Assembly: GCF_900156875.1 (NCBI RefSeq)
Contig: NZ_LT707409.1
Span: 544,237-608,236, forward strand
Reading direction: 5' to 3'
Origin: Robertmurraya dakarensis
GTDB lineage: Bacteria > Bacillota > Bacilli > Bacillales > Cytobacillaceae
Length of the DNA stretch: 64,000 nt
Position numbers and translations under genes: made by a program. Below are positions 1 to 64,000 of the stretch, piece after piece; position 1 is the first letter of the stretch; each line of letters opens with the position of its first letter. The notes beneath the pieces are model-generated. The model saw only the letters and a list, made by a program, of their open reading frames with translations. It made no database searches and was not told where the DNA came from.

Positions 1-469
1 CAGGGCTAACTTCATCTTCGGGATCCTCTTTTGAAAAAACGGTCACAGTCTTCAACCATTTTTCATCTAAACTCACATCAAAGAGTAGATTCTTTGAGTG
101 TACGACTTCCATTATTGTTTCTGAATACCATTCTTTCTCTCCGATAAATCCTATGGCATCCGAGTGGTCGATGAAATATTCAATTTCATATGGAGTAGAA
201 GCGGTATTAATCGGAACAAGAACAGCTCCAATGGCACCACATGCAAACCAAAGGTAGTAAAATTCAGGTCGATTACTTATAAGAATAGCGACTTTGTCAC
301 CTTTTTTTACGTTTTTTGATTTAAGATAATTTGCTGTTTGAATAACAGTATCTAATAGATCCTCGTATGTTACGCAGTCATCTTCATAGTAAAGAAACAC
401 TTTTTTAGGATGCAGCTCTCTTTTTTCTTTGATTACATCAAATATCGTTTTTCTTCCAGTAATGATCAT
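1..469 (-). CDS. AMP-binding acyl-CoA synthetase, N-terminal part (runs off window)
   Basis: Reading leftwards from an ATG at 469 the frame is open to the window edge, giving about 156 residues that begin MIITGRKTIFDVIKEK. The sequence has the layout of the ANL (acyl-CoA synthetase) N-terminal domain: a YEDLL.....ANYL segment, KKGDKVAILISNRPEFYYLW and the ACGAIGAVLVPINT stretch. The enzyme would activate a carboxylic acid to its CoA thioester with ATP. An AGGGGG ribosome binding site lies just upstream. It starts 22 bp after the stop of the fatty-acid transporter, so the two form one operon in which an imported acid is activated. The substrate cannot be told from the visible third of the protein. 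Confidence 0.85.
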   Translation of the reverse strand, partial: MIITGRKTIFDVIKEKRELHPKKVFLYYEDDCVTYEDLLDTVIQTANYLKSKNVKKGDKVAILISNRPEFYYLWFACGAIGAVLVPINTASTPYEIEYFIDHSDAIGFIGEKEWYSETIMEVVHSKNLLFDVSLDEKWLKTVTVFSKEDPEDEVSP

Positions 470-490
470 TTAGAAACCCCCTGTAGCAAG

Positions 491-1828
491 TCAAAATAAC
501 ATGGGAATAAAGGTTACCCCGATAGCTGAAATGATAAATAGTATAAACATAGAAACTAGACAGTAGCCCCAAATATCTTTCAGACTTAATCCTGATAAGC
601 CTAAAGCTGGTAATACAAAGAATGGTTGTAATAGATTTGTGACAAGGTCACCGATCGATACGGTATTAACAGCAACCGATACAGGAACCCCCAAAGCTTT
701 TGCTGCATCAACCATGATCGGTCCCTGCACCTGCCATTGGCCTCCTGCGGATGGAACAAATATATTCAAAATAGCGGCAGAAAGGAAACTTAAGAACGGG
801 AATGTAAATTCATTCGAAATCGCTACAACCCAATTTGAAATCACAACAGCTAAGCCTGAGCCCATCATCATCCCCATAATTCCGGCATAAAAAGGGAACT
901 GGAGCGCAATTCCGCCAGCAGAAGGCATTCCTTCAATAATGGCATGTACATAGCTTCCTGGTGACCCGTGCAGGGCAAGACCCAAAATGAGAAAAGCAAA
1001 GTTTAAGATATTTAATTCAAGGTTGAACCCATTTTTGGAAAAATACATAAATAACCAAATAAGTCCAAGTGCAACAATGATGTAATTTAATAGTTTGCTA
1101 TTGTTTAATCTGTCAGCAATCGTTCGTTGTTCCTTTACAAGACTTGTTTCTAAAGAAGCTGCTTGTTCGTCCTTTGACTGATACGGAATAACATCCTCAG
1201 AGTTTGGCATCATTTTAGTGTAAGCGTATATGACAGCTACCAATCCAACAATACCAACAAATAACATTGTAGGGCTGAAAATCGTTTGTGTTAATGGAAT
1301 TAGTCCAATCTTGTCCTCTAAAGAGTGGCCTGGTGTGTTGACGAGGAGAGGGGCTGTTACGGTAATGCTTATTGGCAAAGTAGCGATTGTGGCCGTATAA
1401 GCAGCCGCAATTAAGATTCTAAAATCTGCAGCAGGTACATTTCTGGCAACTTCAATGGCAAACAAAGTTCCAAGAACAAAGCCTAACCCCCAGCTTAAAT
1501 AACCCCCAACAGCTGCAACTAGCATGGTAATGATAATCGCGGACTTTTGTGTTTTTGGAATTTGTGCTCCTTTTTGAACCCATTTTTGAACGATCGGTGC
1601 CTTCACAAGAGCATAGCCAGTAATAATGATCAGCACCATTTGAGTTGTAAAGGCTAGGAATCCCCAAAATCCGTTATACCAATGTTCGACCATAGCAAAA
1701 AGGGACTCCCCTGTAATGGTCATTCCCATAAACATGACGATTAAAGTTAAGATAATGGCAAAAATAAATGCATCTGGTAAAAACTTTTCTACTCCCACTT
1801 TGAATCGTTGCGAAATAGCACGTAACAT
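491..1828 (-). CDS. AtoE-like short-chain fatty acid transporter
   Basis: A very hydrophobic protein of about 445 residues with many predicted membrane helices, matching the TIGR00366/AtoE short-chain fatty acid transporter family. Supporting segments are the N-terminal RFLPDAFIFA-like stretch (here EKFLPDAFIFAIILTLIV) and the late FVPSAGGQWQVQGPI motif, which is typical of this family. The start at 1828 (MLRAISQRF) is chosen because a GAGGAGG ribosome binding site lies just upstream; a longer frame to 1861 has no such site. It would move a small carboxylate across the cytoplasmic membrane and is followed at once by an acyl-CoA synthetase gene. The divergent TetR gene at 2079 probably controls both. 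The family assignment is firm; the substrate is inferred. Confidence 0.9.
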   Translation of the reverse strand: MLRAISQRFKVGVEKFLPDAFIFAIILTLIVMFMGMTITGESLFAMVEHWYNGFWGFLAFTTQMVLIIITGYALVKAPIVQKWVQKGAQIPKTQKSAIIITMLVAAVGGYLSWGLGFVLGTLFAIEVARNVPAADFRILIAAAYTATIATLPISITVTAPLLVNTPGHSLEDKIGLIPLTQTIFSPTMLFVGIVGLVAVIYAYTKMMPNSEDVIPYQSKDEQAASLETSLVKEQRTIADRLNNSKLLNYIIVALGLIWLFMYFSKNGFNLELNILNFAFLILGLALHGSPGSYVHAIIEGMPSAGGIALQFPFYAGIMGMMMGSGLAVVISNWVVAISNEFTFPFLSFLSAAILNIFVPSAGGQWQVQGPIMVDAAKALGVPVSVAVNTVSIGDLVTNLLQPFFVLPALGLSGLSLKDIWGYCLVSMFILFIISAIGVTFIPMLF

Positions 1829-1962
1829 ACATTTCCTCCTCACTAATTTTTTGAAAAACATAATTGAATTTGGTCTTGTATTATCTAAGGTGGAATTAGC
1901 TGTGTCAACTTTAACGCTGATGTATCAAGAACGCTTAGGGGTGTTAACGCTTTCATTATAGG

Positions 1963-1975
1963 GTTGACGGTCAAC
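1963..1975. promoter_or_regulatory. Perfect palindrome (6+1+6) in divergent promoter region
   Basis: GTTGAC-G-GTCAAC is a perfect inverted repeat between the divergent transporter and TetR genes. It is a plausible operator, but it could also be part of a promoter element because TTGAC resembles a -35 box. Confidence 0.45.
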
Positions 1976-1998
1976 TTAATTGCTGTGAAAATATAATA

Positions 1999-2035
1999 GA
2001 CTATAGTCTCTGAGATTAGTTTCGCAAACTATAGT
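1999..2035. promoter_or_regulatory. Repeated ACTATAGT palindromes, candidate TetR operator
   Basis: GACTATAGTC (1999-2008) is a perfect 10-bp palindrome, and the core ACTATAGT recurs at 2028-2035, 28 bp further on. Both sit just upstream of the tetR start at 2079 and within the divergent intergenic region. This is the arrangement expected of an autoregulatory TetR operator pair. The sites are seen directly; the binding protein is inferred. Confidence 0.45.
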
Positions 2036-2078
2036 ATATTTGTCAATATATTTATAATTTTTTGAAAAAGGTGAAAAT

Positions 2079-2675
2079 ATGAACCTACGACAGCAAAAAA
2101 CAATGGAAACGAAAAGAAAAATTCTAACCACTGCGATCAAATTATTTAATGAAAAAGGCTTTAGTCATGTGACAGTAGATGAGATTATTGAAAAAACGTC
2201 TACATCAAAAGGGGCATTTTATAATCATTTTAAGAGCAAACACGATATATTCCTTGAAAAGTTTAAAGAAATTGATCATTTTTATGTCAATGAAATCCTG
2301 CCTAAATTAAAACCTCTTAAAACAGCAGAAGCAAAACTAAAATATTTTTTATATTTGGAAATGGAATACATTGAAAAAGATTTAGGCTGGGATGTCACAC
2401 GTACGATCTATGAGCAAGAGCTCAATACGGAAAGAGAAAGTTTCTTTCTAGATGAAAATCGACCGCTCTATCATATTTTGAAGAAAATTTTTGAAGAGGG
2501 ACAAAAGAATGGTGAATTTCGCCAGGATCTCACATCTGAACGGTTGGTCGTGATGCTGTCCCGTGTAATAAGGGGATTTTTATATGACTGGAGCATCAAG
2601 AAGGGAAGTTTTTCTCTAGTAGACGAGCATATTGAACTTTTTAATATTGTGATTGAAGGGTTAATGAAAAGGTAA
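2079..2675 (+). CDS. TetR/AcrR family transcriptional regulator
   Basis: A 198-residue protein with a classic TetR N-terminal helix-turn-helix at about residues 10-56: TKRKILTTAIKLFNEKGF, then VTVDEIIEKTSTSKGAFYNHF and KSKHDIF. The rest is an all-helical ligand-binding domain of usual length. An AAAAGGTG ribosome binding site precedes the ATG. It is divergent from the fatty-acid transporter/acyl-CoA synthetase operon, with palindromic sites in between, so it most likely represses that operon in response to an acyl-CoA or acid. The effector is not known. Confidence 0.93.
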   Translation: MNLRQQKTMETKRKILTTAIKLFNEKGFSHVTVDEIIEKTSTSKGAFYNHFKSKHDIFLEKFKEIDHFYVNEILPKLKPLKTAEAKLKYFLYLEMEYIEKDLGWDVTRTIYEQELNTERESFFLDENRPLYHILKKIFEEGQKNGEFRQDLTSERLVVMLSRVIRGFLYDWSIKKGSFSLVDEHIELFNIVIEGLMKR

Positions 2676-2799
2676 GGGATGGAGGGAAATTAAGGGCATG
2701 TCCCTTGGTAGGGTGAATTAATCCTGTAGGGAGATACACCCTTATTTTCTTCTGATTTAACACAATTAGCATTAACCTTTGGTCGATAATCCATATTAT

Positions 2800-2819
2800 G
2801 CCTCTAATAAAATAGAGGC
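2800..2819. terminator. Small hairpin after tetR
   Basis: GCCTCTA-ATAAAA-TAGAGGC is a perfect 7-bp stem, followed by a second short stem GCTCC...GGAGC at 2818-2833. There is no clear T-run, so intrinsic termination is only possible. Confidence 0.3.
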
Positions 2820-2891
2820 TCCAAGGACGGAGCAGGGCCTCACAAGCACTAATTAAACATTTCGATAATTTGACATATAATTCCCTCTTTT

Positions 2892-2907
2892 AGTGACTTA
2901 TATCACG
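2892..2907. promoter_or_regulatory. Fnr/Crp-like palindrome
   Basis: AGTGA-CTTATA-TCACG resembles the Bacillus Fnr consensus TGTGA-N6-TCACA with one mismatch in each half-site. It lies 58 bp upstream of the small membrane protein at 2965. Anaerobic control is inferred from the motif only. Confidence 0.35.
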
Positions 2908-2964
2908 TTTGATTGTTTAAAAATTATTTACAATATTCTTAAGTTAATTAAAGGGGGAAGACAA

Positions 2965-3129
2965 ATGTTAATCGCTTGGGTGCTTTCTATTCTTTTATTC
3001 GTAATCGGTATTGGTTCATCAGTTGTGATCATGGAAGGACTGAAAGAAAGAGATGAAGTTGATTTAGCAAATTTACAAGTGAATGCATTGCCTTTTAAAA
3101 ATAAACAAACTACAAAGCGAGCAGGATAA
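2965..3129 (+). CDS. Small single-span membrane protein (54 aa)
   Basis: A 54-residue protein starting MLIAWVLSILLFVIGIGSS, with one membrane helix at about residues 3-25 followed by a short charged tail (EGLKERDEVDLANL). The ATG at 2965 has a strong AAAGGGGGA ribosome binding site 7-8 nt upstream; a longer frame back to 2893 lacks one. The gene is flanked by an Fnr-like site and a good intrinsic terminator, so it is a single-gene transcript. I do not recognise a family. Single-span peptides of this type often act as small membrane regulators, but no function can be assigned. Confidence 0.7.
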   Translation: MLIAWVLSILLFVIGIGSSVVIMEGLKERDEVDLANLQVNALPFKNKQTTKRAG

Positions 3130-3168
3130 TGATATTGGATAATGAACAACATTTTGTAATGAAATCAC

Positions 3169-3195
3169 CCCCGAATAGGACCATTCGGGGTTTTT
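3169..3195 (+). terminator. Intrinsic terminator
   Basis: CCCCGAAT (3169-3176) and ATTCGGGG (3183-3190) form a perfect 8-bp stem with a 6-nt loop followed by TTTTT. It ends the small membrane protein transcript. Confidence 0.85.
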
Positions 3196-3446
3196 CAATT
3201 TTATCAAAAAAAACTAGATAGAGAGAGTTATACCTGTTGTTAATCTGATTAGAGAATTAGATAAAAAATGGCAAATGTTTAAATTAACAATAAAAACATT
3301 ATGTTAACTTCAATAAATTAGGTATCTAGCAATTCCTCAAGAAAGGCATACATACCTCGCAGACTTGAAAGGGGTCAGTATAGAAGAAATAAGGCAATAT
3401 TGATATGCTTATTAATAAATGCATTAGATGAAGGTAGTGAAAAAAC

Positions 3447-4652
3447 ATGCTGCAGCAACTACAAAAAACAATCGACCGAGTCATAAAAGAAATATGGGTT
3501 TCAAATATATCTAAAGACTATGACTCTTATTATTTGCTTAAAGAAGATTCGCTAAAGAATGCACTTTATTATCATTTAAGGACTAAGCTTAACAAACTGT
3601 TAATTGAGAATAACTTGAGAATATACACAGAGTATCATTACAAAGGTTTTATTGCGGACCTTGCTATTGTAAAACTTACTGAAAATCCTGGTAACAATCA
3701 TCATTTGAAAGATGATGTAGAGGCTGTTCTGGCAATCGTAGAAATTAAATATAAATCAGGTTGGAATGCTCAGCCGTTCATGGATGATATTCAAAAGATT
3801 AAGAGCTATTTAGAAAAAACACCTAAAGATACAGCACAATATTATCTTGGGTTTGTTCATGAGATAGAATATGAAAATATCGAGGGAGATTCTTGGTTAA
3901 CGAAATCTCAGCAAAAATGGGCGAAAGGTAGATTGACAGAGATGTCCGGGCACTATATAGGCGATGAGATGGTCTGGAATGTTCTCTCTTATAATGGAAT
4001 GAATGAGGATTTCGAGTGGAGATACCGTTTTACAAGAGAAGAGCTGGAAGATGCAGCTTCTAGTTTTAACGAGGCTAAATATTCCCATGAACTTTATCAC
4101 CATTTTTTAGATGTCGTTAGTAGAGAAGAAGGTGTAACTGAAAACTTAAGAGATGCGGTGAAGTATTTAATCTATTGGAAACTTGGGAAGGTCTCCACAA
4201 CAAGAACCTCAGCGAGCGAGGAAATAGAGATCGAAGGACACACCTTTTACGTTTCGGGCGGGACGGCTTCTCATAGTAATTTTATTGAAAAAGCAATAAC
4301 AAAGGAAATGCTTAAATATGGATTGAAATTTCGAGATGGCCAACTATCTTATACAGAGTTTAAAGGGTTAGTGGCCCAATTGACAAAGACATCCATTGTA
4401 TTGCCTGCATTTTTTATACATACTTGGAAACCTTCCGAATATCCGATCTTAGATGTAAAAGTGTGGAGAACTTACAAGTGGAACAAGGGTGACATGGTTA
4501 AAAAGTACACCAAACCGAATTCATGGAATCATTATGAGGAATATACCGATTTTTTTAGTGGTTTAGTTAAAGATTCGGATTTGGATTGGCGAAATGTTGA
4601 TAAGGGATTATGGGGAATGTGTGATGGACTAAAAGAGGAATCTGTTGACTGA
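3447..4652 (+). CDS. PD-(D/E)XK-like nuclease protein with unassigned C-terminal domain
   Basis: A 401-residue protein. In the N-terminal third, FIADLAIV (Asp71) and AIVEIKYKSG (Glu99-x-Lys101) give the D...ExK signature of the PD-(D/E)XK nuclease fold, with the hydrophobic strands expected around it. The C-terminal half contains ILPAFFIHTWKPSEYPILD followed by VKVWRTY; this faintly recalls helix-rich base-excision glycosylase-like domains, but the match is too weak to name. The gene stands alone between the terminator at 3195 and a palindromic repeat at 4691, with a weak AAGGTAG ribosome binding site. The likely role is a defence or DNA-processing nuclease, inferred from fold and isolation only. 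Confidence 0.75.
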   Translation: MLQQLQKTIDRVIKEIWVSNISKDYDSYYLLKEDSLKNALYYHLRTKLNKLLIENNLRIYTEYHYKGFIADLAIVKLTENPGNNHHLKDDVEAVLAIVEIKYKSGWNAQPFMDDIQKIKSYLEKTPKDTAQYYLGFVHEIEYENIEGDSWLTKSQQKWAKGRLTEMSGHYIGDEMVWNVLSYNGMNEDFEWRYRFTREELEDAASSFNEAKYSHELYHHFLDVVSREEGVTENLRDAVKYLIYWKLGKVSTTRTSASEEIEIEGHTFYVSGGTASHSNFIEKAITKEMLKYGLKFRDGQLSYTEFKGLVAQLTKTSIVLPAFFIHTWKPSEYPILDVKVWRTYKWNKGDMVKKYTKPNSWNHYEEYTDFFSGLVKDSDLDWRNVDKGLWGMCDGLKEESVD

Positions 4653-4690
4653 GGCGTTATAGATGTCGAGGGGAATCAATATTGAGTATT

Positions 4691-4742
4691 AGTGCCTGTA
4701 CCTCACCGTAGTAAAGCATTACTGCAGTGGGGGACAGGCACT
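4691..4742. repeat. Palindromic intergenic repeat, copy 1
   Basis: AGTGCCTG...TAGTAAAGCATTACTGCAG...GGGGACAGGCACT. The outer arms AGTGCCTG/CAGGCACT pair perfectly and the centre TAAAGCATTACTG is shared with the other copies. This is one of about twelve copies or part copies in the window. Confidence 0.85.
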
Positions 4743-4884
4743 CAGTTTTGAGACCGTACCTATTATTATTTTAAAAAATTAGAATATTCAAAATTATAAT
4801 TGACGGATAGTATGATTCGATTTACATTATAAATAGTAGTTATGGCAGAAGACAGGCTGATGACCAAAAGGAGATGGGAAATGG

Positions 4885-5643
4885 ATGAACCAAGATGTAA
4901 GAAGTCGAAAAGAAAGTGCCAGTCTTTTATTAAAATGCATGAACGAAATGGAGAAGTATGATATTTCACCCGTTTTGGAAACAAATATGCCGGGGTGGCA
5001 TACTCATCCTTCGTTAGGAATGGTTCATAACCATCGAAATTTTGAACAAAGCGGATATTATGCTCAAACACTTGTTATGTCTGAACATACCGGCGCCCAT
5101 GTGGATGCTCCCATCCATATCCATGGAAAACTGGCGTCAATAGATGAAATCCCGATTGACGCCATGATAGGCCCTTATAAAAAATACGACATTACCTCCT
5201 ATAAACCAAAGGCAGGAGAGCCGGTCACCTTGGAGATCCTGAAAGAAATTGAGGAACGAGACAATTTTAGACTGGAAAAAGGTGATATTGTTTTACTTGA
5301 TTTTGGCTGGGATCAGTACTTTAAACCAGACAGCAAGGATCCCCATGAACGGGAATGGTGGGGGAAAAACGAACCTGGATTAACAGAGGAAGCGTGCAAA
5401 TATTTTTATGAAGCTGGAATAAAGGCAGTAGGTTCAGATACACCTGCTGCGGATATTTGTATCGTAAACGGGAACATCATCAGCGCATTTGGACATGCCC
5501 AGTACTTTCTTCCAAACAACATTTTGATTTTGGAAGGCCTGCAAAATTTAAATAAAATCCCAATTGAGGGTGTCTTCCTGGCAACTCCATTAAAAATTAA
5601 GGGAGGTTCCGGTTCACCCATTCGGCCTATAGTGTTTGGCTAA
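4885..5643 (+). CDS. Cyclase-family metal-dependent hydrolase (kynurenine formamidase-like)
   Basis: A 252-residue protein of the cyclase family (PF04199), which includes kynurenine formamidase and isatin hydrolase. The metal-binding signature is SEHTGAHVDAPIHIHG at about residues 69-84, and VLLDFGWDQYF and a late SAFGHAQYFLPNN segment are also typical. Members hydrolyse amide or lactam bonds of small metabolites in the cytoplasm with Mn or Zn. The start is the ATG at 4885, 11 nt after AAGGAGA. It is followed at 5831 by an acyl-CoA dehydrogenase, but 180 bp with a hairpin separate them, so co-transcription is uncertain. The substrate is not identifiable from sequence. Confidence 0.9.
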   Translation: MNQDVRSRKESASLLLKCMNEMEKYDISPVLETNMPGWHTHPSLGMVHNHRNFEQSGYYAQTLVMSEHTGAHVDAPIHIHGKLASIDEIPIDAMIGPYKKYDITSYKPKAGEPVTLEILKEIEERDNFRLEKGDIVLLDFGWDQYFKPDSKDPHEREWWGKNEPGLTEEACKYFYEAGIKAVGSDTPAADICIVNGNIISAFGHAQYFLPNNILILEGLQNLNKIPIEGVFLATPLKIKGGSGSPIRPIVFG

Positions 5644-5736
5644 GGTGCAGGCGTATTTAGAGCCAAAGTGCCGTAGTTTGCTAGCTCCCTTTACACTAAA
5701 GACCGAGACTCGTACCACATAATCGGGGTCACGCAA

Positions 5737-5768
5737 GCAAAACGTAAATATAATGATGCACGTTTTGC
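5737..5768. terminator. Stem-loop between cyclase and acyl-CoA dehydrogenase genes
   Basis: GCAAAACGT (5737-5745) and ACGTTTTGC (5760-5768) form a perfect 9-bp stem with a 14-nt loop. No T-run follows directly, so it may be a weak terminator or an RNA processing structure. Confidence 0.4.
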
Positions 5769-5830
5769 CGGCTGGCCCCTTTCTACTGGCTCATTTTTAC
5801 TAAAAAATCACTGAGGGAAGGATGATAAAG

Positions 5831-7024
5831 ATGGATTTCTCGTATACGGAAAAGGAAGAAGCATTTCGTAATGAACTTAGAACATGGTTGGAAGCAAATC
5901 TACCAGAAGGATGGTTGGATGGTACATACCCCTACCCTGCACTTGATAAAGAAAACGAAGCCTTTTTAAGAGACTGGCAGCGCAAATTATCTGAAGGAGG
6001 GTGGGCTGGAATTTCCTGGCCTGTTGAGTACGGGGGCAGAGGTGCAACTTTATTGGAAGAAGTGATATATGCACAGGAAATGGCTAGAGTTAATGCTCCT
6101 CCAGTGGTGAACTTTATCGGAACAGCCATGGTTGGCCCAACTCTCTTACAAATCGGAACAGAATACCAAAAGAAGAAATACGTTCCAAAGATATTAAATG
6201 GGGAAGAAATTTGGTGTCAAGGTTATTCTGAACCTAACGCAGGTTCTGACTTAGCCGCTCTTCAAACGAAAGCAGTCAAACAAGGAGATAAATGGGTTAT
6301 TAATGGCCAGAAAATATGGACCAGCGTTGCTCATTTGGCAGATAAGTGTTTCTTGCTTGCAAGAACTGATAATACTGGGAAAAAGCACGAAGGAATTACT
6401 GCATTCCTCATCGATATGCATCAGCCGGGTGTAGAAGTTAGACCAATTCGCCAAATCAATGACAACTGTGAGTTTAATGAAGTGTTCTTTAATGATGCAA
6501 TCGCTTATGATGTAGATGTAGTGGGAGAAGTCGGCCAGGGCTGGAAGGTTGGTTTGATTTTATTAAGCCATGAACGAGTAGGTGTGGCAGGAAATGTATT
6601 CAATCTTCAAAAGGTATTTGATGATTTGTGTGAGATGGCAAAGACATTGAAAAAGAATGGCCGCCCTCTTATCGAGGACCAGCTTGTCCGTCAGAAACTA
6701 CTAGGTTTCCGTGCAAGAACTAGAGCACTTCTATTAAACTATTACCGTCATTTAACCAATACGATTCGCAACGGCCGTCCTGGTCCGGAAAGTTCCATGG
6801 ATAAGCTTGCTTGGAGTGAATTGGGAAAGGAAATGCTCGGTTTTGGTGTATCCCTTCAAGGGGCAAAAGGGACATTATGGAAGGAAGATGCAGCGGTTAG
6901 TCCGGACTGGCACGTGACTTATTTGCGATCATTGGCGTATTCCATTGAAGGCGGTACTTCTGAAATTCAAAAGAATATTGTCGCTGAACGTATTCTTGGA
7001 TTGCCAAAAGATATTAAACATTAA
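5831..7024 (+). CDS. Acyl-CoA dehydrogenase
   Basis: A 397-residue flavoprotein of the acyl-CoA dehydrogenase family, which forms the alpha-beta double bond in acyl-CoA and passes electrons to ETF. Landmarks are YSEPNAGSDLAALQTKA and KWVINGQKIWTS in the FAD/substrate region, and SIEGGTSEIQKNIVAERILG near the C-terminus, where the Glu of EGGTSEIQ is the usual catalytic base position. The ATG at 5831 is preferred over 5822 because GGGAAGG lies 9-10 nt upstream of it. It sits near a cyclase-family hydrolase and, farther away, an acyl-CoA synthetase, suggesting a catabolic neighbourhood. The chain-length or branched substrate is not determined. Confidence 0.93.
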   Translation: MDFSYTEKEEAFRNELRTWLEANLPEGWLDGTYPYPALDKENEAFLRDWQRKLSEGGWAGISWPVEYGGRGATLLEEVIYAQEMARVNAPPVVNFIGTAMVGPTLLQIGTEYQKKKYVPKILNGEEIWCQGYSEPNAGSDLAALQTKAVKQGDKWVINGQKIWTSVAHLADKCFLLARTDNTGKKHEGITAFLIDMHQPGVEVRPIRQINDNCEFNEVFFNDAIAYDVDVVGEVGQGWKVGLILLSHERVGVAGNVFNLQKVFDDLCEMAKTLKKNGRPLIEDQLVRQKLLGFRARTRALLLNYYRHLTNTIRNGRPGPESSMDKLAWSELGKEMLGFGVSLQGAKGTLWKEDAAVSPDWHVTYLRSLAYSIEGGTSEIQKNIVAERILGLPKDIKH

Positions 7025-7107
7025 AATAGAACAGAATGACGGTTCCAACGGTTCATCTTGAAACGCTGGAATCGTCTCTTTGTTTTCCTTAAAAGATAGG
7101 AAGATTG

Positions 7108-7157
7108 GTACCTGTCCCTCATCATAGTAAAGCATTACTGTAGTGGGGGACAGGTAC
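7108..7157. repeat. Palindromic intergenic repeat, copy 2
   Basis: GTACCTGTCCC...ATAGTAAAGCATTACTGTAG...GGGACAGGTAC. The arm ends carry a compensatory change relative to copy 1 (GTAC/GTAC instead of GTGC/GCAC), which keeps the pairing. Confidence 0.85.
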
Positions 7158-7307
7158 TGATTTTCAGGATTAATTATATAGGTAATATTATTTTATATAA
7201 TCATTTCCCGTATTGAATCAGGCGTTTGAATATTACTAATATGATCGTTCCTCTGCTTATGAATCGGTTTAGCAGACAAAGTGTTGATTTCCATGTGTAA
7301 GAAAAAT

Positions 7308-7530
7308 AAGCGGAAAAATTCCGCTTAAATTGGGAAATATCCATATTTCCCTAAGAATAAGGGCAGTTTTTCCACTTATATGATCAAATCCTTTGTATTT
7401 TGCGATAATTGGAGAAGATAAAGGGAATTTCTACGCTTATCTCTGATTAAAAGCTCCCCCTATATACATTAAGGGGAAATTCTCCCCCTATGAATTCTCC
7501 AAACCCATTGAAGCGGGGGACAGGCACTGA
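7308..7530. repeat. Cluster of short hairpins plus a half copy of the palindromic repeat
   Basis: This 600-bp gene-free region (7025-7604) holds AAGCGGAA-AAA-TTCCGCTT (7308-7326, perfect), GGGAAATAT-CC-ATATTTCCC (7332-7351, perfect), further degenerate purine-rich blocks to about 7490, and the isolated right half GCGGGGGACAGGCACTGA (7513-7530) of the dispersed repeat. No gene is visible. It looks like layered, decaying repeat elements. Confidence 0.5.
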
Positions 7531-7556
7531 ATTTAACATAATAATAAAGTTAATCA

Positions 7557-7586
7557 TTGACATAATTGGTTTGTTATAGCTAATAT
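7557..7586 (+). promoter_or_regulatory. Sigma-A promoter of the B12-riboswitch operon
   Basis: TTGACA (7557-7562) and TAATAT (7581-7586) are separated by 18 bp and lie just upstream of the cobalamin riboswitch. Predicted transcription would begin near 7593, leaving the whole aptamer in the leader. Confidence 0.7.
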
Positions 7587-7604
7587 AGAGAAAGTTTAAT
7601 AGAG

Positions 7605-7785
7605 TTTTAGATAGGTGCTAGACATACGTTAAAGATGGCTAGCTAAAAGGGAAGTTCGGTGAAATTCCGACATGGTTCCCGCCACTGTAATTCGGAGCAA
7701 CATGCAGGATGTCACTGCTTTTTTAAAAAAAAGCGGGAAGGCGCAAGTTGTGTAGATGATAAGTCAGGAGACCTGCCTATTTAAA
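7605..7785 (+). promoter_or_regulatory. Cobalamin (adenosylcobalamin) riboswitch
   Basis: The leader contains the conserved cobalamin aptamer elements in order: ATAGGTGC near 7611, the AAAGGGAA...CGGTGAAATTCCG block, GGTTCCCGCCACTGTAA (about 7674-7690), and the B12 box AAGTCAGGAGACCTGCC (7761-7777). ATAGG at the start pairs with CCTAT at 7776-7780. Binding of adenosylcobalamin to this family lowers expression of the downstream genes. An intrinsic terminator follows at 7877, so control is most likely by premature transcription termination. TAGGAAG (7811-7817) and CTTCCTA (7870-7876) could form part of a competing stem. Confidence 0.95.
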
Positions 7786-7876
7786 TATCACTGATAAACC
7801 TACGGGAGATTAGGAAGGTGGTTAGTTTGCTGATAAAATTTTGTCATTTTTTAGACATTACCTTTTTATCTTCCTA

Positions 7877-7915
7877 GGCATTTCTGACCTCTTTCATGGT
7901 CAGAAGTGCCTTTTT
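7877..7915 (+). terminator. Riboswitch-linked intrinsic terminator
   Basis: GGCATTTCTGACC (7877-7889) and GGTCAGAAGTGCC (7898-7910) pair along 13 bp with an 8-nt loop and are followed by TTTTTATTTT. The stem sits between the B12 aptamer and the first gene, as expected of an expression platform. Confidence 0.9.
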
Positions 7916-7941
7916 ATTTTGAATTATTAGGGGGAGAAAAA

Positions 7942-9486
7942 ATGAAGAATAGGTCCAAAAGCTGGACTGCTTGGTTCGTAATGGCTCTATGCATCATGAT
8001 GTTAGTTGGATGTTCATCAAATGAAAATCAAGCAGCTAAAAACAGTCAAGAAGAAGCTGAAAAGTCTGCAACTTTAGCGTTTACCTGGAGCCCATCTGGT
8101 TTAGATCCGCATAGTGGAGACAGCTGGGAGGTCATGCGATCAGGCACTGCAGAAACCTTAATTAAGTTGAGTGAAGAGTTAGCCCCTGTACCTTGGCTCG
8201 CCAAATCGTGGGAGCAAGTGGATGCTACAACATGGGTATTTCACCTTCAAGAAAATGTAACCTTCCATAATGGAAAAGTCATGGATGCAGCTGCGGTGAA
8301 GAATTCTTTACAGCGTGCCATTGAAAATAATCCAGGAACAAATGATTTATTAAAAATACAATCAATGGAAGCATTATCTGAAACAGAGTTAAAAATTGTC
8401 ACAACGGAAATAAATGCTGCTCTCGTCTCAAACTTAGCGGACCCTGGAACGATTGTCGTCGATGTAGATTCTCTAGAAAAAGAGGATAGCTATCCAGCAT
8501 TTACAGGTGCCTATATGGTCGAGCAATTTAACCAAGACGAGTCTCTCATTGTCAAACGTTATGAAGATTATTGGGGAGAGAAAGCAAAGCTAGATCAAGT
8601 AACGATTAAGTTTATTACAGACGGAAATACGCGTTTAATGGCTTTACAATCTGGAGATGTTGATGGTGCAACCGATATTTCAGTTGACAACATTGAAGTT
8701 TTAGAAAAAAATGATCAATTTAAAGTTTTAACAGCTAAATCATTACGCACACATTTGGTGATGTACAATATGGAATCACCTATATTTAAGAAATTAGCTG
8801 TGCGAAAAGCGGTTGATTCCCTCATTCCACGCCAAGAAATTGTGGAATCTGTTATGAAAGGTCAAGGAACGGCAGGAGTTGGACCTTTCTCACCAGTATT
8901 ACCATTTGGAAAATTAACTGAAACAAAAGAGGATGTATCTGTTGACAAGCTTATGCAGGAAGATGGTTGGACCAAGAACGCCGATGGGATGTGGGAAAAG
9001 GACGGTAACGTATTTGAAGCCACTCTTTTGTCTTTTCCACAACGGCCTGAGCTAACGGTTATGGCAGAGGTTATTCAAAGCGAGTTACTCCAACAAGGAA
9101 TGAAAGTAAACATTCGCGAAGTAGAAAATATTGATGCAGTACTAGCAGAAGAAGAGTGGGATTTAGCGATGTATAGTATGCTGACAGCTCATACTGGCAG
9201 TCCCTACTTTTTCTTAGAAATTTTCTTTAAATCAGACAGCTCTTCTAACATGAACCATTTTTCTTCGCAAACGGTCGATGCTTTGATTAATGAACTACAT
9301 CAGACGACTGATACGGAAAAGAGCACGGCATTAGCGATTAGAATTCAAGAGGAAGTTGGAAAAGAAATACCACACTCCTACATTGTTTATCCCAATACTG
9401 TATTTGCAGTAAGAGATGAATTGAAGGGCTTTGAGGCTTTTCCAATTGAATACTATTATAATCATGCACATGTCGATAAAGACTAA
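7942..9486 (+). CDS. Nik/Opp-type ABC transporter substrate-binding lipoprotein
   Basis: A 514-residue extracytoplasmic solute-binding protein of family 5 (peptide/nickel). The signal peptide ends in the lipobox LVGC with Cys24, so it is anchored to the outer face of the membrane. Family landmarks include PSGLDPHSGDSW, TWVFHLQENVTFHNGK and YWGEKAKLDQVTIKFI. The ATG at 7942 has AGGGGGAG upstream; a longer frame from 7906 runs through the terminator hairpin. It is the first gene behind the B12 riboswitch and heads an operon with two permeases, two ATPases, a flavoprotein and a corrinoid adenosyltransferase. Cobalt, a Co-chelate or a corrinoid precursor is therefore the likeliest ligand; this is inference from context. 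Confidence 0.92.
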   Translation: MKNRSKSWTAWFVMALCIMMLVGCSSNENQAAKNSQEEAEKSATLAFTWSPSGLDPHSGDSWEVMRSGTAETLIKLSEELAPVPWLAKSWEQVDATTWVFHLQENVTFHNGKVMDAAAVKNSLQRAIENNPGTNDLLKIQSMEALSETELKIVTTEINAALVSNLADPGTIVVDVDSLEKEDSYPAFTGAYMVEQFNQDESLIVKRYEDYWGEKAKLDQVTIKFITDGNTRLMALQSGDVDGATDISVDNIEVLEKNDQFKVLTAKSLRTHLVMYNMESPIFKKLAVRKAVDSLIPRQEIVESVMKGQGTAGVGPFSPVLPFGKLTETKEDVSVDKLMQEDGWTKNADGMWEKDGNVFEATLLSFPQRPELTVMAEVIQSELLQQGMKVNIREVENIDAVLAEEEWDLAMYSMLTAHTGSPYFFLEIFFKSDSSSNMNHFSSQTVDALINELHQTTDTEKSTALAIRIQEEVGKEIPHSYIVYPNTVFAVRDELKGFEAFPIEYYYNHAHVDKD

Positions 9487-9495
9487 TTCTGCTCC

Positions 9496-10425
9496 ATGGG
9501 TAAATTCGTATTTGAGCATCTATTTCAATTGGTTCTTGTTATTTTTTGTGTAGCGACACTTACCTTTTTATTAATTCGATTTTCTCCGGGAGATCCGGCA
9601 ACCATCATGTTAAAAGCCAATGGAGTTCCTGCTTCTGATGAAGCGATTTCCGCTTTACGTGGTGAATTAGGGTTAACAAATTCTATTGGCAGTCAATATT
9701 TGGAGTGGTTACAGCAAATATTCACTGGGCAGTGGGGCGAGTCATTTGTTTCAGGAAAGCCTGTCATAAGCGAGTTGTTTATGAGATTACCAGCTACATT
9801 GGAGCTGGCATTCGCGGGACTTGGCGTCATGTTTGCTGTCACCTTGGTTTTAGGAATATCAACAGCTGTGTATGAACAGGGTGCAGTCGATAAAATAGGG
9901 CGTGTTTTAGCACTTCTAGGCTCAGCAATTCCCACATTTTGGCTAGGGTTCTTATGTATATACATTTTCTCTGTTCACTTAGGATGGCTGCCATCCATGG
10001 GAAGGAGTAATTGGAAGAATTTAATTTTACCAGCAACAACCCTGGGGCTTGGTCTAGGTACAGTATACGCGCGTGTTTTACGTGCGCATATGCTGGACAT
10101 GCTGCAGCAGCCATTTGTAAAAGCATCTAGGGCAAGAGGGATATCGACAAATAGAATACTAGTGTTTCAAGTGTTGAAGCATGCTTTATTGCCTATTGTC
10201 ACAATGGCTGGCACAAGCTTTGCCTTTATGTTAGGCGGCAGTATTATGGTAGAAACGATTTTTTCGTGGCCGGGATTAGGACAATATGTGATCGAGTCTA
10301 TTAAAATGCGGGATTATCCGGTCATACAAGGGTACGTTGTTTTTGCGGCCATTTTATTTGTAGGTATTCATTTGTTAATAGATTTAATTTATTTAATCCT
10401 TGATCCACGGTTAAGGGCCCGATAG
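9496..10425 (+). CDS. Nik/Opp-type ABC transporter permease (first)
   Basis: A 309-residue integral membrane permease of the DppB/NikB type. It has an N-terminal helix followed by RFSPGDPATIM, and the EAA-loop region VKASRARGISTNRILVFQVL that docks on the ATPases. The C-terminal LIYLILDPRLRAR is also characteristic. The ATG at 9496 lies 9 bp after the lipoprotein stop without a clear ribosome binding site, so translational coupling is likely. It would form the membrane channel with the next gene product. The substrate is inferred from the riboswitch and the operon. Confidence 0.93.
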   Translation: MGKFVFEHLFQLVLVIFCVATLTFLLIRFSPGDPATIMLKANGVPASDEAISALRGELGLTNSIGSQYLEWLQQIFTGQWGESFVSGKPVISELFMRLPATLELAFAGLGVMFAVTLVLGISTAVYEQGAVDKIGRVLALLGSAIPTFWLGFLCIYIFSVHLGWLPSMGRSNWKNLILPATTLGLGLGTVYARVLRAHMLDMLQQPFVKASRARGISTNRILVFQVLKHALLPIVTMAGTSFAFMLGGSIMVETIFSWPGLGQYVIESIKMRDYPVIQGYVVFAAILFVGIHLLIDLIYLILDPRLRAR

Positions 10426-10435
10426 GAGGAGGCTG

Positions 10436-11269
10436 ATGATGTTGAAGAGATTGCAACAAGTAAATAAAGGTTTACTTGCAGGAGTCGCGATCCTAATTGG
10501 TTTCTTTTTGCTAGGGTTATTTGCTCCATGGATTGCGCCCCACGATCCTTTAATCGTGAATTTGGCTGCTAGATTACAGTCTCCGAGCTGGACTTATCCG
10601 TTTGGTACAGATCAACTTGGGCGTTGTATCTTATCTCGAATTATCTATGGCGTTCGAATCAGTGTTACCTCGGCTTTGGTCATTATGTTCCTCACGCTTT
10701 TGATTAGTATTCCGATTGCATTATTCACGGGTTATGTTCGCGGCCGTTCAGATCATATGGTGATGAGGATCATTGATAGCGCTTTAGCCATTCCGGATAT
10801 TGTACTAACGATTGCGATTGTAGGTTTACTTGGTCCTGGCTTGGTGAATATGGTTATCGCGATTGTCGTCGTTCGCTGGGCAAGCTATGTACGCTTTATC
10901 CGCAGTCTCGTTGTAAAAATATCTCAAGAAGAATATATCCTTTCAGCAAGAATGGCCGGCAATTCTCATTTTCGCATCTTAAAACGATACGTACTTCCTC
11001 AAATAGGAATGCCTGTTTTGGTTTTTAGTGCCTTAGATATGGGGAAAATTGTTTTGAATATTGCTGGTCTTTCCTTTTTAGGATTAGGCTCACAGCCTCC
11101 AACACCTGAATGGGGGGCAATGTTAAATGATGCAACGGGCTATTTTCAAATCTCTCCATATGTGATGTTATTCCCAGGATTAGCCATTGTTTTGTTTGTC
11201 CTAGCTTGTCAGTTAGTCAGTGAAAGTCTGGGGAAATACGAACAAATTGCTGTAGGTAAGGAGGCATAA
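10436..11269 (+). CDS. Nik/Opp-type ABC transporter permease (second)
   Basis: A 277-residue permease of the DppC/NikC type with FAPWIAPHDPLIVNL near the N-terminus, TYPFGTDQLGRCILSRIIYG and an EAA loop around ISQEEYILSARMAGNSHFRIL. Two ATGs (10436 and 10439) follow AGGAGGAGG; the second has the better spacing, so the true protein may be one residue shorter. It is 10 bp downstream of the first permease and 1 bp upstream of the first ATPase, within a tight operon. Together the two permeases make the transmembrane pore. Confidence 0.93.
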   Translation: MMLKRLQQVNKGLLAGVAILIGFFLLGLFAPWIAPHDPLIVNLAARLQSPSWTYPFGTDQLGRCILSRIIYGVRISVTSALVIMFLTLLISIPIALFTGYVRGRSDHMVMRIIDSALAIPDIVLTIAIVGLLGPGLVNMVIAIVVVRWASYVRFIRSLVVKISQEEYILSARMAGNSHFRILKRYVLPQIGMPVLVFSALDMGKIVLNIAGLSFLGLGSQPPTPEWGAMLNDATGYFQISPYVMLFPGLAIVLFVLACQLVSESLGKYEQIAVGKEA

Positions 11270-11270
11270 T

Positions 11271-11987
11271 ATGCAGGTAAGAAGCCCCTTATTAAAGGTT
11301 GAACATATAGAAATTACATATAAGCATAGGCAGCAGAAAAAAGTCATTATTCAAGACGTATCATTCACGTTATATCAGGGAGAAATGGTCGCCTTGACTG
11401 GTAAAAGTGGTGCGGGTAAAAGCATTGTCTCGCATGCATTGGTTGGATTGCTAGACAAAGGGTTAAGTGTAACAAAAGGTCAAATCCTATTTGAAGGTCA
11501 GAATATCTTGCAATTCAATGAAAAGCAATTAGAAAAATTAAGAAGAGATCATATTACCTTGATGATTCAACATTCCTTAAACGGATTAGATCCCATCCGG
11601 CTCGTAAAAAAGCAGATGCTCGAGACAATCAGACATAGATCGTTAGGTTCGAAAAAGAATAGAGAGCAGTTCTTACACTATTGGTTGGCTGAAGTTGGTT
11701 TTCATGAACCTGATGAAATTCTTCATTCATACCCGTTTGAGTTAAGCGGAGGTATGAGGCAGCGAGTATTATTAGCGATGATCTTAAGTTTACAGCCGAA
11801 AATATTAATTGCGGACGAGCCGACAACGGCGCTTGATGCCGTGAATCGTGAAAGAGTATTAAGGTTATTAAAACACCTGCAACGTAATTTAGGATTAACG
11901 GTTCTTCTGATTTCCCATGATGATCATAGTGTGAAAAAGTATGCTGATCGTGTCGTTCAGATGAATGAAGGGGGGTTACTTCTATGA
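11271..11987 (+). CDS. ABC transporter ATP-binding protein (NikD/OppD type)
   Basis: A 238-residue ATPase with Walker A GKSGAGKS, signature LSGGMRQR, Walker B ILIADEPTT and switch His in LLISHD. It is shorter than usual OppD proteins because it lacks the C-terminal oligopeptide/dipeptide extension, as many NikD proteins do. The stop overlaps the next start by 4 bp (ATGA), showing translational coupling. With the neighbouring ATPase it would power uptake through the two permeases. Confidence 0.93.
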   Translation: MQVRSPLLKVEHIEITYKHRQQKKVIIQDVSFTLYQGEMVALTGKSGAGKSIVSHALVGLLDKGLSVTKGQILFEGQNILQFNEKQLEKLRRDHITLMIQHSLNGLDPIRLVKKQMLETIRHRSLGSKKNREQFLHYWLAEVGFHEPDEILHSYPFELSGGMRQRVLLAMILSLQPKILIADEPTTALDAVNRERVLRLLKHLQRNLGLTVLLISHDDHSVKKYADRVVQMNEGGLLL

Positions 11988-12778
11988 CTCTGCTAGAATT
12001 AAAGAACGTGACAAAAGAATATCCTTTACGGCGGAGAAGAGGACAGCTAAAGAAAAAAGCCGCCGTTAACAATGTTAGTTTCACAATTGCAAAAGGTGAG
12101 AGTGTGGCGCTTGTTGGTGAAAGCGGCAGCGGAAAAAGCACGCTTGCAAAATTAATTATGAAGATGGAGAAACTAACTTCCGGGCAGATTTTATGGAATG
12201 GGCACAATATTCATTCAAAACAATTGAATGCTTTAACACTTTATAAAAACATTCAAATGGTACTGCAAGATTCCTCCTCATCATTGCATCCTAGAATGCG
12301 AGTGGAAGAAATACTATTAGAGCCCATTCACAATTTTTTTCCAGATAAAAAGAATGATGTTGAAGAATGTCTGAAACTATTGCATTTAGTTGGTTTGGAC
12401 GCGTCATATATGAAGCGGTCTCCTAATCAATTAAGCGGCGGGCAAAAACAGCGAGTTTGTATTGCTAAAGCACTGGCGGTTCAGCCGGAACTGATTATAT
12501 TTGATGAATCGATTGCAAGCTTAGATCGATATTCACAAGTTTCCATTCTGGAAATGCTGAAAAGGATCCAAAAACAAGTCGGACCAAGTTATCTTTTTAT
12601 TACACATGATTTAGAGTCTGCTATCCAACTTTGTGATCGTGCAGCCGTCATGTACCAAGGGGAAATTGTAGAGACCTTCACCCATTGGGAGCGAGAGCTG
12701 CTGAGACATCCATATTCAAAACTACTCTTTGATACGATGGATTTTGATCATAAGGAAGGAAAGGTTGCAGCCATTTGA
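11984..12778 (+). CDS. ABC transporter ATP-binding protein (NikE/OppF type)
   Basis: A 264-residue ATPase with Walker A GESGSGKS, signature LSGGQKQR, Walker B LIIFDESIASLD and YLFITHDLESA. The C-terminal LRHPYSKLLFDTM resembles the start of the OppF C-terminal extension. Its ATG overlaps the TGA of the preceding ATPase gene. In the Walker B region the family-typical DEP is DES, a change outside the catalytic Glu and seen in NikE-type proteins. It pairs with the upstream ATPase. Confidence 0.93.
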   Translation: MTLLELKNVTKEYPLRRRRGQLKKKAAVNNVSFTIAKGESVALVGESGSGKSTLAKLIMKMEKLTSGQILWNGHNIHSKQLNALTLYKNIQMVLQDSSSSLHPRMRVEEILLEPIHNFFPDKKNDVEECLKLLHLVGLDASYMKRSPNQLSGGQKQRVCIAKALAVQPELIIFDESIASLDRYSQVSILEMLKRIQKQVGPSYLFITHDLESAIQLCDRAAVMYQGEIVETFTHWERELLRHPYSKLLFDTMDFDHKEGKVAAI

Positions 12779-12805
12779 CGACATAATAAATCGGAGGGAA
12801 AGAAT

Positions 12806-13387
12806 ATGTCAATTTTACTAGATATCAAGAATAGAAGAGCCATCAGGGACTATGATGGACAAGAAGTAGAGGATGAAAAAATCTACAAACTGCTGGAAGC
12901 AGCAACATGGGCACCAAACGATAGAATGAGAGAGCCTTGGACATTTTATGTTGTAAAAGGTGACGCTAAGAGAAAATATAACCAGCTGGCAGAGGATTAC
13001 TTAAAAGAACGTTTTCCTACAAAACCTAATTTAATCGAGAGCTCATTAAAGGTAGTTAAAAATACTCCCGTCCAAATTATTGTAACGAGCGATATTATTC
13101 CAGGTGATGAGGATGCGACAAAAGATAATGAATTTGCTGTCTGCTGTGCGATTCATGCAATGTGGCTTGCAGCTCATGAATTAGGTCTGGGCTTTGTATG
13201 GAGGACAAGAGGGGTAGGGCTGGTTCATGACGAACGTCTCTATCAGTTTATTGGATCGCCAGAACATAAAAAAGTGATTGGAAATCTATTTATTGGATAC
13301 CCAGATCCTGAGGCTCTAAAGAAAGCAAAAACCCCCACTCGTACATCATTCGAAGAGAAAACCATTTGGTTGGGGGATTCGCAATGA
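12806..13387 (+). CDS. Nitroreductase-family flavoprotein in B12 operon
   Basis: A 193-residue protein of the NAD(P)H-dependent FMN nitroreductase family. The opening IKNRRAIRDYDGQEV and the AATWAPNDRMREPWTFYVV segment are FMN-binding signatures, and VIGNLFIGYPDP is the typical C-terminal turn. A GGAGGGA ribosome binding site precedes the ATG, and the stop overlaps the next ATG (ATGA). BluB, which makes dimethylbenzimidazole, belongs to this superfamily, but the motifs here look like generic YdjA-like nitroreductases rather than BluB. In this operon a role as a flavin reductase giving Co(I) for the adenosyltransferase is plausible; this is inference. Confidence 0.88.
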   Translation: MSILLDIKNRRAIRDYDGQEVEDEKIYKLLEAATWAPNDRMREPWTFYVVKGDAKRKYNQLAEDYLKERFPTKPNLIESSLKVVKNTPVQIIVTSDIIPGDEDATKDNEFAVCCAIHAMWLAAHELGLGFVWRTRGVGLVHDERLYQFIGSPEHKKVIGNLFIGYPDPEALKKAKTPTRTSFEEKTIWLGDSQ

Positions 13388-13923
13388 CTAAATCAAAAGG
13401 ATTATTACTGGTTTATACAGGGGATGGAAAAGGGAAAACCACGGCAGCCCTTGGTCTTGCCATAAGAGCACTTGGACGAGGAAAGCGGGTACTTATGATA
13501 CAATTCATTAAATCACCCCAGCGTACATATGGTGAGAAAATAATATTCGATAAACTAGGTATTGATATGTATCAGATGGGAGTTGGCTTCACTTGGACAA
13601 AAACTCCGGAAGAGCATCGTGAAGCACTTCAAAAAGCATGGGCTTTTACAAAGGAAAAAGTTATGTCTGGAAACTATGATGTCGTCATATTAGATGAACT
13701 TAATAATGCATTAGCCATTGATCGCTTTCCGATTGAAGATGTTTTGCCTTTGCATGAGGTATTAGACCTGATTGGGCAGCGTCCAGAATCCATGCATTTG
13801 GTCATTACGGGACGATCAGCCAAACAAGAAATCATAGAAGTTGCCGACCTGGTTAGTGAAATTCAAGCAACCAAGCATTATTATGATGAGGGGATTCCTG
13901 CCGTTTTGGGCGTGGAGTTTTAA
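13384..13923 (+). CDS. cobO: Cob(I)yrinic acid a,c-diamide adenosyltransferase (CobO/BtuR family)
   Basis: A 179-residue P-loop protein starting MTKSKGLLLVYTGDGKGKTT, with the adenosyltransferase P-loop GDGKGKTTAALGLAIRALG and the conserved VVILDELNNAL segment (here DVVILDELNNALAID). The family transfers the 5'-deoxyadenosyl group of ATP to Co(I) corrinoids. The start at 13384 overlaps the nitroreductase stop; a longer frame to 13366 is not needed. Its place as the last gene of a riboswitch-controlled uptake operon supports a B12 role for the whole unit. Confidence 0.94.
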   Translation: MTKSKGLLLVYTGDGKGKTTAALGLAIRALGRGKRVLMIQFIKSPQRTYGEKIIFDKLGIDMYQMGVGFTWTKTPEEHREALQKAWAFTKEKVMSGNYDVVILDELNNALAIDRFPIEDVLPLHEVLDLIGQRPESMHLVITGRSAKQEIIEVADLVSEIQATKHYYDEGIPAVLGVEF

Positions 13924-13973
13924 TAGGAACACCTCTAAGAAAATAGAAGTAATGATTGCCCTCTTTTAAAATA

Positions 13974-14012
13974 AGCATTTCAGACATCTTAAGCGGTCAG
14001 AAATGCTTTTTT
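13974..14012 (+). terminator. Terminator of the B12-linked operon
   Basis: AGCATTTCAGAC (from 13974) and GGTCAGAAATGCT pair imperfectly and end in TTTTTT. The stem is almost the same sequence as the riboswitch terminator at 7877. Confidence 0.85.
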
Positions 14013-14109
14013 AATCTCATATATTATAGCTTCAAAAGCTAAAGGCAGCTTTGATTTGTTATACGAAACTAGTTTAACAGGACTTAAAAAAGAAGGAGCA
14101 TTAAATGAT

Positions 14110-14961
14110 ATGAACAATGGTGTACCTTTGGGATGCGACTATATTGAACTATGGAAAGAAAATATGAAGGAATGGGATGGTACTCTTTCTGACCGAATGG
14201 TACATGATGAAGCTGAAGATGGGTTTTGGAAAAACTTTTTAGAAAAGAAGAAACAGGATGGCGATAGTTATATCAATTCTTATGCCTATATCATACAAGA
14301 TGAGCTGGCTAAATTATTCGATAAAGATGATCGTGTATTAGAAATCGGTCCTGGGTGGGGAAATTATACTTTTAGTGCGGCAGAACATGTTAACCAGCTT
14401 ACATGTGTTGATATCTCACAAAATATTATCAATTTTTTAAGAGAAGAAACCGCAAAGAAACAACTAAATAATGTAAGTTTTATAAATGATAAATGGGAAG
14501 AGATCAGCATTGAGCAAAGGTATGATGTAGTATTTGGAGTGAATTGCTATTATCGAATACGTGAGATAGGAGAGGCTTTACTTAAGATGAACCAAGCTGC
14601 ATCCAGACTTGCAATTGCAGGAATGACAAGCGGACCGGAAAAACCGCATTATATTGATCTATATAGAGAGCACGGTTATGCCATAAAGTTTCGGCGGAGA
14701 GATTATATTCATTTACAAAATATTTTATATCAGCTTGGTATTATGGCAAATTGCAGGATGATTGAGATACCTAGAATCGCTGTCTATCCATCCTATGCAT
14801 CTCTTTTACGTGATAATGTAAGCAAGATCTTGACTCCACACTATAGTAAACAAATAGTTGAACAAACTTTAAGTAAATACGTTGTAGAAAGAAACGGAAG
14901 GATCGAATACCCATATACCATTCATGCCGCATTACTATATTGGAAGCCAATTGAGTTGTAA
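14110..14961 (+). CDS. Class I SAM-dependent methyltransferase
   Basis: A 283-residue protein with the Rossmann methyltransferase signature VLEIGPGWGNYTFSAAEH (motif I), an acidic LTCVDIS at the end of the second strand, and VVFGVNCYYRI at motif IV. A start at the ATG 14110 is chosen because GAAGGAG lies 11 nt upstream; an upstream TTG at 14056 would add 18 residues without a site. A strong terminator separates it from cobO, so it has its own transcript. The substrate is unknown. Its position next to the corrinoid operon may be accidental. Confidence 0.85.
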   Translation: MNNGVPLGCDYIELWKENMKEWDGTLSDRMVHDEAEDGFWKNFLEKKKQDGDSYINSYAYIIQDELAKLFDKDDRVLEIGPGWGNYTFSAAEHVNQLTCVDISQNIINFLREETAKKQLNNVSFINDKWEEISIEQRYDVVFGVNCYYRIREIGEALLKMNQAASRLAIAGMTSGPEKPHYIDLYREHGYAIKFRRRDYIHLQNILYQLGIMANCRMIEIPRIAVYPSYASLLRDNVSKILTPHYSKQIVEQTLSKYVVERNGRIEYPYTIHAALLYWKPIEL

Positions 14962-14988
14962 TTCTATTGTCGAGAATGATCTGGTGAA

Positions 14989-15040
14989 AGGGTCTGACCC
15001 CCGATAAAGTAAAGCTTTACTGTATTGGGGGACAGGCCCT
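14989..15040. repeat. Palindromic intergenic repeat, copy 3 (variant arms)
   Basis: AGGGTCTGACCCCC...AAAGTAAAGCTTTACTGTA...GGGGGACAGGCCCT. The core is TAAAGCTTTACTG and the outer arms are AGGG/CCCT, defining a second subfamily shared with copies at 38374 and 47290. Confidence 0.85.
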
Positions 15041-15075
15041 TGTTTTGATACGGTAGGGAAAATATCGAAAAGACA

Positions 15076-15408
15076 AAGTCAAAGATCTCTTAAGAAAAAG
15101 GGTATTTTGATTTTAGGTGCCGGTGGTCTGTCGCAGGTTATTCAAGGCTTTTGGACCGTCATATCCAGCAGCAAGAAATTATTGTTAGGGGTTGCAAGCG
15201 AAGAGACTGAATATATCACTTTCCTTAAAGAACTGATGGAGGATGGAAAAATAAAACAGGTCATAGCTAGAACCTATTAATTGGATCATATGACCGAGGC
15301 TCATCATTATGTAGAAAAAGGGCACAAAAAAGGAAATGTAGTGATCACTTTTGAAAATATGAAAGATAAAAATTATTCAACATACTTCAATCTTATCCTA
15401 GGACTATA
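15076..15408 (+). pseudogene. 3' fragment of a zinc-type/quinone oxidoreductase
   Basis: The frame starting near KKKGILILGAGGLSQVIQG reads like the C-terminal third of an MDR-family NAD(P)H oxidoreductase, ending in AHHYVEKGHKKGNVVITF. A TAA falls at the position of the usual proline in the RTYPLDQM motif (here RTY-stop-LDHM). The N-terminal two thirds are missing. The fragment begins about 35 bp after a palindromic repeat. It is clearly a decayed gene. Confidence 0.75.
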
Positions 15409-15472
15409 GCTTAAAGGTGGTGCCTAAAGCGATGAGACATATGCATATTATCTCTCTTTTCTCGGTTTCTTT

Positions 15473-15673
15473 TTGACTTTAGTGCTCACTATGTTAATTG
15501 GTAAAATTTTTAATATCGATTGGTTAGTTTTCTACTATTATAGCGAAACACCTTCGGATGGAATGATCTTTGAAACGGGAGTCACTTGGTTTCCCCTTAT
15601 ATTAGCGGTATTTGTAAGTTATCTTAGTTGGAATGGAGTAAGCGGAAATTCACGAAGCGCTAATTTTATATAA
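15473..15673 (+). CDS. Short membrane protein or frameshifted remnant
   Basis: A 66-codon frame with two hydrophobic stretches (LTLVLTMLIGKIF and FPLILAVFVSYLSW). It has only a TTG start and no good ribosome binding site. The same frame is open and protein-like back to 15428 (DETYAYYLSFLGFF), while an ATG at 15432 reads the neighbouring frame for 14 codons. This suggests a frameshifted membrane-protein gene rather than an intact one. No family recognised. Confidence 0.35.
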   Translation: MTLVLTMLIGKIFNIDWLVFYYYSETPSDGMIFETGVTWFPLILAVFVSYLSWNGVSGNSRSANFI

Positions 15674-15683
15674 ACTAGTTTAT

Positions 15684-15725
15684 GTGCATTTCACCCAGCG
15701 TAGTAGTAGTGTGGGGAACAGGCAT
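15684..15725. repeat. Palindromic intergenic repeat, copy 4 (degenerate)
   Basis: GTGCATTTCACCC...GTAGTAGTAGT...GGGGAACAGGCAT keeps the outline of the repeat but has lost most central pairing. Confidence 0.55.
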
Positions 15726-15993
15726 TGACTTTAAAAAGGAATGAGAGCCGAAAGAGGTCTAGTGCAAGCGTGCCACGGCCATCATGAGAGGGATGGGAAC
15801 GAAAAACAGTTACGATCTTATTGTTTTAGAGAACATGTTTGTTCACTATTTGTAATCGGTTAATTAAAAGCGAGAGAGTTTCTTCCCCCAAAAACTCCAT
15901 ACAAATTCCTCCCTAAGCATGCCCCCATGATAATTCTCCACCCAAAAAATACCCCTACGATATACAATCAAATCAATAAACGGCCATTGAAGG

Positions 15994-16027
15994 ATACGCC
16001 AGACGATAAGTTTGGCGTTTTTCTTAT
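15994..16027 (+). terminator. Hairpin with T-run
   Basis: ACGCCAGAC-GATAA-GTTTGGCGT followed by TTTTTCTT, with one non-Watson-Crick position. The 320 bp before it (15674-15993) hold only the degenerate repeat copy and no gene I can support. Confidence 0.6.
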
Positions 16028-16246
16028 TTCTATCATAACTAGCTGCGAGTCTTCTATTTGCTGAATTATTTTTTGATCCTTTTAACGGATCTCCGAAAGA
16101 AGTCTCCCATCCTCAAGGAATGTGAAGGGTGATAGCCCGATGAGTAGGTGGGAGATGAATTTCGGTTGGCTTTAGCCAAAATGATTGTATAATGCAAACG
16201 TTTGTTCTATTATGAAATTATAAGAGATATTAGGAGGTGAATTGGT

Positions 16247-17359
16247 ATGACCAAGCAAAACAAAGCTTTCAAATTCCGTTTGTTCCCAAACAAAGAACAG
16301 GCAGTATTATTAGCAAAAACTTTCGGCTGTGTTCGTTTTGTCTATAACAAGATGTTAGCTGAACGCAAGGAAACCTATGTAAAGTTCAAGGACGATAAAG
16401 AAATACTTAAAAAGGAAAAGTTTCCGACTCCAGCAAAATACAAAGGTGAGTTTCCGTTCCTGAAAGAAGTGGATTCATTAGCCTTAGCGAACGCACAGAT
16501 CAACTTGCAGACTGCTTATAAGAATTTCTTTGAAGGAAATGCGGAATTTCCAAAGTACAAGAACCGTAAAGCAAAACAATCCTACACAACTAACTTAGTC
16601 AATGGAAACATCGAATTGAAAGATGGTCATATCAAATTACCTAAGCTAAAATTTGTGAAAATCAAACAGCATAGAGAAATTCCTGAGAACTATAAACTGA
16701 AATCCTGCACCATTTCGAGAACGAAGTCAGGGAAATACTATGTGTCTGTACTAACAGAATACGAAAAAGAGATAAAGCCTAAAACAATAGAAAATGTCAT
16801 TGGGTTAGATTTTGCTATGGCTGAGTTATATGTTAGTAGCGAGAATGAGAAAGCCAATTATCCTCACTACTATCGTGTCATGTCAGATAAATTAGCGAAA
16901 GCACAACGTATTCTTGCCAAGCGTAAGAAAGGTTCTGAACGTTGGAATAAGCAACGCCTAGTAGTAGCGAAGTTACATGAAAAAGTAGCGAACCAACGCA
17001 AGAATTTTCTTCACCTTAAGTCAAAAGAATTGGCTTCTTACTTTGATGCTGTCGTAATTGAGGACTTGAACATGAAAGGAATGTCTCAAGCCCTTCACTT
17101 TGGAAAAAGCGTTCACGACAATGGTTGGGGGATGTTCACTACTTTCTTAGCGTACAAGCTAAAAGAACAAGGAAAACAACTCGTGAAAATTGATAAGTGG
17201 TTCCCTTCCACTAAGAAGTGTTCTTGTTGTGGTGCAGAAAACCCTATGAAACTGTCTGAACGTACATACAACTGTTCATGCGGTTATGTGGCAGGTCGTG
17301 ACTACAATTCAGCAATCAATATCAAAAATGAAGGCATTCGCTTATTGGCGTTAGCATAG
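16247..17359 (+). CDS. tnpB: RNA-guided endonuclease TnpB
   Basis: A 370-residue TnpB with all catalytic parts visible: RuvC-I Asp in VIGLDFAMAELYV, RuvC-II Glu in VVIEDLNMKGM, a zinc finger CSCCG...CSCG, and RuvC-III Asp in GRDYNSAINI. The N-terminal helix-turn-helix region FRLFPNKEQAVLLAKTFGCVRFVYNKM is typical. TnpB proteins cut DNA guided by an RNA made from the element's right end. An AGGAGGTG ribosome binding site precedes the ATG. Length and motifs indicate an intact, probably active nuclease. Confidence 0.95.
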   Translation: MTKQNKAFKFRLFPNKEQAVLLAKTFGCVRFVYNKMLAERKETYVKFKDDKEILKKEKFPTPAKYKGEFPFLKEVDSLALANAQINLQTAYKNFFEGNAEFPKYKNRKAKQSYTTNLVNGNIELKDGHIKLPKLKFVKIKQHREIPENYKLKSCTISRTKSGKYYVSVLTEYEKEIKPKTIENVIGLDFAMAELYVSSENEKANYPHYYRVMSDKLAKAQRILAKRKKGSERWNKQRLVVAKLHEKVANQRKNFLHLKSKELASYFDAVVIEDLNMKGMSQALHFGKSVHDNGWGMFTTFLAYKLKEQGKQLVKIDKWFPSTKKCSCCGAENPMKLSERTYNCSCGYVAGRDYNSAINIKNEGIRLLALA

Positions 17360-17487
17360 AAACGGAAAACTCTTGGAACAAGAGGGTTAGCTCGGTCATT
17401 TTTCGTTGGCTAGTAAAAGAAACGATAAGTCGAGAAGCCCCCACTTCAAGCGACCCGTAAGGGTGGTAAGTGGTGGGAGTAGTTCAC
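17360..17487 (+). ncRNA. Likely right-end omega (re)RNA of TnpB
   Basis: The segment from the tnpB stop to the right end contains nested stem-loops (CCCCCACTT/AAGTGGTGGG around ACCC-GTAA-GGGT). In this family the scaffold overlaps the tnpB 3' end and the guide is the sequence just beyond the right end, here beginning near 17488 (AACACTAAGAAAAT). RNA production is inferred from the family. Confidence 0.55.
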
Positions 17488-17607
17488 AACACTAAGAAAA
17501 TCTTAAGAAATGCATTAAGTGTATATTAAGATTTGATTGATATCATTCTCTTAGCACGAAAAAGAGGTGATAGAAATGTTACAAATAACTTTTGGGAGTG
17601 AACTTCC

Positions 17608-18294
17608 ATGAACATATTAGTTTGTGATGATGATAAAGCGATTGTCGACGCAATTGGAATTTATTTAGAAAATGAAGGCTATAAAATCGTTAAAGCTTTT
17701 AATGGAGTGGAAGCTATAGAAGTGATTAGAGAACATGAAATCCATCTTATTATCATGGATATTATGATGCCGAAGATGGATGGGATAAGAGCTACCATGA
17801 AGATCCGAGAAGAAAATAATATCCCGTTAATCATCCTTTCTGCGAAATCCGAGGATTATGACAAAATATTAGGATTAAACTTTGGAGCAGATGACTATAT
17901 TACCAAGCCATTTAATCCTTTAGAGCTGATCGCCCGAGTTAAATCACAGCTGAGAAGATATACAACATTAGGAGGTCTTGAGACGAGGAGCAGCATTTTA
18001 CAGACTGGTGGACTCATGATCGACGACGAAAGCAAAACCATCACTGTCGATGGGGAGGAAGTTCATCTTACACCGGTGCAATACAAGATTTTAAAGCTAT
18101 TGACGGCAAATGCTGGAAAGGTTTTTTCGATAGAGGAGATCTATGAAAAGGTATGGAATGAGGCAGCTTTTAACCCGGAAAATACGGTATCTGTCCATAT
18201 AAGAAAGATCAGAGAGAAAATAGAAATTAATCCGAAAGAGCCAAAATATTTGAAGGTGGTGTGGGGAGTTGGATATAAAGTTGAAAAAATATAG
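17608..18294 (+). CDS. OmpR/PhoB-family response regulator
   Basis: A 228-residue response regulator with receiver domain (acidic pocket CDDDK, phospho-acceptor Asp51 in IIMDIMMPKMDG, Lys in DDYITKPFNP) and a C-terminal winged helix (LTPVQYKILKLL ... NTVSVHIRKIREKIE). It overlaps the sensor kinase gene by 26 bp if the kinase starts at 18269. No target operon adjoins, so the regulon is unknown. Confidence 0.95.
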   Translation: MNILVCDDDKAIVDAIGIYLENEGYKIVKAFNGVEAIEVIREHEIHLIIMDIMMPKMDGIRATMKIREENNIPLIILSAKSEDYDKILGLNFGADDYITKPFNPLELIARVKSQLRRYTTLGGLETRSSILQTGGLMIDDESKTITVDGEEVHLTPVQYKILKLLTANAGKVFSIEEIYEKVWNEAAFNPENTVSVHIRKIREKIEINPKEPKYLKVVWGVGYKVEKI

Positions 18295-20344
18295 CCATTC
18301 AATTATAACCAAAATCATTGTTTTTATCATGGCTATCATCTGCTTTACGGGTGTGATCCAAGCATTTGTAGAAGTTGAGATTGTAAATGATGGGAATTTT
18401 AGCAGTGCAACTGAAGATAACTATTTTAAAAGCAGGGCCTATGTTCAGGAAAGTGAACATCTTGTAAGCAGTCTTTCAAGACTAATCGGGGAGTTTAAGA
18501 ACGAGGAACATATAGTAAATGGAGGAACCATTGATGAGGCTGAATGGAAAAGTGTAGAAGACAACTTATTTTCAGATTATCAACTTCAGTCGGAAAGCTT
18601 TATTCCTGAGCTGCCTGAAGAGAAATACTATGAAGCCTTTCAAAAAAAATATGCTGACGAAATCTCTCAAGCAAAGGAACAGATGATCAAGGAGGATTTA
18701 AAGGAATATCATTTGCTTATGCAAAATCTGGAAGAGTTCGAGGGAGTAGTGTTTTATGCCAGCGACGGAGCAAATGTGTTTACCAATACAACGATAACAG
18801 AAAAGACAAAGTTTGAAACCTACCCTTCTTATATGATTTTTGAGAATTACAAACAAGAGATTTTTCCAAAAGAAACGGAAGGAAACGAACATTTAAGGTT
18901 GATCACACAGGATCTGGATGGATTGGACCCAGAAAACTCGGTTCTGTATGTTGCTTTTTCAGAGGGATTTTTGGATCAAAAAATAAATGAATGGGAAGAA
19001 AACAAGGCTATTGCAATAAAAAACTTATATAAATTAGCAGGATTTCTCGGAGGATTCATTCTTTCATTTGTTTATCTTATCCTCGTAATAGGGAGAAAGT
19101 CATTTAAGGAGCAAGCGGTATACCTAAATGGTGTTGATAAAATATATAACGATATCAAAATAGTGATATGTATGATGCTTTTTCCACTTTGGGTGGTTTT
19201 GGTAGATGATGTATTTCGAAATATCAATAAAATGATCATACCTATAACGGTGCTTTTCTCCATTGTTGGATTAGTATTGGTACTGTCACTCGTGAAGCAT
19301 GTTAAAAATAGAACGCTTTTCAAACATACTTTGATCTATTGTTTTATCCATATGATAGTGAAATTTACAGGAGATGTTTATCGAAGTGGCGGCGTTGGCG
19401 TAAAGACTGTCTTAATCGTAATCGGCTATCCGATTTTGATAGCATTAACGTTCTTCATGTTCCCGGTAACGATTGGTATTGCAGCATGGTTTGCTTTTAA
19501 AAAGGTCAAATCCTTTCAGGCTATACAGGAAGGGGTAGAGACCATTAAGGATGGAAATCTTCATCATCGGATCGAAGTGAGTGGAAATGGGGAGTTTGGA
19601 AAACTTGCTGATAATATAAACAGCATCACGGATGGGTTGAAAAAAGCAGTTGACAGCGAATTAAAAAGTGAACGATTAAAAACAGAGCTTATCACCAATG
19701 TATCGCATGATATTAGAACCCCTTTAACTTCCATCATCACCTACGTGGATCTATTGAAGAATGAAAAGCTTCCATCAAAGGCTGAGGAATACGTCGAAGT
19801 TTTGGATCAAAAATCAAAAAGGCTAAAAATCTTAACAGATGATCTATTTGAAGCGGCGAAGGCTTCCAGCGGAAATATTCCAGTTGATTTTGTGAAAATT
19901 GATATCGTGTCCTTAATCACTCAGGGGCTGGGGGAAGTTAATGACAAAATTGAAGCCATGGATTTGGATTTTAAGATGAATTATCCTAAAGATAAGATTT
20001 ATGTGACTGCTGATGGGAAACTTTTGTGGAGATCGATAGAGAACTTATTATCAAATATTTTTAAATATGCACACGAAGGATCAAGGGTTTATATAGATAT
20101 AGAGGATTTGGGCAGCGAAATACTCCTCACCTTCAAGAATATCTCAGCAACTGAGTTGAATATCTCAGCGGACGAATTAATGGAACGTTTTAAAAGAGGC
20201 GATGAGTCCAGATCCAGCCAAGGGAGTGGGTTAGGGCTATCCATTGCCAAAAACCTAATAGAGATACAAAAGGGGAAATTTAATATACAAATTGACGGTG
20301 ATTTATTTAAGGCAGTCATCTACTTGCCTAAATACACCGATTAA
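18269..20344 (+). CDS. Membrane sensor histidine kinase
   Basis: A protein of about 691 residues: an N-terminal membrane helix, an extracytoplasmic region of about 220 residues, four or so further membrane helices (about 255-420), HAMP-like linker (IEVSGNGEFGKLADNINSI), HisKA with NVSHDIRTPLTSIITYVDLL, and an HATPase domain with GSGLGLSIAKNLIE. The start is a TTG, at 18269 (AAGGTGG 9 nt upstream) or 18281 (GGGGAG). Gene overlap with the regulator shows a dedicated pair. The multi-span membrane part suggests sensing of a membrane or cell-envelope signal; the ligand is unknown. Confidence 0.92.
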   Translation: MDIKLKKYSHSIITKIIVFIMAIICFTGVIQAFVEVEIVNDGNFSSATEDNYFKSRAYVQESEHLVSSLSRLIGEFKNEEHIVNGGTIDEAEWKSVEDNLFSDYQLQSESFIPELPEEKYYEAFQKKYADEISQAKEQMIKEDLKEYHLLMQNLEEFEGVVFYASDGANVFTNTTITEKTKFETYPSYMIFENYKQEIFPKETEGNEHLRLITQDLDGLDPENSVLYVAFSEGFLDQKINEWEENKAIAIKNLYKLAGFLGGFILSFVYLILVIGRKSFKEQAVYLNGVDKIYNDIKIVICMMLFPLWVVLVDDVFRNINKMIIPITVLFSIVGLVLVLSLVKHVKNRTLFKHTLIYCFIHMIVKFTGDVYRSGGVGVKTVLIVIGYPILIALTFFMFPVTIGIAAWFAFKKVKSFQAIQEGVETIKDGNLHHRIEVSGNGEFGKLADNINSITDGLKKAVDSELKSERLKTELITNVSHDIRTPLTSIITYVDLLKNEKLPSKAEEYVEVLDQKSKRLKILTDDLFEAAKASSGNIPVDFVKIDIVSLITQGLGEVNDKIEAMDLDFKMNYPKDKIYVTADGKLLWRSIENLLSNIFKYAHEGSRVYIDIEDLGSEILLTFKNISATELNISADELMERFKRGDESRSSQGSGLGLSIAKNLIEIQKGKFNIQIDGDLFKAVIYLPKYTD

Positions 20345-20369
20345 TAATAGATCATATAGCAAGGGCTAA

Positions 20370-20405
20370 GAATAGGATATCAAATGATGTCCTATTCTTT
20401 TTTAT
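20370..20405 (+). terminator. Terminator of the two-component operon
   Basis: GAATAGGA (20370-20377) and TCCTATTC (20390-20397), 8-bp perfect stem, followed by TTTTTTTT. Confidence 0.9.
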
Positions 20406-20595
20406 TCTCTTAAAAAGTCCGGTTCAATAGGCTCGGTGTAAAGTAGAAGTCCATCCTTCATAACGGTCCTTATTAAACAACTTGATCCTGGTCAAATAGC
20501 CTTTTCTCGGGTTAAATACTTATCAATTCATATTTGCAACTCTCTGATGTTAGAATATTAGGAATAACGATTAATATTTTGTGGAGGAGAATCTT

Positions 20596-21003
20596 ATGAT
20601 ACTAGTGAGCTCCTGCTTAGCGGGTTATGAAGTGAGGTACAACGGTACACATAGTTTAAATAACAAGATAAAAAAATTGGTAGAAGAGAATAAAGCTGTA
20701 GCTATATGTCCGGAATTAGCTGGTGGATTTTCTACTCCAAGAGAACCAGCTGAGATCATTGGTGGAGACGGAGATGATGTGCTTGATGGAAAGGCAAAGG
20801 TGGTTGAAAAATCAGGTAAGGATGTAACTGAGTTCTACATCAAAGGTGCTTATGCTACTTTAGAAAAAGCGATTACAATAAAGGCAACTACAGTTATTCT
20901 TAAGGAAAATAGCCCATCCTGCGGCAGTTCAATGATATACAATGGTGAATTCAAAGGGATAAAAAATGCAGGAAATGGCGTAACCTCTGCTCTTCTCAAG
21001 TGA
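20596..21003 (+). CDS. DUF523/TudS-like protein, C-terminus cut by in-frame TGA
   Basis: A 135-residue protein of the DUF523 family, some members of which (TudS) are Fe-S dependent 2-thiouracil desulfurases. The three conserved cysteines are present: Cys7 (SSCLAG), Cys38 (AICPELAGGFSTPR) and Cys109 (SPSCGS). The ATG at 20596 follows GGAGGAG. The frame ends ALLK-TGA, but continues beyond it in the same frame as NGLTVMSEEQLAEK and then TAG, which matches the usual family ending (about 150 residues). The TGA therefore looks like a recent nonsense change that removes about 14 residues. Activity may survive because all cysteines lie before it. Confidence 0.85.
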   Translation: MILVSSCLAGYEVRYNGTHSLNNKIKKLVEENKAVAICPELAGGFSTPREPAEIIGGDGDDVLDGKAKVVEKSGKDVTEFYIKGAYATLEKAITIKATTVILKENSPSCGSSMIYNGEFKGIKNAGNGVTSALLK

Positions 21004-21132
21004 AATGGGTTAACAGTAATGTCAGAGGAACAATTAGCTGAAAAATAGAACCCGTTAATTTTAACCTAAGCTTTCTCGCTAGTTACGTTTGGTTTTTAAC
21101 CTGTACAATAATAATTAAAGGCAGGGATTGTT

Positions 21133-22314
21133 ATGAAACTAGTCCTTAGTAGAAAAGGATTTGATTCCGGCAGCGGAGGGTGTTTGTCTCCATATAACCA
21201 TGAAACAGGAGAGTATATATGGTGTCCCATACCGGAAAAGGTAAATAGTTATTCGAATCAGATTCGATATACAGATATACCTGTGAAAAAGGACTATCTT
21301 AGCGGCCTGAAAGGGTCTAATCTGAGTGAAGTGTATAAAAGTTTGAAGGGGACGGACCGTGTAAAGTTACGAAAAAATGAGTACGTTTCCATTGATGATC
21401 GTGATTTATTTGCTCATTTCGATCCAATGCTAGGATTTCCTCCTTGGATAGAAGTTAATGATAAGTTCAAAATCGGCAAGGGGTTTGGTCAGTTTAATGC
21501 TGCACCCCATTTAGAAAATCACAATGTTAATGAAGGGTCTATTTTTCTATTCTTTGGTGGGTTTCAGTCAACATCCCATAGAAAAATATCGGGCCACTAT
21601 ATTTACGGGTGGCTTAAGATAAAGAAGAGAATAGAAACTTATAAGGAATGTAAAGAAATCATTGAACAATACAACCTCGAACATCATCCTCACATCACAG
21701 AAGCCGCTTTTAAAAGAAACCAGAAAAACTATATTTTTTTACCTGATCAATGGTTATTTGAGGATTTAAAGATTCCAGGCTGTGGTTATTTTACTACTCT
21801 AAATGACTCCTTATTGCTCTCAAACAATAAGGAGTCTAATAAAGCTACTTGGAAACTGCCAATCTTTTTTTATCAGAATCTCACACAGGTCCACCAAAAG
21901 ACTTGGGAACACATACAAGAAGGATTTTGTACAGTGAGGACAGGGATTGGTCAAGAGTTCGTTACACAACTGTCAGAAAAAGGAGAAAAATGGTTGCGGG
22001 ACCTATTCGTAAAAAATCAACATAATATTTACCGTCCTGAACCGCCTTCAGCAAAGGAGGACAGTAAAGCGTTGAACTTTCAGGAGTATTTGATGCAGAA
22101 ACATACCCTAATAAAAGGAGAAAAGCAGTTACAGCCCATTTCTGTAAAGCAATATATGAATAGACTGGAAAGCATGCGGCGCCACGGTATCTATAACGAA
22201 GAAAATCTGATTGACGCTGTCTTGGTTGGGAAAATCCAAGAACAATATAAGGATTGGAAAACATATGTGAAGACGCTGGAGCATTACTTGAATTATAAAA
22301 ATATTAGTGAATGA
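21133..22314 (+). CDS. Nmad3-like putative nucleotide-modification protein
   Basis: A 393-residue protein. The N-terminal 180 residues begin LVLSRKGFDSGSGGCLSPY and include FDPMLGFPPW and a central FGGFQSTSHRK; this resembles the Nmad3 family, predicted to take part in base modification of phage or mobile-element DNA. The last 90 residues (ISVKQYMNRLESMRRHGIY ... KTYVKTLEHYLNY) look like a small helical domain similar to those at the ends of some restriction enzymes. A GCAGGGATTG site precedes the ATG. It is a single gene with no obvious partner methylase. The role is inferred from family prediction, not experiment. Confidence 0.65.
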   Translation: MKLVLSRKGFDSGSGGCLSPYNHETGEYIWCPIPEKVNSYSNQIRYTDIPVKKDYLSGLKGSNLSEVYKSLKGTDRVKLRKNEYVSIDDRDLFAHFDPMLGFPPWIEVNDKFKIGKGFGQFNAAPHLENHNVNEGSIFLFFGGFQSTSHRKISGHYIYGWLKIKKRIETYKECKEIIEQYNLEHHPHITEAAFKRNQKNYIFLPDQWLFEDLKIPGCGYFTTLNDSLLLSNNKESNKATWKLPIFFYQNLTQVHQKTWEHIQEGFCTVRTGIGQEFVTQLSEKGEKWLRDLFVKNQHNIYRPEPPSAKEDSKALNFQEYLMQKHTLIKGEKQLQPISVKQYMNRLESMRRHGIYNEENLIDAVLVGKIQEQYKDWKTYVKTLEHYLNYKNISE

Positions 22315-22348
22315 AAAGTAAAAATTTATATAGGAAAAACTTGTTGAA

Positions 22349-22524
22349 ATGGCAATACTAATATCTTCTTTATTAGTTAAAGATAGTAGTGAGATGGCTA
22401 AACTGTTTGTAGATTTCTTAAGTGATGCTCCTCAAATTCATTATGTGGAAATTAGCTAGCATCAAATCAAGACATACTGCTACTCGTATTTTCGTTATAA
22501 GAATGGGGATATTAAAGTAAGAAA
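22349..22524 (+). pseudogene. Possible degraded small gene
   Basis: In the 312-bp gap between two genes, an ATG at 22349 opens a 36-codon frame (MAILISSLLVKDSSEM ... YVEIS) that stops at TAG 22457-22459, after which the same frame remains protein-like (YCYSYFRYKNGDIKVRNI). This suggests one gene broken by a stop, but I recognise no family. Confidence 0.3.
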
Positions 22525-22627
22525 TATTTGAATGGAAAGGAATTCAATAATTTATTATACGGAAAAGATTTGTCCTAAAAAGGTAACTAAAGTCACAATT
22601 TATTCAAACCGAAATAGGTGGTAAGAA

Positions 22628-23773
22628 ATGTACAGTAGTATTTTTGTTATAGATAAAGATAATAAATTTGTTGAAATGAAACAGACTCAATTTGAAACAG
22701 AGGACATCTTTCAAGAAATTATTGAGAAATATCCGAATATCTTAGCAGGAGAACAAATTAATCCGAATGACCCCAGACGTTGGATTCTTGTCTCTCGTGA
22801 AATTGGCATCCCCTCAGAAGCAAATGGCGGGAATCAATGGTTTTTAGATCATCTGTTTATTGACCAAGATGCTGTACCTACATTTGTTGAGGTTAAAAGA
22901 TCAACAGATACTAGAGTTCGGAGAGAAGTCGTAGCCCAAATGTTAGATTATGCTGCAAATGCTACTTCTTATTGGGAAATAGATACCTTGCGAGAGTGTT
23001 ATGAAACTCAGTTAGAACAAGAGAAAACATTATCTTTAGAAACAATAGGAATGAGTGCTTCAAATGAAGATATGTTCTGGGGAAATGTTGAAACTAATCT
23101 CAAGGTTGGAAAAATTAGGTTGATGTTTGTTGCGGATGAGATACCTATGAGTTTACAGAGAATTATAGAATTCTTAAATGAACAGATGACGGAGACGGAG
23201 GTATTAGGCCTAGAAATTAAGCACTATGAATCGATAGATGGAATGAAAACGTTAGTACCTAAAATTATTGGCCGGACTTCAACTGCAGTTCAAGCGAAGA
23301 AAAATGAAAAGGGTACATGGGATGAAGAGAGTTTCCTGAATGATGTTCTAAATATTAGTGGTGAACAAGCTGTAAAAACGTGCAAAAAACTCATTCAAGA
23401 ATTCGAATCGTTTGGGTGTCGTATTTGGTGGGGAAGAGGGCGTACTCATGGCAGCTTTATTCCTACTTATGATGGACGAATAGCAAGCCATCAACTATGC
23501 TCAATTTATCAAACAGATAAAACAACTTTAGTTGAATTACAATTCCAACATTTTAAAGAACCGTTCGTATCGGTCGAAGCAAAAAAGGGATTGAAACAGA
23601 AATTCGAAACCATTCCAGGCTTGATAATAGATGAGCAACGACTCAATAAAAGACCAAGTTTCGATTTGTCACTAATATTTAATGAGAATCATCTTAAATT
23701 GTTTTTGGAGATATATAAAGAATACATTGAAAGAGTTAAGGAGTATGAAGCGACAAATAGAGAATCACTTTAA
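22628..23773 (+). CDS. PD-(D/E)XK nuclease-like protein (NucS/DUF91-like)
   Basis: A 381-residue protein whose first 130 residues form a nuclease fold: RRWILVSREIGIP, then WFLDHLFIDQDAVPTFVEVK with Asp74 and Glu88-x-Lys90, followed by Gln104 in VVAQMLDYAAN. This arrangement matches DUF91/NucS-like predicted nucleases. The C-terminal part (about 245-370) is unassigned. An AGGTGG site precedes the ATG. It lies next to another DNA-modification-type gene (21133), so a small defence cluster is possible, but there is no operon overlap. Confidence 0.8.
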   Translation: MYSSIFVIDKDNKFVEMKQTQFETEDIFQEIIEKYPNILAGEQINPNDPRRWILVSREIGIPSEANGGNQWFLDHLFIDQDAVPTFVEVKRSTDTRVRREVVAQMLDYAANATSYWEIDTLRECYETQLEQEKTLSLETIGMSASNEDMFWGNVETNLKVGKIRLMFVADEIPMSLQRIIEFLNEQMTETEVLGLEIKHYESIDGMKTLVPKIIGRTSTAVQAKKNEKGTWDEESFLNDVLNISGEQAVKTCKKLIQEFESFGCRIWWGRGRTHGSFIPTYDGRIASHQLCSIYQTDKTTLVELQFQHFKEPFVSVEAKKGLKQKFETIPGLIIDEQRLNKRPSFDLSLIFNENHLKLFLEIYKEYIERVKEYEATNRESL

Positions 23774-23850
23774 AATTATTTAAAGGAAAAAGGGGTGCTT
23801 AAGTTTTACGTAAAAAATGATATACTCCTGACGCTGTTTATTGATAGATG

Positions 23851-23906
23851 GGGACGGACTCTTGTTACTTTAGAATTGCTAAACTAAGGAAACGTAGGTC
23901 CGTCCC
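23851..23906. repeat. Second palindrome type (GGGACGGAC / GTCCGTCCC)
   Basis: GGGACGGAC (23851-23859) and GTCCGTCCC (23898-23906) pair perfectly, with an inner TTTAG-AATTG-CTAAA stem. Architecture is like the other repeat but the sequence differs. It may also end transcription of the upstream gene (followed by TTTG). Confidence 0.65.
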
Positions 23907-24069
23907 TTTGTTCTCATAAGGGACTTATTATTTTTGATTGTGGTTTTATAAGGTTATCTTTGCAACCTTACAGTTCAACTACACAAAACATCCCCCGGTT
24001 ATGTTTTCTCTGTAATTTGAATCCAGCAGAAACGGGTTTTTTTACCGTGTTTCACCATAGGAGAGGACG

Positions 24070-24157
24070 AAAAGGGTACTTTTTCAGCATTATTCGCAGG
24101 AAATTGTCGGTTTCTGCGCTTTCCGAGGAAATAAAAAAGAATTAAAAGTATCCCTTT
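24070..24157. repeat. Long imperfect hairpin in gene-free region
   Basis: AAAGGGTACTTTT (from 24070) pairs with AAAAGTATCCCTTT (24144-24157) with one bulge, and encloses a second stem GCAGGAAA/TTTCTGC. The region 23907-24489 has no supported gene; a 61-codon frame at 23960 overlaps this structure and is unlikely to be real. Confidence 0.5.
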
Positions 24158-24489
24158 GGCTCTGATGATTCTATAAATGATTAAAATCAGACTCTATTTG
24201 AATCAGAACAAATAACTTAACTAAAAATGCAGGAATGGTAGCTATTTATTTGTGTCTAATACAGGTTCCTTTAAAAAAGACTTCACTGGATCATAAAAAG
24301 TAGATATATGTTTCTAACAAACATGTAAAATATCCCATTTTTCTACTAGAGTAATGGGAACGCCTGATAATGTTCGCTATAATAGAGTGGTATTATTTAT
24401 TTGAAGGATCGATCATTGCTTTTCTTTTTTTAAGTGAATAGGAGAAAACAAAAGAGCCGTTTCCTTGTGTATGGAAGGAGAGTTCGCTT

Positions 24490-24909
24490 TTGGACACACA
24501 ATTTCTACAAATATTCTTCGGGGTCATTTATACGTCGACTTTATTCATAATTGGTTATATTTTGTGGAAAAAGAGAATTATTCGTTTCCGTTTCGGTTCC
24601 TATGTAGGGTTTGTTCAATCGCATAATAATCGCTCCTGCCGTGCAAGATATAAATTATTTAATGGGTTCGAGTATTTTTATTTTCGCTTTCAGAAAGGGG
24701 CTACGGTTACCCTGAAGTATTCAGTGCAAGTGGAAAAGGGGGCCATCACGATTAATCTGCGAAACAAGTCAGGAGAGATCTATACAAAAACATTTGAAGA
24801 AGATGGCGAAGGTGAATTCGATTTCATGACAGCAAGCAAGTGGCATTCCATCCAATTTGATGGCAAGAAAACAAAAGGAAGTTTTTTCGCGGAATTTATA
24901 GTTAAATAA
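24490..24909 (+). CDS. Single-span membrane protein with soluble beta-rich domain
   Basis: A 139-residue protein with a TTG start preceded by GGAAGGAGAG. One membrane helix (about residues 8-26) is followed by a basic KKRIIRFRF stretch and a beta-rich domain (TVTLKYSVQVEKGAITINLR). I do not recognise the family. The topology suggests an anchored protein with the domain in the cytoplasm, from the positive-inside rule. A dispersed repeat follows directly. Confidence 0.55.
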   Translation: MDTQFLQIFFGVIYTSTLFIIGYILWKKRIIRFRFGSYVGFVQSHNNRSCRARYKLFNGFEYFYFRFQKGATVTLKYSVQVEKGAITINLRNKSGEIYTKTFEEDGEGEFDFMTASKWHSIQFDGKKTKGSFFAEFIVK

Positions 24910-24945
24910 ATGAAAGGTCTATGCAGTAGTCCTTCGAGGATGTTG

Positions 24946-24995
24946 GTGCTTGTCCCCCACAGTAGTAAAGCATTACTGCAGTGGGGGACAGGCAC
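24946..24995. repeat. Palindromic intergenic repeat, copy 5 (best preserved)
   Basis: GTGCTTGTCCCCCAC...AGTAGTAAAGCATTACTGCA...GTGGGGGACAGGCAC. Nearly the full length of both arms pairs. It lies between two converging genes and may serve as a bidirectional terminator. Confidence 0.85.
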
Positions 24996-25016
24996 TGAAT
25001 ATTACTGTGAATACAA

Positions 25017-25517
25017 TTAAATATTAAGTCTAAAGCCTTTAACGATAACGCCATCATTGGCTGGTTCAAAGTCAAGCTGGGGCACTCGTTCAAATCCCAT
25101 TTTTGTATATAATAAGATAGCATTTTTCATAAAATCAGCCGTATGAAGTCCGATATGGGAATAGCCTTTAATCATAGTTTGATGTATACAATGTTGTATT
25201 AAGGATTTACCAATTCCTTGTTCACAGGCAGTGGGTTCTACTGCAAGCATACGAATTTCAGGATAATCGATCGTGTTTGAAGTCCATTCGTAAGCCTCCA
25301 ACTTAGCAGGAAACAGAGCAACGCTTCCTACGATTTTATCCTCGTTTTCCATAACAAATATTTCAACACCTGGATTTAGATCTTGGTCCGAAGTAAGAGT
25401 CCCTTTAAGTGCACTCCAATGTTCCTCTGAAACTAAATCTTTATATTCCTCGTAAGATTTAATCCTAAGATTTCTAACAAACTCTAACTCATTACTGATC
25501 ATTTTCCGAATAAGCAA
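25017..25517 (-). CDS. GNAT-family N-acetyltransferase
   Basis: A 166-residue GNAT protein: IRKMISNELEFVRNLRI at the N-terminus, core strand VGSVALFPAKLE, and acetyl-CoA loop LAVEPTACEQGIGKSLIQH followed by HIGLHTADFMKNAILLYTKMGFER. The TTG at 25517 is chosen because AAGGAG lies 10 nt upstream. The gene is monocistronic. Members acetylate small molecules or protein N-termini; no substrate can be assigned. Confidence 0.88.
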   Translation of the reverse strand: MLIRKMISNELEFVRNLRIKSYEEYKDLVSEEHWSALKGTLTSDQDLNPGVEIFVMENEDKIVGSVALFPAKLEAYEWTSNTIDYPEIRMLAVEPTACEQGIGKSLIQHCIHQTMIKGYSHIGLHTADFMKNAILLYTKMGFERVPQLDFEPANDGVIVKGFRLNI

Positions 25518-25708
25518 TTTGAAACATCTCCTTCTTTATTGCACACTTGTACACGGTTTGATAACATACATGATCCTGTTTTTTAAAAAGTTCAGAAAAA
25601 AATTATAATCTCCCTTTTTTATTCTCCAAACTAGTACTTTTTTACCGTTATTAAATTCTCTTTTTATTTCAGGAATCCTTTATAAAATATAATTTTGTAT
25701 CAAAATGT

Positions 25709-25754
25709 TAGTACCTCGCCGTAATAAAGCATTACTGCAGTGGGGATAGGCAGT
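25709..25754. repeat. Palindromic intergenic repeat, copy 6 (shortened)
   Basis: TAGTACCTCGCCGTAATAAAGC followed by ATTACTGCAGTGGGGATAGGCAG. The C-rich arm has lost several bases but the core is intact. Confidence 0.7.
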
Positions 25755-25897
25755 GATTATGCTAGAGAAAGAAAAACCTAAAAAAGTCTGTTGAGTTCAA
25801 TTAATGACAGGAACCGTTTTTGAATTAATACTTCAAAGTTGATTATGTTAATAAATGAAATTCCAAGAAGGTGAAAGGATTTGAGTGGTTTAATTGT

Positions 25898-25925
25898 AAT
25901 ACCAACTTTGTTAATGGTTGGTATT
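25898..25925. terminator. Perfect 9-bp hairpin
   Basis: AATACCAAC (25898-25906) and GTTGGTATT (25917-25925). No gene is transcribed into it that I can support; it may be a leader or operator element for the small frame at 25952. Confidence 0.35.
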
Positions 25926-25951
25926 TGTCACTGATTGTGGAGGTGAGGAAC

Positions 25952-26008
25952 ATGCTGGGGATACGAACACAACTAAACGTTTGGGCAAGAAGACCCTACA
26001 GAAACTGA
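25952..26008 (+). CDS. Possible 18-residue peptide
   Basis: ATG at 25952 after a strong GGAGGTGAGGAAC site opens 18 codons (MLGIRTQLNVWARRPYRN) and a TGA. The site is better than that of many real genes nearby, but the frame is short and there is no second line of support; it could be the 5' end of a lost gene. Confidence 0.25.
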   Translation: MLGIRTQLNVWARRPYRN

Positions 26009-26146
26009 GTCTAATCACTTTGTAAAATAACCTTAGGGTAGACTAGACTCTAAACTTTAAGTTAAGGATTTATAATTAGTTTTCTCACTTTTAAGATAAA
26101 TCAATTTGCTGAAGAATATTAAACGTACTTAATTGAGGTGTCATAA

Positions 26147-26845
26147 TTGAAAATAATGAAATGGGTATTAATGATACTATTGATATTAGTTTGCTTGATG
26201 GCCGCCATCATTACGCCGGTTGCATGGATAGGAATAATTATTCTAATTTTTGGAGTTTATCAGTATGTGCAGAAATCAAAAGGGAAAAGGACCTTTTTAA
26301 AGCCTTGGATCATTGTATTAGTAGGATTTCTTTTTAGCTGGATTTCCGCATTTGCTCTTGTAGGACCTTCAGGAGAAAAAGCTGCTGATATAGAGGAGGA
26401 AAAGGCTGTACAAGATGAAGATCAACTAACCGAAGAGCAAAAGCAAGAAGAAGCAGATCGGTTAGCAGAGGTACAGCGAAAGCAAGAAGAAGCAGATCGC
26501 CTGGCAGAGGAACAACAAAAGCAAGAAGAAGCAAATCGCTTAGCAGAGGAACAGCGAAAGCAAGAAGAAGCAGATCGACTAGCAGAGGAACAGCGTAAGC
26601 AGGAAGAGGCAGCTCGATTAGCAGAGGAACAACGTAAGCAAGAAGAAGCAGCTCGAGTAGCGGAAGAGCAGCGAAAACAGGAAGAGGCAGCTCGTCAAGC
26701 AGAGGAACAAGAGAAAGCAACAAATGTGCATTATAAAAATTGTACGGAAGCTAAGGAGGCTGGCGCTGCACCGATTCGTAAAGGAGAGCCCGGATATGGG
26801 AAACATCTTGATCGTGATGGAGATGGGATAGGTTGTGATAAATAG
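26147..26845 (+). CDS. Membrane-anchored protein with 13-residue repeats and Excalibur domain
   Basis: A 232-residue protein with a TTG start 6-8 nt after GAGGTG. Three hydrophobic segments lie in residues 3-75. They are followed by a charged coiled coil of seven 13-residue repeats of the type QEEADRLAEEQRK. The C-terminal 38 residues form an Excalibur calcium-binding domain, YKNCTEAKEAGAAPI ... HLDRDGDGIGCDK, with the DxDxDG motif and two cysteines. Excalibur domains are extracellular in Bacillus, so the coil and tail probably reach into the cell wall. Repeat number may vary between strains. Confidence 0.88.
   Translation: MKIMKWVLMILLILVCLMAAIITPVAWIGIIILIFGVYQYVQKSKGKRTFLKPWIIVLVGFLFSWISAFALVGPSGEKAADIEEEKAVQDEDQLTEEQKQEEADRLAEVQRKQEEADRLAEEQQKQEEANRLAEEQRKQEEADRLAEEQRKQEEAARLAEEQRKQEEAARVAEEQRKQEEAARQAEEQEKATNVHYKNCTEAKEAGAAPIRKGEPGYGKHLDRDGDGIGCDK
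26444..26716 (+). repeat. Seven tandem 39-bp coding repeats
   Basis: Seven in-frame copies of a 39-bp unit encode QEEA(D/N/A)R(L/V/Q)AE(E/V)Q(R/Q/E)K. Copies differ by mostly silent or conservative changes, so the array is not freshly expanded. Confidence 0.9.
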
Positions 26846-26881
26846 TACTTTAGCGTAGTAGAGCTTATTATTAAAGTTAGG

Positions 26882-26925
26882 ATCCCAACATATGTTGTTA
26901 AATCAACACTTGTTGGGATTCTTTG
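26882..26925 (+). terminator. Terminator after Excalibur protein
   Basis: ATCCCAACA (26882-26890) pairs with TGTTGGGAT (26911-26919); an inner TGTTG/CAACA stem extends it, and CTTTGTTTG follows. Confidence 0.75.
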
Positions 26926-26972
26926 TTTGGGTGAAGAAATTTCGCTGCTTTCCAAAAAACTTTCTAAGAATT

Positions 26973-27419
26973 TTAATGAGAGTTCGACAATAATGAATTT
27001 GCCGAATTACCTTTTGAGGCAGCTTTTTCCTCGTTTATTAGCTGTTTTACTGCTGGGATATCTGCAGGTGCCCACTTGAGGGAATCAAGGTTCTCCCGTT
27101 TTAGCCAAATAAGTTTTGAGTGTTCACTTGGGATTGGTATTCCTTCGGTAACGATACATTTAATGGTAATTAGGTTAATGATAAACGTCTCATACTCATG
27201 TGAATGTTCATTGAATAAATCTTTCGCTTTTACTTTACAGTTTAATTCTTCTTTAATTTCTCTTTCTAATGCAGAAAATAGATCCTCATTGGCTTCTACC
27301 TTTCCTCCTGGAAATTCCCACATATTAGGAGTGGTCATTGAAGGTGATCGAAGTGCACACAAAATTTGGTTTTGATCATTCTCAATAATTGCCGCAACAA
27401 CTTTGACTGTTTTCTTCAA
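26973..27419 (-). CDS. NUDIX hydrolase (MutT-like)
   Basis: A 148-residue protein with a complete NUDIX box GGKVEANEDLFSALEREIKEEL and the preceding MTTPNMWEFPGG. It matches the 8-oxo-dGTP/CTP pyrophosphohydrolase branch of MutT proteins, which cleave nucleoside triphosphates to monophosphate and pyrophosphate. The TTG at 27419 has GGAGG 6 nt upstream. The last 15 residues are a low-complexity Ser/Asn tail. The substrate is inferred only at family level. Confidence 0.9.
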   Translation of the reverse strand: MKKTVKVVAAIIENDQNQILCALRSPSMTTPNMWEFPGGKVEANEDLFSALEREIKEELNCKVKAKDLFNEHSHEYETFIINLITIKCIVTEGIPIPSEHSKLIWLKRENLDSLKWAPADIPAVKQLINEEKAASKGNSANSLLSNSH

Positions 27420-27734
27420 GGTTATCCTCCACGTAAATTATTTTATTCAACGGATAATGTCATGTTTGTACGAAGATATTTTAAGATTTACGAAAAGTGT
27501 TCATTATCCATTTATATGGTTTAGGATTCGACTATTAAGCAGTATGGGCTAGACATCTCCAACGTTCTTACGACATCTGGTTAAATTATAGCATGTCCTC
27601 TGCATAAGAATGTACACAAAAGAGGGCGAGAAGAATTCTTACAGTTAGATTGAACAATGCATGTTATTTACGAAATGTCTCAATTTTAAGAATTGGAAGA
27701 GTTCAAGAAAAAATATAAGTAGAGAGCTACGATT

Positions 27735-27760
27735 AGGGGCCTGTCCCCTACTATAGTAAA
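27735..27760. repeat. Half copy of the palindromic repeat, copy 7
   Basis: AGGGGCCTGTCCCCTAC and TATAGTAAA are the left half of the repeat. The right half is missing and coding sequence of an M20 peptidase fragment begins at once. The 310 bp before it (27420-27734) hold no gene I can support. Confidence 0.75.
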
Positions 27761-28231
27761 ATTTTATTTGATGGGATTGAATGCACTGTTAATGTATTTA
27801 ATGTCTTTCCATCAAAATGGTCTAGTAGTAATGGCGAAGTAAAATTTACGTTTGGTTTTCGACATTCAGATGATGATGTTATCAATAAAGCCGTTGCGGA
27901 TATAGAGAAACAGCTAAGAGAAATCGCTGAGAGAAGATCAGTCGAGTTAGATTTTCATCAAACATGGGGTGTTAAAGGAAGTGTTTTTTCAAATGAAGTT
28001 ATTGAACATATTGAGCAAGCAGTAAAAGCTTACGACTATTCCTATCAATATATTACAAGTACTTCGCAACACGATGCGTCTCATATTAGTAAAATTGTGA
28101 AACCAGGAATGATTTTTGCACCTAGTGCTCAAGGGTTGAGCCATTGTGAAGACGAATTCACATCTTATGAAGATATAGAAAAGACGTCTAATGTTTTATT
28201 ACAGGTTATCAAGTCTTTAGCAAACAACTAA
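27761..28231 (+). pseudogene. 3' fragment of an M20-family amidohydrolase/peptidase
   Basis: An open frame of about 156 codons without a start reads ILFDGIECTVNVFNVFPSKW and ends QGLSHCEDEFTSYEDIEK ... SLANN. This is the C-terminal part of the M20 hydantoinase/carbamoylase family (N-carbamoyl-amino acid or allantoate amidohydrolase), with the conserved SGAGHD-like turn here STSQHDASHI. Everything upstream is lost, and the junction falls inside a dispersed repeat. No frameshift is seen in the remaining part, so the loss looks recent. Confidence 0.8.
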
Positions 28232-28427
28232 TAACTGGGACTAGTAACTCAACTCTTTTGGTTCAATCTTAGTAGGTAAGAATGGTTTAGCAAGCTAGGC
28301 ACTGCTATTGTATTGTACTTCAGAAGAAAGGGCTGGTGGGGAAACCAACCAAAATCTAATGAAAAGGAAAATTGAAATAACCCTCCTTATCGGTCTTGCG
28401 GTTTGACTGAAGAAGGGGATTTCTATA

Positions 28428-28477
28428 AAAATAGGACATACCGTCTCCAGTTCAATTAGGAGGCGGTTGTTCTATTT
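28428..28477. terminator. Long imperfect hairpin
   Basis: AAAATAGGACATACCGTCTCC pairs with GGAGGCGGTTGTTCTATTTT over about 20 nt with a few mismatches and a loop of about 10. It is likely a terminator-type or repeat element in the 500-bp gene-poor stretch 28232-28739. Confidence 0.55.
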
Positions 28478-28539
28478 TACTTCGGCAAACTATGTGTCCT
28501 ATGGTTTGTGGGAAATATAGAGGGAAAGGAGAATCAGGG

Positions 28540-28654
28540 ATGGCGAGTGTTCAAGAAGTGATTGAATAATGGAAGAAAGCCTTAAGAAGAGAAGTACAGC
28601 ATTTTAAGGACACAAGGTGGTTCAGGATTTACGATAACAGATGGATAATGTCAT
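28540..28654 (+). pseudogene. Short broken gene (stop plus frameshift)
   Basis: After a good AAAGGAGA site, ATG 28540 reads MASVQEVIE then TAA, then continues in frame as WKKALRREVQHFKDT and shifts frame to GGSGFTITDG. The pieces join into one plausible small protein with one stop and one frameshift. Family not recognised. Confidence 0.45.
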
Positions 28655-28665
28655 ATGACCTATAG

Positions 28666-28717
28666 GTGCCTATTCGCCTACCGTAGTAAAGCATTCCTGT
28701 AGTAGAGGGACAGGCAC
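28666..28717. repeat. Palindromic intergenic repeat, copy 8
   Basis: GTGCCTATTCGCCTACCGTAG, core TAAAGCATTCCTG, right arm GAGGGACAGGCAC. Confidence 0.8.
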
Positions 28718-28739
28718 TGGCTTTCTCAAAAAAAGCCTC

Positions 28740-29075
28740 TTAGAATACTTTTTCTGTTGTGGAATTATATTCTACATATAATTTACCTTTTGCAACCTTA
28801 TCAAGATGCCACCACCACTGTTCAAGTGGAATTCCGTTTGTATCAGAAAGGGAAAAATCATAAACGCTGCCGATATGTTTAGCCATTTCTTCGGCTTTCT
28901 TTAAAAGAATTAGGTCATACATGGTCAATAAGATTTTTTCTTCCATATTCAATTTATGTTTTACGTTCTCAAGCTGAGTTCTATCATGTAGCATCCTCAA
29001 ATGCTCATATGCACTATAATCAATATCATTAACATCGTCACCATAATTTAGAACATCTTGTCTATACTGGCTCAT
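28740..29075 (-). CDS. Small helical protein of unknown function (111 aa)
   Basis: A 111-residue acidic helical protein (SQYRQDVLNYGDDVNDIDYSAY ... region), with WWWH near the C-terminus. Its ATG overlaps the stop of a frameshifted upstream frame (ATGA at 29072-29075), and an AAAGGATG site lies upstream. A short helical protein coupled behind what looks like a toxin-type C-terminal domain would fit an immunity protein, but that is speculation from layout. I do not recognise the family. Confidence 0.55.
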   Translation of the reverse strand: MSQYRQDVLNYGDDVNDIDYSAYEHLRMLHDRTQLENVKHKLNMEEKILLTMYDLILLKKAEEMAKHIGSVYDFSLSDTNGIPLEQWWWHLDKVAKGKLYVEYNSTTEKVF

Positions 29076-29335
29076 TTCAACACATCCTTTACTTTGCCAA
29101 AATAGAAATACCCAGGATTATTAATGAAATAATTTTGTGGTTTTCCCTTCATACACGTGACCATCACGCCGTTTTCTACGCATATTAATATCCATTTTCC
29201 ATCATCGAAACAAAAGTCTCTTTGTGTAAAGTGGCTCAGCCAATAGAATGGACATCATTATTTTTACCATTATATTCGCGATATGCTGGTCATAATCAGA
29301 AAGATTCCATGATTCTTCAATTTCTCCCCTATTTT
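29072..29335 (-). pseudogene. Frameshifted gene upstream of the 111-aa protein
   Basis: On the minus strand one frame reads EESWNLSDYDQHIANIMVK, and after a shift another reads HFTQRDFCFDDGKWILICV ... GYFYFGKVKDVLK and stops, overlapping the next ATG. The second part, with HFxxRxF and a central strand VENGVMVT, recalls the C-terminal ribonuclease-type domains of polymorphic toxins, but the match is weak. The 390-bp gap before jetD holds only this remnant. Confidence 0.45.
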
Positions 29336-29464
29336 TCCTTTTCTGTCCCTAAACTATCAATTGATACGAATAAGATACCATAAATAGAAACTGGAAAGGC
29401 ATTGGCGGATCTTGTCAATTTTAGTAGAATAATCATGAGAGGATTGGAAAAAGGAGGTAAATGA

Positions 29465-30538
29465 ATGAGACAAAAGATGAAGAAATGGTTAACAAATTAT
29501 TTAACCGAGATGCAGTTACCTTCTCGAAAAAGAAGAATTGATGCTCAGACCATTGAGGACTATATCATAAAAAATAAGTTTAATAACTCTATAAATTATC
29601 AAGTAGAGAACGGCTACCAAGTTTTCGTTCAAGTTATGAAGGAACTTATCGAAGAGGGAATGATGACCCCTGTAAAGAATAGCCAATTAAACGGAAGACG
29701 ACCTAGTATTCATACACAATGGTGGCTGCTGCCAGCACCTGTTGAGAGCTCGTGGAGTGATAATCAGATAATGGCCTTTTCTGATTTTCTTAACCTATCA
29801 AAGTATCGTCAACATCCTGAATGGCAAACAGACTTAGAATGGGGAAATATTGAGAAAATCTATAATTTCTTAAAACAGAGAGAGAACTTTCAATGGGTCA
29901 CAAGAGAAGAACGCGCTTTTCAGTTATTTGGCGAAGAAAAATATTTCTCTTTTGAGGGCAGAGTATTATTACAACGATTACAGCTTACTCTAGATGACTT
30001 AAAGGCAAAGGTATATGGAGAACCGTTTGTGTTTTGGCCTGCTCCTAACCGCTTGATTTCGGATGCTAAAACGGTTTTAATTGTGGAAAATCTATCTTTT
30101 TATCATACATGCAGGCAGTTATTGAATAGTGGGGGAAATATAAAAGGAATTAATCCAGATCTGCTGATATATGGAGAAGGCAAGAAAATTGAGAAAAGTT
30201 TTAGTTTCTTAAATGAGATAATTAACAAAAAAGGCCTAACTATCTACTACGTAGGTGATATAGACCCTGAAGGTTGGGGGATATATGTAAGGTTGAAAGA
30301 AAATTATCCCGAAGAGAATATTCAACTTGCTATATCCATTTATGATGCGTTAATAGACAAAGGAAAGACAAATAGGACAGAGACGGAACAAGTAGCCAAT
30401 ACGCCTTACCTCACACATGTAATAAAAGAGATTGTACAAAATGGGCGCGAAGATATGGCGACAGTGGTTAAAGAGCTTTGGGAAAATAAACTTCGAATCC
30501 CGCAAGAAGCTTTATCCCTTGATACTTGGGAAGAATAA
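29465..30538 (+). CDS. jetD: Wadjet JetD, Toprim nuclease subunit
   Basis: A 357-residue protein with an N-terminal winged-helix region and a C-terminal Toprim domain: Glu in KTVLIVENLSFYH and the DxD in YYVGDIDPEGWGIY. In Wadjet, JetD is the topoisomerase VI-like nuclease that cleaves circular plasmid DNA after the SMC complex has extruded it. AAGGAGG lies 7 nt before the ATG. It is first in the operon here, 18 bp before jetA, whereas the classical type I order is A-B-C-D. All catalytic acidic residues are present. Confidence 0.92.
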   Translation: MRQKMKKWLTNYLTEMQLPSRKRRIDAQTIEDYIIKNKFNNSINYQVENGYQVFVQVMKELIEEGMMTPVKNSQLNGRRPSIHTQWWLLPAPVESSWSDNQIMAFSDFLNLSKYRQHPEWQTDLEWGNIEKIYNFLKQRENFQWVTREERAFQLFGEEKYFSFEGRVLLQRLQLTLDDLKAKVYGEPFVFWPAPNRLISDAKTVLIVENLSFYHTCRQLLNSGGNIKGINPDLLIYGEGKKIEKSFSFLNEIINKKGLTIYYVGDIDPEGWGIYVRLKENYPEENIQLAISIYDALIDKGKTNRTETEQVANTPYLTHVIKEIVQNGREDMATVVKELWENKLRIPQEALSLDTWEE

Positions 30539-30556
30539 AGAAAAGGGAGAACAGAA

Positions 30557-32074
30557 ATGAACAGACGCTGGCAAGGGTTTGGGGAACGGATGAAGCGGTT
30601 GAACCCGATATGGAATTTAGCATCAGGAATGAAGCTTTCGGTGCTTAATGAGTATGCACAAATGTTAGCTCTTGGTGTTCTGTTAGAAATATTTTATCGG
30701 GAGCTGGAAAATAACACGGATCGTAAAAAACAGGATATAACGAAAATAACCTATCAATGCCTGGAAGACTTACAAATAAGAAGTCAACTAGAAGGAGAAC
30801 TAGAGGACGATGTCATTCAAAGGTTTGTAGATGGATTATTATGGAGCGGACAAGCTGATCTCCAGCAGCCTTTTTCTGCTAAGTGGTTTGATGAGAAGGA
30901 GAAAACCGTCAAGGACCATCGCTTTCGCTTTTTGGTTGAGGATATGGAACTTTCTCGGTCAGAATGGGCGAAAGGAGGAAAAACAGTTTACCAGTGCTCA
31001 GATGAAGCGAAAGAACTGATCTTTATGAGCAGGGAAATTCTACAAGAATTAGAAATTACCATTGATCAGTTGTACATTGAGCATTTGGTGAATAATGGTC
31101 ATTTCCAACAAGCTTTGTCAGGGTTGGATGATTTAATGGCTCGTGTGAAACGAATGATTGCGAGAGAGCTGGAATATCGAGACAGTATAAAACGAAATCC
31201 AAAGGTTATTTTTCAGAAAGAAGCAGAGTTACGAAGTGAAAGAGAACAAGAAGTGAAACAACAATTTCAGGAGGAGAAACAGAGGTTTCAACAGATGAGA
31301 TCTTTACTACATAGAATTACTGATTCCGAGAAGAATTATGAAATCTCTGAGAAATTGGAGCAAACTCGTCGTATTCATGATCAATTGGCCAGTCAGGTTA
31401 TCGCAAATATGCGTTTGGAAATAGAATTGAGATATGAGTTTCCGAGCCTTTTTTGGAAACAGCAACAAATTTCCTTTCAAAAAAGCTATTTTCAAGACTG
31501 GATCGTCGCAGAAGGACTTCCAGCAGCTGATGATATGGCCACATTGCTTCAACCATTATTTTCTGTACAACCTCATTTTATATATCCTCTTGATTGGAGC
31601 TGGAATGAGCAGGAGACAGAATTTCTAGTACCGGAGAAAAAAGTGGCTTCATTAGAGCTGATAGAAGAAATCACATATAAAAAACGCGAAGTAGATTGGG
31701 AGAAGGTAACGCGGCTTTGGGAACCCTTATTTGTCGAACTTTTAGAAAAAGGGGAATGTCATATAGCCAATCTACGGAACATCCCAAAATCTTTACAAGA
31801 AAAATGGTTGGAGCAAAAGGAAGCTATCGATCTTTGGTTACTATTCCACAGTGAGCCTTTAACGGTCAACTCCATAGATATTGAAAAAGAACAAACGGAT
31901 GAAAGATTACTATTAATTCAGCGACTAGCAGCCAGGCAAGATCGTTTTTATGAGTTAGATGGGAAGGTAATCACCTCTTTTATAAATTCAGATGAGCGTA
32001 TGATTGAGTGGCAGGGTCTTAATATATCACCTTTTGTCCTTCAGTTAACAGATGCAAAGGAAGTGAAAGCATGA
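30557..32074 (+). CDS. jetA: Wadjet JetA, kleisin-like subunit
   Basis: A 505-residue protein opening RMKRLNPIWNLASGMKLSV, with a long charged helical region (about 190-290) expected of a kleisin that bridges SMC heads. Identity rests on size and position: it lies between jetD and a 252-residue jetB, followed by the SMC gene. Its stop overlaps the jetB start by 4 bp (ATGA). No catalytic motif is expected. The start has AAAGGGAGA upstream. Confidence 0.85.
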   Translation: MNRRWQGFGERMKRLNPIWNLASGMKLSVLNEYAQMLALGVLLEIFYRELENNTDRKKQDITKITYQCLEDLQIRSQLEGELEDDVIQRFVDGLLWSGQADLQQPFSAKWFDEKEKTVKDHRFRFLVEDMELSRSEWAKGGKTVYQCSDEAKELIFMSREILQELEITIDQLYIEHLVNNGHFQQALSGLDDLMARVKRMIARELEYRDSIKRNPKVIFQKEAELRSEREQEVKQQFQEEKQRFQQMRSLLHRITDSEKNYEISEKLEQTRRIHDQLASQVIANMRLEIELRYEFPSLFWKQQQISFQKSYFQDWIVAEGLPAADDMATLLQPLFSVQPHFIYPLDWSWNEQETEFLVPEKKVASLELIEEITYKKREVDWEKVTRLWEPLFVELLEKGECHIANLRNIPKSLQEKWLEQKEAIDLWLLFHSEPLTVNSIDIEKEQTDERLLLIQRLAARQDRFYELDGKVITSFINSDERMIEWQGLNISPFVLQLTDAKEVKA

Positions 32075-32829
32075 GTTTTTCAAGTCAACAACTTCAAGAT
32101 GCTGCAAAGATATTTTTTTATTTAGTAAATAGGAAAATCGTTCTAAACAATGATCCTTTCTTAACTCCTTATTTTGAAGAAGATGAGATCCGGGATGCGG
32201 TCAAAATATTAGCCGAGGAGTCTAGAACGCGTGTCATTCAAACGGCAGATCGTATTCATCTTGTAGCAAGACCAGAGGGCTCTATTTTTGCGACATCTTA
32301 TACGCAGTTCAAAAAGAAATATACTGATGTAGAAAATAAAAAGTACTTTCATCTGATAAACACCATTATCTTTGTCTTTTTATCAGAAATTGATATCCCA
32401 TCAACGACAAATATTCGCTGGGAGCATTCAGGGGTTTCATACTATTTATTGGAGAAAAATATGACACAACTTCTCACACAATGGAAGAAAGAACATGATG
32501 ACACGGACGGGAAGTTTAGTGAGGCTTATGGTTTAGCCATTCGAGACATGTACGACCTTTGGCATACGATGCCAGTAGATACAGATTCTGAAACGAACGG
32601 AGACCGAATAGTTAGTACTCGTAGAACACATATAGGTCTTATTCATATGGCTATTCGATTACTGCGGGACGAGGGCCTTGTTTATATTGTTGAAGATGAG
32701 AAACGGGTTATCCCTAAAGTAGAGTTATATGAGCGGCTAGAAGAGGGGTATCATCAGCAAGCTCGTTATGAAGAAATGAAAGAGCTCGTGTTAGCAACTT
32801 TAGATTCAGGAGGTGAAACCGATGCCTAG
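32071..32829 (+). CDS. jetB: Wadjet JetB, winged-helix KITE-like subunit
   Basis: A 252-residue protein (SSQQLQDAAKIFFYLVNRK ... region), the usual size of JetB/DUF4194 subunits, which are tandem winged-helix proteins analogous to MukE. It overlaps jetA by 4 bp and jetC by 8 bp, showing strict coupling. Function in DNA loop extrusion is taken from the family and the operon; no motif proves it alone. Confidence 0.85.
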   Translation: MSFSSQQLQDAAKIFFYLVNRKIVLNNDPFLTPYFEEDEIRDAVKILAEESRTRVIQTADRIHLVARPEGSIFATSYTQFKKKYTDVENKKYFHLINTIIFVFLSEIDIPSTTNIRWEHSGVSYYLLEKNMTQLLTQWKKEHDDTDGKFSEAYGLAIRDMYDLWHTMPVDTDSETNGDRIVSTRRTHIGLIHMAIRLLRDEGLVYIVEDEKRVIPKVELYERLEEGYHQQARYEEMKELVLATLDSGGETDA

Positions 32830-35800
32830 AATAGAGAAAGTAAGAATAACAGGTGTTAAGTACGATAAAATGCGCAAACATTATGAGGATACCATTTTTG
32901 ATTTTCTCAATGAGGAAGAACCACAGCATACGTTGTTAACGTTAATGAACGGTGGCGGTAAAGGGATGCTGCTACAAATGATTTTTCAGACGATGATGCC
33001 ATTAACAACCTGGGGAAAACATGGAGAGAATCATATTGATGCACTATTTTATAATGAGAAATTGCAGTTTGACCCATATACTTTCCATGTCGCTATTGAA
33101 TGGCGTCTGGACACAGATCCAGTTGAATGGTTAGTATCCGGTATTTGTATAACATCGGATCGAAAGTTTGGCCACGAGACGGAAGAAACGGATACAGAAC
33201 CTCAATATTTTCTTTACACTCGAAAATATCAAAAACCGACAGATTGGAGCATAGATACACTGCCGATTTATGACGATGAAACTAGGCAGGCAATTTCTTT
33301 TGATGAGTTGGAAAGCTGGTTGAAAAAAAGAAAGCAAGATTTTCAGTTTTATCCCAAATCAAAGCAGCCAGCCTATCATAAGTATTTGTCCTCTTATGGA
33401 ATTGAGAGAAATGAATGGCGTCATATGAAAGACATCAATCGTGATGAAGGTGGAATTGAACATTACTTTAAAAAGGGATTAGATAATTTCGGTTTGTTTC
33501 ACAATTTAATTATTCCGGAAATAAGTCATTATCTTGAGGAAGACCAAGAAGAAAATTTGTTGAAGATATTTCGTGATAATTCCATCATCGCTCAAAAACT
33601 GCCTAAATTGTTAAAACGGGAAGATGCTTATCAGCTAATCAAAGTTAAGTTTTCTCCTATTCAAGAGGAACTAAAGAAAGGGCAGTCTATTGAATCTACA
33701 AGAAAGGACCACCATGAACAGGGGAACTACCTTTATTTTGGCATGGAAGAAAAGCGCCAAAGCCTCGCCCTTGAGGAAGAAAAGTGGAAAGAGGAACGTG
33801 GAAAAACAGTAGAGTTACAAAAAGAGGCCCTTTGGGAGAAAGATAATCTGGAGTATGCGAAAGAAGTTCGTAACTCTATAGAGGTGTCGGAACAATTAAA
33901 AGAAATCGAAGATAAAGTAGTCAATTTGAATGAAGTGCTTAAAAAGAATATCACAGAAAAACAGGAACTTGAAATAGATACCCAATTTCTTGATTACATC
34001 ACAGTTACAAAAGAACTGGAAAATATCGAGAAACAAATATCCCTTCTAGAAAACGAGCAAAATCTTCTAGATGAAAAAACACAAATTCAACAAATGAAAG
34101 AACAGCTTGTAATAAAGTGGGAAAAAATTGAAAAAGAATTACTACAAGAAATAGAACGATATTATGCTTTGGAACATAGCTATCGAAAGAGGCTAAACGC
34201 GCTAGAAAAACAACTGGACCAAGAAGAGAAAGAAGTAACCACGATTAAAGCAAAAATAGGAACGTACACAGATTTTATAAAATCTCATAACGAAAAATCT
34301 AGAATAATGGAACAACAGTATGGAGATATAATCAACCGTAACCCCGACTTGGTTGTAAGTAGACAAATGAAGGCCTTGGAAGAGTTAGAAAATAAAATAC
34401 AGGAAACAAAACAAGAGCAAGAAGAACTTCATCAGGAACAATTAGAAAACAGAGCAATGGAAGCTAAGTTAACCAACGAACAGAAAAGTCTCTCTATTGA
34501 TATAGAGGAAGCCCAGTTTGCTAAAGAAAAGCGGATGGAAGAAGAACGAGTCTTTCATCAAATGTGGTGCCGTTTCTTTCAAAAAGACATTCCTTTTGCA
34601 GTATACTCTGAAGATGGGTTGGAAACAGTCGAAACTCAAATGATAGCTGAGATCATTCATTTAAACTCATTGAATGAACAATTGAAAAAAGGAATTTGGA
34701 ACCATCAATTAGACACAATGTTGGTGAATGATCACTATTGGATTCCAAATAACGATGTTATAACAGTAGTACAGCACTTGGATGAATTAGGGGTTCCAGC
34801 CATGTATGGAACAGAACTGATTAATGAGTTATCGGAAGAAGACAAGGTATCTTATATTGAGCGTTTCCCACTTCTCGCATATGGTGTTGTTATTCACGAG
34901 AGAGAGTGGGAAGAGAATGTTCATCACCATGATTTTCAGAATATGCTTTCTCATTCCCCTGTTCCAATCTTTATTCGTGAACGAATGAACCAAGACGTTC
35001 ATTATGCTTTTGAACTTCCCCGTGAACAAGGGATCGAAATGGCTTTTGATAAGGAGAAGTGGCATCGCTGGAAGACGGAATTGGAAAAACGAACAGAGAA
35101 CTTAAAGATAGAGTTACAACAAGCGGAAAGTAAATTGGATACTGCCAATGATTTACTTGAAAAGATAAAAAAACTGCGGCTTACAACGTATCATGAATTG
35201 GCGGAAGTTGAAGAAGGTTGGAGAATACAGCTTGCTGATCTAGTTGTAAAACAGCGCCTGTTAGAAGAGGAAAATGCCAGCTTAGTAGAAAAGCAAATCG
35301 AGCTTTCCAATAACCTGAAACAGGTTGATCTAAAACGGGACGAAATAAAAGAGAACCTTCCAGTTTTGAAAGCGTGGGTAATGGATCATCAGAAGTTCCT
35401 AGAGTATAAGGATTTAAAAGCGGAAGCAAGTCAGAAGTTATCCTTAATGGAAAAAAGAGTGCAGGTAGGCAAACAAAACCATAAAGACTTAAACGAAGAG
35501 TTTGATCGATGGAGAAATTCCTTTGATCAATGGAAATATCGTCGTGAACAAGAGGTTGATGAACTAAAAGAAGTTATACCTGCCATTCAATTCCCTAAGG
35601 ATAAGAAGATGCTTTCTGAGGAGGCAGAGTTTCCGCAATTGGAAAATAATCTATTTCATGAAGTGAAGCCAATATTAAAACGATTAGAACGGATGCAAGA
35701 AAAAATACATCATGCTAATACAGAATTGGCAGAACTACATATTAATAGAAAACATGAACGATCAAAACAACAAAAATTAATTGTGCAACTTGATAAACTT

Positions 35801-37285
35801 ACTCCAATTTGGAGGGGACGAGAATATCCGAATTTACCAAAACAGCTCATTGAAGAGAAGCTGGATAAGAGTTTGACTACGATAAAGAATTTAGAATTGG
35901 AGCTGCGCACAGAAGAAAAAGAGACAGCAGGATTACGTGGAAGATTAGAGCAATTAGAAAAAAATAAACAATATCATGAAACAAGAATTTTGGAATCGCA
36001 CCATCGCCCTGTAGAGGCATGGCTTGATCTTGATCTTGAAGAAAAACAAAAATCACTAAAAGAAAAGTTAAAGACAATAGAAGAAGATTTAAGGGATCAG
36101 AAAAGAGTTTTAGAAGAACTTTCTATTTTTCAACAAGTGTTGATGACACAACAGAACACTCTGAAGTACCATCTTTCTATACTAAAACATGTTGGAGAAG
36201 TACCAGTAAAAGTAAAAAAACAGGTACATGACAATCCGGAACAAGCCGTTGACCAATGGATTAACAAAAATAAAAAGTTAAATGAATGGAAAGAAGAGTT
36301 TCGCGGTCAATTTAATGAAAAGTTAAGAGAGCTGCGCCTAGCTATACAAAATGGGCAAATGGACAGTCCATTAAGAAAAAATATTAATCAACTTATCCCT
36401 CAATTGGAGAGTGATTCGATTGATTCAAGTATACAGATTGTAGCTAGCGTCATTGAGCATATTGAAAAAGAATTAATAAAGCTAAAGAATGATAAACAAA
36501 AGTCAGAACAGGCACAGGAAGTATGGGTAGATCGAGCTGTTTATCGTGTTATTACAATCATGCAATCGTTAAAACGAATGGTGAATAAGATGAAAATCAA
36601 AAACAAAGAAGGTCATCTTTTCCCATTGGTGGAGGTTGAAAGGTTAAATGAAATTATCGCAACGGACGAAGAAGACTTTCGCAGGCTGCTTCGTGAACAC
36701 TTCACAAAAACGATCGAAATCTTATTAGAAACGGAAGACTCTATTGAAAACTTAACAGACGCCCAGCTAAAGAAACATATGGATGACAGTCAATTAGTGC
36801 TGGTTTCCCTAAGAAACCGTTATCCAACTTTGCGTCTATACAAACCGCAAACGACGAATGCCTTTCTATATGAAAAACCAAGAAAGCATCACTACACCAC
36901 ATGGGAAACCTTAAATAAAGGTTCTAAAGTAGAGGCAAAAGGAAGCGGGGGACAATTACTCGCGGCTAGAACCATCATCATGATGATGATCATGACATTC
37001 AAACGACAAGAAAATAGTTCAAACTGGTCCGTATTAATCACTGATAACCCATTCGGACAAGCGGTATCAGCACACATCTTAGATCCGATCTTCTCCATTG
37101 CTGATACATTAAAATTCCAATGGATCGTATTAGCTCCACCAGAACTAATCAAATTAGACGTCAGCCGGCGATTTCCTGTCTATTGGAAGCTAGAATTACA
37201 GCAACAAAAACAGGGTGAAGTAATGAAAGAAGTACTTCAACATGGGGGTAGAACCTTTGAGGATGTGGAGTTGAGTTTGTTTTAA
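32822..37285 (+). CDS. jetC: Wadjet JetC, SMC-like ATPase
   Basis: A 1487-residue SMC/MukB-like protein. The Walker A motif is NGGGKGMLLQMIF (Gly44-Gly48), followed by very long coiled coils (about 260-560 and 760-1180) around a central hinge region, and a C-terminal head with signature GSGGQLLAARTI and Walker B SVLITDNPFG. It would power DNA loop extrusion that lets Wadjet sense and destroy small circular DNA. The ATG at 32822 is used because AGGAGG sits 8 nt upstream; a GTG at 32813 lies inside that site. Head motifs are intact. Confidence 0.95.
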   Translation: MPRIEKVRITGVKYDKMRKHYEDTIFDFLNEEEPQHTLLTLMNGGGKGMLLQMIFQTMMPLTTWGKHGENHIDALFYNEKLQFDPYTFHVAIEWRLDTDPVEWLVSGICITSDRKFGHETEETDTEPQYFLYTRKYQKPTDWSIDTLPIYDDETRQAISFDELESWLKKRKQDFQFYPKSKQPAYHKYLSSYGIERNEWRHMKDINRDEGGIEHYFKKGLDNFGLFHNLIIPEISHYLEEDQEENLLKIFRDNSIIAQKLPKLLKREDAYQLIKVKFSPIQEELKKGQSIESTRKDHHEQGNYLYFGMEEKRQSLALEEEKWKEERGKTVELQKEALWEKDNLEYAKEVRNSIEVSEQLKEIEDKVVNLNEVLKKNITEKQELEIDTQFLDYITVTKELENIEKQISLLENEQNLLDEKTQIQQMKEQLVIKWEKIEKELLQEIERYYALEHSYRKRLNALEKQLDQEEKEVTTIKAKIGTYTDFIKSHNEKSRIMEQQYGDIINRNPDLVVSRQMKALEELENKIQETKQEQEELHQEQLENRAMEAKLTNEQKSLSIDIEEAQFAKEKRMEEERVFHQMWCRFFQKDIPFAVYSEDGLETVETQMIAEIIHLNSLNEQLKKGIWNHQLDTMLVNDHYWIPNNDVITVVQHLDELGVPAMYGTELINELSEEDKVSYIERFPLLAYGVVIHEREWEENVHHHDFQNMLSHSPVPIFIRERMNQDVHYAFELPREQGIEMAFDKEKWHRWKTELEKRTENLKIELQQAESKLDTANDLLEKIKKLRLTTYHELAEVEEGWRIQLADLVVKQRLLEEENASLVEKQIELSNNLKQVDLKRDEIKENLPVLKAWVMDHQKFLEYKDLKAEASQKLSLMEKRVQVGKQNHKDLNEEFDRWRNSFDQWKYRREQEVDELKEVIPAIQFPKDKKMLSEEAEFPQLENNLFHEVKPILKRLERMQEKIHHANTELAELHINRKHERSKQQKLIVQLDKLTPIWRGREYPNLPKQLIEEKLDKSLTTIKNLELELRTEEKETAGLRGRLEQLEKNKQYHETRILESHHRPVEAWLDLDLEEKQKSLKEKLKTIEEDLRDQKRVLEELSIFQQVLMTQQNTLKYHLSILKHVGEVPVKVKKQVHDNPEQAVDQWINKNKKLNEWKEEFRGQFNEKLRELRLAIQNGQMDSPLRKNINQLIPQLESDSIDSSIQIVASVIEHIEKELIKLKNDKQKSEQAQEVWVDRAVYRVITIMQSLKRMVNKMKIKNKEGHLFPLVEVERLNEIIATDEEDFRRLLREHFTKTIEILLETEDSIENLTDAQLKKHMDDSQLVLVSLRNRYPTLRLYKPQTTNAFLYEKPRKHHYTTWETLNKGSKVEAKGSGGQLLAARTIIMMMIMTFKRQENSSNWSVLITDNPFGQAVSAHILDPIFSIADTLKFQWIVLAPPELIKLDVSRRFPVYWKLELQQQKQGEVMKEVLQHGGRTFEDVELSLF

Positions 37286-37416
37286 TAATTGTCCCTGACA
37301 TTTCTTGAAGTATGTCAATATTTTATTTGTAGATTTCGTGTATCATGTTGTTGGATTTAGAAATATGGCATATGGTACTTTTGCTATTAGAGAAATTTAA
37401 AAGTTGATTATCTAAG

Positions 37417-37445
37417 CAGCCCTTCCAATTCTAAGGGCTGTTTTT
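37417..37445 (+). terminator. Terminator of the Wadjet operon
   Basis: CAGCCCTT (37417-37424) and AAGGGCTG (37433-37440), perfect 8-bp stem, 8-nt loop, then TTTTT. Confidence 0.9.
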
Positions 37446-37602
37446 AATTTGTATTTACCCTCGAAAAAAATAAAGTGAAAAAACTTTTCTACAACATCTT
37501 TAAGTAATTCGTAAAAACATAAAGGAAAATTTATTTTTTTATCGAATCTAATTATAAAGAGTACATTATATGACATTTCTTCGCAAAATATACCGCTTGA
37601 CA

Positions 37603-37630
37603 TTGATAATTTGTTTGAATTTGGTATAAT
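37603..37630 (+). promoter_or_regulatory. Promoter of the toxin-antitoxin pair
   Basis: TTGATA (37603-37608), 16-bp spacer and an extended -10 TGGTATAAT with TATAAT at 37625-37630. It lies 92 bp before the antitoxin start. The remaining space from 37446 shows nothing else. Confidence 0.6.
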
Positions 37631-37721
37631 TTTCTTAAGCAAACACAACCTAAACTGATTTAAGATGTAGATAATACTATATTTTTGAGGTGATGGTATG
37701 TGTAATAAGGAGGAGAAAGAT

Positions 37722-37883
37722 ATGGCTGTTGCTGAAAAAAGACTTGAAGAATTAAGAGCTAAAATCAGCAAGATTACCAAGAATGCTCCGGTACTTAGTG
37801 GTGAAGATAATATGATTGAGTTAAATGAAAATAATTCTTACCATAAAGTATGGTTCGAGGAAGACAGTTATAAGGAGAAATAG
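37722..37883 (+). CDS. Small antitoxin of a MazF-like module
   Basis: A 53-residue charged protein, AVAEKRLEELRAKISKITKN followed by an acidic tail ending EEDSYKEK. The ATG at 37722 has AAGGAGGAG 7-8 nt upstream; an ATG at 37698 lies before that site. It ends 3 bp before the toxin gene. Size, charge and order fit a type II antitoxin whose acidic C-terminus wraps the toxin. There is no obvious DNA-binding domain, so autoregulation is uncertain. Confidence 0.65.
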   Translation: MAVAEKRLEELRAKISKITKNAPVLSGEDNMIELNENNSYHKVWFEEDSYKEK

Positions 37884-37886
37884 ACG

Positions 37887-38228
37887 TTGGCTAAAGTTGG
37901 GGATGTTTATAAAGTTAGGATATATTTTAAAGGTAAATCAGGAACGAATAAACCAAGACCAGTATTAATAATTGATCAAGACGAAGAATACTTTACTATT
38001 GTTGAATTAACTTCTGTAGAACCTAAAGAACCACCGGGTTATTTTGACAACTGTAAACAAAAAATAGTTGATTGGGTTCGAGCAGGACTTGATGAAGAAT
38101 CTTATGCTAAATGTCATAAAGGTAATATTCATAGAGTCGAAGAATCTAGGTTATTTGAGTATTTGGGAACCCTAACAGCTAACGACTTAATTAATGTACT
38201 TGAAAAAGTTAATGAAGTGAACTTATAG
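37887..38228 (+). CDS. PemK/MazF-like toxin
   Basis: A 113-residue protein with the PemK/MazF beta-barrel layout: VGDVYKVRIYFKGKSGTNKPRPVLII, where KPRPVLII is the family hallmark, and later KCHKGNIHRVEESRLFEYLG. Members cut mRNA at short sequences. Translation starts at a TTG 10 nt after AAGGAG. It forms a two-gene module with the preceding small acidic protein, directly downstream of Wadjet. Endonuclease activity is inferred from the family. Confidence 0.78.
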   Translation: MAKVGDVYKVRIYFKGKSGTNKPRPVLIIDQDEEYFTIVELTSVEPKEPPGYFDNCKQKIVDWVRAGLDEESYAKCHKGNIHRVEESRLFEYLGTLTANDLINVLEKVNEVNL

Positions 38229-38251
38229 ACGTCTAATTATGATGTCTTTTT
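38227..38251 (+). terminator. Terminator of the toxin-antitoxin pair
   Basis: AGACGTC (38227-38233) and GATGTCT (38241-38247), one G-T pair, then TTTT. Confidence 0.6.
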
Positions 38252-38373
38252 ATTTTGTTTACTCATCAGCATAGGCGAATTCTTTGTGTATCAAGGAGAT
38301 AAGAGGCAAAACTTTTTTGTTCCAGAAAAACTTCAAAAAAGAGATATCTTAATGGAAATTTTATGGGAGTGAA

Positions 38374-38426
38374 AGGGTCTGACCCCAGATAAACTAAAGC
38401 TTTACTTTACTACGGGTACAGGCCCT
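38374..38426. repeat. Palindromic intergenic repeat, copy 9 (variant arms)
   Basis: AGGGTCTGACCCCAG, core TAAAGCTTTACT, right arm CGGGTACAGGCCCT. Same subfamily as 14989 and 47290. Confidence 0.8.
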
Positions 38427-38442
38427 ATTCAAACTTGGATGT

Positions 38443-38859
38443 TTAATCGTATATTACAGCTTTTCCTTGTTCACGTAACTTTTTTAAAGAGGTAAGCATA
38501 TGATTGATTTCTTCATCGGAATGTCTTTCCCATGAACTTAATTCAGCCACTATTTTCAAAGGCAACTTAGACCGATAAGAACGTGTTGGGTTTCCAGGAA
38601 ATTTCTTGTCAGTTAAGTTCGGATCATTTTCAAAATCACCTAATGGTTCTACAATGTAAATTCTTTCTTTTGATTTAGATGTTGCTAATTCAGCACCCCA
38701 TTTAGCCGCATCTAAAGTTGCAGTGAAATATATATAGTTGGATTTTTTGTCTTGGTAATTCGATAAGTGTTGCGGTTCTAACAGATCTCCAATTTTTAGT
38801 TCTGCTTTAGTACCATGAAAGAAAGGTACATTATCTAAGACATCTTTTTTGCCATTCAT
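38443..38859 (-). CDS. arr: Rifamycin ADP-ribosyltransferase (Arr)
   Basis: A 138-residue protein with the full Arr signature. VPFFHGTKAELKIGDLLEP carries the NAD-site His15, YIYFTATLDAAKWGAELA carries Tyr44, and NLTDKKFPGNPTRSYRS carries Asp84, the residue equivalent to the catalytic Asp of Arr-ms. The enzyme inactivates rifamycins by ADP-ribosylating the ansa-chain hydroxyl. An AGAGGTG site precedes the ATG by 8 nt. It is monocistronic and lies inside the defence island, with no resistance transposon visible nearby. Intrinsic arr genes are common in Bacillaceae, so this need not be a recent acquisition. Confidence 0.94.
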   Translation of the reverse strand: MNGKKDVLDNVPFFHGTKAELKIGDLLEPQHLSNYQDKKSNYIYFTATLDAAKWGAELATSKSKERIYIVEPLGDFENDPNLTDKKFPGNPTRSYRSKLPLKIVAELSSWERHSDEEINHMLTSLKKLREQGKAVIYD

Positions 38860-39098
38860 ACTTAGACACCTCTTATATTTTTAGATTTGTAAATAACAGT
38901 ATAGGGCAGGGATATTAGAAAGTGTAGTCTATAAATGATTTACCTTTAGTAGTATAATGTAAGTAGAGAGAATGATGAAAATTATGTTTAATTAGCAAGC
39001 AAAGATTATGCTGATGGGTTTCTTGGGACTATATTTAAAAAGTGATATTTTGCTGCAGACCTATAGGAAATAACTAAATAAAATAAAGCAACTAAAAG

Positions 39099-39120
39099 AG
39101 CCACCTTTAATCGGGTGGCT
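39099..39120. terminator. Bidirectional terminator
   Basis: AGCCACC (39099-39105) and GGTGGCT (39114-39120) flank a 8-nt loop between genes on the minus strand and a short gene-free stretch; TTTCGGTTT follows on the plus strand. 38860-39098 holds no supported gene. Confidence 0.6.
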
Positions 39121-39177
39121 TTCGGTTTATATTGAAAAGCGAGATAAATTAATTGCCAGTACAATGCTTCAAGACAA

Positions 39178-39312
39178 TCACTTCAACTGCTCCGGAAGGC
39201 TCTGAATCGACTGTACCACATGGTCTAGTTTGGCTTCGATCCGATGCAGTAAGTATAATGTTACGACGATCGGAAAACCAACCTCGCTGATCAATGGGAT
39301 GAGCTCTTGCAT
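39178..39312 (-). CDS. YvrJ-family small protein (44 aa)
   Basis: A 44-residue protein beginning MQELIPLISEVGFPIVVTLY, with one membrane helix and a short coiled tail; this matches the YvrJ family of sporeforming Bacilli. AGGAGG lies 8 nt upstream of the ATG. It is the third gene of a three-gene minus-strand unit with DUF2922 and DUF1659, an order common in Bacillaceae. The function of the trio is not known. Confidence 0.85.
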   Translation of the reverse strand: MQELIPLISEVGFPIVVTLYLLHRIEAKLDHVVQSIQSLPEQLK

Positions 39313-39379
39313 GTCCCGTTCCTCCTATTCATAGTAAGATTGAGAAAGCCGGATCCCGAGGGATACCGGCCATTTCTCG

Positions 39380-39598
39380 TTAGATGATTTCATAATCGGT
39401 GACGTTGCGTTCGACGACGCGTGCACCTTCGATGGCGACTAAGTCACCACTCGTAGAATTGAATGCGTTGGACGCGATGATGCTTTCCATCGCTGTTTTA
39501 ACAGCAGCTGGATCAATCGGCTCGGTTGGGTTATCCACCGTCAATTTTGCTACCTTGCCATGCTGCGTCACGAATTGAAGCTCTAATACTTTGGCCAT
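39380..39598 (-). CDS. DUF2922 protein
   Basis: A 72-residue protein AKVLELQFVTQHGKVAKLTV ... ending NVTDYEII, typical of DUF2922. The start at 39598 follows GGAGGAAACAGGA; a longer frame to 39613 reads through that site. It is the middle gene of the DUF1659-DUF2922-YvrJ unit. Function unknown. Confidence 0.88.
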   Translation of the reverse strand: MAKVLELQFVTQHGKVAKLTVDNPTEPIDPAAVKTAMESIIASNAFNSTSGDLVAIEGARVVERNVTDYEII

Positions 39599-39622
39599 TC
39601 CTGTTTCCTCCATTTCTTATCA

Positions 39623-39841
39623 TTATAGGATGATTTCTGAATTGTCATTTCGTTCTACATTCACTAGTGTATTTGAGGTAAGGCTTCCAAGGGCATTGGC
39701 TCCCTGGAACAGCTGGTCGGCTGTTGCTTCAATCTTGATGTTGTTGTAGGACTTCGTTTTATAGATGGGCTCTCCTTTTTCGTTAAAACCTGTTTCGAAC
39801 GTTAACGCAAGACGTGAACTTGTTATTACTGCTTGTGCCAT
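39623..39841 (-). CDS. DUF1659 protein
   Basis: A 72-residue protein with SRLALTFETGFNEKGEPIYK and a C-terminal NVERNDNSEIIL, typical of DUF1659. The ATG at 39841 follows AAGGAGGTG. It heads the three-gene unit. A palindrome CTCTATATAGAG lies 20 bp upstream (39861-39872) and may be part of its promoter. Function unknown. Confidence 0.88.
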   Translation of the reverse strand: MAQAVITSSRLALTFETGFNEKGEPIYKTKSYNNIKIEATADQLFQGANALGSLTSNTLVNVERNDNSEIIL

Positions 39842-40288
39842 GTCTATCACCTCCTTCACTCTCTATATAGAGAAAAAGAGAAGAAAAGGACAGGGGCATT
39901 TGCAATTTTTTAAAAGTTCCTAAAAAATAGGTCCATTAATGGCTAATTTATGACAATTTTCTAAAAAGGGGTGAAAATTGGATTTTTGGTTTGTTTTATA
40001 TCAAATAGTCCGTAATTCTATGCAACTTAGTTAAAAACAATGGGAGGAGTGTGCTATAAATCACAGAGGCAGTAAGCTAAAAATGCGATCTGTCACCTAA
40101 TGAGATGACAACGAACAGGAGGTAAGAACAATAGAAAAATAGGGAAATATATTATACGAAAAAATCATTTACTGTCAATATACAAGAACGCCCTCTCGTT
40201 AAGGAGCTTTGGCTCCCTTTCATCATGTAGTCATAAAAGGATAGGCAGATATACTCACACGGGATATAATGTTGTGGGGGTGTAAGAA

Positions 40289-41377
40289 ATGGAGAGTATG
40301 GGTGAGATCAGTTTTATTCATGGAAGCGATTTCAATCAATTTGGTAAAAAAGTAATGATCAGTCAAGTGGCGTTTTCATTTTTGGAAAATAATTTTGAAG
40401 TATATGAAGATGTTCACGCGAAACTGGAACCGCAACAAGTCAAGCTAGTAGAAAAAAGCATTGCAGCCTCTATTCAGAAAAAGGAAGCGCTTTACTGCCC
40501 GCCATTAATTGTTTCGAGCCGTGGAGGAATCAAAAAAATGGAGAAGGGATGGGCCGTGCTGCCAGGAAGGAAATTGTACATATTAAATGGAAGGAAAAGC
40601 GTGCTCGGATTTCAATCAGTCATTTGTCTTTTACAAGAGAAAATAGCCAGAGCTGTTGGCACCAATCAACCAAGACTAGTAAAAAGACTTCGAACACAGT
40701 TGGAGCAGATACGATCCTATCCACTGTCCCTGCAAATCTATCTGGATTTAAAACAGGATGAAGAAAGAAAGCTAGTTAACGACATCAGCATCGTGGAAAA
40801 CAAACTGCATATAGGTGTCATTCTCCAGTATGACCAGCGGGATGGATGGACCTTAATTTCTAGAAAAATAGCTAAGAACCTTGAATCAATCATGGAGATT
40901 GAAACGGAGAAATCACGGCTGACGGAACAAAGCTCAGCACTGACCTCTCTCATTAACTTAAGGAAATGCTTAGTGACGCTGTTTGAAGGCAATGTGAATG
41001 GTCATGATGAAAAACCACCAATTTCCCGGCAGGGGGTAGAAAATATCGGTGAAGCATTCTGTCTGAAGTGGCTAGAGCTCTTTCCAAAACGATATGGAGA
41101 TAGATGTCGGTATGTCTCTGGGTTATCGGGGATACAAATTTCCTTAGCCTTAACGGTATTTAGATTAGTTAAAACGCACAAGATTACATACTATGAAGCG
41201 ATCAAAAGACTAGTAATCTTAAAAACAGCATGCACATGGCAGCACGAAGATCCTCTATTTGCGCACATCTACGACACGACATCAGGTAAAGTAAAAAACC
41301 ATGCAAGCAAGAAAGCGATTGTTCAAACCTCAGATACGTTTTTATCAATGATTGAAAAGGGGCGAGGATCCATTTGA
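40289..41377 (+). CDS. DGQHR/DndB-like protein, first copy
   Basis: A 362-residue protein. ALYCPPLIVSSRGGIKKM ... GRKLYILNGRKSVLGFQSV has the layout of the DGQHR (DndB/ParB-like) fold: a PPL(I/V) strand followed by a short strand and a G-x-x-S/R helix. Here the signature triplet is NGRKS rather than DGQHR, so the canonical residues are altered. A GGGGGTGTAAG site precedes the ATG and the stop overlaps the next gene by 4 bp. DndB controls phosphorothioate modification genes, but no dndCDE is visible here. The 450 bp upstream (39842-40288) hold no supported gene. Confidence 0.6.
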   Translation: MESMGEISFIHGSDFNQFGKKVMISQVAFSFLENNFEVYEDVHAKLEPQQVKLVEKSIAASIQKKEALYCPPLIVSSRGGIKKMEKGWAVLPGRKLYILNGRKSVLGFQSVICLLQEKIARAVGTNQPRLVKRLRTQLEQIRSYPLSLQIYLDLKQDEERKLVNDISIVENKLHIGVILQYDQRDGWTLISRKIAKNLESIMEIETEKSRLTEQSSALTSLINLRKCLVTLFEGNVNGHDEKPPISRQGVENIGEAFCLKWLELFPKRYGDRCRYVSGLSGIQISLALTVFRLVKTHKITYYEAIKRLVILKTACTWQHEDPLFAHIYDTTSGKVKNHASKKAIVQTSDTFLSMIEKGRGSI

Positions 41378-41934
41378 TGATGACAGATGGAATGTTTTCA
41401 AAAAAGCAAGGATTGTACCTTGCATCCCTAAGCAGCTTAATTCAAAGAGTGCAGGAAAGAACGATTATTTTAAGAGAAGTCAATCCGTGTCATGTTCGAA
41501 ACTTCAAACAGTATATTCTTTCTTATGTTGAAAAACAACCATTGTATATTCCACCATTGATTGGCCACCTCGATGAAGGGGAGCTTAAGGATGGGTTCGA
41601 GGGAAGAATTTCTATGATTGAAGGGTCGCACAGGCTTAAAGGGTTCGTACAGCTTTTTGAAACATTGGAAAAAAAGAAAAATATACAGGAAGCTGAAACA
41701 GCAAGCTCACTTCTCACTATGCTCAAGCACACAATGATTACCATGCAATTATATGAAGGTCTCCAAGATGAAGAAAGAGATCAATTGTATGTACATCTTC
41801 ATACGTCGGAAAGCTGGATAAAATATCATGTAGCGTTGAATAAATCGAAGGGTGGTGGAAGGAATGTGAACCAAGTTATCAGCCGTAAAACCCCAGGCAA
41901 ACGTCCGGCCAGACAAAAAACCAAGGGGCTTTAA
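41374..41934 (+). CDS. DGQHR/DndB-like protein, second copy
   Basis: A 186-residue protein sharing the layout of its neighbour: PLYIPPLIGHLDEGELKD followed by ISMIEGSHRLKGFVQLF, where EGSHR is closer to the DGQHR signature than the NGRKS of the first copy. It starts by overlapping the first gene (ATGA) and has a basic C-terminal tail (KTPGKRPARQKTKGL). Tandem divergent copies suggest a heteromeric pair. Function is inferred only at fold level. Confidence 0.6.
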   Translation: MMMTDGMFSKKQGLYLASLSSLIQRVQERTIILREVNPCHVRNFKQYILSYVEKQPLYIPPLIGHLDEGELKDGFEGRISMIEGSHRLKGFVQLFETLEKKKNIQEAETASSLLTMLKHTMITMQLYEGLQDEERDQLYVHLHTSESWIKYHVALNKSKGGGRNVNQVISRKTPGKRPARQKTKGL

Positions 41935-41945
41935 CACTAAGTCGG

Positions 41946-41970
41946 GTATACCAACTTAAGGTTAGTATAC
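41946..41970. promoter_or_regulatory. 25-bp near-palindrome upstream of comK-like gene
   Basis: GTATACC-AACTTAAGGTT-AGTATAC is centred on CTTAAG and symmetric apart from a few positions. It sits 16 bp before the ATG at 41986 and 12 bp after the previous stop. A regulator site or a weak terminator are both possible. Confidence 0.45.
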
Positions 41971-41985
41971 TCTCATTCTAAAGAA

Positions 41986-42573
41986 ATGCAAAATAAATTC
42001 CCTACTGAAAGAAGAGTGGAAAACTTGAAAAAGGTGAAAACCTACATAATCAATCAAGAGACCGTACTTTTAACAGGAGAGTATGATCAATATGGAAAGC
42101 TGTGCACAAGAGTGATTGAAGGAGACCAATCGATCCTGGTAGATCACCCGCCGCTAAAGGTCATCTCCAAATCTATTAATTATTTTGGCTTCAGTCTAAA
42201 AGGGGCAATTGAAGGGGCGAAAACGATTCTTGGGAAGGTGAAAATGTGCCCGATCATGATCTGCCCGGTCCAGGATATTTGTATGTTTCCGCATACATCA
42301 CCAGTTAATCATGATTGTATTTGGTTCAATCATTCAAACGTTCTTCATACTCAACCAATGGGGCGGTACACATTGGTCGAGTTGAGCAACGGCCGAAGCA
42401 TCAAAATTCAAGCAAGACACACTGCTTTTAACAACAAAAAGCAAAAAGCGGGTGATTTGCGACGGATTATTCATGAGCGATCTCATACTAAAATCGTTCT
42501 CTATCTTGAACCGAAGCAGGAATATGAACGATGCAAGGAGACAGGGAGAATACATTTTGAACAACGGACATAA
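41986..42573 (+). CDS. ComK-family transcription factor paralogue
   Basis: A 195-residue protein of the ComK family: YFGFSLKGAIEGAKTILG, then PIMICPVQDICMFPHTSP, then DCIWFNHSNVL, which align with the family's YGxSxxGRxxGT, PIIIDP...FFPT and CxWIxH segments. ComK activates DNA-uptake genes at AAAA-N5-TTTT sites. The ATG at 41986 has no good site; a TTG at 42025 after AAGAAGAGTGG would give a protein with the usual ComK N-terminus. Its place between DndB-like and replication-like genes is unusual for the chromosomal comK, so this is probably an accessory paralogue. Confidence 0.85.
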   Translation: MQNKFPTERRVENLKKVKTYIINQETVLLTGEYDQYGKLCTRVIEGDQSILVDHPPLKVISKSINYFGFSLKGAIEGAKTILGKVKMCPIMICPVQDICMFPHTSPVNHDCIWFNHSNVLHTQPMGRYTLVELSNGRSIKIQARHTAFNNKKQKAGDLRRIIHERSHTKIVLYLEPKQEYERCKETGRIHFEQRT

Positions 42574-42604
42574 AGCAGGCAGGACCTTTCTATAAATCAG
42601 ATGA

Positions 42605-42640
42605 AACGAACGGGTGCAGAGCAGTCCGATCCCGTTCGTT
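42605..42640 (+). terminator. Perfect 10-bp hairpin after comK-like gene
   Basis: AACGAACGGG (42605-42614) and CCCGTTCGTT (42631-42640) with a 16-nt loop; no long T-run. Confidence 0.5.
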
Positions 42641-42688
42641 CCTATCCATTGCCATACGATTATTTCTGTTAAAAGGGAGAACGAAGTC

Positions 42689-43672
42689 ATGAAGGGCATT
42701 TATAAACGTACAAAAACAGGCAACTTTACACAGATCCATAATGAAATCAGAAACACGAATCATCTTCCTGCAATGGGATTAGTGTTCCTGTTAGTCTCAT
42801 TGCCAGAAAATTGGGTGATTAATAAGAAGAACCTTTATCAGACCTTCGGCAAGGCGATGGTCGAAAAATGCATCCCAATCTTAGAAGACGCAAAATTATG
42901 GGTCAGTTTCAAATATCGTGATGGCAAGCTCAATAAGTTTCATTACATCGCTTCTGATGAGCCTTTTACGAATGAAGAAATTAGCGGCGTCATAGATGAT
43001 CTATATAAATCGGGTTATAAATTAATGAACATCAGCCCGGGATTTGAGCATTTAATGCAATCAAAAATAGCGGGGAATCCTTTTTATTCAGCGGATGGAA
43101 TAGACGAAGCCATCACTTCAATAGGGACGGAAGAGGACAGAACGAAGAATAGAGCTGCTCAACAATTAAAAAATGAGGATGATTTCTGCCCTTCTTCAAG
43201 GAACGATTTTCAAGACTTGAACATCAACGATTCAGCATCAAGCTTTGAAAATCACCAACTAATAAAGAAAGAAGAAAAGAATAAACAAAAAAGAAAAACA
43301 GATCATATAAACCTTTATATAAAGAAAGCTAATTTTATGAATTCTGATGATTTTAGAAAGGCATTAACTGAAATCTGTGATCAACATTATGCAACATTTG
43401 CAGCAGGCCGTTGGAGTAAGAAAGCATGGCATACATTAATCAGTGCTTTCGTTACGCAAACCATTGAAACAGGAAAGTTTAAAGAGGTGCCAGAGCATAG
43501 TCTTGATGCCTATGCACTGTCTTCGCTTCATAACATAGCGTCCAACTCAGATGCGAAAAAGGAAGTCAAACCAAAAAGGAACTATAATCCAACAAATCCG
43601 ATTTTGCTATGGGATTGGTTACATGACAGTTCGGAAGAGAATGAGTATGAATTGGATGAGGTTCCTTATTAG
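42689..43672 (+). CDS. Replication-initiator-like winged-helix protein
   Basis: A 327-residue protein. The first 120 residues, with FTQIHNEIRNTNHLPAMGLV and LVSLPENWVINKKNLYQTFG, resemble the winged-helix N-terminus of phage and plasmid replisome organisers. A low-complexity Lys/Glu linker (about 205-220) joins a C-terminal helical region. AAAAGGGAGA precedes the ATG; a longer frame from 42614 lies inside the hairpin and is rejected. It hints that 40.3-47.2 kb derives from a plasmid or integrated element. The match is by pattern, not alignment. Confidence 0.55.
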   Translation: MKGIYKRTKTGNFTQIHNEIRNTNHLPAMGLVFLLVSLPENWVINKKNLYQTFGKAMVEKCIPILEDAKLWVSFKYRDGKLNKFHYIASDEPFTNEEISGVIDDLYKSGYKLMNISPGFEHLMQSKIAGNPFYSADGIDEAITSIGTEEDRTKNRAAQQLKNEDDFCPSSRNDFQDLNINDSASSFENHQLIKKEEKNKQKRKTDHINLYIKKANFMNSDDFRKALTEICDQHYATFAAGRWSKKAWHTLISAFVTQTIETGKFKEVPEHSLDAYALSSLHNIASNSDAKKEVKPKRNYNPTNPILLWDWLHDSSEENEYELDEVPY

Positions 43673-43735
43673 GTGAAAATTACTGTGCTAAACTGATTGT
43701 ATTAAGATAAAGGAAACTTTATGTATATGTGTGCT

Positions 43736-43748
43736 GGCGCCTGTTCCC
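43736..43748. repeat. Relic of the palindromic repeat
   Basis: GGCGCCTGTTCCC resembles the left arm only; no core or right arm remains. Weak. Confidence 0.3.
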
Positions 43749-43770
43749 AAGTAAGTGATTAGAAGGGAAG

Positions 43771-44589
43771 ATGAGAGAATTGTTAATCGCCGAAATGAAG
43801 GGGAAAATCCCTACTAAACTTCAAAACTCTGAAGATTTATTAACTTCATCTGTTATAGGTACTTTTCGATATTTATCTTCATCAACCTATATTCAATCGG
43901 TGTTAGAATCGAGCATGAATATAAAAGGGAGGCGTTTATTGTTTGATACTCCTATTAAAAAGTGTTTGTTTGAGTTTTGGCCTAGACTCGACGACTCTGA
44001 GCCCGATGTACTTTTACGTTTAATAGATGCCAATGACCATGAGTACCTTCTTTGTATTGAAGCCAAATTCTGGTCAGATAAATCGAGTGAAGAAGATACA
44101 ACAATAGATGTAGAAGAAAGGAAAAACTGGCAGCGTGATCAACTTGCAAGAGAAATAGAGACGATCCATACGGTAGATTGTCACAAATTTATGAAGGTTA
44201 ACCAGGAGAAATTGAAAAGAATCATGTTTGTCTACCTTACAAATGATACATATTTGCATTTTAAAGAAATAAAAGAAAGTATTAGTTTTGTAAAAGACAT
44301 TGATTTTTCAATTGATCATATCTATTGGCTATCATGGAAACAAATCTTTAATGTAATTAACAGCGTTAGTCATTTCCAAACGCCCCAAGATGCTATGTTG
44401 CTAACAGATCTAGGACGATTATTAAGGAAGAAAGGTTTAGTAAGTTTTAATGGGTTTCATAATATGCAGCATGTTTACCCATATGTAAACAGGTATCAAT
44501 ATGAAAATGCACATAAGCATTATTTATGGAGTGAAATGAAAGCTGTTGACAAAACAATATGGAGTTACGGAGGAAAATATAATGGATGA
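43771..44589 (+). CDS. PD-(D/E)XK nuclease-like protein of a two-gene unit
   Basis: A 272-residue protein with LFEFWPRLDDSEPDVLLRL (Glu77-Pro-Asp79), then HEYLLCIEAKFWSDKS with Glu97-x-Lys99: the PD-(D/E)XK pattern in the right order and spacing. It is followed by a helical tail. The stop overlaps the start of the next gene by 8 bp. The start may be the ATG at 43771 or the TTG at 43780, which is better spaced from AAGGGAAG. I recognise no family beyond the fold. Confidence 0.72.
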   Translation: MRELLIAEMKGKIPTKLQNSEDLLTSSVIGTFRYLSSSTYIQSVLESSMNIKGRRLLFDTPIKKCLFEFWPRLDDSEPDVLLRLIDANDHEYLLCIEAKFWSDKSSEEDTTIDVEERKNWQRDQLAREIETIHTVDCHKFMKVNQEKLKRIMFVYLTNDTYLHFKEIKESISFVKDIDFSIDHIYWLSWKQIFNVINSVSHFQTPQDAMLLTDLGRLLRKKGLVSFNGFHNMQHVYPYVNRYQYENAHKHYLWSEMKAVDKTIWSYGGKYNG

Positions 44590-45163
44590 TAATTCAAATT
44601 TGATTCAATCAATAAATAATGTTAGAAATCTTATCCATAATTCAATACTAATTTTAAGAGATTTAGATACTTTGCTTTCTAAATATAGCTTTCAACCTTT
44701 AAATGGGAATGCATTAGGATCGGAATCGAGTAAAAGCCTTTATCAATCTATGACGGGTTACAGAACATTTTTACCGCAATACATGGCTAGACAATATGCA
44801 CTTGAGAATGACATTGAAGAGAGAAAAGTGAAAAAGATTTTATTTACAAATATTCAATTGTTCCATGGTTATTATGATGAGATTCCCCCAGTATTAATTA
44901 ACAGTATCATTTCACTTCCGAATCATCCTAAAAACTTAAAAAATGATATTCAAAACTGGTGGCTAAAAAACACTGTCTACGAAGATGTGAAATGGGAAAA
45001 TGTAAAGAAACATGGAGAATTAAATGAACATGTTGATGATGAGGGATACAAAACCATTTTCTGGTGTAACGATCTTTTATCTTTTCAAGGCCAAAAAGAA
45101 TTAAGTAATGAGGTTGAAAAATCCGTGCAAATATACAATCGTACAAATGACCAACAGGTATAG
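44582..45163 (+). CDS. Partner protein of the PD-(D/E)XK gene, unknown family
   Basis: A 193-residue protein, helical, with an N-terminal leucine-rich part (SINNVRNLIHNSILILRDLD) and a middle VKKILFTNIQLFHGYYDEIP. Its ATG at 44582 follows GGAGG inside the end of the preceding gene, so the two are translationally coupled. The tight coupling to a nuclease-fold protein suggests a specificity, sensor or inhibitor subunit. No motif allows a firmer statement. Confidence 0.6.
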   Translation: MDDNSNLIQSINNVRNLIHNSILILRDLDTLLSKYSFQPLNGNALGSESSKSLYQSMTGYRTFLPQYMARQYALENDIEERKVKKILFTNIQLFHGYYDEIPPVLINSIISLPNHPKNLKNDIQNWWLKNTVYEDVKWENVKKHGELNEHVDDEGYKTIFWCNDLLSFQGQKELSNEVEKSVQIYNRTNDQQV

Positions 45164-45269
45164 TGATAGACATCGTTCTTATCTTTTATTAGACAGATCC
45201 TTATAGTTAATAACTAATTATAAGTCTAAGAAAATTATTATTTGGATAGGAATCAATTTGGTGTCTTTG

Positions 45270-45300
45270 ATTGATTTAACCAACCGAGAGGTAAATCAAT
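45270..45300. repeat. Perfect 9-bp inverted repeat
   Basis: ATTGATTTA (45270-45278) and TAAATCAAT (45292-45300), next to the larger palindrome that follows. Confidence 0.55.
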
Positions 45301-45307
45301 TCTTTCA

Positions 45308-45358
45308 AGAGACACCCATCAATTTTGATTATACTAATCGAAATTGATGGGTGTCTCT
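45308..45358. repeat. 51-bp almost perfect palindrome
   Basis: AGAGACACCCATCAATTT (45308-45325) and AAATTGATGGGTGTCTCT (45341-45358) match over 18 bp. The loop itself contains GATTA-TAC-TAATC, so only one base pair (T/G) breaks symmetry. There is no T-run. It lies 28 bp before the regulator gene at 45386 and may be its operator, a terminator or a small mobile-element end. Confidence 0.75.
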
Positions 45359-45385
45359 AAGTTCAATAAAGAGGGTGTGAGCAGG

Positions 45386-46339
45386 ATGAAAATGAAAACT
45401 ATCGATGAGTTACTAGATTGGGAGGACGACTGGCTTGAACGTGATGGATTCGATGAAGGGGAAGAGAGAAATGCTTGGCTGGAAGAAGGAGTGCAGCTGT
45501 ACAAACAGTTTATTCAAATCGATAAGAGGGAGCCTCGTTATTCTATCACCCTTTCTGAGCTTTATTTAGAAGTAGGCCGTGACGAGAAATTAAAAAGAGG
45601 AAACCAGCTTAGAGCTTATGAAACATTGCGATCAGCCACTATTCATGCACCGAATAAGCCAGATGCTTTTTATCATTTATCCTTCTTACTAGCTAAGGAA
45701 AAAAGAAGATGGGAAGCGGTCCTATTTTACGGAAATGAGGCATTGGAAAAAGGATTAACCAGCAGCAGAAGGATTAAACTACTTTGTAATTTGGCACTTG
45801 GCTATGCAAGGCTTGGGTATCTTTCAAAATCACGAACATTGTTCGAACAAGCAAGAGAGTTAGATACAGACATGGATCATGAATGGTTTATTGAATTATA
45901 TTCTGATCGAATCAAAGAGAATCGCAGGGAACCGATTTTATTAAAAGAGACAAATGAGAAAAGAAAATTGGTCTCAAGAGAAGATTATACAACTGTGATA
46001 GACGATGCAATGGATGGAAAATGTGTTGTGTTAGATTTAACAAAAGAAGATAAATTTTTTCGAGCTGGAAAGGATGATATCCGTCTGGAACGAAAAGAAG
46101 CTGAAATTCTCGGTTATTTAATGGATCATTCGATGACATCCTGCCCAAAAAGGAGAATTGAAGAATCTGTATGGGAGGATCGCAAGGTAAGTGCTTCAGC
46201 AGTAAAGCGGTATATAACAAGTATCCGAAGAAAGCTATCGCAGGCAATGGGGCGTGAAGATATTTCCGAAGCCGTGTTAGTCACAACAAATGATGGGTAT
46301 GAATGGAAATCTGACATTCCATCCATCGTCCTCCGTTAG
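45386..46339 (+). CDS. TPR protein with C-terminal OmpR-type winged helix
   Basis: A 317-residue protein. Residues about 30-190 carry TPR-like repeats (DAFYHLSFLLAKEKRRWEAV, ALGYARLGYLSKSRTLFEQA). Residues about 225-310 form a Trans_reg_C winged helix: LERKEAEILGYLMDHSM, then VSASAVKRYITSIRRKL and LVTTNDGYEW. It lacks a receiver domain, so control is probably by the TPR part. ATG 45386 follows GAGGGTG; a frame start at 45344 lies inside the palindrome and is rejected. It resembles SARP-type regulators with the domains in reversed order. Confidence 0.75.
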   Translation: MKMKTIDELLDWEDDWLERDGFDEGEERNAWLEEGVQLYKQFIQIDKREPRYSITLSELYLEVGRDEKLKRGNQLRAYETLRSATIHAPNKPDAFYHLSFLLAKEKRRWEAVLFYGNEALEKGLTSSRRIKLLCNLALGYARLGYLSKSRTLFEQARELDTDMDHEWFIELYSDRIKENRREPILLKETNEKRKLVSREDYTTVIDDAMDGKCVVLDLTKEDKFFRAGKDDIRLERKEAEILGYLMDHSMTSCPKRRIEESVWEDRKVSASAVKRYITSIRRKLSQAMGREDISEAVLVTTNDGYEWKSDIPSIVLR

Positions 46340-46408
46340 ACTGGTTACGAAAAAGTAACCGGTCTTATTTTATACTTAGGCTACAAAGAAAACAGGAGGA
46401 TGATCAAT

Positions 46409-47197
46409 ATGAACTTAATGAAATTAGAAATGATGAATGGAACAGAACGTGCAGCAGAGGCATTACAAATGAGAGGGTTGTTTGTTGAAGTCAAGAACGA
46501 CATCATTGAACTAACAAAAGAAAATACTAAACAGGATATCGAAAAGGTGTGTCAGTTGCTAAACAGCTTGAACATTCCTACATTATGGATTGCTAGTAAC
46601 AAGTTTCAGGTATTGGTGAACCGGTTACCGATTTCAATGATGAAAAAAATCATGAATATTCGTGGTCACGAATTTCCAGTTAGTATGAACGGTTATCACT
46701 ACCTTTGGAGAGCATTTGCACAAAGACGGTTTGGCATAAAAGTGAATGCACTAGACTTGGATCCACAAGTAGCAATGATGGTGAAAATGTTAAACCTTGC
46801 AGGCATTACAACATTAGCAGGCTGCAACGGACATCACCGTTATGCACCTAATTTTCAATTATCCGGTGTATTCCAGGGTGCTTGGATTAAAGTCATTCAA
46901 GAAAAATATTTAAATGAATGTGTGCTTCATTATAAATGGAACATCCACTTCGGAAACCAATCGGGCTCAAGTATCATTGCTGAAAAAACACCAAACGAAA
47001 GCTGGGACATGAACAAAATCTATCAGGACACAGTACAAATGGCAACTGTTATAAAGAAACACGCAGATGAAATTCGACACCTCAAGAACCACACATTCAA
47101 AAGGGATGGGGAAATGAAGGAGATTGGGAAACGGTTTGTGTTTGAGAAGGACTATGTAGGGGTTGTGGAGTGGATGAGAGGGGTTGTTAGATATTAA
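46409..47197 (+). CDS. Conserved-looking protein of unknown function
   Basis: A 262-residue protein without membrane segments. Visible features are FQVLVNRLPISMMKKIMNI, AGITTLAGCNGHHRYAPNF with a Cys and two His that might bind metal, and a basic middle. The ATG at 46409 is 10 nt after AGGAGG. It follows the TPR regulator by 69 bp and may be its target. I do not recognise the family. Confidence 0.6.
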   Translation: MNLMKLEMMNGTERAAEALQMRGLFVEVKNDIIELTKENTKQDIEKVCQLLNSLNIPTLWIASNKFQVLVNRLPISMMKKIMNIRGHEFPVSMNGYHYLWRAFAQRRFGIKVNALDLDPQVAMMVKMLNLAGITTLAGCNGHHRYAPNFQLSGVFQGAWIKVIQEKYLNECVLHYKWNIHFGNQSGSSIIAEKTPNESWDMNKIYQDTVQMATVIKKHADEIRHLKNHTFKRDGEMKEIGKRFVFEKDYVGVVEWMRGVVRY

Positions 47198-47289
47198 GCT
47201 CCTGAATTCATAATTTATTAAAAGGCTTGTAAGGGATATTTCCGGAAGCTAAGAGCATTCCTGCTAGAATTTGTTGGGGAGTAAAAGGC

Positions 47290-47342
47290 AAGGCTTGTTC
47301 TCCAGTAAAGTAAAACTTTGCCGTACTGGGGGACAGGCCCTT
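47290..47342. repeat. Palindromic intergenic repeat, copy 10 (variant arms)
   Basis: AAGGCTTGTTCTCCAGTA, core TAAAACTTTGCC, right arm TGGGGGACAGGCCCTT. The following coding fragment reads in frame out of its right arm. Confidence 0.75.
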
Positions 47343-48039
47343 TATTTCAGAGGAACGTTATCAGACAGTCACTGAGCTAAGGAATGATTTTAAGCGGGCC
47401 GTAGAAAAGCACCTCCAGCAAGAAACAAAAGAAAAGTATGTACCAAAAGCTACACTTGTTGAAAAAAGGGATGCGCTTGAATTAGCAATTACTAATTGCA
47501 AGTTAGGGAAATTTAAACTTGCAGAAAAGATTCTTCAAACAGAGATTGCAAATGATCATGTATATCCCGACTTACTTCTTCAGTTATCATTCGTTTATTT
47601 TAAAACGGAACGTCGATTTGAAGAATTACAAACAATAGATAGTATTAATATAAATGCCGTTGAAGAAACGAGAAGAGAAACCTTCATAACCTCCTTGAAT
47701 GAATTAAAAGAAAGAATTCTATTCTCAATTAAGAAGTTCGAACAAGCTATGAAAATATATCAACAATTAGTACAACAACAACCTAATTCTATAGATTATC
47801 GCTACCGATTAGCAATATGTTATGGCCTTTGTAATCAGGAAGATAAAGCAATTCAAATTTTAGAGGATATTAATCAAGAGACTCCAGGAGTTTGGGTAGT
47901 AGTTAAAAAATTAGGTCTGGCATTCGAGCAAAAAAGAGAGTACGAAAAAGCAAGGGGATATTTCAAATATGCTTATAGACTAAAACCGGATGATCTGGAA
48001 GTGAAAGAAAAGTTGGAAAAATATGATTTTTATCTTTGA
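47336..48039 (+). pseudogene. 3' fragment of a kinase-like/TPR gene
   Basis: The frame is open from the repeat's right arm to 48039 (about 233 codons). It starts PFISEERYQTVTELRNDF, which looks like the very end of a Ser/Thr protein kinase catalytic domain (the ERYxTxxEL helix). It continues as TPR-like repeats (AMKIYQQLVQQQPNSIDYRY, GYFKYAYRLKPDDLEV). The kinase lobe itself is gone. A TTG at 47695 could start a 114-residue TPR product, but there is no good ribosome binding site. The gene seems truncated at the repeat. Confidence 0.6.
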
Positions 48040-48133
48040 TGATTTCAGAGTGAAAAATAACCTAGTATGAGACTATAATTATTTTTGAAGAATTTTTAAG
48101 TACATTATATTGAGGAAGGGGAAGGAAGAAGGA

Positions 48134-48547
48134 ATGGATAAATTAGATATAAAACAAAGGGTGTTAGTTACATTCTATATTGAATATCAAAAGGACCTGC
48201 CAGAAATGGAAAAGGTTAATGCAACTGATTTAGGTATTTCTCACGATATATTTAAAATGGCACTATTAAAATTAATAAATGAGGGTTTGATAACTGGGGT
48301 AGAATTTACTAGAGGAGGTCAAGGCAATAAGATACTTGGTGCATTTACAACAAACATACTTATGACCTCGAAAGGAATTGACTATGTAGAACAAAAGCTT
48401 GGAATAACTCCTACCTTAACTGCTGGTGAAAAAGTTAGAGAAGTTTCGAAAAAGGTGGCGGAATGGGGATATAACGAGATTAAGGATTTTACAGTAAAAG
48501 TAGCTGCTGAAATAGCAAAAAGCGCAATGGGATTAAACGGAAAATAG
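48134..48547 (+). CDS. YjcQ-like winged-helix protein
   Basis: A 137-residue protein with an N-terminal winged-helix-like part (KMALLKLINEGLITGVEF, followed by LMTSKGIDYVEQKLGI) and a C-terminal amphipathic tail (VKVAAEIAKSAMGL). It resembles the YjcQ family found in Bacillus and its phages. The ATG at 48134 follows GGAAGAAGGA. It is probably a small DNA-binding protein, inferred from the fold pattern. Confidence 0.65.
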   Translation: MDKLDIKQRVLVTFYIEYQKDLPEMEKVNATDLGISHDIFKMALLKLINEGLITGVEFTRGGQGNKILGAFTTNILMTSKGIDYVEQKLGITPTLTAGEKVREVSKKVAEWGYNEIKDFTVKVAAEIAKSAMGLNGK

Positions 48548-48849
48548 TAAAATCTTAATTTGTGATAAATTTTGTAAAGCAGAAGTTTAACAAAATAATT
48601 TAATGTATGACCTGGAAATTTGGCACCAATAATATACTGAATATTGTATCAGGAATTCACATTACCAGACAATTAAATCCTTAAATGAAAAACAGAAGTC
48701 AGTATATCTAACTTATTTGAGCTGGATGTAATCTTTGAAAAACAGTTTATTGTAAGGTTAAAAAAAGAACGAGATGGGAGGGAAGTTCCTCATTAAATTC
48801 TGTGAAATTTATTAACTATCATAAAAGAATTAGAAAAAATGTACATTAG

Positions 48850-49116
48850 ATAGCAGGTTCATCGAGTAGGTGGTATATCAAAAGAATAGATGTTGAAGAG
48901 AGTATTCCTTTAAGTTCATTAGTGGTGACTTTAGCATCAATTCACCGACTAAGTGAGCTATCCAGATATGAACCGCTAACTTTGTCTAAACATTTAAGTA
49001 GTCAACATAACTGGCTAATTTCAGAATGCATAAAAAATGCTCCATATCAATTTATAAATGAAATCGCATCGGAGATAACTGGAGAAGAATTTTTAGTGCC
49101 GAGATCAGGTATCTAA
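48850..49116 (+). pseudogene. 3' fragment of a YaaC-like gene
   Basis: A frame without start reads SSRWYIKRIDVEESIPLSSL, then VVTLASIHRLSELSRYEPL and ends ASEITGEEFLVPRSGI. This is the C-terminal part of a YaaC-type protein. Upstream the sequence (48548-48849) contains stops in all frames and no intact gene. The remnant is decayed. Confidence 0.6.
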
Positions 49117-49163
49117 TTTATTGTAATTTATTGAACAGTAACCCGTAGGAGAATTAATATAAA

Positions 49164-49709
49164 ATGGCAAAAAATAATAAAGTATTTTCATTAGGTAAAA
49201 CCTTCGCTTTATCTATTGTATTTATTGTGATAGGTATACTTTTAACAGTTATTGCAGAGAAATTTTCTATTTTTCCAATTAAAAATAATATAGAAACTAT
49301 GCTCTTTACAATATGGTCAGTACAAGCAACGGTTTCAACTTTAACAATAGCTATATTAGCTCTGTTAATTAGTCTTAATAAAGAAAAAAGATATGGGATA
49401 AATATATTGGACTTTATGTTAATTTCAAGTAGAAAGTTTCTAACTTTTCAGGATGAAATATTAATTATCTTATTATTGATTATAATTCAATACATATTTG
49501 TATCCTGCTTGTGGTTATCTGGCTCGATTTTCTTATTTATAGTTGGATTTCTAATAATAATTAGAATTTTATATGTAAGTATTAAAGTTCTTTTATTTGA
49601 AGATGATGTTCAAAAAGACATAACTAATTATATTATAAGTTCAATAAAAGCAGAATTGGCAAATGAGAATGAAAATTTTAGGAGTAATAATAGTGAAGAT
49701 ATTAAATAA
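49164..49709 (+). CDS. Four-helix membrane protein of a two-gene AT-rich unit
   Basis: A 181-residue membrane protein with hydrophobic spans at about residues 13-31, 47-68, 96-113 and 117-140, and a charged C-terminal tail (KAELANENENFRSNNSEDIK) that should face the cytoplasm. A TAGGAGAATT site precedes the ATG. Its stop overlaps the next gene by 17 bp. Base composition is visibly more AT-rich than in the surrounding genes, a sign of horizontal origin. The family is not recognised. Membrane protein plus large soluble partner is an arrangement seen in abortive-infection systems; that reading is inference. Confidence 0.75.
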   Translation: MAKNNKVFSLGKTFALSIVFIVIGILLTVIAEKFSIFPIKNNIETMLFTIWSVQATVSTLTIAILALLISLNKEKRYGINILDFMLISSRKFLTFQDEILIILLLIIIQYIFVSCLWLSGSIFLFIVGFLIIIRILYVSIKVLLFEDDVQKDITNYIISSIKAELANENENFRSNNSEDIK

Positions 49710-51609
49710 CTTATATTTACATACCATTGAGTCTATGGAAAATAAAGATATAGACGTATTAAATACTAATATTAGTATGTTTCTAACCATATACGAGACA
49801 ATATTGGAGGAGAGCAAGGACTATGATAAGTCGGAAGTCCTAAAACAATGGATAAAGTATATTAATTTTCTTGGGAGTAAAGCTATAGAAAATGGCTTAT
49901 TTGAAGAACTAACTGATCTACTTGAAACTGTATATAAACAGTCTTCACCATATGAATTAGATGTGGAATTAAACGAAACAATACAAAAACTAATAAACGT
50001 TTTTAGAGAATCAGAAAGTTTTGTTGAGTTAGAGAATATCCCAATAAAAAAGTTACTAAAGACGATTTATGTTACTTCAAGTGAAGAACTATTTCCAAAA
50101 TTTGTTCGAATATACTTCGCAATATTGAAAAATAAAAATCTTAGTGAAGAAGAAAAAGATCAATTAATTTCTAATATAGTAGTAAGTGGGATGTTTTATC
50201 TATATACAGAACCTAAAAACAGGACAGAAAAGGAAAAAGACATTTTTTTAATAATATTGTATACGTCTAAATACATGATTGATAATAAGGATTTTAATAG
50301 ATTTATTAAGTTATTAGGAAAACTTAAAGAGAATTTAATATTTGAGGAACATCTTCAAAAGTTATACTTATATATTAGTTGTTACTTATACTATCTCGGT
50401 TATAAAGAGGAACTGGCTACTGAAAGAAACTATCGTGAATTTATTAAAAAATATTACGAAAATCTTATGGTGCCGGAATTAATTTATTCAGACTTTTGGT
50501 TGAACTATGATGAAGTAAAGACTATACTTGATCGTTGGGAATGGTATCCACAGGGTGAAGTAAAAACTTTGATAATGGAAGATGTAGTTATAGAATTCTT
50601 CGTTTTTTTAAGTCTCTCTGTCGGGAGAGATGAATTTATAAATAGAATTGAAAAGGATGAATTGTTTAGTTTCTTAGATAGTAATCTCAACAATGAAGGG
50701 AATTTTAGAGAAAAAACCGAAGAAAACTTTAAAATTTTTAAAGAAGAATTAATGGGAATTAAAGTAGAGGATTCCTCACCTGAACTGGAAAATTTAAAAT
50801 ATCACTTAACAACAAGATTTAGAAAAATAAAAAGTGAAGAGTATAATAATTTAAGTAGAAATAGAGAAATAATAGATTATAATATGAAGAATATAAAAGA
50901 GTGTTTTGCAATTTTAATGGCTAAAAATCCACTCTTTAATAGGCTGACTTTTGGAGAGAAAAAGGAAACTATTAAAACAACCAACGTCTCCTATAAATTA
51001 ACACGTAAATATAATTTAGGTTTCTTTGCTTCACACAAGCTAAATAACTCATATGTTGATAAAGATCTTTTTAGGCATTTTGAAAAATTTATAGTTGATC
51101 TATTGATAGAAAATGGGTTCGAGTCAATAAAAATCGATTATAGACGGAATGATAAATTAGATATTCTATTTAATTTAATTCAACAACTTCCTGAAAATAA
51201 AGTAAACACACTCCTATCTGGAATAAGCGGTCCATCCTTGTATAATGAGAGTGAAACTAATAAAATGATTTATCAGAAGACTTTAGAACAGCTGAAGTTC
51301 GCAAAAATTAGGCTACCAGTTTGGATTGCTTATAATAATGAAGAAACATATATACGAGTTAAAAATATAAATGTTAATATAAATTCTCTAACCAATGAAG
51401 AAATTGAAGAAGAACTTAATAAAAATAAAGTGACGGAAGACTTATTTAAATTTCATTTAACAAATAACATCTTTACTTTTGTGAATGAAGAAGAAGCAAA
51501 AGAATTTCTAAATGTATCAAAAGTATCATTTTCAATAGATATTGAATTAGAGTTATTGCATGAAAATAAAGATAATGGATTTATAGTAATATCAGAAGTG
51601 ATAAGATAA
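49693..51609 (+). CDS. Large soluble helical partner protein, unknown family
   Basis: A 638-residue AT-rich, largely helical protein with no membrane segment and no nucleotide-binding motif that I can find. The GTG at 49693 is chosen because AGGAG lies 8 nt upstream; ATGs at 49663 and 49669 lack a site. It overlaps the membrane protein gene, so both are translated together. The C-terminal part (ETYIRVKNINVNINSLTNEE) may form a small separate domain. The function is unknown. It is a prime search target because of its operon and island setting. Confidence 0.7.
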   Translation: MKILNNLYLHTIESMENKDIDVLNTNISMFLTIYETILEESKDYDKSEVLKQWIKYINFLGSKAIENGLFEELTDLLETVYKQSSPYELDVELNETIQKLINVFRESESFVELENIPIKKLLKTIYVTSSEELFPKFVRIYFAILKNKNLSEEEKDQLISNIVVSGMFYLYTEPKNRTEKEKDIFLIILYTSKYMIDNKDFNRFIKLLGKLKENLIFEEHLQKLYLYISCYLYYLGYKEELATERNYREFIKKYYENLMVPELIYSDFWLNYDEVKTILDRWEWYPQGEVKTLIMEDVVIEFFVFLSLSVGRDEFINRIEKDELFSFLDSNLNNEGNFREKTEENFKIFKEELMGIKVEDSSPELENLKYHLTTRFRKIKSEEYNNLSRNREIIDYNMKNIKECFAILMAKNPLFNRLTFGEKKETIKTTNVSYKLTRKYNLGFFASHKLNNSYVDKDLFRHFEKFIVDLLIENGFESIKIDYRRNDKLDILFNLIQQLPENKVNTLLSGISGPSLYNESETNKMIYQKTLEQLKFAKIRLPVWIAYNNEETYIRVKNINVNINSLTNEEIEEELNKNKVTEDLFKFHLTNNIFTFVNEEEAKEFLNVSKVSFSIDIELELLHENKDNGFIVISEVIR

Positions 51610-51874
51610 GCAATTTAGACAAAACCAAAGAACTTGATCTATATTATCCTTTGGAAAAGCAGGAATAAAAGCAATGAAGGAAGAGAAGGAAAATGAGAAA
51701 AGATGGCGAAACTTATTAGTACGCCCACTGAAATTTCGAATCGTGAGCGGGGTTATTAGTGTAAAATTCGAACTAACCCCTTGTTCCTATTGACTTTCTT
51801 TTCCTATCGCCTAAAAATGCGACTTAAAATCGTGTTCCTAAGAAATTTTTATATTAACTTATAAGTAAGAGTAA

Positions 51875-51900
51875 AGCAGGTGAAAAATTATTCACCTGCT
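51875..51900. terminator. Bidirectional terminator
   Basis: AGCAGGTGAA (51875-51884) and TTCACCTGCT (51891-51900), perfect 10-bp stem, in the 590-bp gap that separates the convergent units. 51610-51874 and 51901-52092 show no gene. Confidence 0.75.
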
Positions 51901-52092
51901 CTACTTATTTTACACAATTTTTACACATCGCCCACACAAAACCTTATAAACTCAATAACTATTAATCTAGTACGACCCCGACCACCGAGGTCGAACTTAA
52001 AAGTATTTTCAAGCTGACTTTTATCTTAGTGAAGACTTCCAAGATTTTAATACTGTTTTTCTCAAACTCTCTCAAATAAAAAAGGGGATGCT

Positions 52093-52129
52093 AGTGCCTA
52101 TCCCGCGTGGTAAAGTATTACTGTAGTAA
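52093..52129. repeat. Truncated palindromic repeat, copy 11
   Basis: AGTGCCTATCCCGCGTGG, core TAAAGTATTACTGTAG; the right arm is replaced by unrelated sequence. Confidence 0.65.
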
Positions 52130-52157
52130 ATGAATTGGGTAAAAATTTTGAATAAAA

Positions 52158-52199
52158 AATAGGGTAAAGGTTCTTGAACTAGGACCTGTACCCTATTTC
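52158..52199 (-). terminator. Terminator of the helicase operon
   Basis: On the minus strand AAATAGGGTA (52199-52190) pairs with TACCCTATTT (52167-52158), followed by TTTTATTC. It lies directly after the last helicase stop at 52201. Confidence 0.8.
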
Positions 52200-52200
52200 T

Positions 52201-53871
52201 TTATTTTCCATATATACTCTTCTTAAAATTGGCTTCATAACTCCTCGTATCAAAATCACGAATAAAGGGAGATACTTTTTTAAATGTGTCACCTTCGTAC
52301 AAAAGATAGCATTCCTTCCTCGCTCTCGAGATGGAAACGTAGAGGAGTTTTTTCTCTTTATTTAAAAGGTTATCAAGGTCTTTTGAATATAAGTCGCTCT
52401 CCATCATTTCTTTTTTCGTATAGTTTGCCTTCAGTTCATCCATTGCTTCCTGATTAGGATAATGCGTTTTATCAAAATGAATGATGAATACATAATCAAA
52501 TTCTAGGCCTTTAATCGAATATGGATCAGTAAAGAAAATAGGCTTCTTGATTTCTTCATAATTAAACCTGGTTCCATAACGTTCAGTTGAAACTAAATCA
52601 AATTCACGGTCTAGAAAAGTTTTAACGGTAACATTCGATTGGTTTTTCAGGTGTAGATCGGAATACCTGTGAATTACCGCAATAGTGGCATCTTTATGGT
52701 TTTTATAGATGTCTTTAATTTTTTTGATCAAATACTGTACCATTTTTTTAGCATCGGCTGAATAGTGAATCTCTGGGGGTGGACCGGAGCGGACAAAAAT
52801 TTGATCATCTTCTCGGTCGTTGTCTACATCAATAAATTGAAGCTGGCTTGCAAGCTCCATAATTTCTTTCGTTGAGCGAAAATTTTGTTTCAATTTTCGA
52901 TTTCTTTTTCCCGCTATAAATAAGCCAAGCTCCCTAAAGGAAACAGGGGAGCGTTTGTAGATCTGCTGCTTGGCATCTCCTGCCAGTGTGATCGTTTTTT
53001 TCGTCAATCCCGTTAAGGCCTTAATTTGCATCGGCTGTAAATCCTGCATCTCATCGACAAAGATATGGTCATACCTAAGATGATCTGCAAGCCCATTATT
53101 GATTTCATTCAACAATTCCAATGCAAAATCTTCCATATCAAACTCTCGGTGCTCATAATTCGTACTCATTAGCTGATTGTACTTCGTAAATAAATGAAAA
53201 ATAGTTTCTTTCTGCTTTCCTGTCACCAAAGGTTTATTTCCTCTACCTGTCCTTGAAGTATCCAGGTATTTCTCTTTTGTGATTAATCCGTTACCCTTCA
53301 TCCATAAGAATTCCTCAATAAGAAATTTGACAGTATGGGATTTAAAGAGCTTCTCATATTGTTGATTCTCCTTAGACTCGTTAAACTGCGCCAAAATCGA
53401 ATGAACTCTGCGAAAAAGCAAATCTTCATGCCTTTTAATGCCAGCAGGGGTGATCGAGATGTATGGCAAAAAAGGATAGCCGCACTGCAATAATATTTTA
53501 CGAGCCATATGATGAAACGTTAAGATATCAATATCGTGTTTCTCTTTAATACTAGTATATAAGGAAGATAAATGTATTTTCTTCTTTGCATCCTGAATTA
53601 AAGTTTGGTTAAAGGATACAAACAATACCCGCTGCCGTTCTTCCTCTTGTTCTAAAATTTTTAATAAACGAAAGATAAGCATTAGGCTTTTGCCACTGCC
53701 GGCAGAACCTTGAATGATCATTTGCGGTTCGTTTTGCTGGACAATTTGGTCCTGTTCGTCTGTTAATTCTACATTGGGCAAAACGCCCTCTACATTAAAA
53801 TACTGCTGCCAGGTTCGAGCAGATTTCCTCGCAAAGGTTAGAAACTTTGAATTAGATGCGACTGCTGTCAA
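52201..53871 (-). CDS. UvrD-type superfamily 1 helicase, third gene of the trio
   Basis: A 556-residue SF1A helicase with Walker A IIQGSAGSGKSLML, motif II FVDEMQDLQ, motif III LAGDAKQQIYKRS, motif IV RKLKQNFRST, motif V SIKGLEFDYVFI and motif VI LLYVSISRARKEC. The full set is intact, so ATPase activity is expected. It is shorter than PcrA/UvrD and lacks a nuclease domain. Translation starts at a TTG inside the end of the AddB-like gene (20-bp overlap) after AAGGA. Its sequence differs clearly from the first helicase of the operon, so the two are not a recent duplication. Confidence 0.9.
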   Translation of the reverse strand: MTAVASNSKFLTFARKSARTWQQYFNVEGVLPNVELTDEQDQIVQQNEPQMIIQGSAGSGKSLMLIFRLLKILEQEEERQRVLFVSFNQTLIQDAKKKIHLSSLYTSIKEKHDIDILTFHHMARKILLQCGYPFLPYISITPAGIKRHEDLLFRRVHSILAQFNESKENQQYEKLFKSHTVKFLIEEFLWMKGNGLITKEKYLDTSRTGRGNKPLVTGKQKETIFHLFTKYNQLMSTNYEHREFDMEDFALELLNEINNGLADHLRYDHIFVDEMQDLQPMQIKALTGLTKKTITLAGDAKQQIYKRSPVSFRELGLFIAGKRNRKLKQNFRSTKEIMELASQLQFIDVDNDREDDQIFVRSGPPPEIHYSADAKKMVQYLIKKIKDIYKNHKDATIAVIHRYSDLHLKNQSNVTVKTFLDREFDLVSTERYGTRFNYEEIKKPIFFTDPYSIKGLEFDYVFIIHFDKTHYPNQEAMDELKANYTKKEMMESDLYSKDLDNLLNKEKKLLYVSISRARKECYLLYEGDTFKKVSPFIRDFDTRSYEANFKKSIYGK

Positions 53872-56338
53872 TTGGATACATTCCTTCCATACAAATTGTT
53901 AGGTGAGGACACATGCTACAATGGTGACCGTTATCGGCTTCTACTTGATGTTGGTCAATAAACTGCACAAATTGATTCAAAAGCACTTTCTCGTTGAGTC
54001 GGCCATCTTCATATTGATTTCTCGCTTTTGTCCGATGATTTTCCCTGTACACACTCCTTAATTTCTGAAGGCGGTTCATCGCCTTGGGATATCGGACATT
54101 ATCATATTCATAATATTTTCTGAACTTCGCAGGAAACTCGGTAGTTAATAAATTCAATTTTAAGGCTCCAGTCCATTGTGGAAAGAGAGGGAAGAGCGCT
54201 TCTTCCACTTCTTTTCTACCCCCGGATTGCTGCTCAAGCAGTGAGGATATTGTTGCAAAAGCCAGCCTTTGGTGAAAATCCGTTTCATAGATTGGCTGCT
54301 GCTCGATAATAGAAGTAAAGAAAAATTTTCTGGCACAAAAATCAAGGTCGAGCCAGTATAGATTTGGAAATTCACCTTTAATTGGTATTAAATCCTCTTG
54401 CCCGCCTTTTTCATGACGGATTGGCTCCCGCCACTCAAAATTATCATCTTCAGCTGGCAATGTACTTTGTGATTCGCCATAAATCTCCGTTAAAAATTCT
54501 AAATATATACTAGGGAGGTCATTTTCTCTTAAATTTTTGATCCAGCTTATTTCCAAATTGCCTTCATAGAATGCAACCAGCGAATAGAGGTTGTACAAGG
54601 ATATTTCAGGAGCGTATTTTCGGCTTAAAAAGTCGACCAATAAACAATGCAGCAGAGTATTCTTTTGCTTATGATCAGGTGTAATCATTTCCTTTAGTCT
54701 TGAATGCTTCAACCATTTTGGTAAAGCTGGAATCACACTAGGGTATGAAAATAAACTGATATCCGTAACATGCAATGTTCTATGCTTGCTGAATAAGAAA
54801 GAAGGGATCTGCAAGAATCCTTGCACAGGTTCAGTTTCCTGCTGTTTATCCGATAATAATAGATTTAAAAGATCAAAAAGCTCCGGCTGATAGCATTCAA
54901 ACGATTCATTTAGCTGAATGTTATAAATGCTTTGATAATACGCAGCTTGTTCTTCGTCCCAGTGTCGGCTAATACGGACGATGGCGCTTGTGAATCTTTT
55001 TAAATATTCATTAGCGTCCATTGTTTCTGTATCGTTTAATACCAAATATTGCAATTTTTTTTGCAAATCAACGGTTAATTCATAGAGCTGTTTGATGGTC
55101 ACTTGGTAGCGGTGCCTATGAACGTAAGGCAGGACACGAAAAGGATTCGAAAGATAGCGTTTTACCCGGTTTTTTCCACTTTTTTCGGCGCCTTCATCAT
55201 CGAAGACTTTGCTCACTTCACTAAGTTCTTGGAGGGTGGCGAGTCGCTCAATGATTTCTTGAATATTTTTGACCCCTTCCATATAACCTCGCAAATCCTT
55301 CACTAAAGCTTTAGAATCTACCCCCGACACATTCCTATCAAATACCCAGGCAGAAGTGATTAATTCCTCATATGTCTGATAAGACAAATACAATTCGTCG
55401 TTCCGTTTTTCGCATCGCTGCAAGAAATAAATGAATTTCCCGTATATATTCTCATATTTTGAATTAAAGGCTGTCGTAACAACGGTGTTTACTTTATCGC
55501 GATCAGCTGCGACCCATGCGTATGGATCTTTTCGTTCATGGAAATAGGTCCGAAAATGCTCGATTAAGTTAAAACGCATAATGGCGGGGGAAGCCTCATC
55601 CTGCATATTTTCTTTCTTGCCATCTAAGAAACCGGCGAATTTCGTTCCTTTTGTATGATGAGGGCGTTGTAATACTTCCCATTCTTTAGGTTCTTTCCTC
55701 GACAAACCATGGTAGATTTTTTGCCAGCCTTTATAGGCAGCTGGAAACCGGTTCTCATATGGAATGCGAAAAATAATCTTGATCCCAATGCTTCTTAACG
55801 CATGCACAAGCCTCATTGCGGTCGCGGACATAAGCTCCATCCCGTAAAAATAAATGGCTCTACAAGGTTGTAATTTTTCCTTCAAATAACCTTTGTTCCT
55901 TAAATGCTTTTTGGGTGAATGATGAGTAACAAATTCATCCTCTTTTAATTCTTCAACAATCTTTACGACCAGTTTTTCTTCGTTGTTTCGAGCATAGGTT
56001 TGATCAAAAGGAAGTCCACTTTCTTCAATAAATCGAAAAGTAATCATCATTTCACGAATGGAAGATAACAGATGCTTAGCTTCAACGGTAGTTTCTTTTA
56101 GCAATAAAGCTCTAATTTTACTTTTTAAGTATACGTCTGTCAGTGAATGATACCATTCTGGAAACAAAAGAATTTGAAGTTGTTGAATAGATAATGTTTG
56201 CATCTGGTATTTTTGTGCAACATCGACCATGGATTCTGAACCGAAAATGTGCATTTCATCGGATCGGTGATCGATTTTCTCCTCATCTAAAAACTGCTTG
56301 AGATTAACGTATGTTTGGACTTGAAACAAGATTTTCAC
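53852..56338 (-). CDS. AddB-like protein keeping the Fe-S cysteines but lacking the nuclease core
   Basis: An 828-residue protein with the layout of AddB/RexB-type helicase-fold subunits but no Walker A motif. At the C-terminus CSMCPHLTIC gives Cys807, Cys810 and Cys816, the same CxxCxxxxxC spacing as the Fe-S cluster of B. subtilis AddB. A matching upstream cysteine, Cys668, lies in LDFCARKFFF. In AddB about 320 residues containing the D...ExK nuclease centre separate these; here only 139 do, and no VVDYK-like motif is present. The staple remains, the blade is gone. The start is a GTG at 56338 or, better spaced from AAAGGAA, a TTG at 56329. It overlaps the upstream helicase gene. Confidence 0.8.
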   Translation of the reverse strand: MKILFQVQTYVNLKQFLDEEKIDHRSDEMHIFGSESMVDVAQKYQMQTLSIQQLQILLFPEWYHSLTDVYLKSKIRALLLKETTVEAKHLLSSIREMMITFRFIEESGLPFDQTYARNNEEKLVVKIVEELKEDEFVTHHSPKKHLRNKGYLKEKLQPCRAIYFYGMELMSATAMRLVHALRSIGIKIIFRIPYENRFPAAYKGWQKIYHGLSRKEPKEWEVLQRPHHTKGTKFAGFLDGKKENMQDEASPAIMRFNLIEHFRTYFHERKDPYAWVAADRDKVNTVVTTAFNSKYENIYGKFIYFLQRCEKRNDELYLSYQTYEELITSAWVFDRNVSGVDSKALVKDLRGYMEGVKNIQEIIERLATLQELSEVSKVFDDEGAEKSGKNRVKRYLSNPFRVLPYVHRHRYQVTIKQLYELTVDLQKKLQYLVLNDTETMDANEYLKRFTSAIVRISRHWDEEQAAYYQSIYNIQLNESFECYQPELFDLLNLLLSDKQQETEPVQGFLQIPSFLFSKHRTLHVTDISLFSYPSVIPALPKWLKHSRLKEMITPDHKQKNTLLHCLLVDFLSRKYAPEISLYNLYSLVAFYEGNLEISWIKNLRENDLPSIYLEFLTEIYGESQSTLPAEDDNFEWREPIRHEKGGQEDLIPIKGEFPNLYWLDLDFCARKFFFTSIIEQQPIYETDFHQRLAFATISSLLEQQSGGRKEVEEALFPLFPQWTGALKLNLLTTEFPAKFRKYYEYDNVRYPKAMNRLQKLRSVYRENHRTKARNQYEDGRLNEKVLLNQFVQFIDQHQVEADNGHHCSMCPHLTICMEGMYPIDSSRI

Positions 56339-58700
56339 TTCCTTTGACGATAAGATCGCTCCACGTACGAATAGAGAAATTATTTGTTTGATCAGGAGAT
56401 TGCACGAAAGCTCCTTTCTTCGCCCTCGTGAGCGCTACATAAAGTAATCTTGTTTCTTCTCCTGCTAGTTCGGTTGTTTCTTCTCTTCTCATACCTTGAT
56501 AAAATTTGTTCTGAATCCCTCCTTTATTGGTTAAATCAGCTGAATATCCGATGTTGTCTCCATCTAAGAGAACGTCCATACCGGTAAATTTCTCGAAAGG
56601 CTTGTTCGTGTTGGGGATAAAGACATAATCAAATTCGAGGCCTTTCGCTTTATGGACCGTCATAATTTTGATTCTTTTTTGGTCTTGTTCTTCTAGTGCC
56701 AATATCGATTCTGTATTATTTCCAGTCATGGAAATAGATAAATGCCTTTCGATAGCAAATAGGGTAGGGACCGAATAACGAAATGATTCCTTCAAAAGTA
56801 TGAGCAGTTTTTCCAAATTCATCGCATATTCTCTTTCTTGAGTTCTTGCTTCGGCTTCAATCATGTCAGCTGGAATGTGAGTCTGTTTTTCTCTTTTGGC
56901 TGTATAGAGCCTCTCTGCATATCTCTTTGATGGTTTTATTTGATATATTAATTTTTCTAACACCTCGAAAACAGGCCGCTTGTCAAAATAGTCAGCAAAT
57001 GCCGACAGATGTGGGTCTAGATCTGATAGCAAAGGCTCAATATACATTTTTTCCGAGGAATACGAACCAATTACATCCAAAATCGTTGTGGAACGGTCTC
57101 CGTAGGAAGACAGGTGCAAGGCCAAACGATTTTTCCATACATTGGGCTGCAGGAAACGTCTAATTAATAAATAAAATTCACGTACAGCCAGAGAGCGGTA
57201 GAAAGTGCCGTCTTGAACTGTTCGGAAGGCGATCTGCTCTCTTGACAGGATGGATGCTATTTCAAGAACTTCTTTATTCGTGCGAACAAGAATGGCTGTA
57301 TCATTGTATTGATATTCTTCCAAATCCTCCAGGAACTCGCGATTTCGATGCCAGTTCTTTTTCACCAATCCGACTGCAGCCAGATCATTATCATGGATTG
57401 GCTTCAGATGATCTCTATCTTTGTATAGAAAGCCGTTGACCCACTTCGGCCAGCGATTGAACATATAATTAAAATGATGAATGAGCAACCGATTTGAACG
57501 GTAGTTTTTCTGAAGTGAAAAACGAGCGAAATTTGAGATGAGCTCTTCAATCTGCTCGAAAGCCGTATAATCAGCACCGCGGAACCTATATATGCTCTGC
57601 TTTACGTCTCCAACCACAAATAATGGGGCTTTAAGCATTTTTGAGAGCCATCCAAAAAAAGCCACCTGCGTTCGGTCAGTATCCTGAAATTCGTCGATCA
57701 TGATCGATTTATAAGTAAATTCTTCAGGGAGTGATGCTGAATAAAGTGATTGCAGTTCGCTAATTAAATCATTTACATCTAAATAGCCTTCTTCATTTTT
57801 AATTCTGTTCAGCTTGCTGTATGTATTTTTAACAAGAAAATTAAGCAGATGATTCATTTCTTTTGTATCGTCTCCAAAAGAAAGGTCCATAATTTTAGAA
57901 GAGTCTAGAGCTAGATTGTCCAGGTGATCCAATATTTTTTCTACTAATGACACGATTTCATACTGAGGAACATAAAGCCATTCTTTGAATTTATCTTTAT
58001 ATTCCACCGTGTACGCATCAATCGAATCTTCAATAAGGAGGCGTCTTTGATAGCGATATCCCTTTATTTTAATGCGGTCATTGCTAACATATTCCTTTCG
58101 ATTTGAAGGGAGAATGCGTCTTGCAAAAGAATGAATAGTGCCAATGGCCATATCCCTAAGTTCTTCCATCCATAATAAATACTTTCGATCTTTCGTGCAT
58201 GCGTAATAGCCGCGAAGTTTTTTCAGCAGTTTATCTCTCATATTTGACACCGCTTCGTTTGTAAAGGTTACGACGACCATTTCATTAAACTGAATAGGGA
58301 CATCATTATGCCTTAGAAAGAGGAGTCGATCAATCATTACCGTGGTCTTCCCAGTGCCGGCACCTGCGTTCACGAGTATATTTTCATCAATAGGAGAATG
58401 CTCAATAAGGTATTGTTCCATATTAAATGTTTCAAACGCCTTAGATAATTCTGTTAATTGCTCCTGTGGAATATTTCCATTTTCAAAGCAGAAGCGATTC
58501 CCCTGGTACCAAGAATCGGAAGGCAAGGTAAACACTTGCAAAATCGAATACTCTTTAGCTGTTTGCAAAAGAGGAGATTGAACGAAATCAAAAGGTGTCG
58601 GTGTAAAAAAGTATACCTTTATTCCATTTTCAACATCATTGATTATCGTATCAATATTTTCATCTGTTACTTCTGGTTCATAATAAATTTTGGAATACAT
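56304..58700 (-). CDS. UvrD/AddA-type helicase, first gene of the trio
   Basis: A 798-residue SF1A helicase. After an unusual N-terminal extension of about 100 residues come Walker A LVNAGAGTGKTTVM, motif II MIDEFQDTDRTQ, motif III VGDVKQSIYRFRGAD, motif V MTVHKAKGLEFDYVFI and motif VI LLYVALTRAKKGA. It resembles AddA in its helicase part but lacks AddA's C-terminal nuclease domain. The ATG at 58700 follows GGAGG; a longer frame to 58715 runs through that site. It heads a three-gene operon whose genes all overlap, so the products probably form one complex. Confidence 0.9.
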   Translation of the reverse strand: MYSKIYYEPEVTDENIDTIINDVENGIKVYFFTPTPFDFVQSPLLQTAKEYSILQVFTLPSDSWYQGNRFCFENGNIPQEQLTELSKAFETFNMEQYLIEHSPIDENILVNAGAGTGKTTVMIDRLLFLRHNDVPIQFNEMVVVTFTNEAVSNMRDKLLKKLRGYYACTKDRKYLLWMEELRDMAIGTIHSFARRILPSNRKEYVSNDRIKIKGYRYQRRLLIEDSIDAYTVEYKDKFKEWLYVPQYEIVSLVEKILDHLDNLALDSSKIMDLSFGDDTKEMNHLLNFLVKNTYSKLNRIKNEEGYLDVNDLISELQSLYSASLPEEFTYKSIMIDEFQDTDRTQVAFFGWLSKMLKAPLFVVGDVKQSIYRFRGADYTAFEQIEELISNFARFSLQKNYRSNRLLIHHFNYMFNRWPKWVNGFLYKDRDHLKPIHDNDLAAVGLVKKNWHRNREFLEDLEEYQYNDTAILVRTNKEVLEIASILSREQIAFRTVQDGTFYRSLAVREFYLLIRRFLQPNVWKNRLALHLSSYGDRSTTILDVIGSYSSEKMYIEPLLSDLDPHLSAFADYFDKRPVFEVLEKLIYQIKPSKRYAERLYTAKREKQTHIPADMIEAEARTQEREYAMNLEKLLILLKESFRYSVPTLFAIERHLSISMTGNNTESILALEEQDQKRIKIMTVHKAKGLEFDYVFIPNTNKPFEKFTGMDVLLDGDNIGYSADLTNKGGIQNKFYQGMRREETTELAGEETRLLYVALTRAKKGAFVQSPDQTNNFSIRTWSDLIVKGSENLVSSPNIR

Positions 58701-58854
58701 TTCATAATCCTCCAAGAAATGACTATATGTCTATTATACTATTTGTGAATGGATTCAGTAAGTGAGAAGCTCCTAACCAACTTTTAACTAATATTATTCC
58801 TCTTTTTTAAAGGGCTTTATTCTTAATAATTGTTCTATTACTAACTTACGCAAC

Positions 58855-58945
58855 TGCCTGGAAGTTCGAGTATAATAAGCAAGAAATATCTTGCCCATCT
58901 CTCAAAGATAGGTATAAGAGTAAACTATCTCAAGGGTTCCAGGCA
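58855..58945 (+). ncRNA. Possible three-way-junction structured RNA
   Basis: TGCCTGGAA (58855-58863) pairs with TTCCAGGCA (58937-58945) over 9 bp. Inside are two hairpins: GCAAGA-AATA-TCTTGC (58879-58894) and AGATAG...CTATCT (58906-58911/58925-58930). TTTTTT follows at 58952-58957. The region is between divergent genes and has no coding frame. All stems are read from the sequence. Transcription and function are inferred, and the strand could be the opposite one. It matches no riboswitch class I can name. Confidence 0.4.
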
Positions 58946-59097
58946 TTTAATGTTTTTTGATAAACTAGGGAATGAAGTTATTTGAGGTCTGTGCCAGTAG
59001 TTATTGGAAATAAGATTTTTATAGTATATATTCTTATTTTAAGGCAGAATTTTACTTAATTAGATTTTTCTAAATCATCGAAAAGGGAACGATAAAA

Positions 59098-59973
59098 TTG
59101 AACATTGAAGAGTTAATAGAAGCCATTAAGAACTTAACTATATGGAAAAAAGGTAATCAGCGGGCTCCCCATAAACCATTGCTAATTCTTTACGCATTAG
59201 GAAAAATTCTTAGTAATCAAAGGCTGCTGTCGTATGAGCAGGTAAGTGGAGATTTAAAACAGCTTCTTATCGAGTTTGGTCCTTTAAGAAAATCATATCA
59301 TCCAGAGGAGCCCTTTGTTCGTTTAACACGAGATGGTATTTGGGAACTTGATAAAGGAGTAAACTTGTCTAACCCAAATAATAGGTTGTTACTAGAGGAA
59401 CAAGTTAACGGCGGATTTACAAACGAGGTTTATCATTTATTGAATCAGAATATAGAACATATTCCCATTATTGCTCAGATTATTCTTGATCAGCATTTTC
59501 CCGCTTCTATTCATGAGGATATTCTGGAGGCGGTAGGGTTAGACATGTCGTTTTCAATATCTAGAAGGAAAAAACGTGATTCAAGGTTTCGTGATAAGAT
59601 ATTAAGAGCGTATCGATATAGCTGCGCTATTTGTGGTTTTAACGTACGTCTCAGACATACATTAGTTGCAGTAGAAGCAGCTCATATTAAATGGCATCAA
59701 GCTGGTGGACCTGACGTTGAAGATAATGGTCTCGCGCTATGTTCCATGCATCATAAATTATTTGATAGAGGTGTATTTACTATAAATAATGAAAGACGTA
59801 TGGTTGTTTCTCAGGATGCCCATGGAACTCAAGGATTTGAAGAATGGCTTATGCGCTATCATGGTAATGTCATTAAACCCCCTATTGAAACTATTTATCA
59901 GCCGAGTTCCACCTATATTAACTGGCATGTAAAGGAAGTTTTTAAGGGACCTGAGAGATATGTGACAGGTTAA
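59098..59973 (+). CDS. Type IV SBD-HNH endonuclease (phosphorothioate-sensing)
   Basis: A 291-residue protein. The N-terminal RAPHKPLLILYALGKIL and LLIEFGPLRKSYHPEEPFVRL match the sulfur-binding domain (SBD) of ScoMcrA-like restriction enzymes. The C-terminal half is an HNH nuclease: YSCAICGF, then VEAAHIKWHQAGGPDVEDNG, ALCSMHHKLFDRG, with the zinc cysteines and catalytic His. Such enzymes cut DNA carrying phosphorothioate links and so exclude Dnd-modified DNA. It starts at a TTG with a weak AAAGGGA site. There is no dnd cluster in view, as expected for a cell that restricts such DNA. Confidence 0.88.
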   Translation: MNIEELIEAIKNLTIWKKGNQRAPHKPLLILYALGKILSNQRLLSYEQVSGDLKQLLIEFGPLRKSYHPEEPFVRLTRDGIWELDKGVNLSNPNNRLLLEEQVNGGFTNEVYHLLNQNIEHIPIIAQIILDQHFPASIHEDILEAVGLDMSFSISRRKKRDSRFRDKILRAYRYSCAICGFNVRLRHTLVAVEAAHIKWHQAGGPDVEDNGLALCSMHHKLFDRGVFTINNERRMVVSQDAHGTQGFEEWLMRYHGNVIKPPIETIYQPSSTYINWHVKEVFKGPERYVTG

Positions 59974-60044
59974 TCAATCAATTAAGATAGGTTATATAAG
60001 TTAACTAATAGTAAATTAATCATAGAAATACTCGTTGGTTTACG

Positions 60045-60071
60045 AATTACCATAAATATATATTGGTAATT
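60045..60071. promoter_or_regulatory. Inverted repeat upstream of zorA
   Basis: AATTACCA (60045-60052) and TGGTAATT (60064-60071), perfect 8-bp arms around an AT-rich centre, 120 bp before the zorA start. Candidate operator of the Zorya operon. Confidence 0.4.
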
Positions 60072-60190
60072 TATTGTTATATTTTGTACTATAAATAAGA
60101 ATGATCGGATTAGATATTAATCCGATTTTTATTATGTCTTTAGATGAGTACTATAATACTATTTATATAGATTACAGAGGAGGAAAAAAT

Positions 60191-62719
60191 ATGCTCTTGG
60201 ACCTGCTTGTCGATATGTATCACAGTCCATATATTATATTTCTAGCAATTTTAGCGTTAGTGGTAGTTGCCATTTTTATGGTTCGTGCCTACCTGTTAAA
60301 GAAATCAGTCGCCATACTTGTGAAAAAATTAAGTGAATTAAAAGAAAGCAATCCGGAGGCATCAGACAAAGAGATAGCACATTTGTTTAATGAAATAATC
60401 GCAAGTGAAAATGTTAGCGAAGCTATTAAAGAATGTTGGGATCAGTACTATAAAGACTTAAAAGATTCTCAAGTCCCACCTGATGTGTACCAGTATTTTA
60501 CGGAAAAATTACTTGTCAATGGTTATGGTTATCGTAAAATAGCAGAATCTATCCCTGCTGTATTCCTATCATTAGGTATTTTAGGAACTTTTTATGGTAT
60601 CGCAGCCGGGATGAAAAAAATTGATCCGTATGCCCCATCAGAAGAACTCCGTTTAGGAATTGCAAATTTGATGGGGGGAATGGAAATTGCATTCCATTCT
60701 TCGATTGTCGGGATTATTTTATCTTTGCTTATTCAATTTATTGATAAAGGTTATATTTATAAAACCTTAACATCTAGTTTTCGAGTACTTAGAAATGCAA
60801 TGGATAAAGCATTTCCAGTAAAAACAGAAAGTGACTTTTTGAACGATATTTTGGCAGATCAGACAACTAAGAGTGAAGGGTTAAAACAATTTGTCATTCA
60901 AGATTACTTATCAGCAATGAAAAATGAAATAACAGATATTGTTAATGACCGTCTTATTCCTTACTACACAAGAGATCAAGAAATTTATGAGACACAGGTT
61001 TCCTTACTTTCAAGTATGGAATCTCACCTAAGGCATGATTTAGCTATTCAAATAGGTTCAGAGGTAAGGGATATAGTTACAGGAACCTTGAATCCAATAA
61101 TCGAACAGTTGCATGAAGCTCAAAAGCAGCAAAATACAAAACTAACAGAAGTAAATGAATCCATTGTAAAAGAGCTTCCTCAATTATTGAAACAGGACCT
61201 CATAGAAGTCATGGATAATAATTTTAGACCGCATTTTGAACAAAATAATCAAATTATGGCGGAAATGGCGGAAGGTACACAAACAGTTCTTCGAGAACAC
61301 ATGGATCAAATGGTGGACCATTTCGTAGGTACGATGAAAGACATGGCTGGAGAGCAAATTGAAAAACTTCAAGGAATTCTTACACAGACGATGGACTGGC
61401 AGACCAAAGTATATGGTGAACTAAATCAACTTGTTGAAAAACTACAGGTATCTGCAGATAGACAGTCAGACATGGCAGATAAATCTAGTACTCTCTCAGA
61501 CAAACTGCAAGAATTCGTCTCAGTATTCAATGAATACCAAGAAAGTCTTGTTGGCTCAATAAGCGAATTGATGACCGTTACAGACCACAATAAATCAATA
61601 CAAACACACACAGGAAAGCTGCTTGAACAAATATCCAGTGAAAAAGAAGTTCATGGCAAAGCAATAGTAGAGATGATCGGCAAATTAGTAAACGTAACAG
61701 ACAACTTGGACAAGCAAGCAGCGGCACTAGGTGATATGCAAAAAGAAATGTCAACTCTTTCTGCTACGTATAATCAAGTGGAAATTCTTATTGAAAGTCT
61801 CGAAAAGTCAACAGAAAAACAAACGCAACTAGCTGCAAAAACATCTGAGTTGTTCAAGGAAAATGAGAAATTTGCAGAGCAGCTTTCTGATTATCAAGTT
61901 AAAACAGCAGAATCTTCAGAAAAGTTGTCAGAATCAGCCCTGAAGCAAGTTGAGACACATGAGAAAATGTCAGGGTTATTACAGGATATAACTAAAGAAC
62001 GCATGAATATGCTTAAAGAATTCGAAAATCAGCTGAAGCAATTTAGTGAATCATCACACGTAATGAAAGAGCAGGGAGAAATGTTGAATTCGCTTCAAAA
62101 AACAATGGTTTCTTCCATAGAAAAATACAATAACTCAACAAAAGGTTTAGAGGAACTGACATTAACAAACAAATATTTGGCTGATAATCTATCAGACTAT
62201 ACAGGGAAAATAAATCAATCGGCAAAAGGTCTTGAACAAATCCTTGCTAACGCTGGGAAGAATATTGAATTACAGCACCAAATTCAAAAGGATTTGAATG
62301 GGATTGTAAATAAATTCACTGTAGAACGTGTGCAATTTGAAAAGCTTACAAAAGAAGAAATGAACACATTAAAAGAGCAGTTAAAAAATGCTGATCAGCG
62401 TTCCAAACAATTACAAGCATTTTGGAAAGACAATGTTGAGCAATTAAAACATGGACACAGAATGTTTGCAGACCTTAATGAAAAATTAGACAAGTCTATG
62501 GAACACTTTGCTGATCATATGTATAGAGGATTGGATCGTACATTTACCCAATTCGATAAGCAGTTATCTACTTCTGTATCTTACTTAGACCGTGGTGTCG
62601 GAAGTATCAAGACGGTCGTAGATGATATGGAAGAGAGTTTTACAGGTATTCACCGCAGTATTCGTTCTTTTCAAGAATCATTAGAGCAAGCAGCAATCTC
62701 TAAGGAGAGTGAAAAGTAA
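60191..62719 (+). CDS. zorA: Zorya ZorA, MotA/ExbB-type proton channel with long tail
   Basis: An 842-residue protein. After one membrane helix (about residues 14-32) comes a MotA/TolQ/ExbB domain with PAVFLSLGILGTFYGIAAG and MGGMEIAFHSSIVGIILSLL. The last 550 residues are coiled coil, the long intracellular tail that characterises ZorA. With ZorB it forms a proton-driven inner-membrane motor that signals phage entry to the cytoplasmic effectors. The ATG at 60191 follows GAGGAGG; a frame back to 60101 lacks a site. The stop overlaps the zorB start (TAATG). Confidence 0.93.
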   Translation: MLLDLLVDMYHSPYIIFLAILALVVVAIFMVRAYLLKKSVAILVKKLSELKESNPEASDKEIAHLFNEIIASENVSEAIKECWDQYYKDLKDSQVPPDVYQYFTEKLLVNGYGYRKIAESIPAVFLSLGILGTFYGIAAGMKKIDPYAPSEELRLGIANLMGGMEIAFHSSIVGIILSLLIQFIDKGYIYKTLTSSFRVLRNAMDKAFPVKTESDFLNDILADQTTKSEGLKQFVIQDYLSAMKNEITDIVNDRLIPYYTRDQEIYETQVSLLSSMESHLRHDLAIQIGSEVRDIVTGTLNPIIEQLHEAQKQQNTKLTEVNESIVKELPQLLKQDLIEVMDNNFRPHFEQNNQIMAEMAEGTQTVLREHMDQMVDHFVGTMKDMAGEQIEKLQGILTQTMDWQTKVYGELNQLVEKLQVSADRQSDMADKSSTLSDKLQEFVSVFNEYQESLVGSISELMTVTDHNKSIQTHTGKLLEQISSEKEVHGKAIVEMIGKLVNVTDNLDKQAAALGDMQKEMSTLSATYNQVEILIESLEKSTEKQTQLAAKTSELFKENEKFAEQLSDYQVKTAESSEKLSESALKQVETHEKMSGLLQDITKERMNMLKEFENQLKQFSESSHVMKEQGEMLNSLQKTMVSSIEKYNNSTKGLEELTLTNKYLADNLSDYTGKINQSAKGLEQILANAGKNIELQHQIQKDLNGIVNKFTVERVQFEKLTKEEMNTLKEQLKNADQRSKQLQAFWKDNVEQLKHGHRMFADLNEKLDKSMEHFADHMYRGLDRTFTQFDKQLSTSVSYLDRGVGSIKTVVDDMEESFTGIHRSIRSFQESLEQAAISKESEK

Positions 62720-63426
62720 TGGCCAGAAGAATTCGCGGATCAGATGATTTGCATGATGTTGATAGAGAAGAAACAAGCAGTCATTGGATATCTTATTCCG
62801 ATTTAATGAGTGCTCTACTTTTAATGTTTGCTTTGTTTCTTATGATAAACATCTTAGAAAGCAAAGCTGCAATGGAAGAAAAGGATCAAATGATTGAGGA
62901 ATTAACAGGCGTTCGAACCAAAATTATTGAAGAACTGAAAGCAGAATTTGAGCACTCTAAGCTGAGTATGGAAGTTGACCCGCAAACGGGTGCCATTCGT
63001 TTCTCTAGTGGTGTCTTCTTTGGCACGAATGAATCAACTGTTTCAGATCAGGGGAAAGAACATTTAAAAGAGTTCATCCCTAAATATATTGATGTTCTTT
63101 TCTCGGAAGGGTTTAAAGATAATGTAGCCCAAATTATTGTAGAAGGCCACACAGATCAAAGTGGAACCTATCTGTATAATTTAGATCTATCACAAGAACG
63201 TTCTTTAGCCGTTGTCAAAGAAATACTGTCTGATGAATTTCCTGATTTTGAACATAAAGACCAACTGCGTAATCTTCTAACTTCAAATGGCCGGTCTTTT
63301 AGTGAGTTGATTTATGAAGATGGTGTGGTAAATCCAAACAAATCAAGACGGGTGGAATTTAAGTTTCGACTAAAAGACGAAGATCTAATTAATAAATTAC
63401 AGGATATGGTACTGACTCATGAGTAA
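62719..63426 (+). CDS. zorB: Zorya ZorB, MotB/OmpA-type stator subunit
   Basis: A 235-residue protein with one membrane helix (about residues 29-47) preceded by WISYSDLMSALLLMF, where Asp28 is the expected proton-carrying residue. The C-terminal OmpA-like domain, IIVEGHTDQSGTYLYNLDLS and NKSRRVEFKF, binds peptidoglycan. It overlaps zorA by 1 bp and the next gene by 8 bp, as in other Zorya operons. It would anchor the motor to the cell wall. Confidence 0.93.
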   Translation: MARRIRGSDDLHDVDREETSSHWISYSDLMSALLLMFALFLMINILESKAAMEEKDQMIEELTGVRTKIIEELKAEFEHSKLSMEVDPQTGAIRFSSGVFFGTNESTVSDQGKEHLKEFIPKYIDVLFSEGFKDNVAQIIVEGHTDQSGTYLYNLDLSQERSLAVVKEILSDEFPDFEHKDQLRNLLTSNGRSFSELIYEDGVVNPNKSRRVEFKFRLKDEDLINKLQDMVLTHE

Positions 63427-64000
63427 GAGTGTCGTGTTTCATTCATTTGAATTCCAACCTTGTAAACTCAAAGAATTAGCTGGTTTTTTAGAAAATAAAT
63501 ATAAGGATGAGAAGAAATATTCTTCTCAAAATCTAAAAGAAGATATGCTGCCGCCTTTGCTTGACGAAATTAGGAAACTCTCCAACGAGAAAAAATTCAT
63601 CATAGATTATGCAAACAATCTAAGCAGCAAAAATATCCGGTTGTTAGCATTCTATTATCCTTATATTCATAACGAAAAAGCAGATACTAAGAAAAAAATC
63701 CATCTCATTCTAAAAGAACGTTACCAAACTTTTGTTGGCGGCATAATGTGGAACCATTTCCAAAATACGCCAACAGATCCTATTATCATAAGTATATTAA
63801 GATTGGCATTTAATATGGAGAATGACGATTTCCTATCATTAGACAAAGAAATTCGGAATACTATTAACATAGCTATTAATCAGAAGAACCTTCTTCATAA
63901 CTTGGAAAGATACCTTTCTCGTCAGAGAAAAACACTAATGGATATGTTTAAAATAATGTCTATCAACCCAGAAGGGAAATTGGCAAAATATCTTTGGTAT
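63419..64000 (+). CDS. zorC: Probable Zorya ZorC, N-terminal part (runs off window)
   Basis: Frame open from ATG 63419, overlapping zorB by 8 bp, to the window end (194 codons). The visible part is helical (MSKSVVFHSFEFQPCKLKEL ... RYQTFVGGIMWNHFQNTP) and fits the start of a ZorC-type, EH-signature protein better than ZorE (HNH) or ZorF. If right, this is a type I (ZorABCD) system with a ZorD helicase beyond the edge. The subtype call is tentative because the diagnostic domains are not in view. Confidence 0.6.
   Translation, partial: MSKSVVFHSFEFQPCKLKELAGFLENKYKDEKKYSSQNLKEDMLPPLLDEIRKLSNEKKFIIDYANNLSSKNIRLLAFYYPYIHNEKADTKKKIHLILKERYQTFVGGIMWNHFQNTPTDPIIISILRLAFNMENDDFLSLDKEIRNTINIAINQKNLLHNLERYLSRQRKTLMDMFKIMSINPEGKLAKYLWY

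Follow-up and report, generated by a model that had tools for sequence, protein, structure and literature searches.

A helicase/AddB-like protein/helicase operon without a recognizable nuclease core beside Zorya genes of Robertmurraya dakarensis: a candidate defense complex

The nuclease of AddAB and RecBCD is generally regarded as the means by which these enzymes destroy DNA. AddAB of the Bacillus subtilis type, which recognizes Chi and resects DNA ends, pairs an AddA/RecB-like motor with an AddB-fold partner that carries a C-terminal four-cysteine Fe-S staple, with a D..(D/E)xK nuclease domain in AddA and/or AddB, while RecBCD joins a motor, an inactive scaffold, and a second motor, RecD, of SF1B type. 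UvrD-Cas4 fusions, as described by Hudaiberdiev et al. (2017, PMC5704561), combine the helicase with a Cas4-like nuclease in one protein. The operon reported here was found in a stretch of 64,000 nucleotides of R. dakarensis DNA (contig NZ_LT707409.1, positions 544,237 to 608,236), called the window in what follows, with these features:

56304..58715, minus strand: H1, AddA/RecB-like SF1A helicase of 803 amino acids (Pfam matches, motifs)
53852..56338, minus strand: B, AddB-like scaffold of 828 amino acids with the cysteine staple retained (Foldseek, motif scans)
54335..54337, minus strand: codon of Cys668, the first staple cysteine (invariant in 40/40; place computed from the ORF coordinates)
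53891..53920, minus strand: codons of Cys807-x2-Cys810-x5-Cys816 (invariant in 40/40; place computed from the ORF coordinates)
52201..53871, minus strand: H2, small UvrD-like SF1A helicase of 556 amino acids (Pfam matches, motifs)
59098..59973, plus strand: HNH endonuclease gene, a divergent neighbor outside the operon, given for context (neighbor scan)
60101..64000, plus strand: Zorya genes zorA and zorB and a third ORF past the window edge, given for context (PADLOC for zorA and zorB only)

The original prediction, made from the window sequence, was of three overlapping minus-strand genes, and the ORFs (58715-56304, 56338-53852, and 53871-52201) are indeed all open and overlap by 35 nt (H1/B) and 20 nt (B/H2), forming an operon. 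It was compared with a set of 40 related loci, among which L005 and L034 are 99% identical and were each counted; L036 and L037 are duplicates of L010 and L011. Left out were L088 and L100 (a contig edge cuts B), L098 and L099 (where the HMM search detected no B ORF, though weak matches occur there in another search), the fragmented G748, and 12 weak partial matches that are perhaps AddB or RexB (G460, G473, G487, G542, G581, G587, G661, G732, G752, G932, G1000, and G1165). Co-occurrence of the three genes, proposed as a check, held for H1, which adjoins B in all 40 loci; it did not hold throughout for H2, a complete copy of which follows B in 26 loci and is missing in 14 (in L013 because the contig ends).

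H1 and H2 of the window both match the Pfam families UvrD-helicase and UvrD_C and contain Walker A, motif II, and motif VI. They stop 39 and 40 residues past motif VI, respectively, and neither has a Pfam match to a nuclease domain, in agreement with the predicted two distinct, intact UvrD-type helicases without a nuclease tail. H1 scores 203 bits against the RecB model and 168 bits against the AddA model, both under the cut-off, and in the 119 amino acids ahead of the GTGKT of its Walker A, no NERD-type N-terminal motif was found. Its C terminus lies 26 to 50 residues past motif VI in 39/40 loci, motif VI of L096 not being recognized; motif II was not found by pattern in H1 of L087 and L096. 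A nuclease-like N-terminal motif is present on H1 in 10/40 loci (Pfam NERD in three) but on no H1 of the window clade, and the predicted absence of a nuclease applies to that clade and not to the family. The window H2 matches PcrA/UvrD models and has no RecD match. By eye, its N terminus resembles a separate small ORF that precedes H2 in other clades.

For the window B, Pfam gave no match close to the cut-off, NCBIfam and PADLOC gave none at all, and sequence comparison with the PDB gave no meaningful match. Its structure model, medium in quality overall and unreliable at the C terminus, has AddB of the AddAB-DNA complex as its top Foldseek match (3u44_B; E value, 2.8e-8; TM-score, 0.40; identity in the structural alignment, 11%), followed by RecC; AlphaFold2 on the last 199 residues yielded helices only, at a pLDDT of 45. 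With hhalign, the cysteine-bearing segment aligns to AddB (probability, 49%; E value, 1.7e-4), the whole-profile match is weak (probability, 3%; E value, 0.014), the AddB core region gave no alignment (E value, 0.24), and the comparison missed the helical portion of the nuclease domain of AddB. The AddB assignment is one of fold more than of sequence. Cys668, Cys807, Cys810, and Cys816, the last three with C..C.....C spacing, are the only positions of B conserved without exception in the 40 homologues, and the Fe-S cluster that they may bind is predicted from this pattern. The first two are 139 residues apart, versus 320 in AddB of the same genome (L055, C819 and C1139). The D..(D/E)xK pattern was not found in the last 300 residues of the window B and occurs in 0/40 B proteins versus 8/8 AddB proteins tested (those of 18 AddB loci with an ORF found on the plus strand); Walker A is likewise missing from the window B. 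PADLOC, run on 24 B proteins, gave only weak Cas4/Cas4d matches in at most 5/24 (best, 4.3e-5), which we read as reflecting the cysteine segment. In B of L050, L094, and L097, a longer segment looks by eye like a degenerate core. The original prediction had named an Fe-S staple with exact spacing, a segment of about 140 instead of about 320 residues, and no D...ExK motif, all of which stand; structure prediction gave the AddB match it had called for, and the nuclease site elsewhere in B that it had named as counting against it was not seen by motif scans, the models of the C terminus being poor.

Compared with AddAB, the operon has an AddA-type motor beside an AddB-type scaffold and retains the four cysteines, but H1 is without a nuclease tail, neither the D..(D/E)xK nuclease domain nor Walker A is found in the window B, a helicase gene is added, and the distribution is accessory, with the housekeeping copy also present. 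The prediction of an AddAB relative is supported by this AddAB-like pair with an intact staple and a lost nuclease core. RecBCD shares the arrangement of motor, inactive scaffold, and second motor and supplies the second structural match of B, yet the window H2 is UvrD/PcrA-like instead of RecD, and the operon has no nuclease. UvrD-Cas4 fusions similarly join an SF1 helicase with a nuclease-type Fe-S module and occur next to Dcm/Vsr and restriction genes (PMC5704561), whereas the present operon lacks the nuclease core and encodes its scaffold separately, as an AddB-like protein. Gabija also employs a UvrD helicase in defense, and GajB models match H1 and H2, which looks like general UvrD similarity; with no GajA match in the seven neighbor ORFs scanned at the window, Gabija was rejected. 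The NERD+UvrD candidate of PADLOC (C3a187) matches H2, and some H1 relatives begin with a NERD domain; the window H1, unlike these, has no NERD-type motif. Membership in Zorya was rejected on the grounds of opposite strands and joint occurrence of ZorA and ZorB at 2/40 loci only, and no dnd or dpd genes that would indicate a Dnd or Dpd system lie at the window. No description of the operon was found among the open-access papers matched and listed, and, as predicted, no named system of this composition was found in the literature or libraries searched (Pfam, NCBIfam, and PADLOC for the window B).

The neighborhoods of the trio are rich in defense genes (C5 methylases, Vsr, type I restriction-modification [R-M], Zorya, Dnd, and DpdE/F-like genes), and same-genome controls are not: at 20 of the 40 loci, with one control region per genome, PADLOC matched 418 families from 114 neighbor ORFs versus 20 families from 118 control ORFs, numbers inflated by redundant models. 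Related operons recur amid defense genes in other Firmicutes. None of 14 defense classes, searched with queries biased by their derivation from the trio loci themselves, was found within 8 kb in 10/40 loci. DndD is present in 3/40 loci and DpdE with DpdF in 2/40, none of them the window, and H1 and B of five loci received no Dpd names. The window is one of the two loci with both ZorA and ZorB matches, and its Zorya genes lie directly upstream of the operon and divergent from it. The claim of a position between Zorya and other defense genes therefore holds on this side; on the other, four ORFs (45344-51609) have no PADLOC match, and the next defense-like cassette (29465-37285), which we take to be Wadjet-like, is 15 kb away. 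Within the window clade (14 loci), an ORF of PC4 type, an ssDNA-binding family, follows H2 in 6 loci (by Pfam for two) and PC4 also occurs in 1/20 controls; no PC4 remnant was seen behind the window H2 in the three minus-strand frames of 51551-52210.

From this gene context we infer a role in defense, and with moderate confidence we propose that the operon encodes an AddAB-derived DNA-unwinding complex serving it, with DNA cut in trans or blocked by unwinding. H1 would be a 3'-5' motor, B an AddB-type inactive scaffold whose C-terminal domain would be held by the staple with its putative 4Fe-4S cluster, and H2 a second SF1A motor. Invading DNA would be unwound by an H1-B-H2 complex loaded at its ends or gaps, which would leave the strands to be cleaved in trans by adjoining restriction enzymes or host nucleases, with an anti-phage effect as the outcome; alternatively, unwinding alone might block replication or circularization.

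A helicase-nuclease after all, with a dedicated nuclease subunit moved off the H1 polypeptide in the window clade and acting in trans, seems unlikely to us. In its favor, H1 has the nuclease-like N-terminal motif in 10/40 loci, and because some relatives have this NERD-type motif, the family may act as a nuclease. A separate NERD ORF adjoins L050, NERD is found in 3/114 neighbor ORFs (among the 25 Pfam families listed), HsdR-type ORFs with their own nuclease adjoin 6/14 window-clade loci, and the HNH gene adjoins the window trio, all of which would suit a nuclease in trans. No one nuclease family accompanies the clade, however: among 133 neighbor ORFs of its 14 loci, the commonest clusters, PC4-type and HsdR-type, reach 6/14 each, and neither is at the window.

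The distribution of B bears on whether the trio serves the host's own DNA metabolism. B was found in 19/397 genomes of the order and in 2/61 near relatives, its own genome included, and addB is above the cut-off in 18 of the 19 carriers, which, with this patchy presence, rules out the housekeeping addAB replacement that the original prediction had set against itself. Searches with B found none in phages or in viral contigs (queries, one sequence and A1), and one Geobacillus plasmid was matched; the trio on a Geobacillus plasmid adjoins DNA polymerase IV and YolD genes. This setting, the AddAB-like build, and the many copies beside R-M genes would fit a repair or recombination factor whose nuclease-free end processing guards the host from self-restriction or aids plasmid maintenance. 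Such a role is still less likely in our view than a nuclease in trans, given the rarity of the trio, the addB retained by its carriers, and a second, divergent trio in the same genome, 14 kb off from edge to edge.

Selection is evident in dN/dS values of 0.06 to 0.13 in 4/6 close pairs, which together with the invariant cysteines indicates that the trio is more than a chance assembly. Lost catalysis in a retained architecture might also mark a sensor or decoy that binds phage inhibitors of AddAB/RecBCD, freeing the real enzyme or triggering a response, and a Gabija preprint offers a precedent in a defense system that reads the loss of RecBCD on DNA (PMC12407980). We consider this improbable, since B has so little identity to AddB and the helicase motifs, which a decoy does not need, are retained under low dN/dS. 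A decaying AddAB remnant without function, suggested by the loss of the catalytic core, is strongly opposed by the same cysteines, dN/dS values, and intact window motors and was rejected.

Returning to the AddAB-derived unwinding complex, we suggest more tentatively that it belongs to a family of defense effectors whose nuclease center first decayed and was later lost by deletion, with the staple remaining invariant. This would have given a nuclease-free two-motor machine in the window clade and, in the family as a whole, a module reused as an unwinding arm beside modification-based systems (C5 methylases, Dnd, and Dpd-like) and Zorya. A core-less family that keeps staple and motors would make it possible to test what role the staple has once the nuclease is lost and whether unwinding is by itself enough for defense. 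That it turns up next to several modification systems unrelated to one another points to a modular effector, unnamed in the defense and family libraries searched.

Both helicases encoded by the trio, H1 and H2, are of the UvrD type, and their genes overlap that of the AddB-like protein, B, on either side:

58715-56304, minus strand: H1, AddA/RecB-like helicase, overlapping B
56338-53852, minus strand: B, AddB-like protein, overlapping H1 and H2
53871-52201, minus strand: H2, small UvrD-like helicase, overlapping B

Window H1 scored highest with RecB, at 203 bits, and with Gram-positive AddA, at 168 bits, neither score reaching the cut-off, and its motif VI lies 39 residues from the C-terminal end. 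Window B had nothing close to the cut-off in Pfam and no match in NCBIfam or PADLOC. The original prediction had given B an Fe-S-type cysteine staple (Cys668, Cys807, Cys810, and Cys816); its cysteines and their spacing were confirmed, the first two lying 139 residues apart, compared with 320 in the genome's own AddB. Searches of an open-access paper library found no description of the trio operon. A second, divergent H1-B-H2 trio lies outside the window in the same genome (locus L003, 9057-16762; L-numbers denote loci compared with the window), followed by a 280-amino-acid ORF that has no Pfam match, appears nuclease-like by eye, and has a relative near the L034 trio.

Within the order, a four-protein B alignment matched 19 of 397 genomes; a 24-protein alignment matched 27 of 398 genomes in the class (nine weakly) and 9 of 398 in the phylum (five weakly), with some genomes counted in more than one search. 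A contig scan with two short patterns, which will miss members, identified carriers in Neobacillus paridis, Geobacillus icigianus, Anoxybacillus voinovskiensis, A. mongoliensis, a Desulfoscipio MAG, and Geobacillus proteiniphilus; the trio is also present on plasmid pJS1-2 of Geobacillus zalihae. In our comparison set of 40 loci, H1 and B were always adjacent on the same strand (with H1 leading in 37 and B in 3), and a complete H2 followed the pair in 26; at L013, the contig end truncates H2. The dN/dS values of H1, B, and H2 were 0.055 to 0.128 in four close pairs (dS near saturation in one pair) and 0.15 and 0.22 for L089/L090; L005/L034 gave 0.17 to 1.33 from very few changes, a pair too similar to judge.

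The four staple cysteines were the sole columns invariant across all 40 B proteins (first-to-last span, 122 to 239 residues; median, 148). The AddB nuclease-core pattern D..(D/E)xK was found within the last 300 residues of 8/8 AddB proteins versus 0/40 B proteins. Walker A is a feature of AddB (8/8) that B lacks, with a lone pattern match among the 40 (L083). An AlphaFold2 model of B from a seven-sequence alignment was of medium quality (pLDDT 60, poor C-terminus); its top Foldseek PDB match was the AddB chain of DNA-bound AddAB, at E 2.8e-8, 11% identity, and a TM-score of 0.40 normalized by query length, followed by RecC and then by UvrD, AdnAB, and Rep/PcrA chains. Profiles of 24 B and 8 AddB proteins aligned collinearly but weakly (probability 3%, E 0.014). 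When AddB was split into segments, B matched its cysteine-bearing end (probability 49%, E 1.7e-4) but not its nuclease core (E 0.24); the helical part ahead of the core was not recovered. Because the profile matches are weak and the core segment is unmatched, the probable AddB ancestry of B leans more on fold, partner, and cysteines than on sequence. The B proteins of L050, L094, and L097 contain a longer segment that by eye resembles a degenerate core, and these loci lie on the deepest branch of the midpoint-rooted FastTree tree, so that decay of the nuclease core followed by its deletion is a fair, though unproven, reading.

The H1 N-terminus is longer in other clades than in the window's. 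When eight long H1 proteins and window H1 were scanned for Pfam NERD, the domain was present in L043, L049, and L093 and was not found in L039, L044, L083, L089, L092, or the window; the NERD-domain D..ExK motif was also found by pattern in L039, L040, L044, L045, L048, and L083, and L042 has a D..DxK-type N-terminus. Altogether, 10 of the 40 loci have an N-terminal nuclease-like motif on H1, six have a long N-terminus lacking it, and in the other 24 the N-terminal extension is short or absent. The proposal of an operon without a nuclease therefore holds for H1 in the window's clade (motif in 0/14 loci) but not for the family; its sister group in the tree (L048, L049, and L093) has the motif throughout. 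L048 (7477-8064) and L049 (8054-8689) share an ORF of 195 to 211 amino acids immediately behind B, with no Pfam match.

Walker A was present in H1 at 40/40 loci; the pattern scan missed motif II in two H1 proteins, those of L087 and L096, and in the latter motif VI as well. All 26 H2 proteins examined have Walker A, motif II, and motif VI, with 28 to 46 residues from motif VI to the end. An ORF of 62 to 97 amino acids precedes H2 in nine loci, all of other clades; by eye, H2 of L082 and the second H2 of L081 (a tandem H2 pair, 5748-8903) carry a comparable stretch as an N-terminal fusion, and H2 of the window's clade opens with a similar motif (L047 fits poorly). A PC4-type ORF lies behind H2 in 6/14 loci of the window's clade, and none does at the window; Pfam gives PC4 for L010 and L038, and a PC4 match also occurred in 1/20 controls.

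Neighbors were sampled at 20 loci of the 40 (no more than three ORFs per side, each ≥150 amino acids; n = 114) and controls, by the same rule, around a single region at a distance of half a contig in each of those 20 genomes (n = 118). PADLOC families at E 1e-10 numbered 418 for the 114 neighbors versus 20 for the 118 controls, whose complete PADLOC list contained no methylase. Among the first 25 Pfam families listed, neighbors had C5 DNA methylase (9/114), ResIII (4), MutH (3), NERD (3), N6_Mtase (2), and HsdM_N (2); the first 25 control families mostly had transport or metabolic roles, plus some AAA domains. Direct queries for 14 defense classes, drawn from trio loci themselves, found at least one within 8 kb at 30/40 loci versus 2/20 controls: C5 methylase at 12/40 versus 0/20, Vsr at 9/40 versus 0/20, HsdM at 5/40 versus 1/20, and HsdR-type at 6/40 versus 0/20. 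DpdE- and DpdF-like helicases, scoring below curated cut-offs, share the gene run at L048 and L093. DndD exceeded its cut-off at L049, L050, and L094, which also have DndE-like genes; L050 carries two different DndD homologues (12039-14054 and 16920-18950), both over the cut-off, with DndA (over the cut-off) and a DndE-like ORF. ZorA and ZorB, preceded by an HNH gene and followed by a third ORF, occupy window positions 59098-64000 and L003 1-908. The gene after these opens another cassette; no ZorD was noticed. At 29465-37285, the window has a four-gene cassette (357, 505, 252, and 1,490 amino acids, the last SMC-like) that appears Wadjet-like, two ORFs of which cluster with L012 ORFs.

Dcm/Vsr and restriction genes also adjoin the UvrD-Cas4 helicase-nucleases (PMC5704561), the same setting as the trio's. 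In AddAB, the Chi recognition locus sits in the inactive helicase domain of AddB, which gates the DNA path from the AddA motor (PMC4824097). Because the trio keeps this layout, but without the nucleases, we infer that it is an unwinding machine, with DNA cut in trans. HsdR-type ORFs near 6/14 loci of the window's clade would be candidate cutters, the window excepted, as it has none. Gabija has been proposed to act on linear DNA that lacks RecBCD (PMC12407980), which makes DNA ends a plausible battleground.
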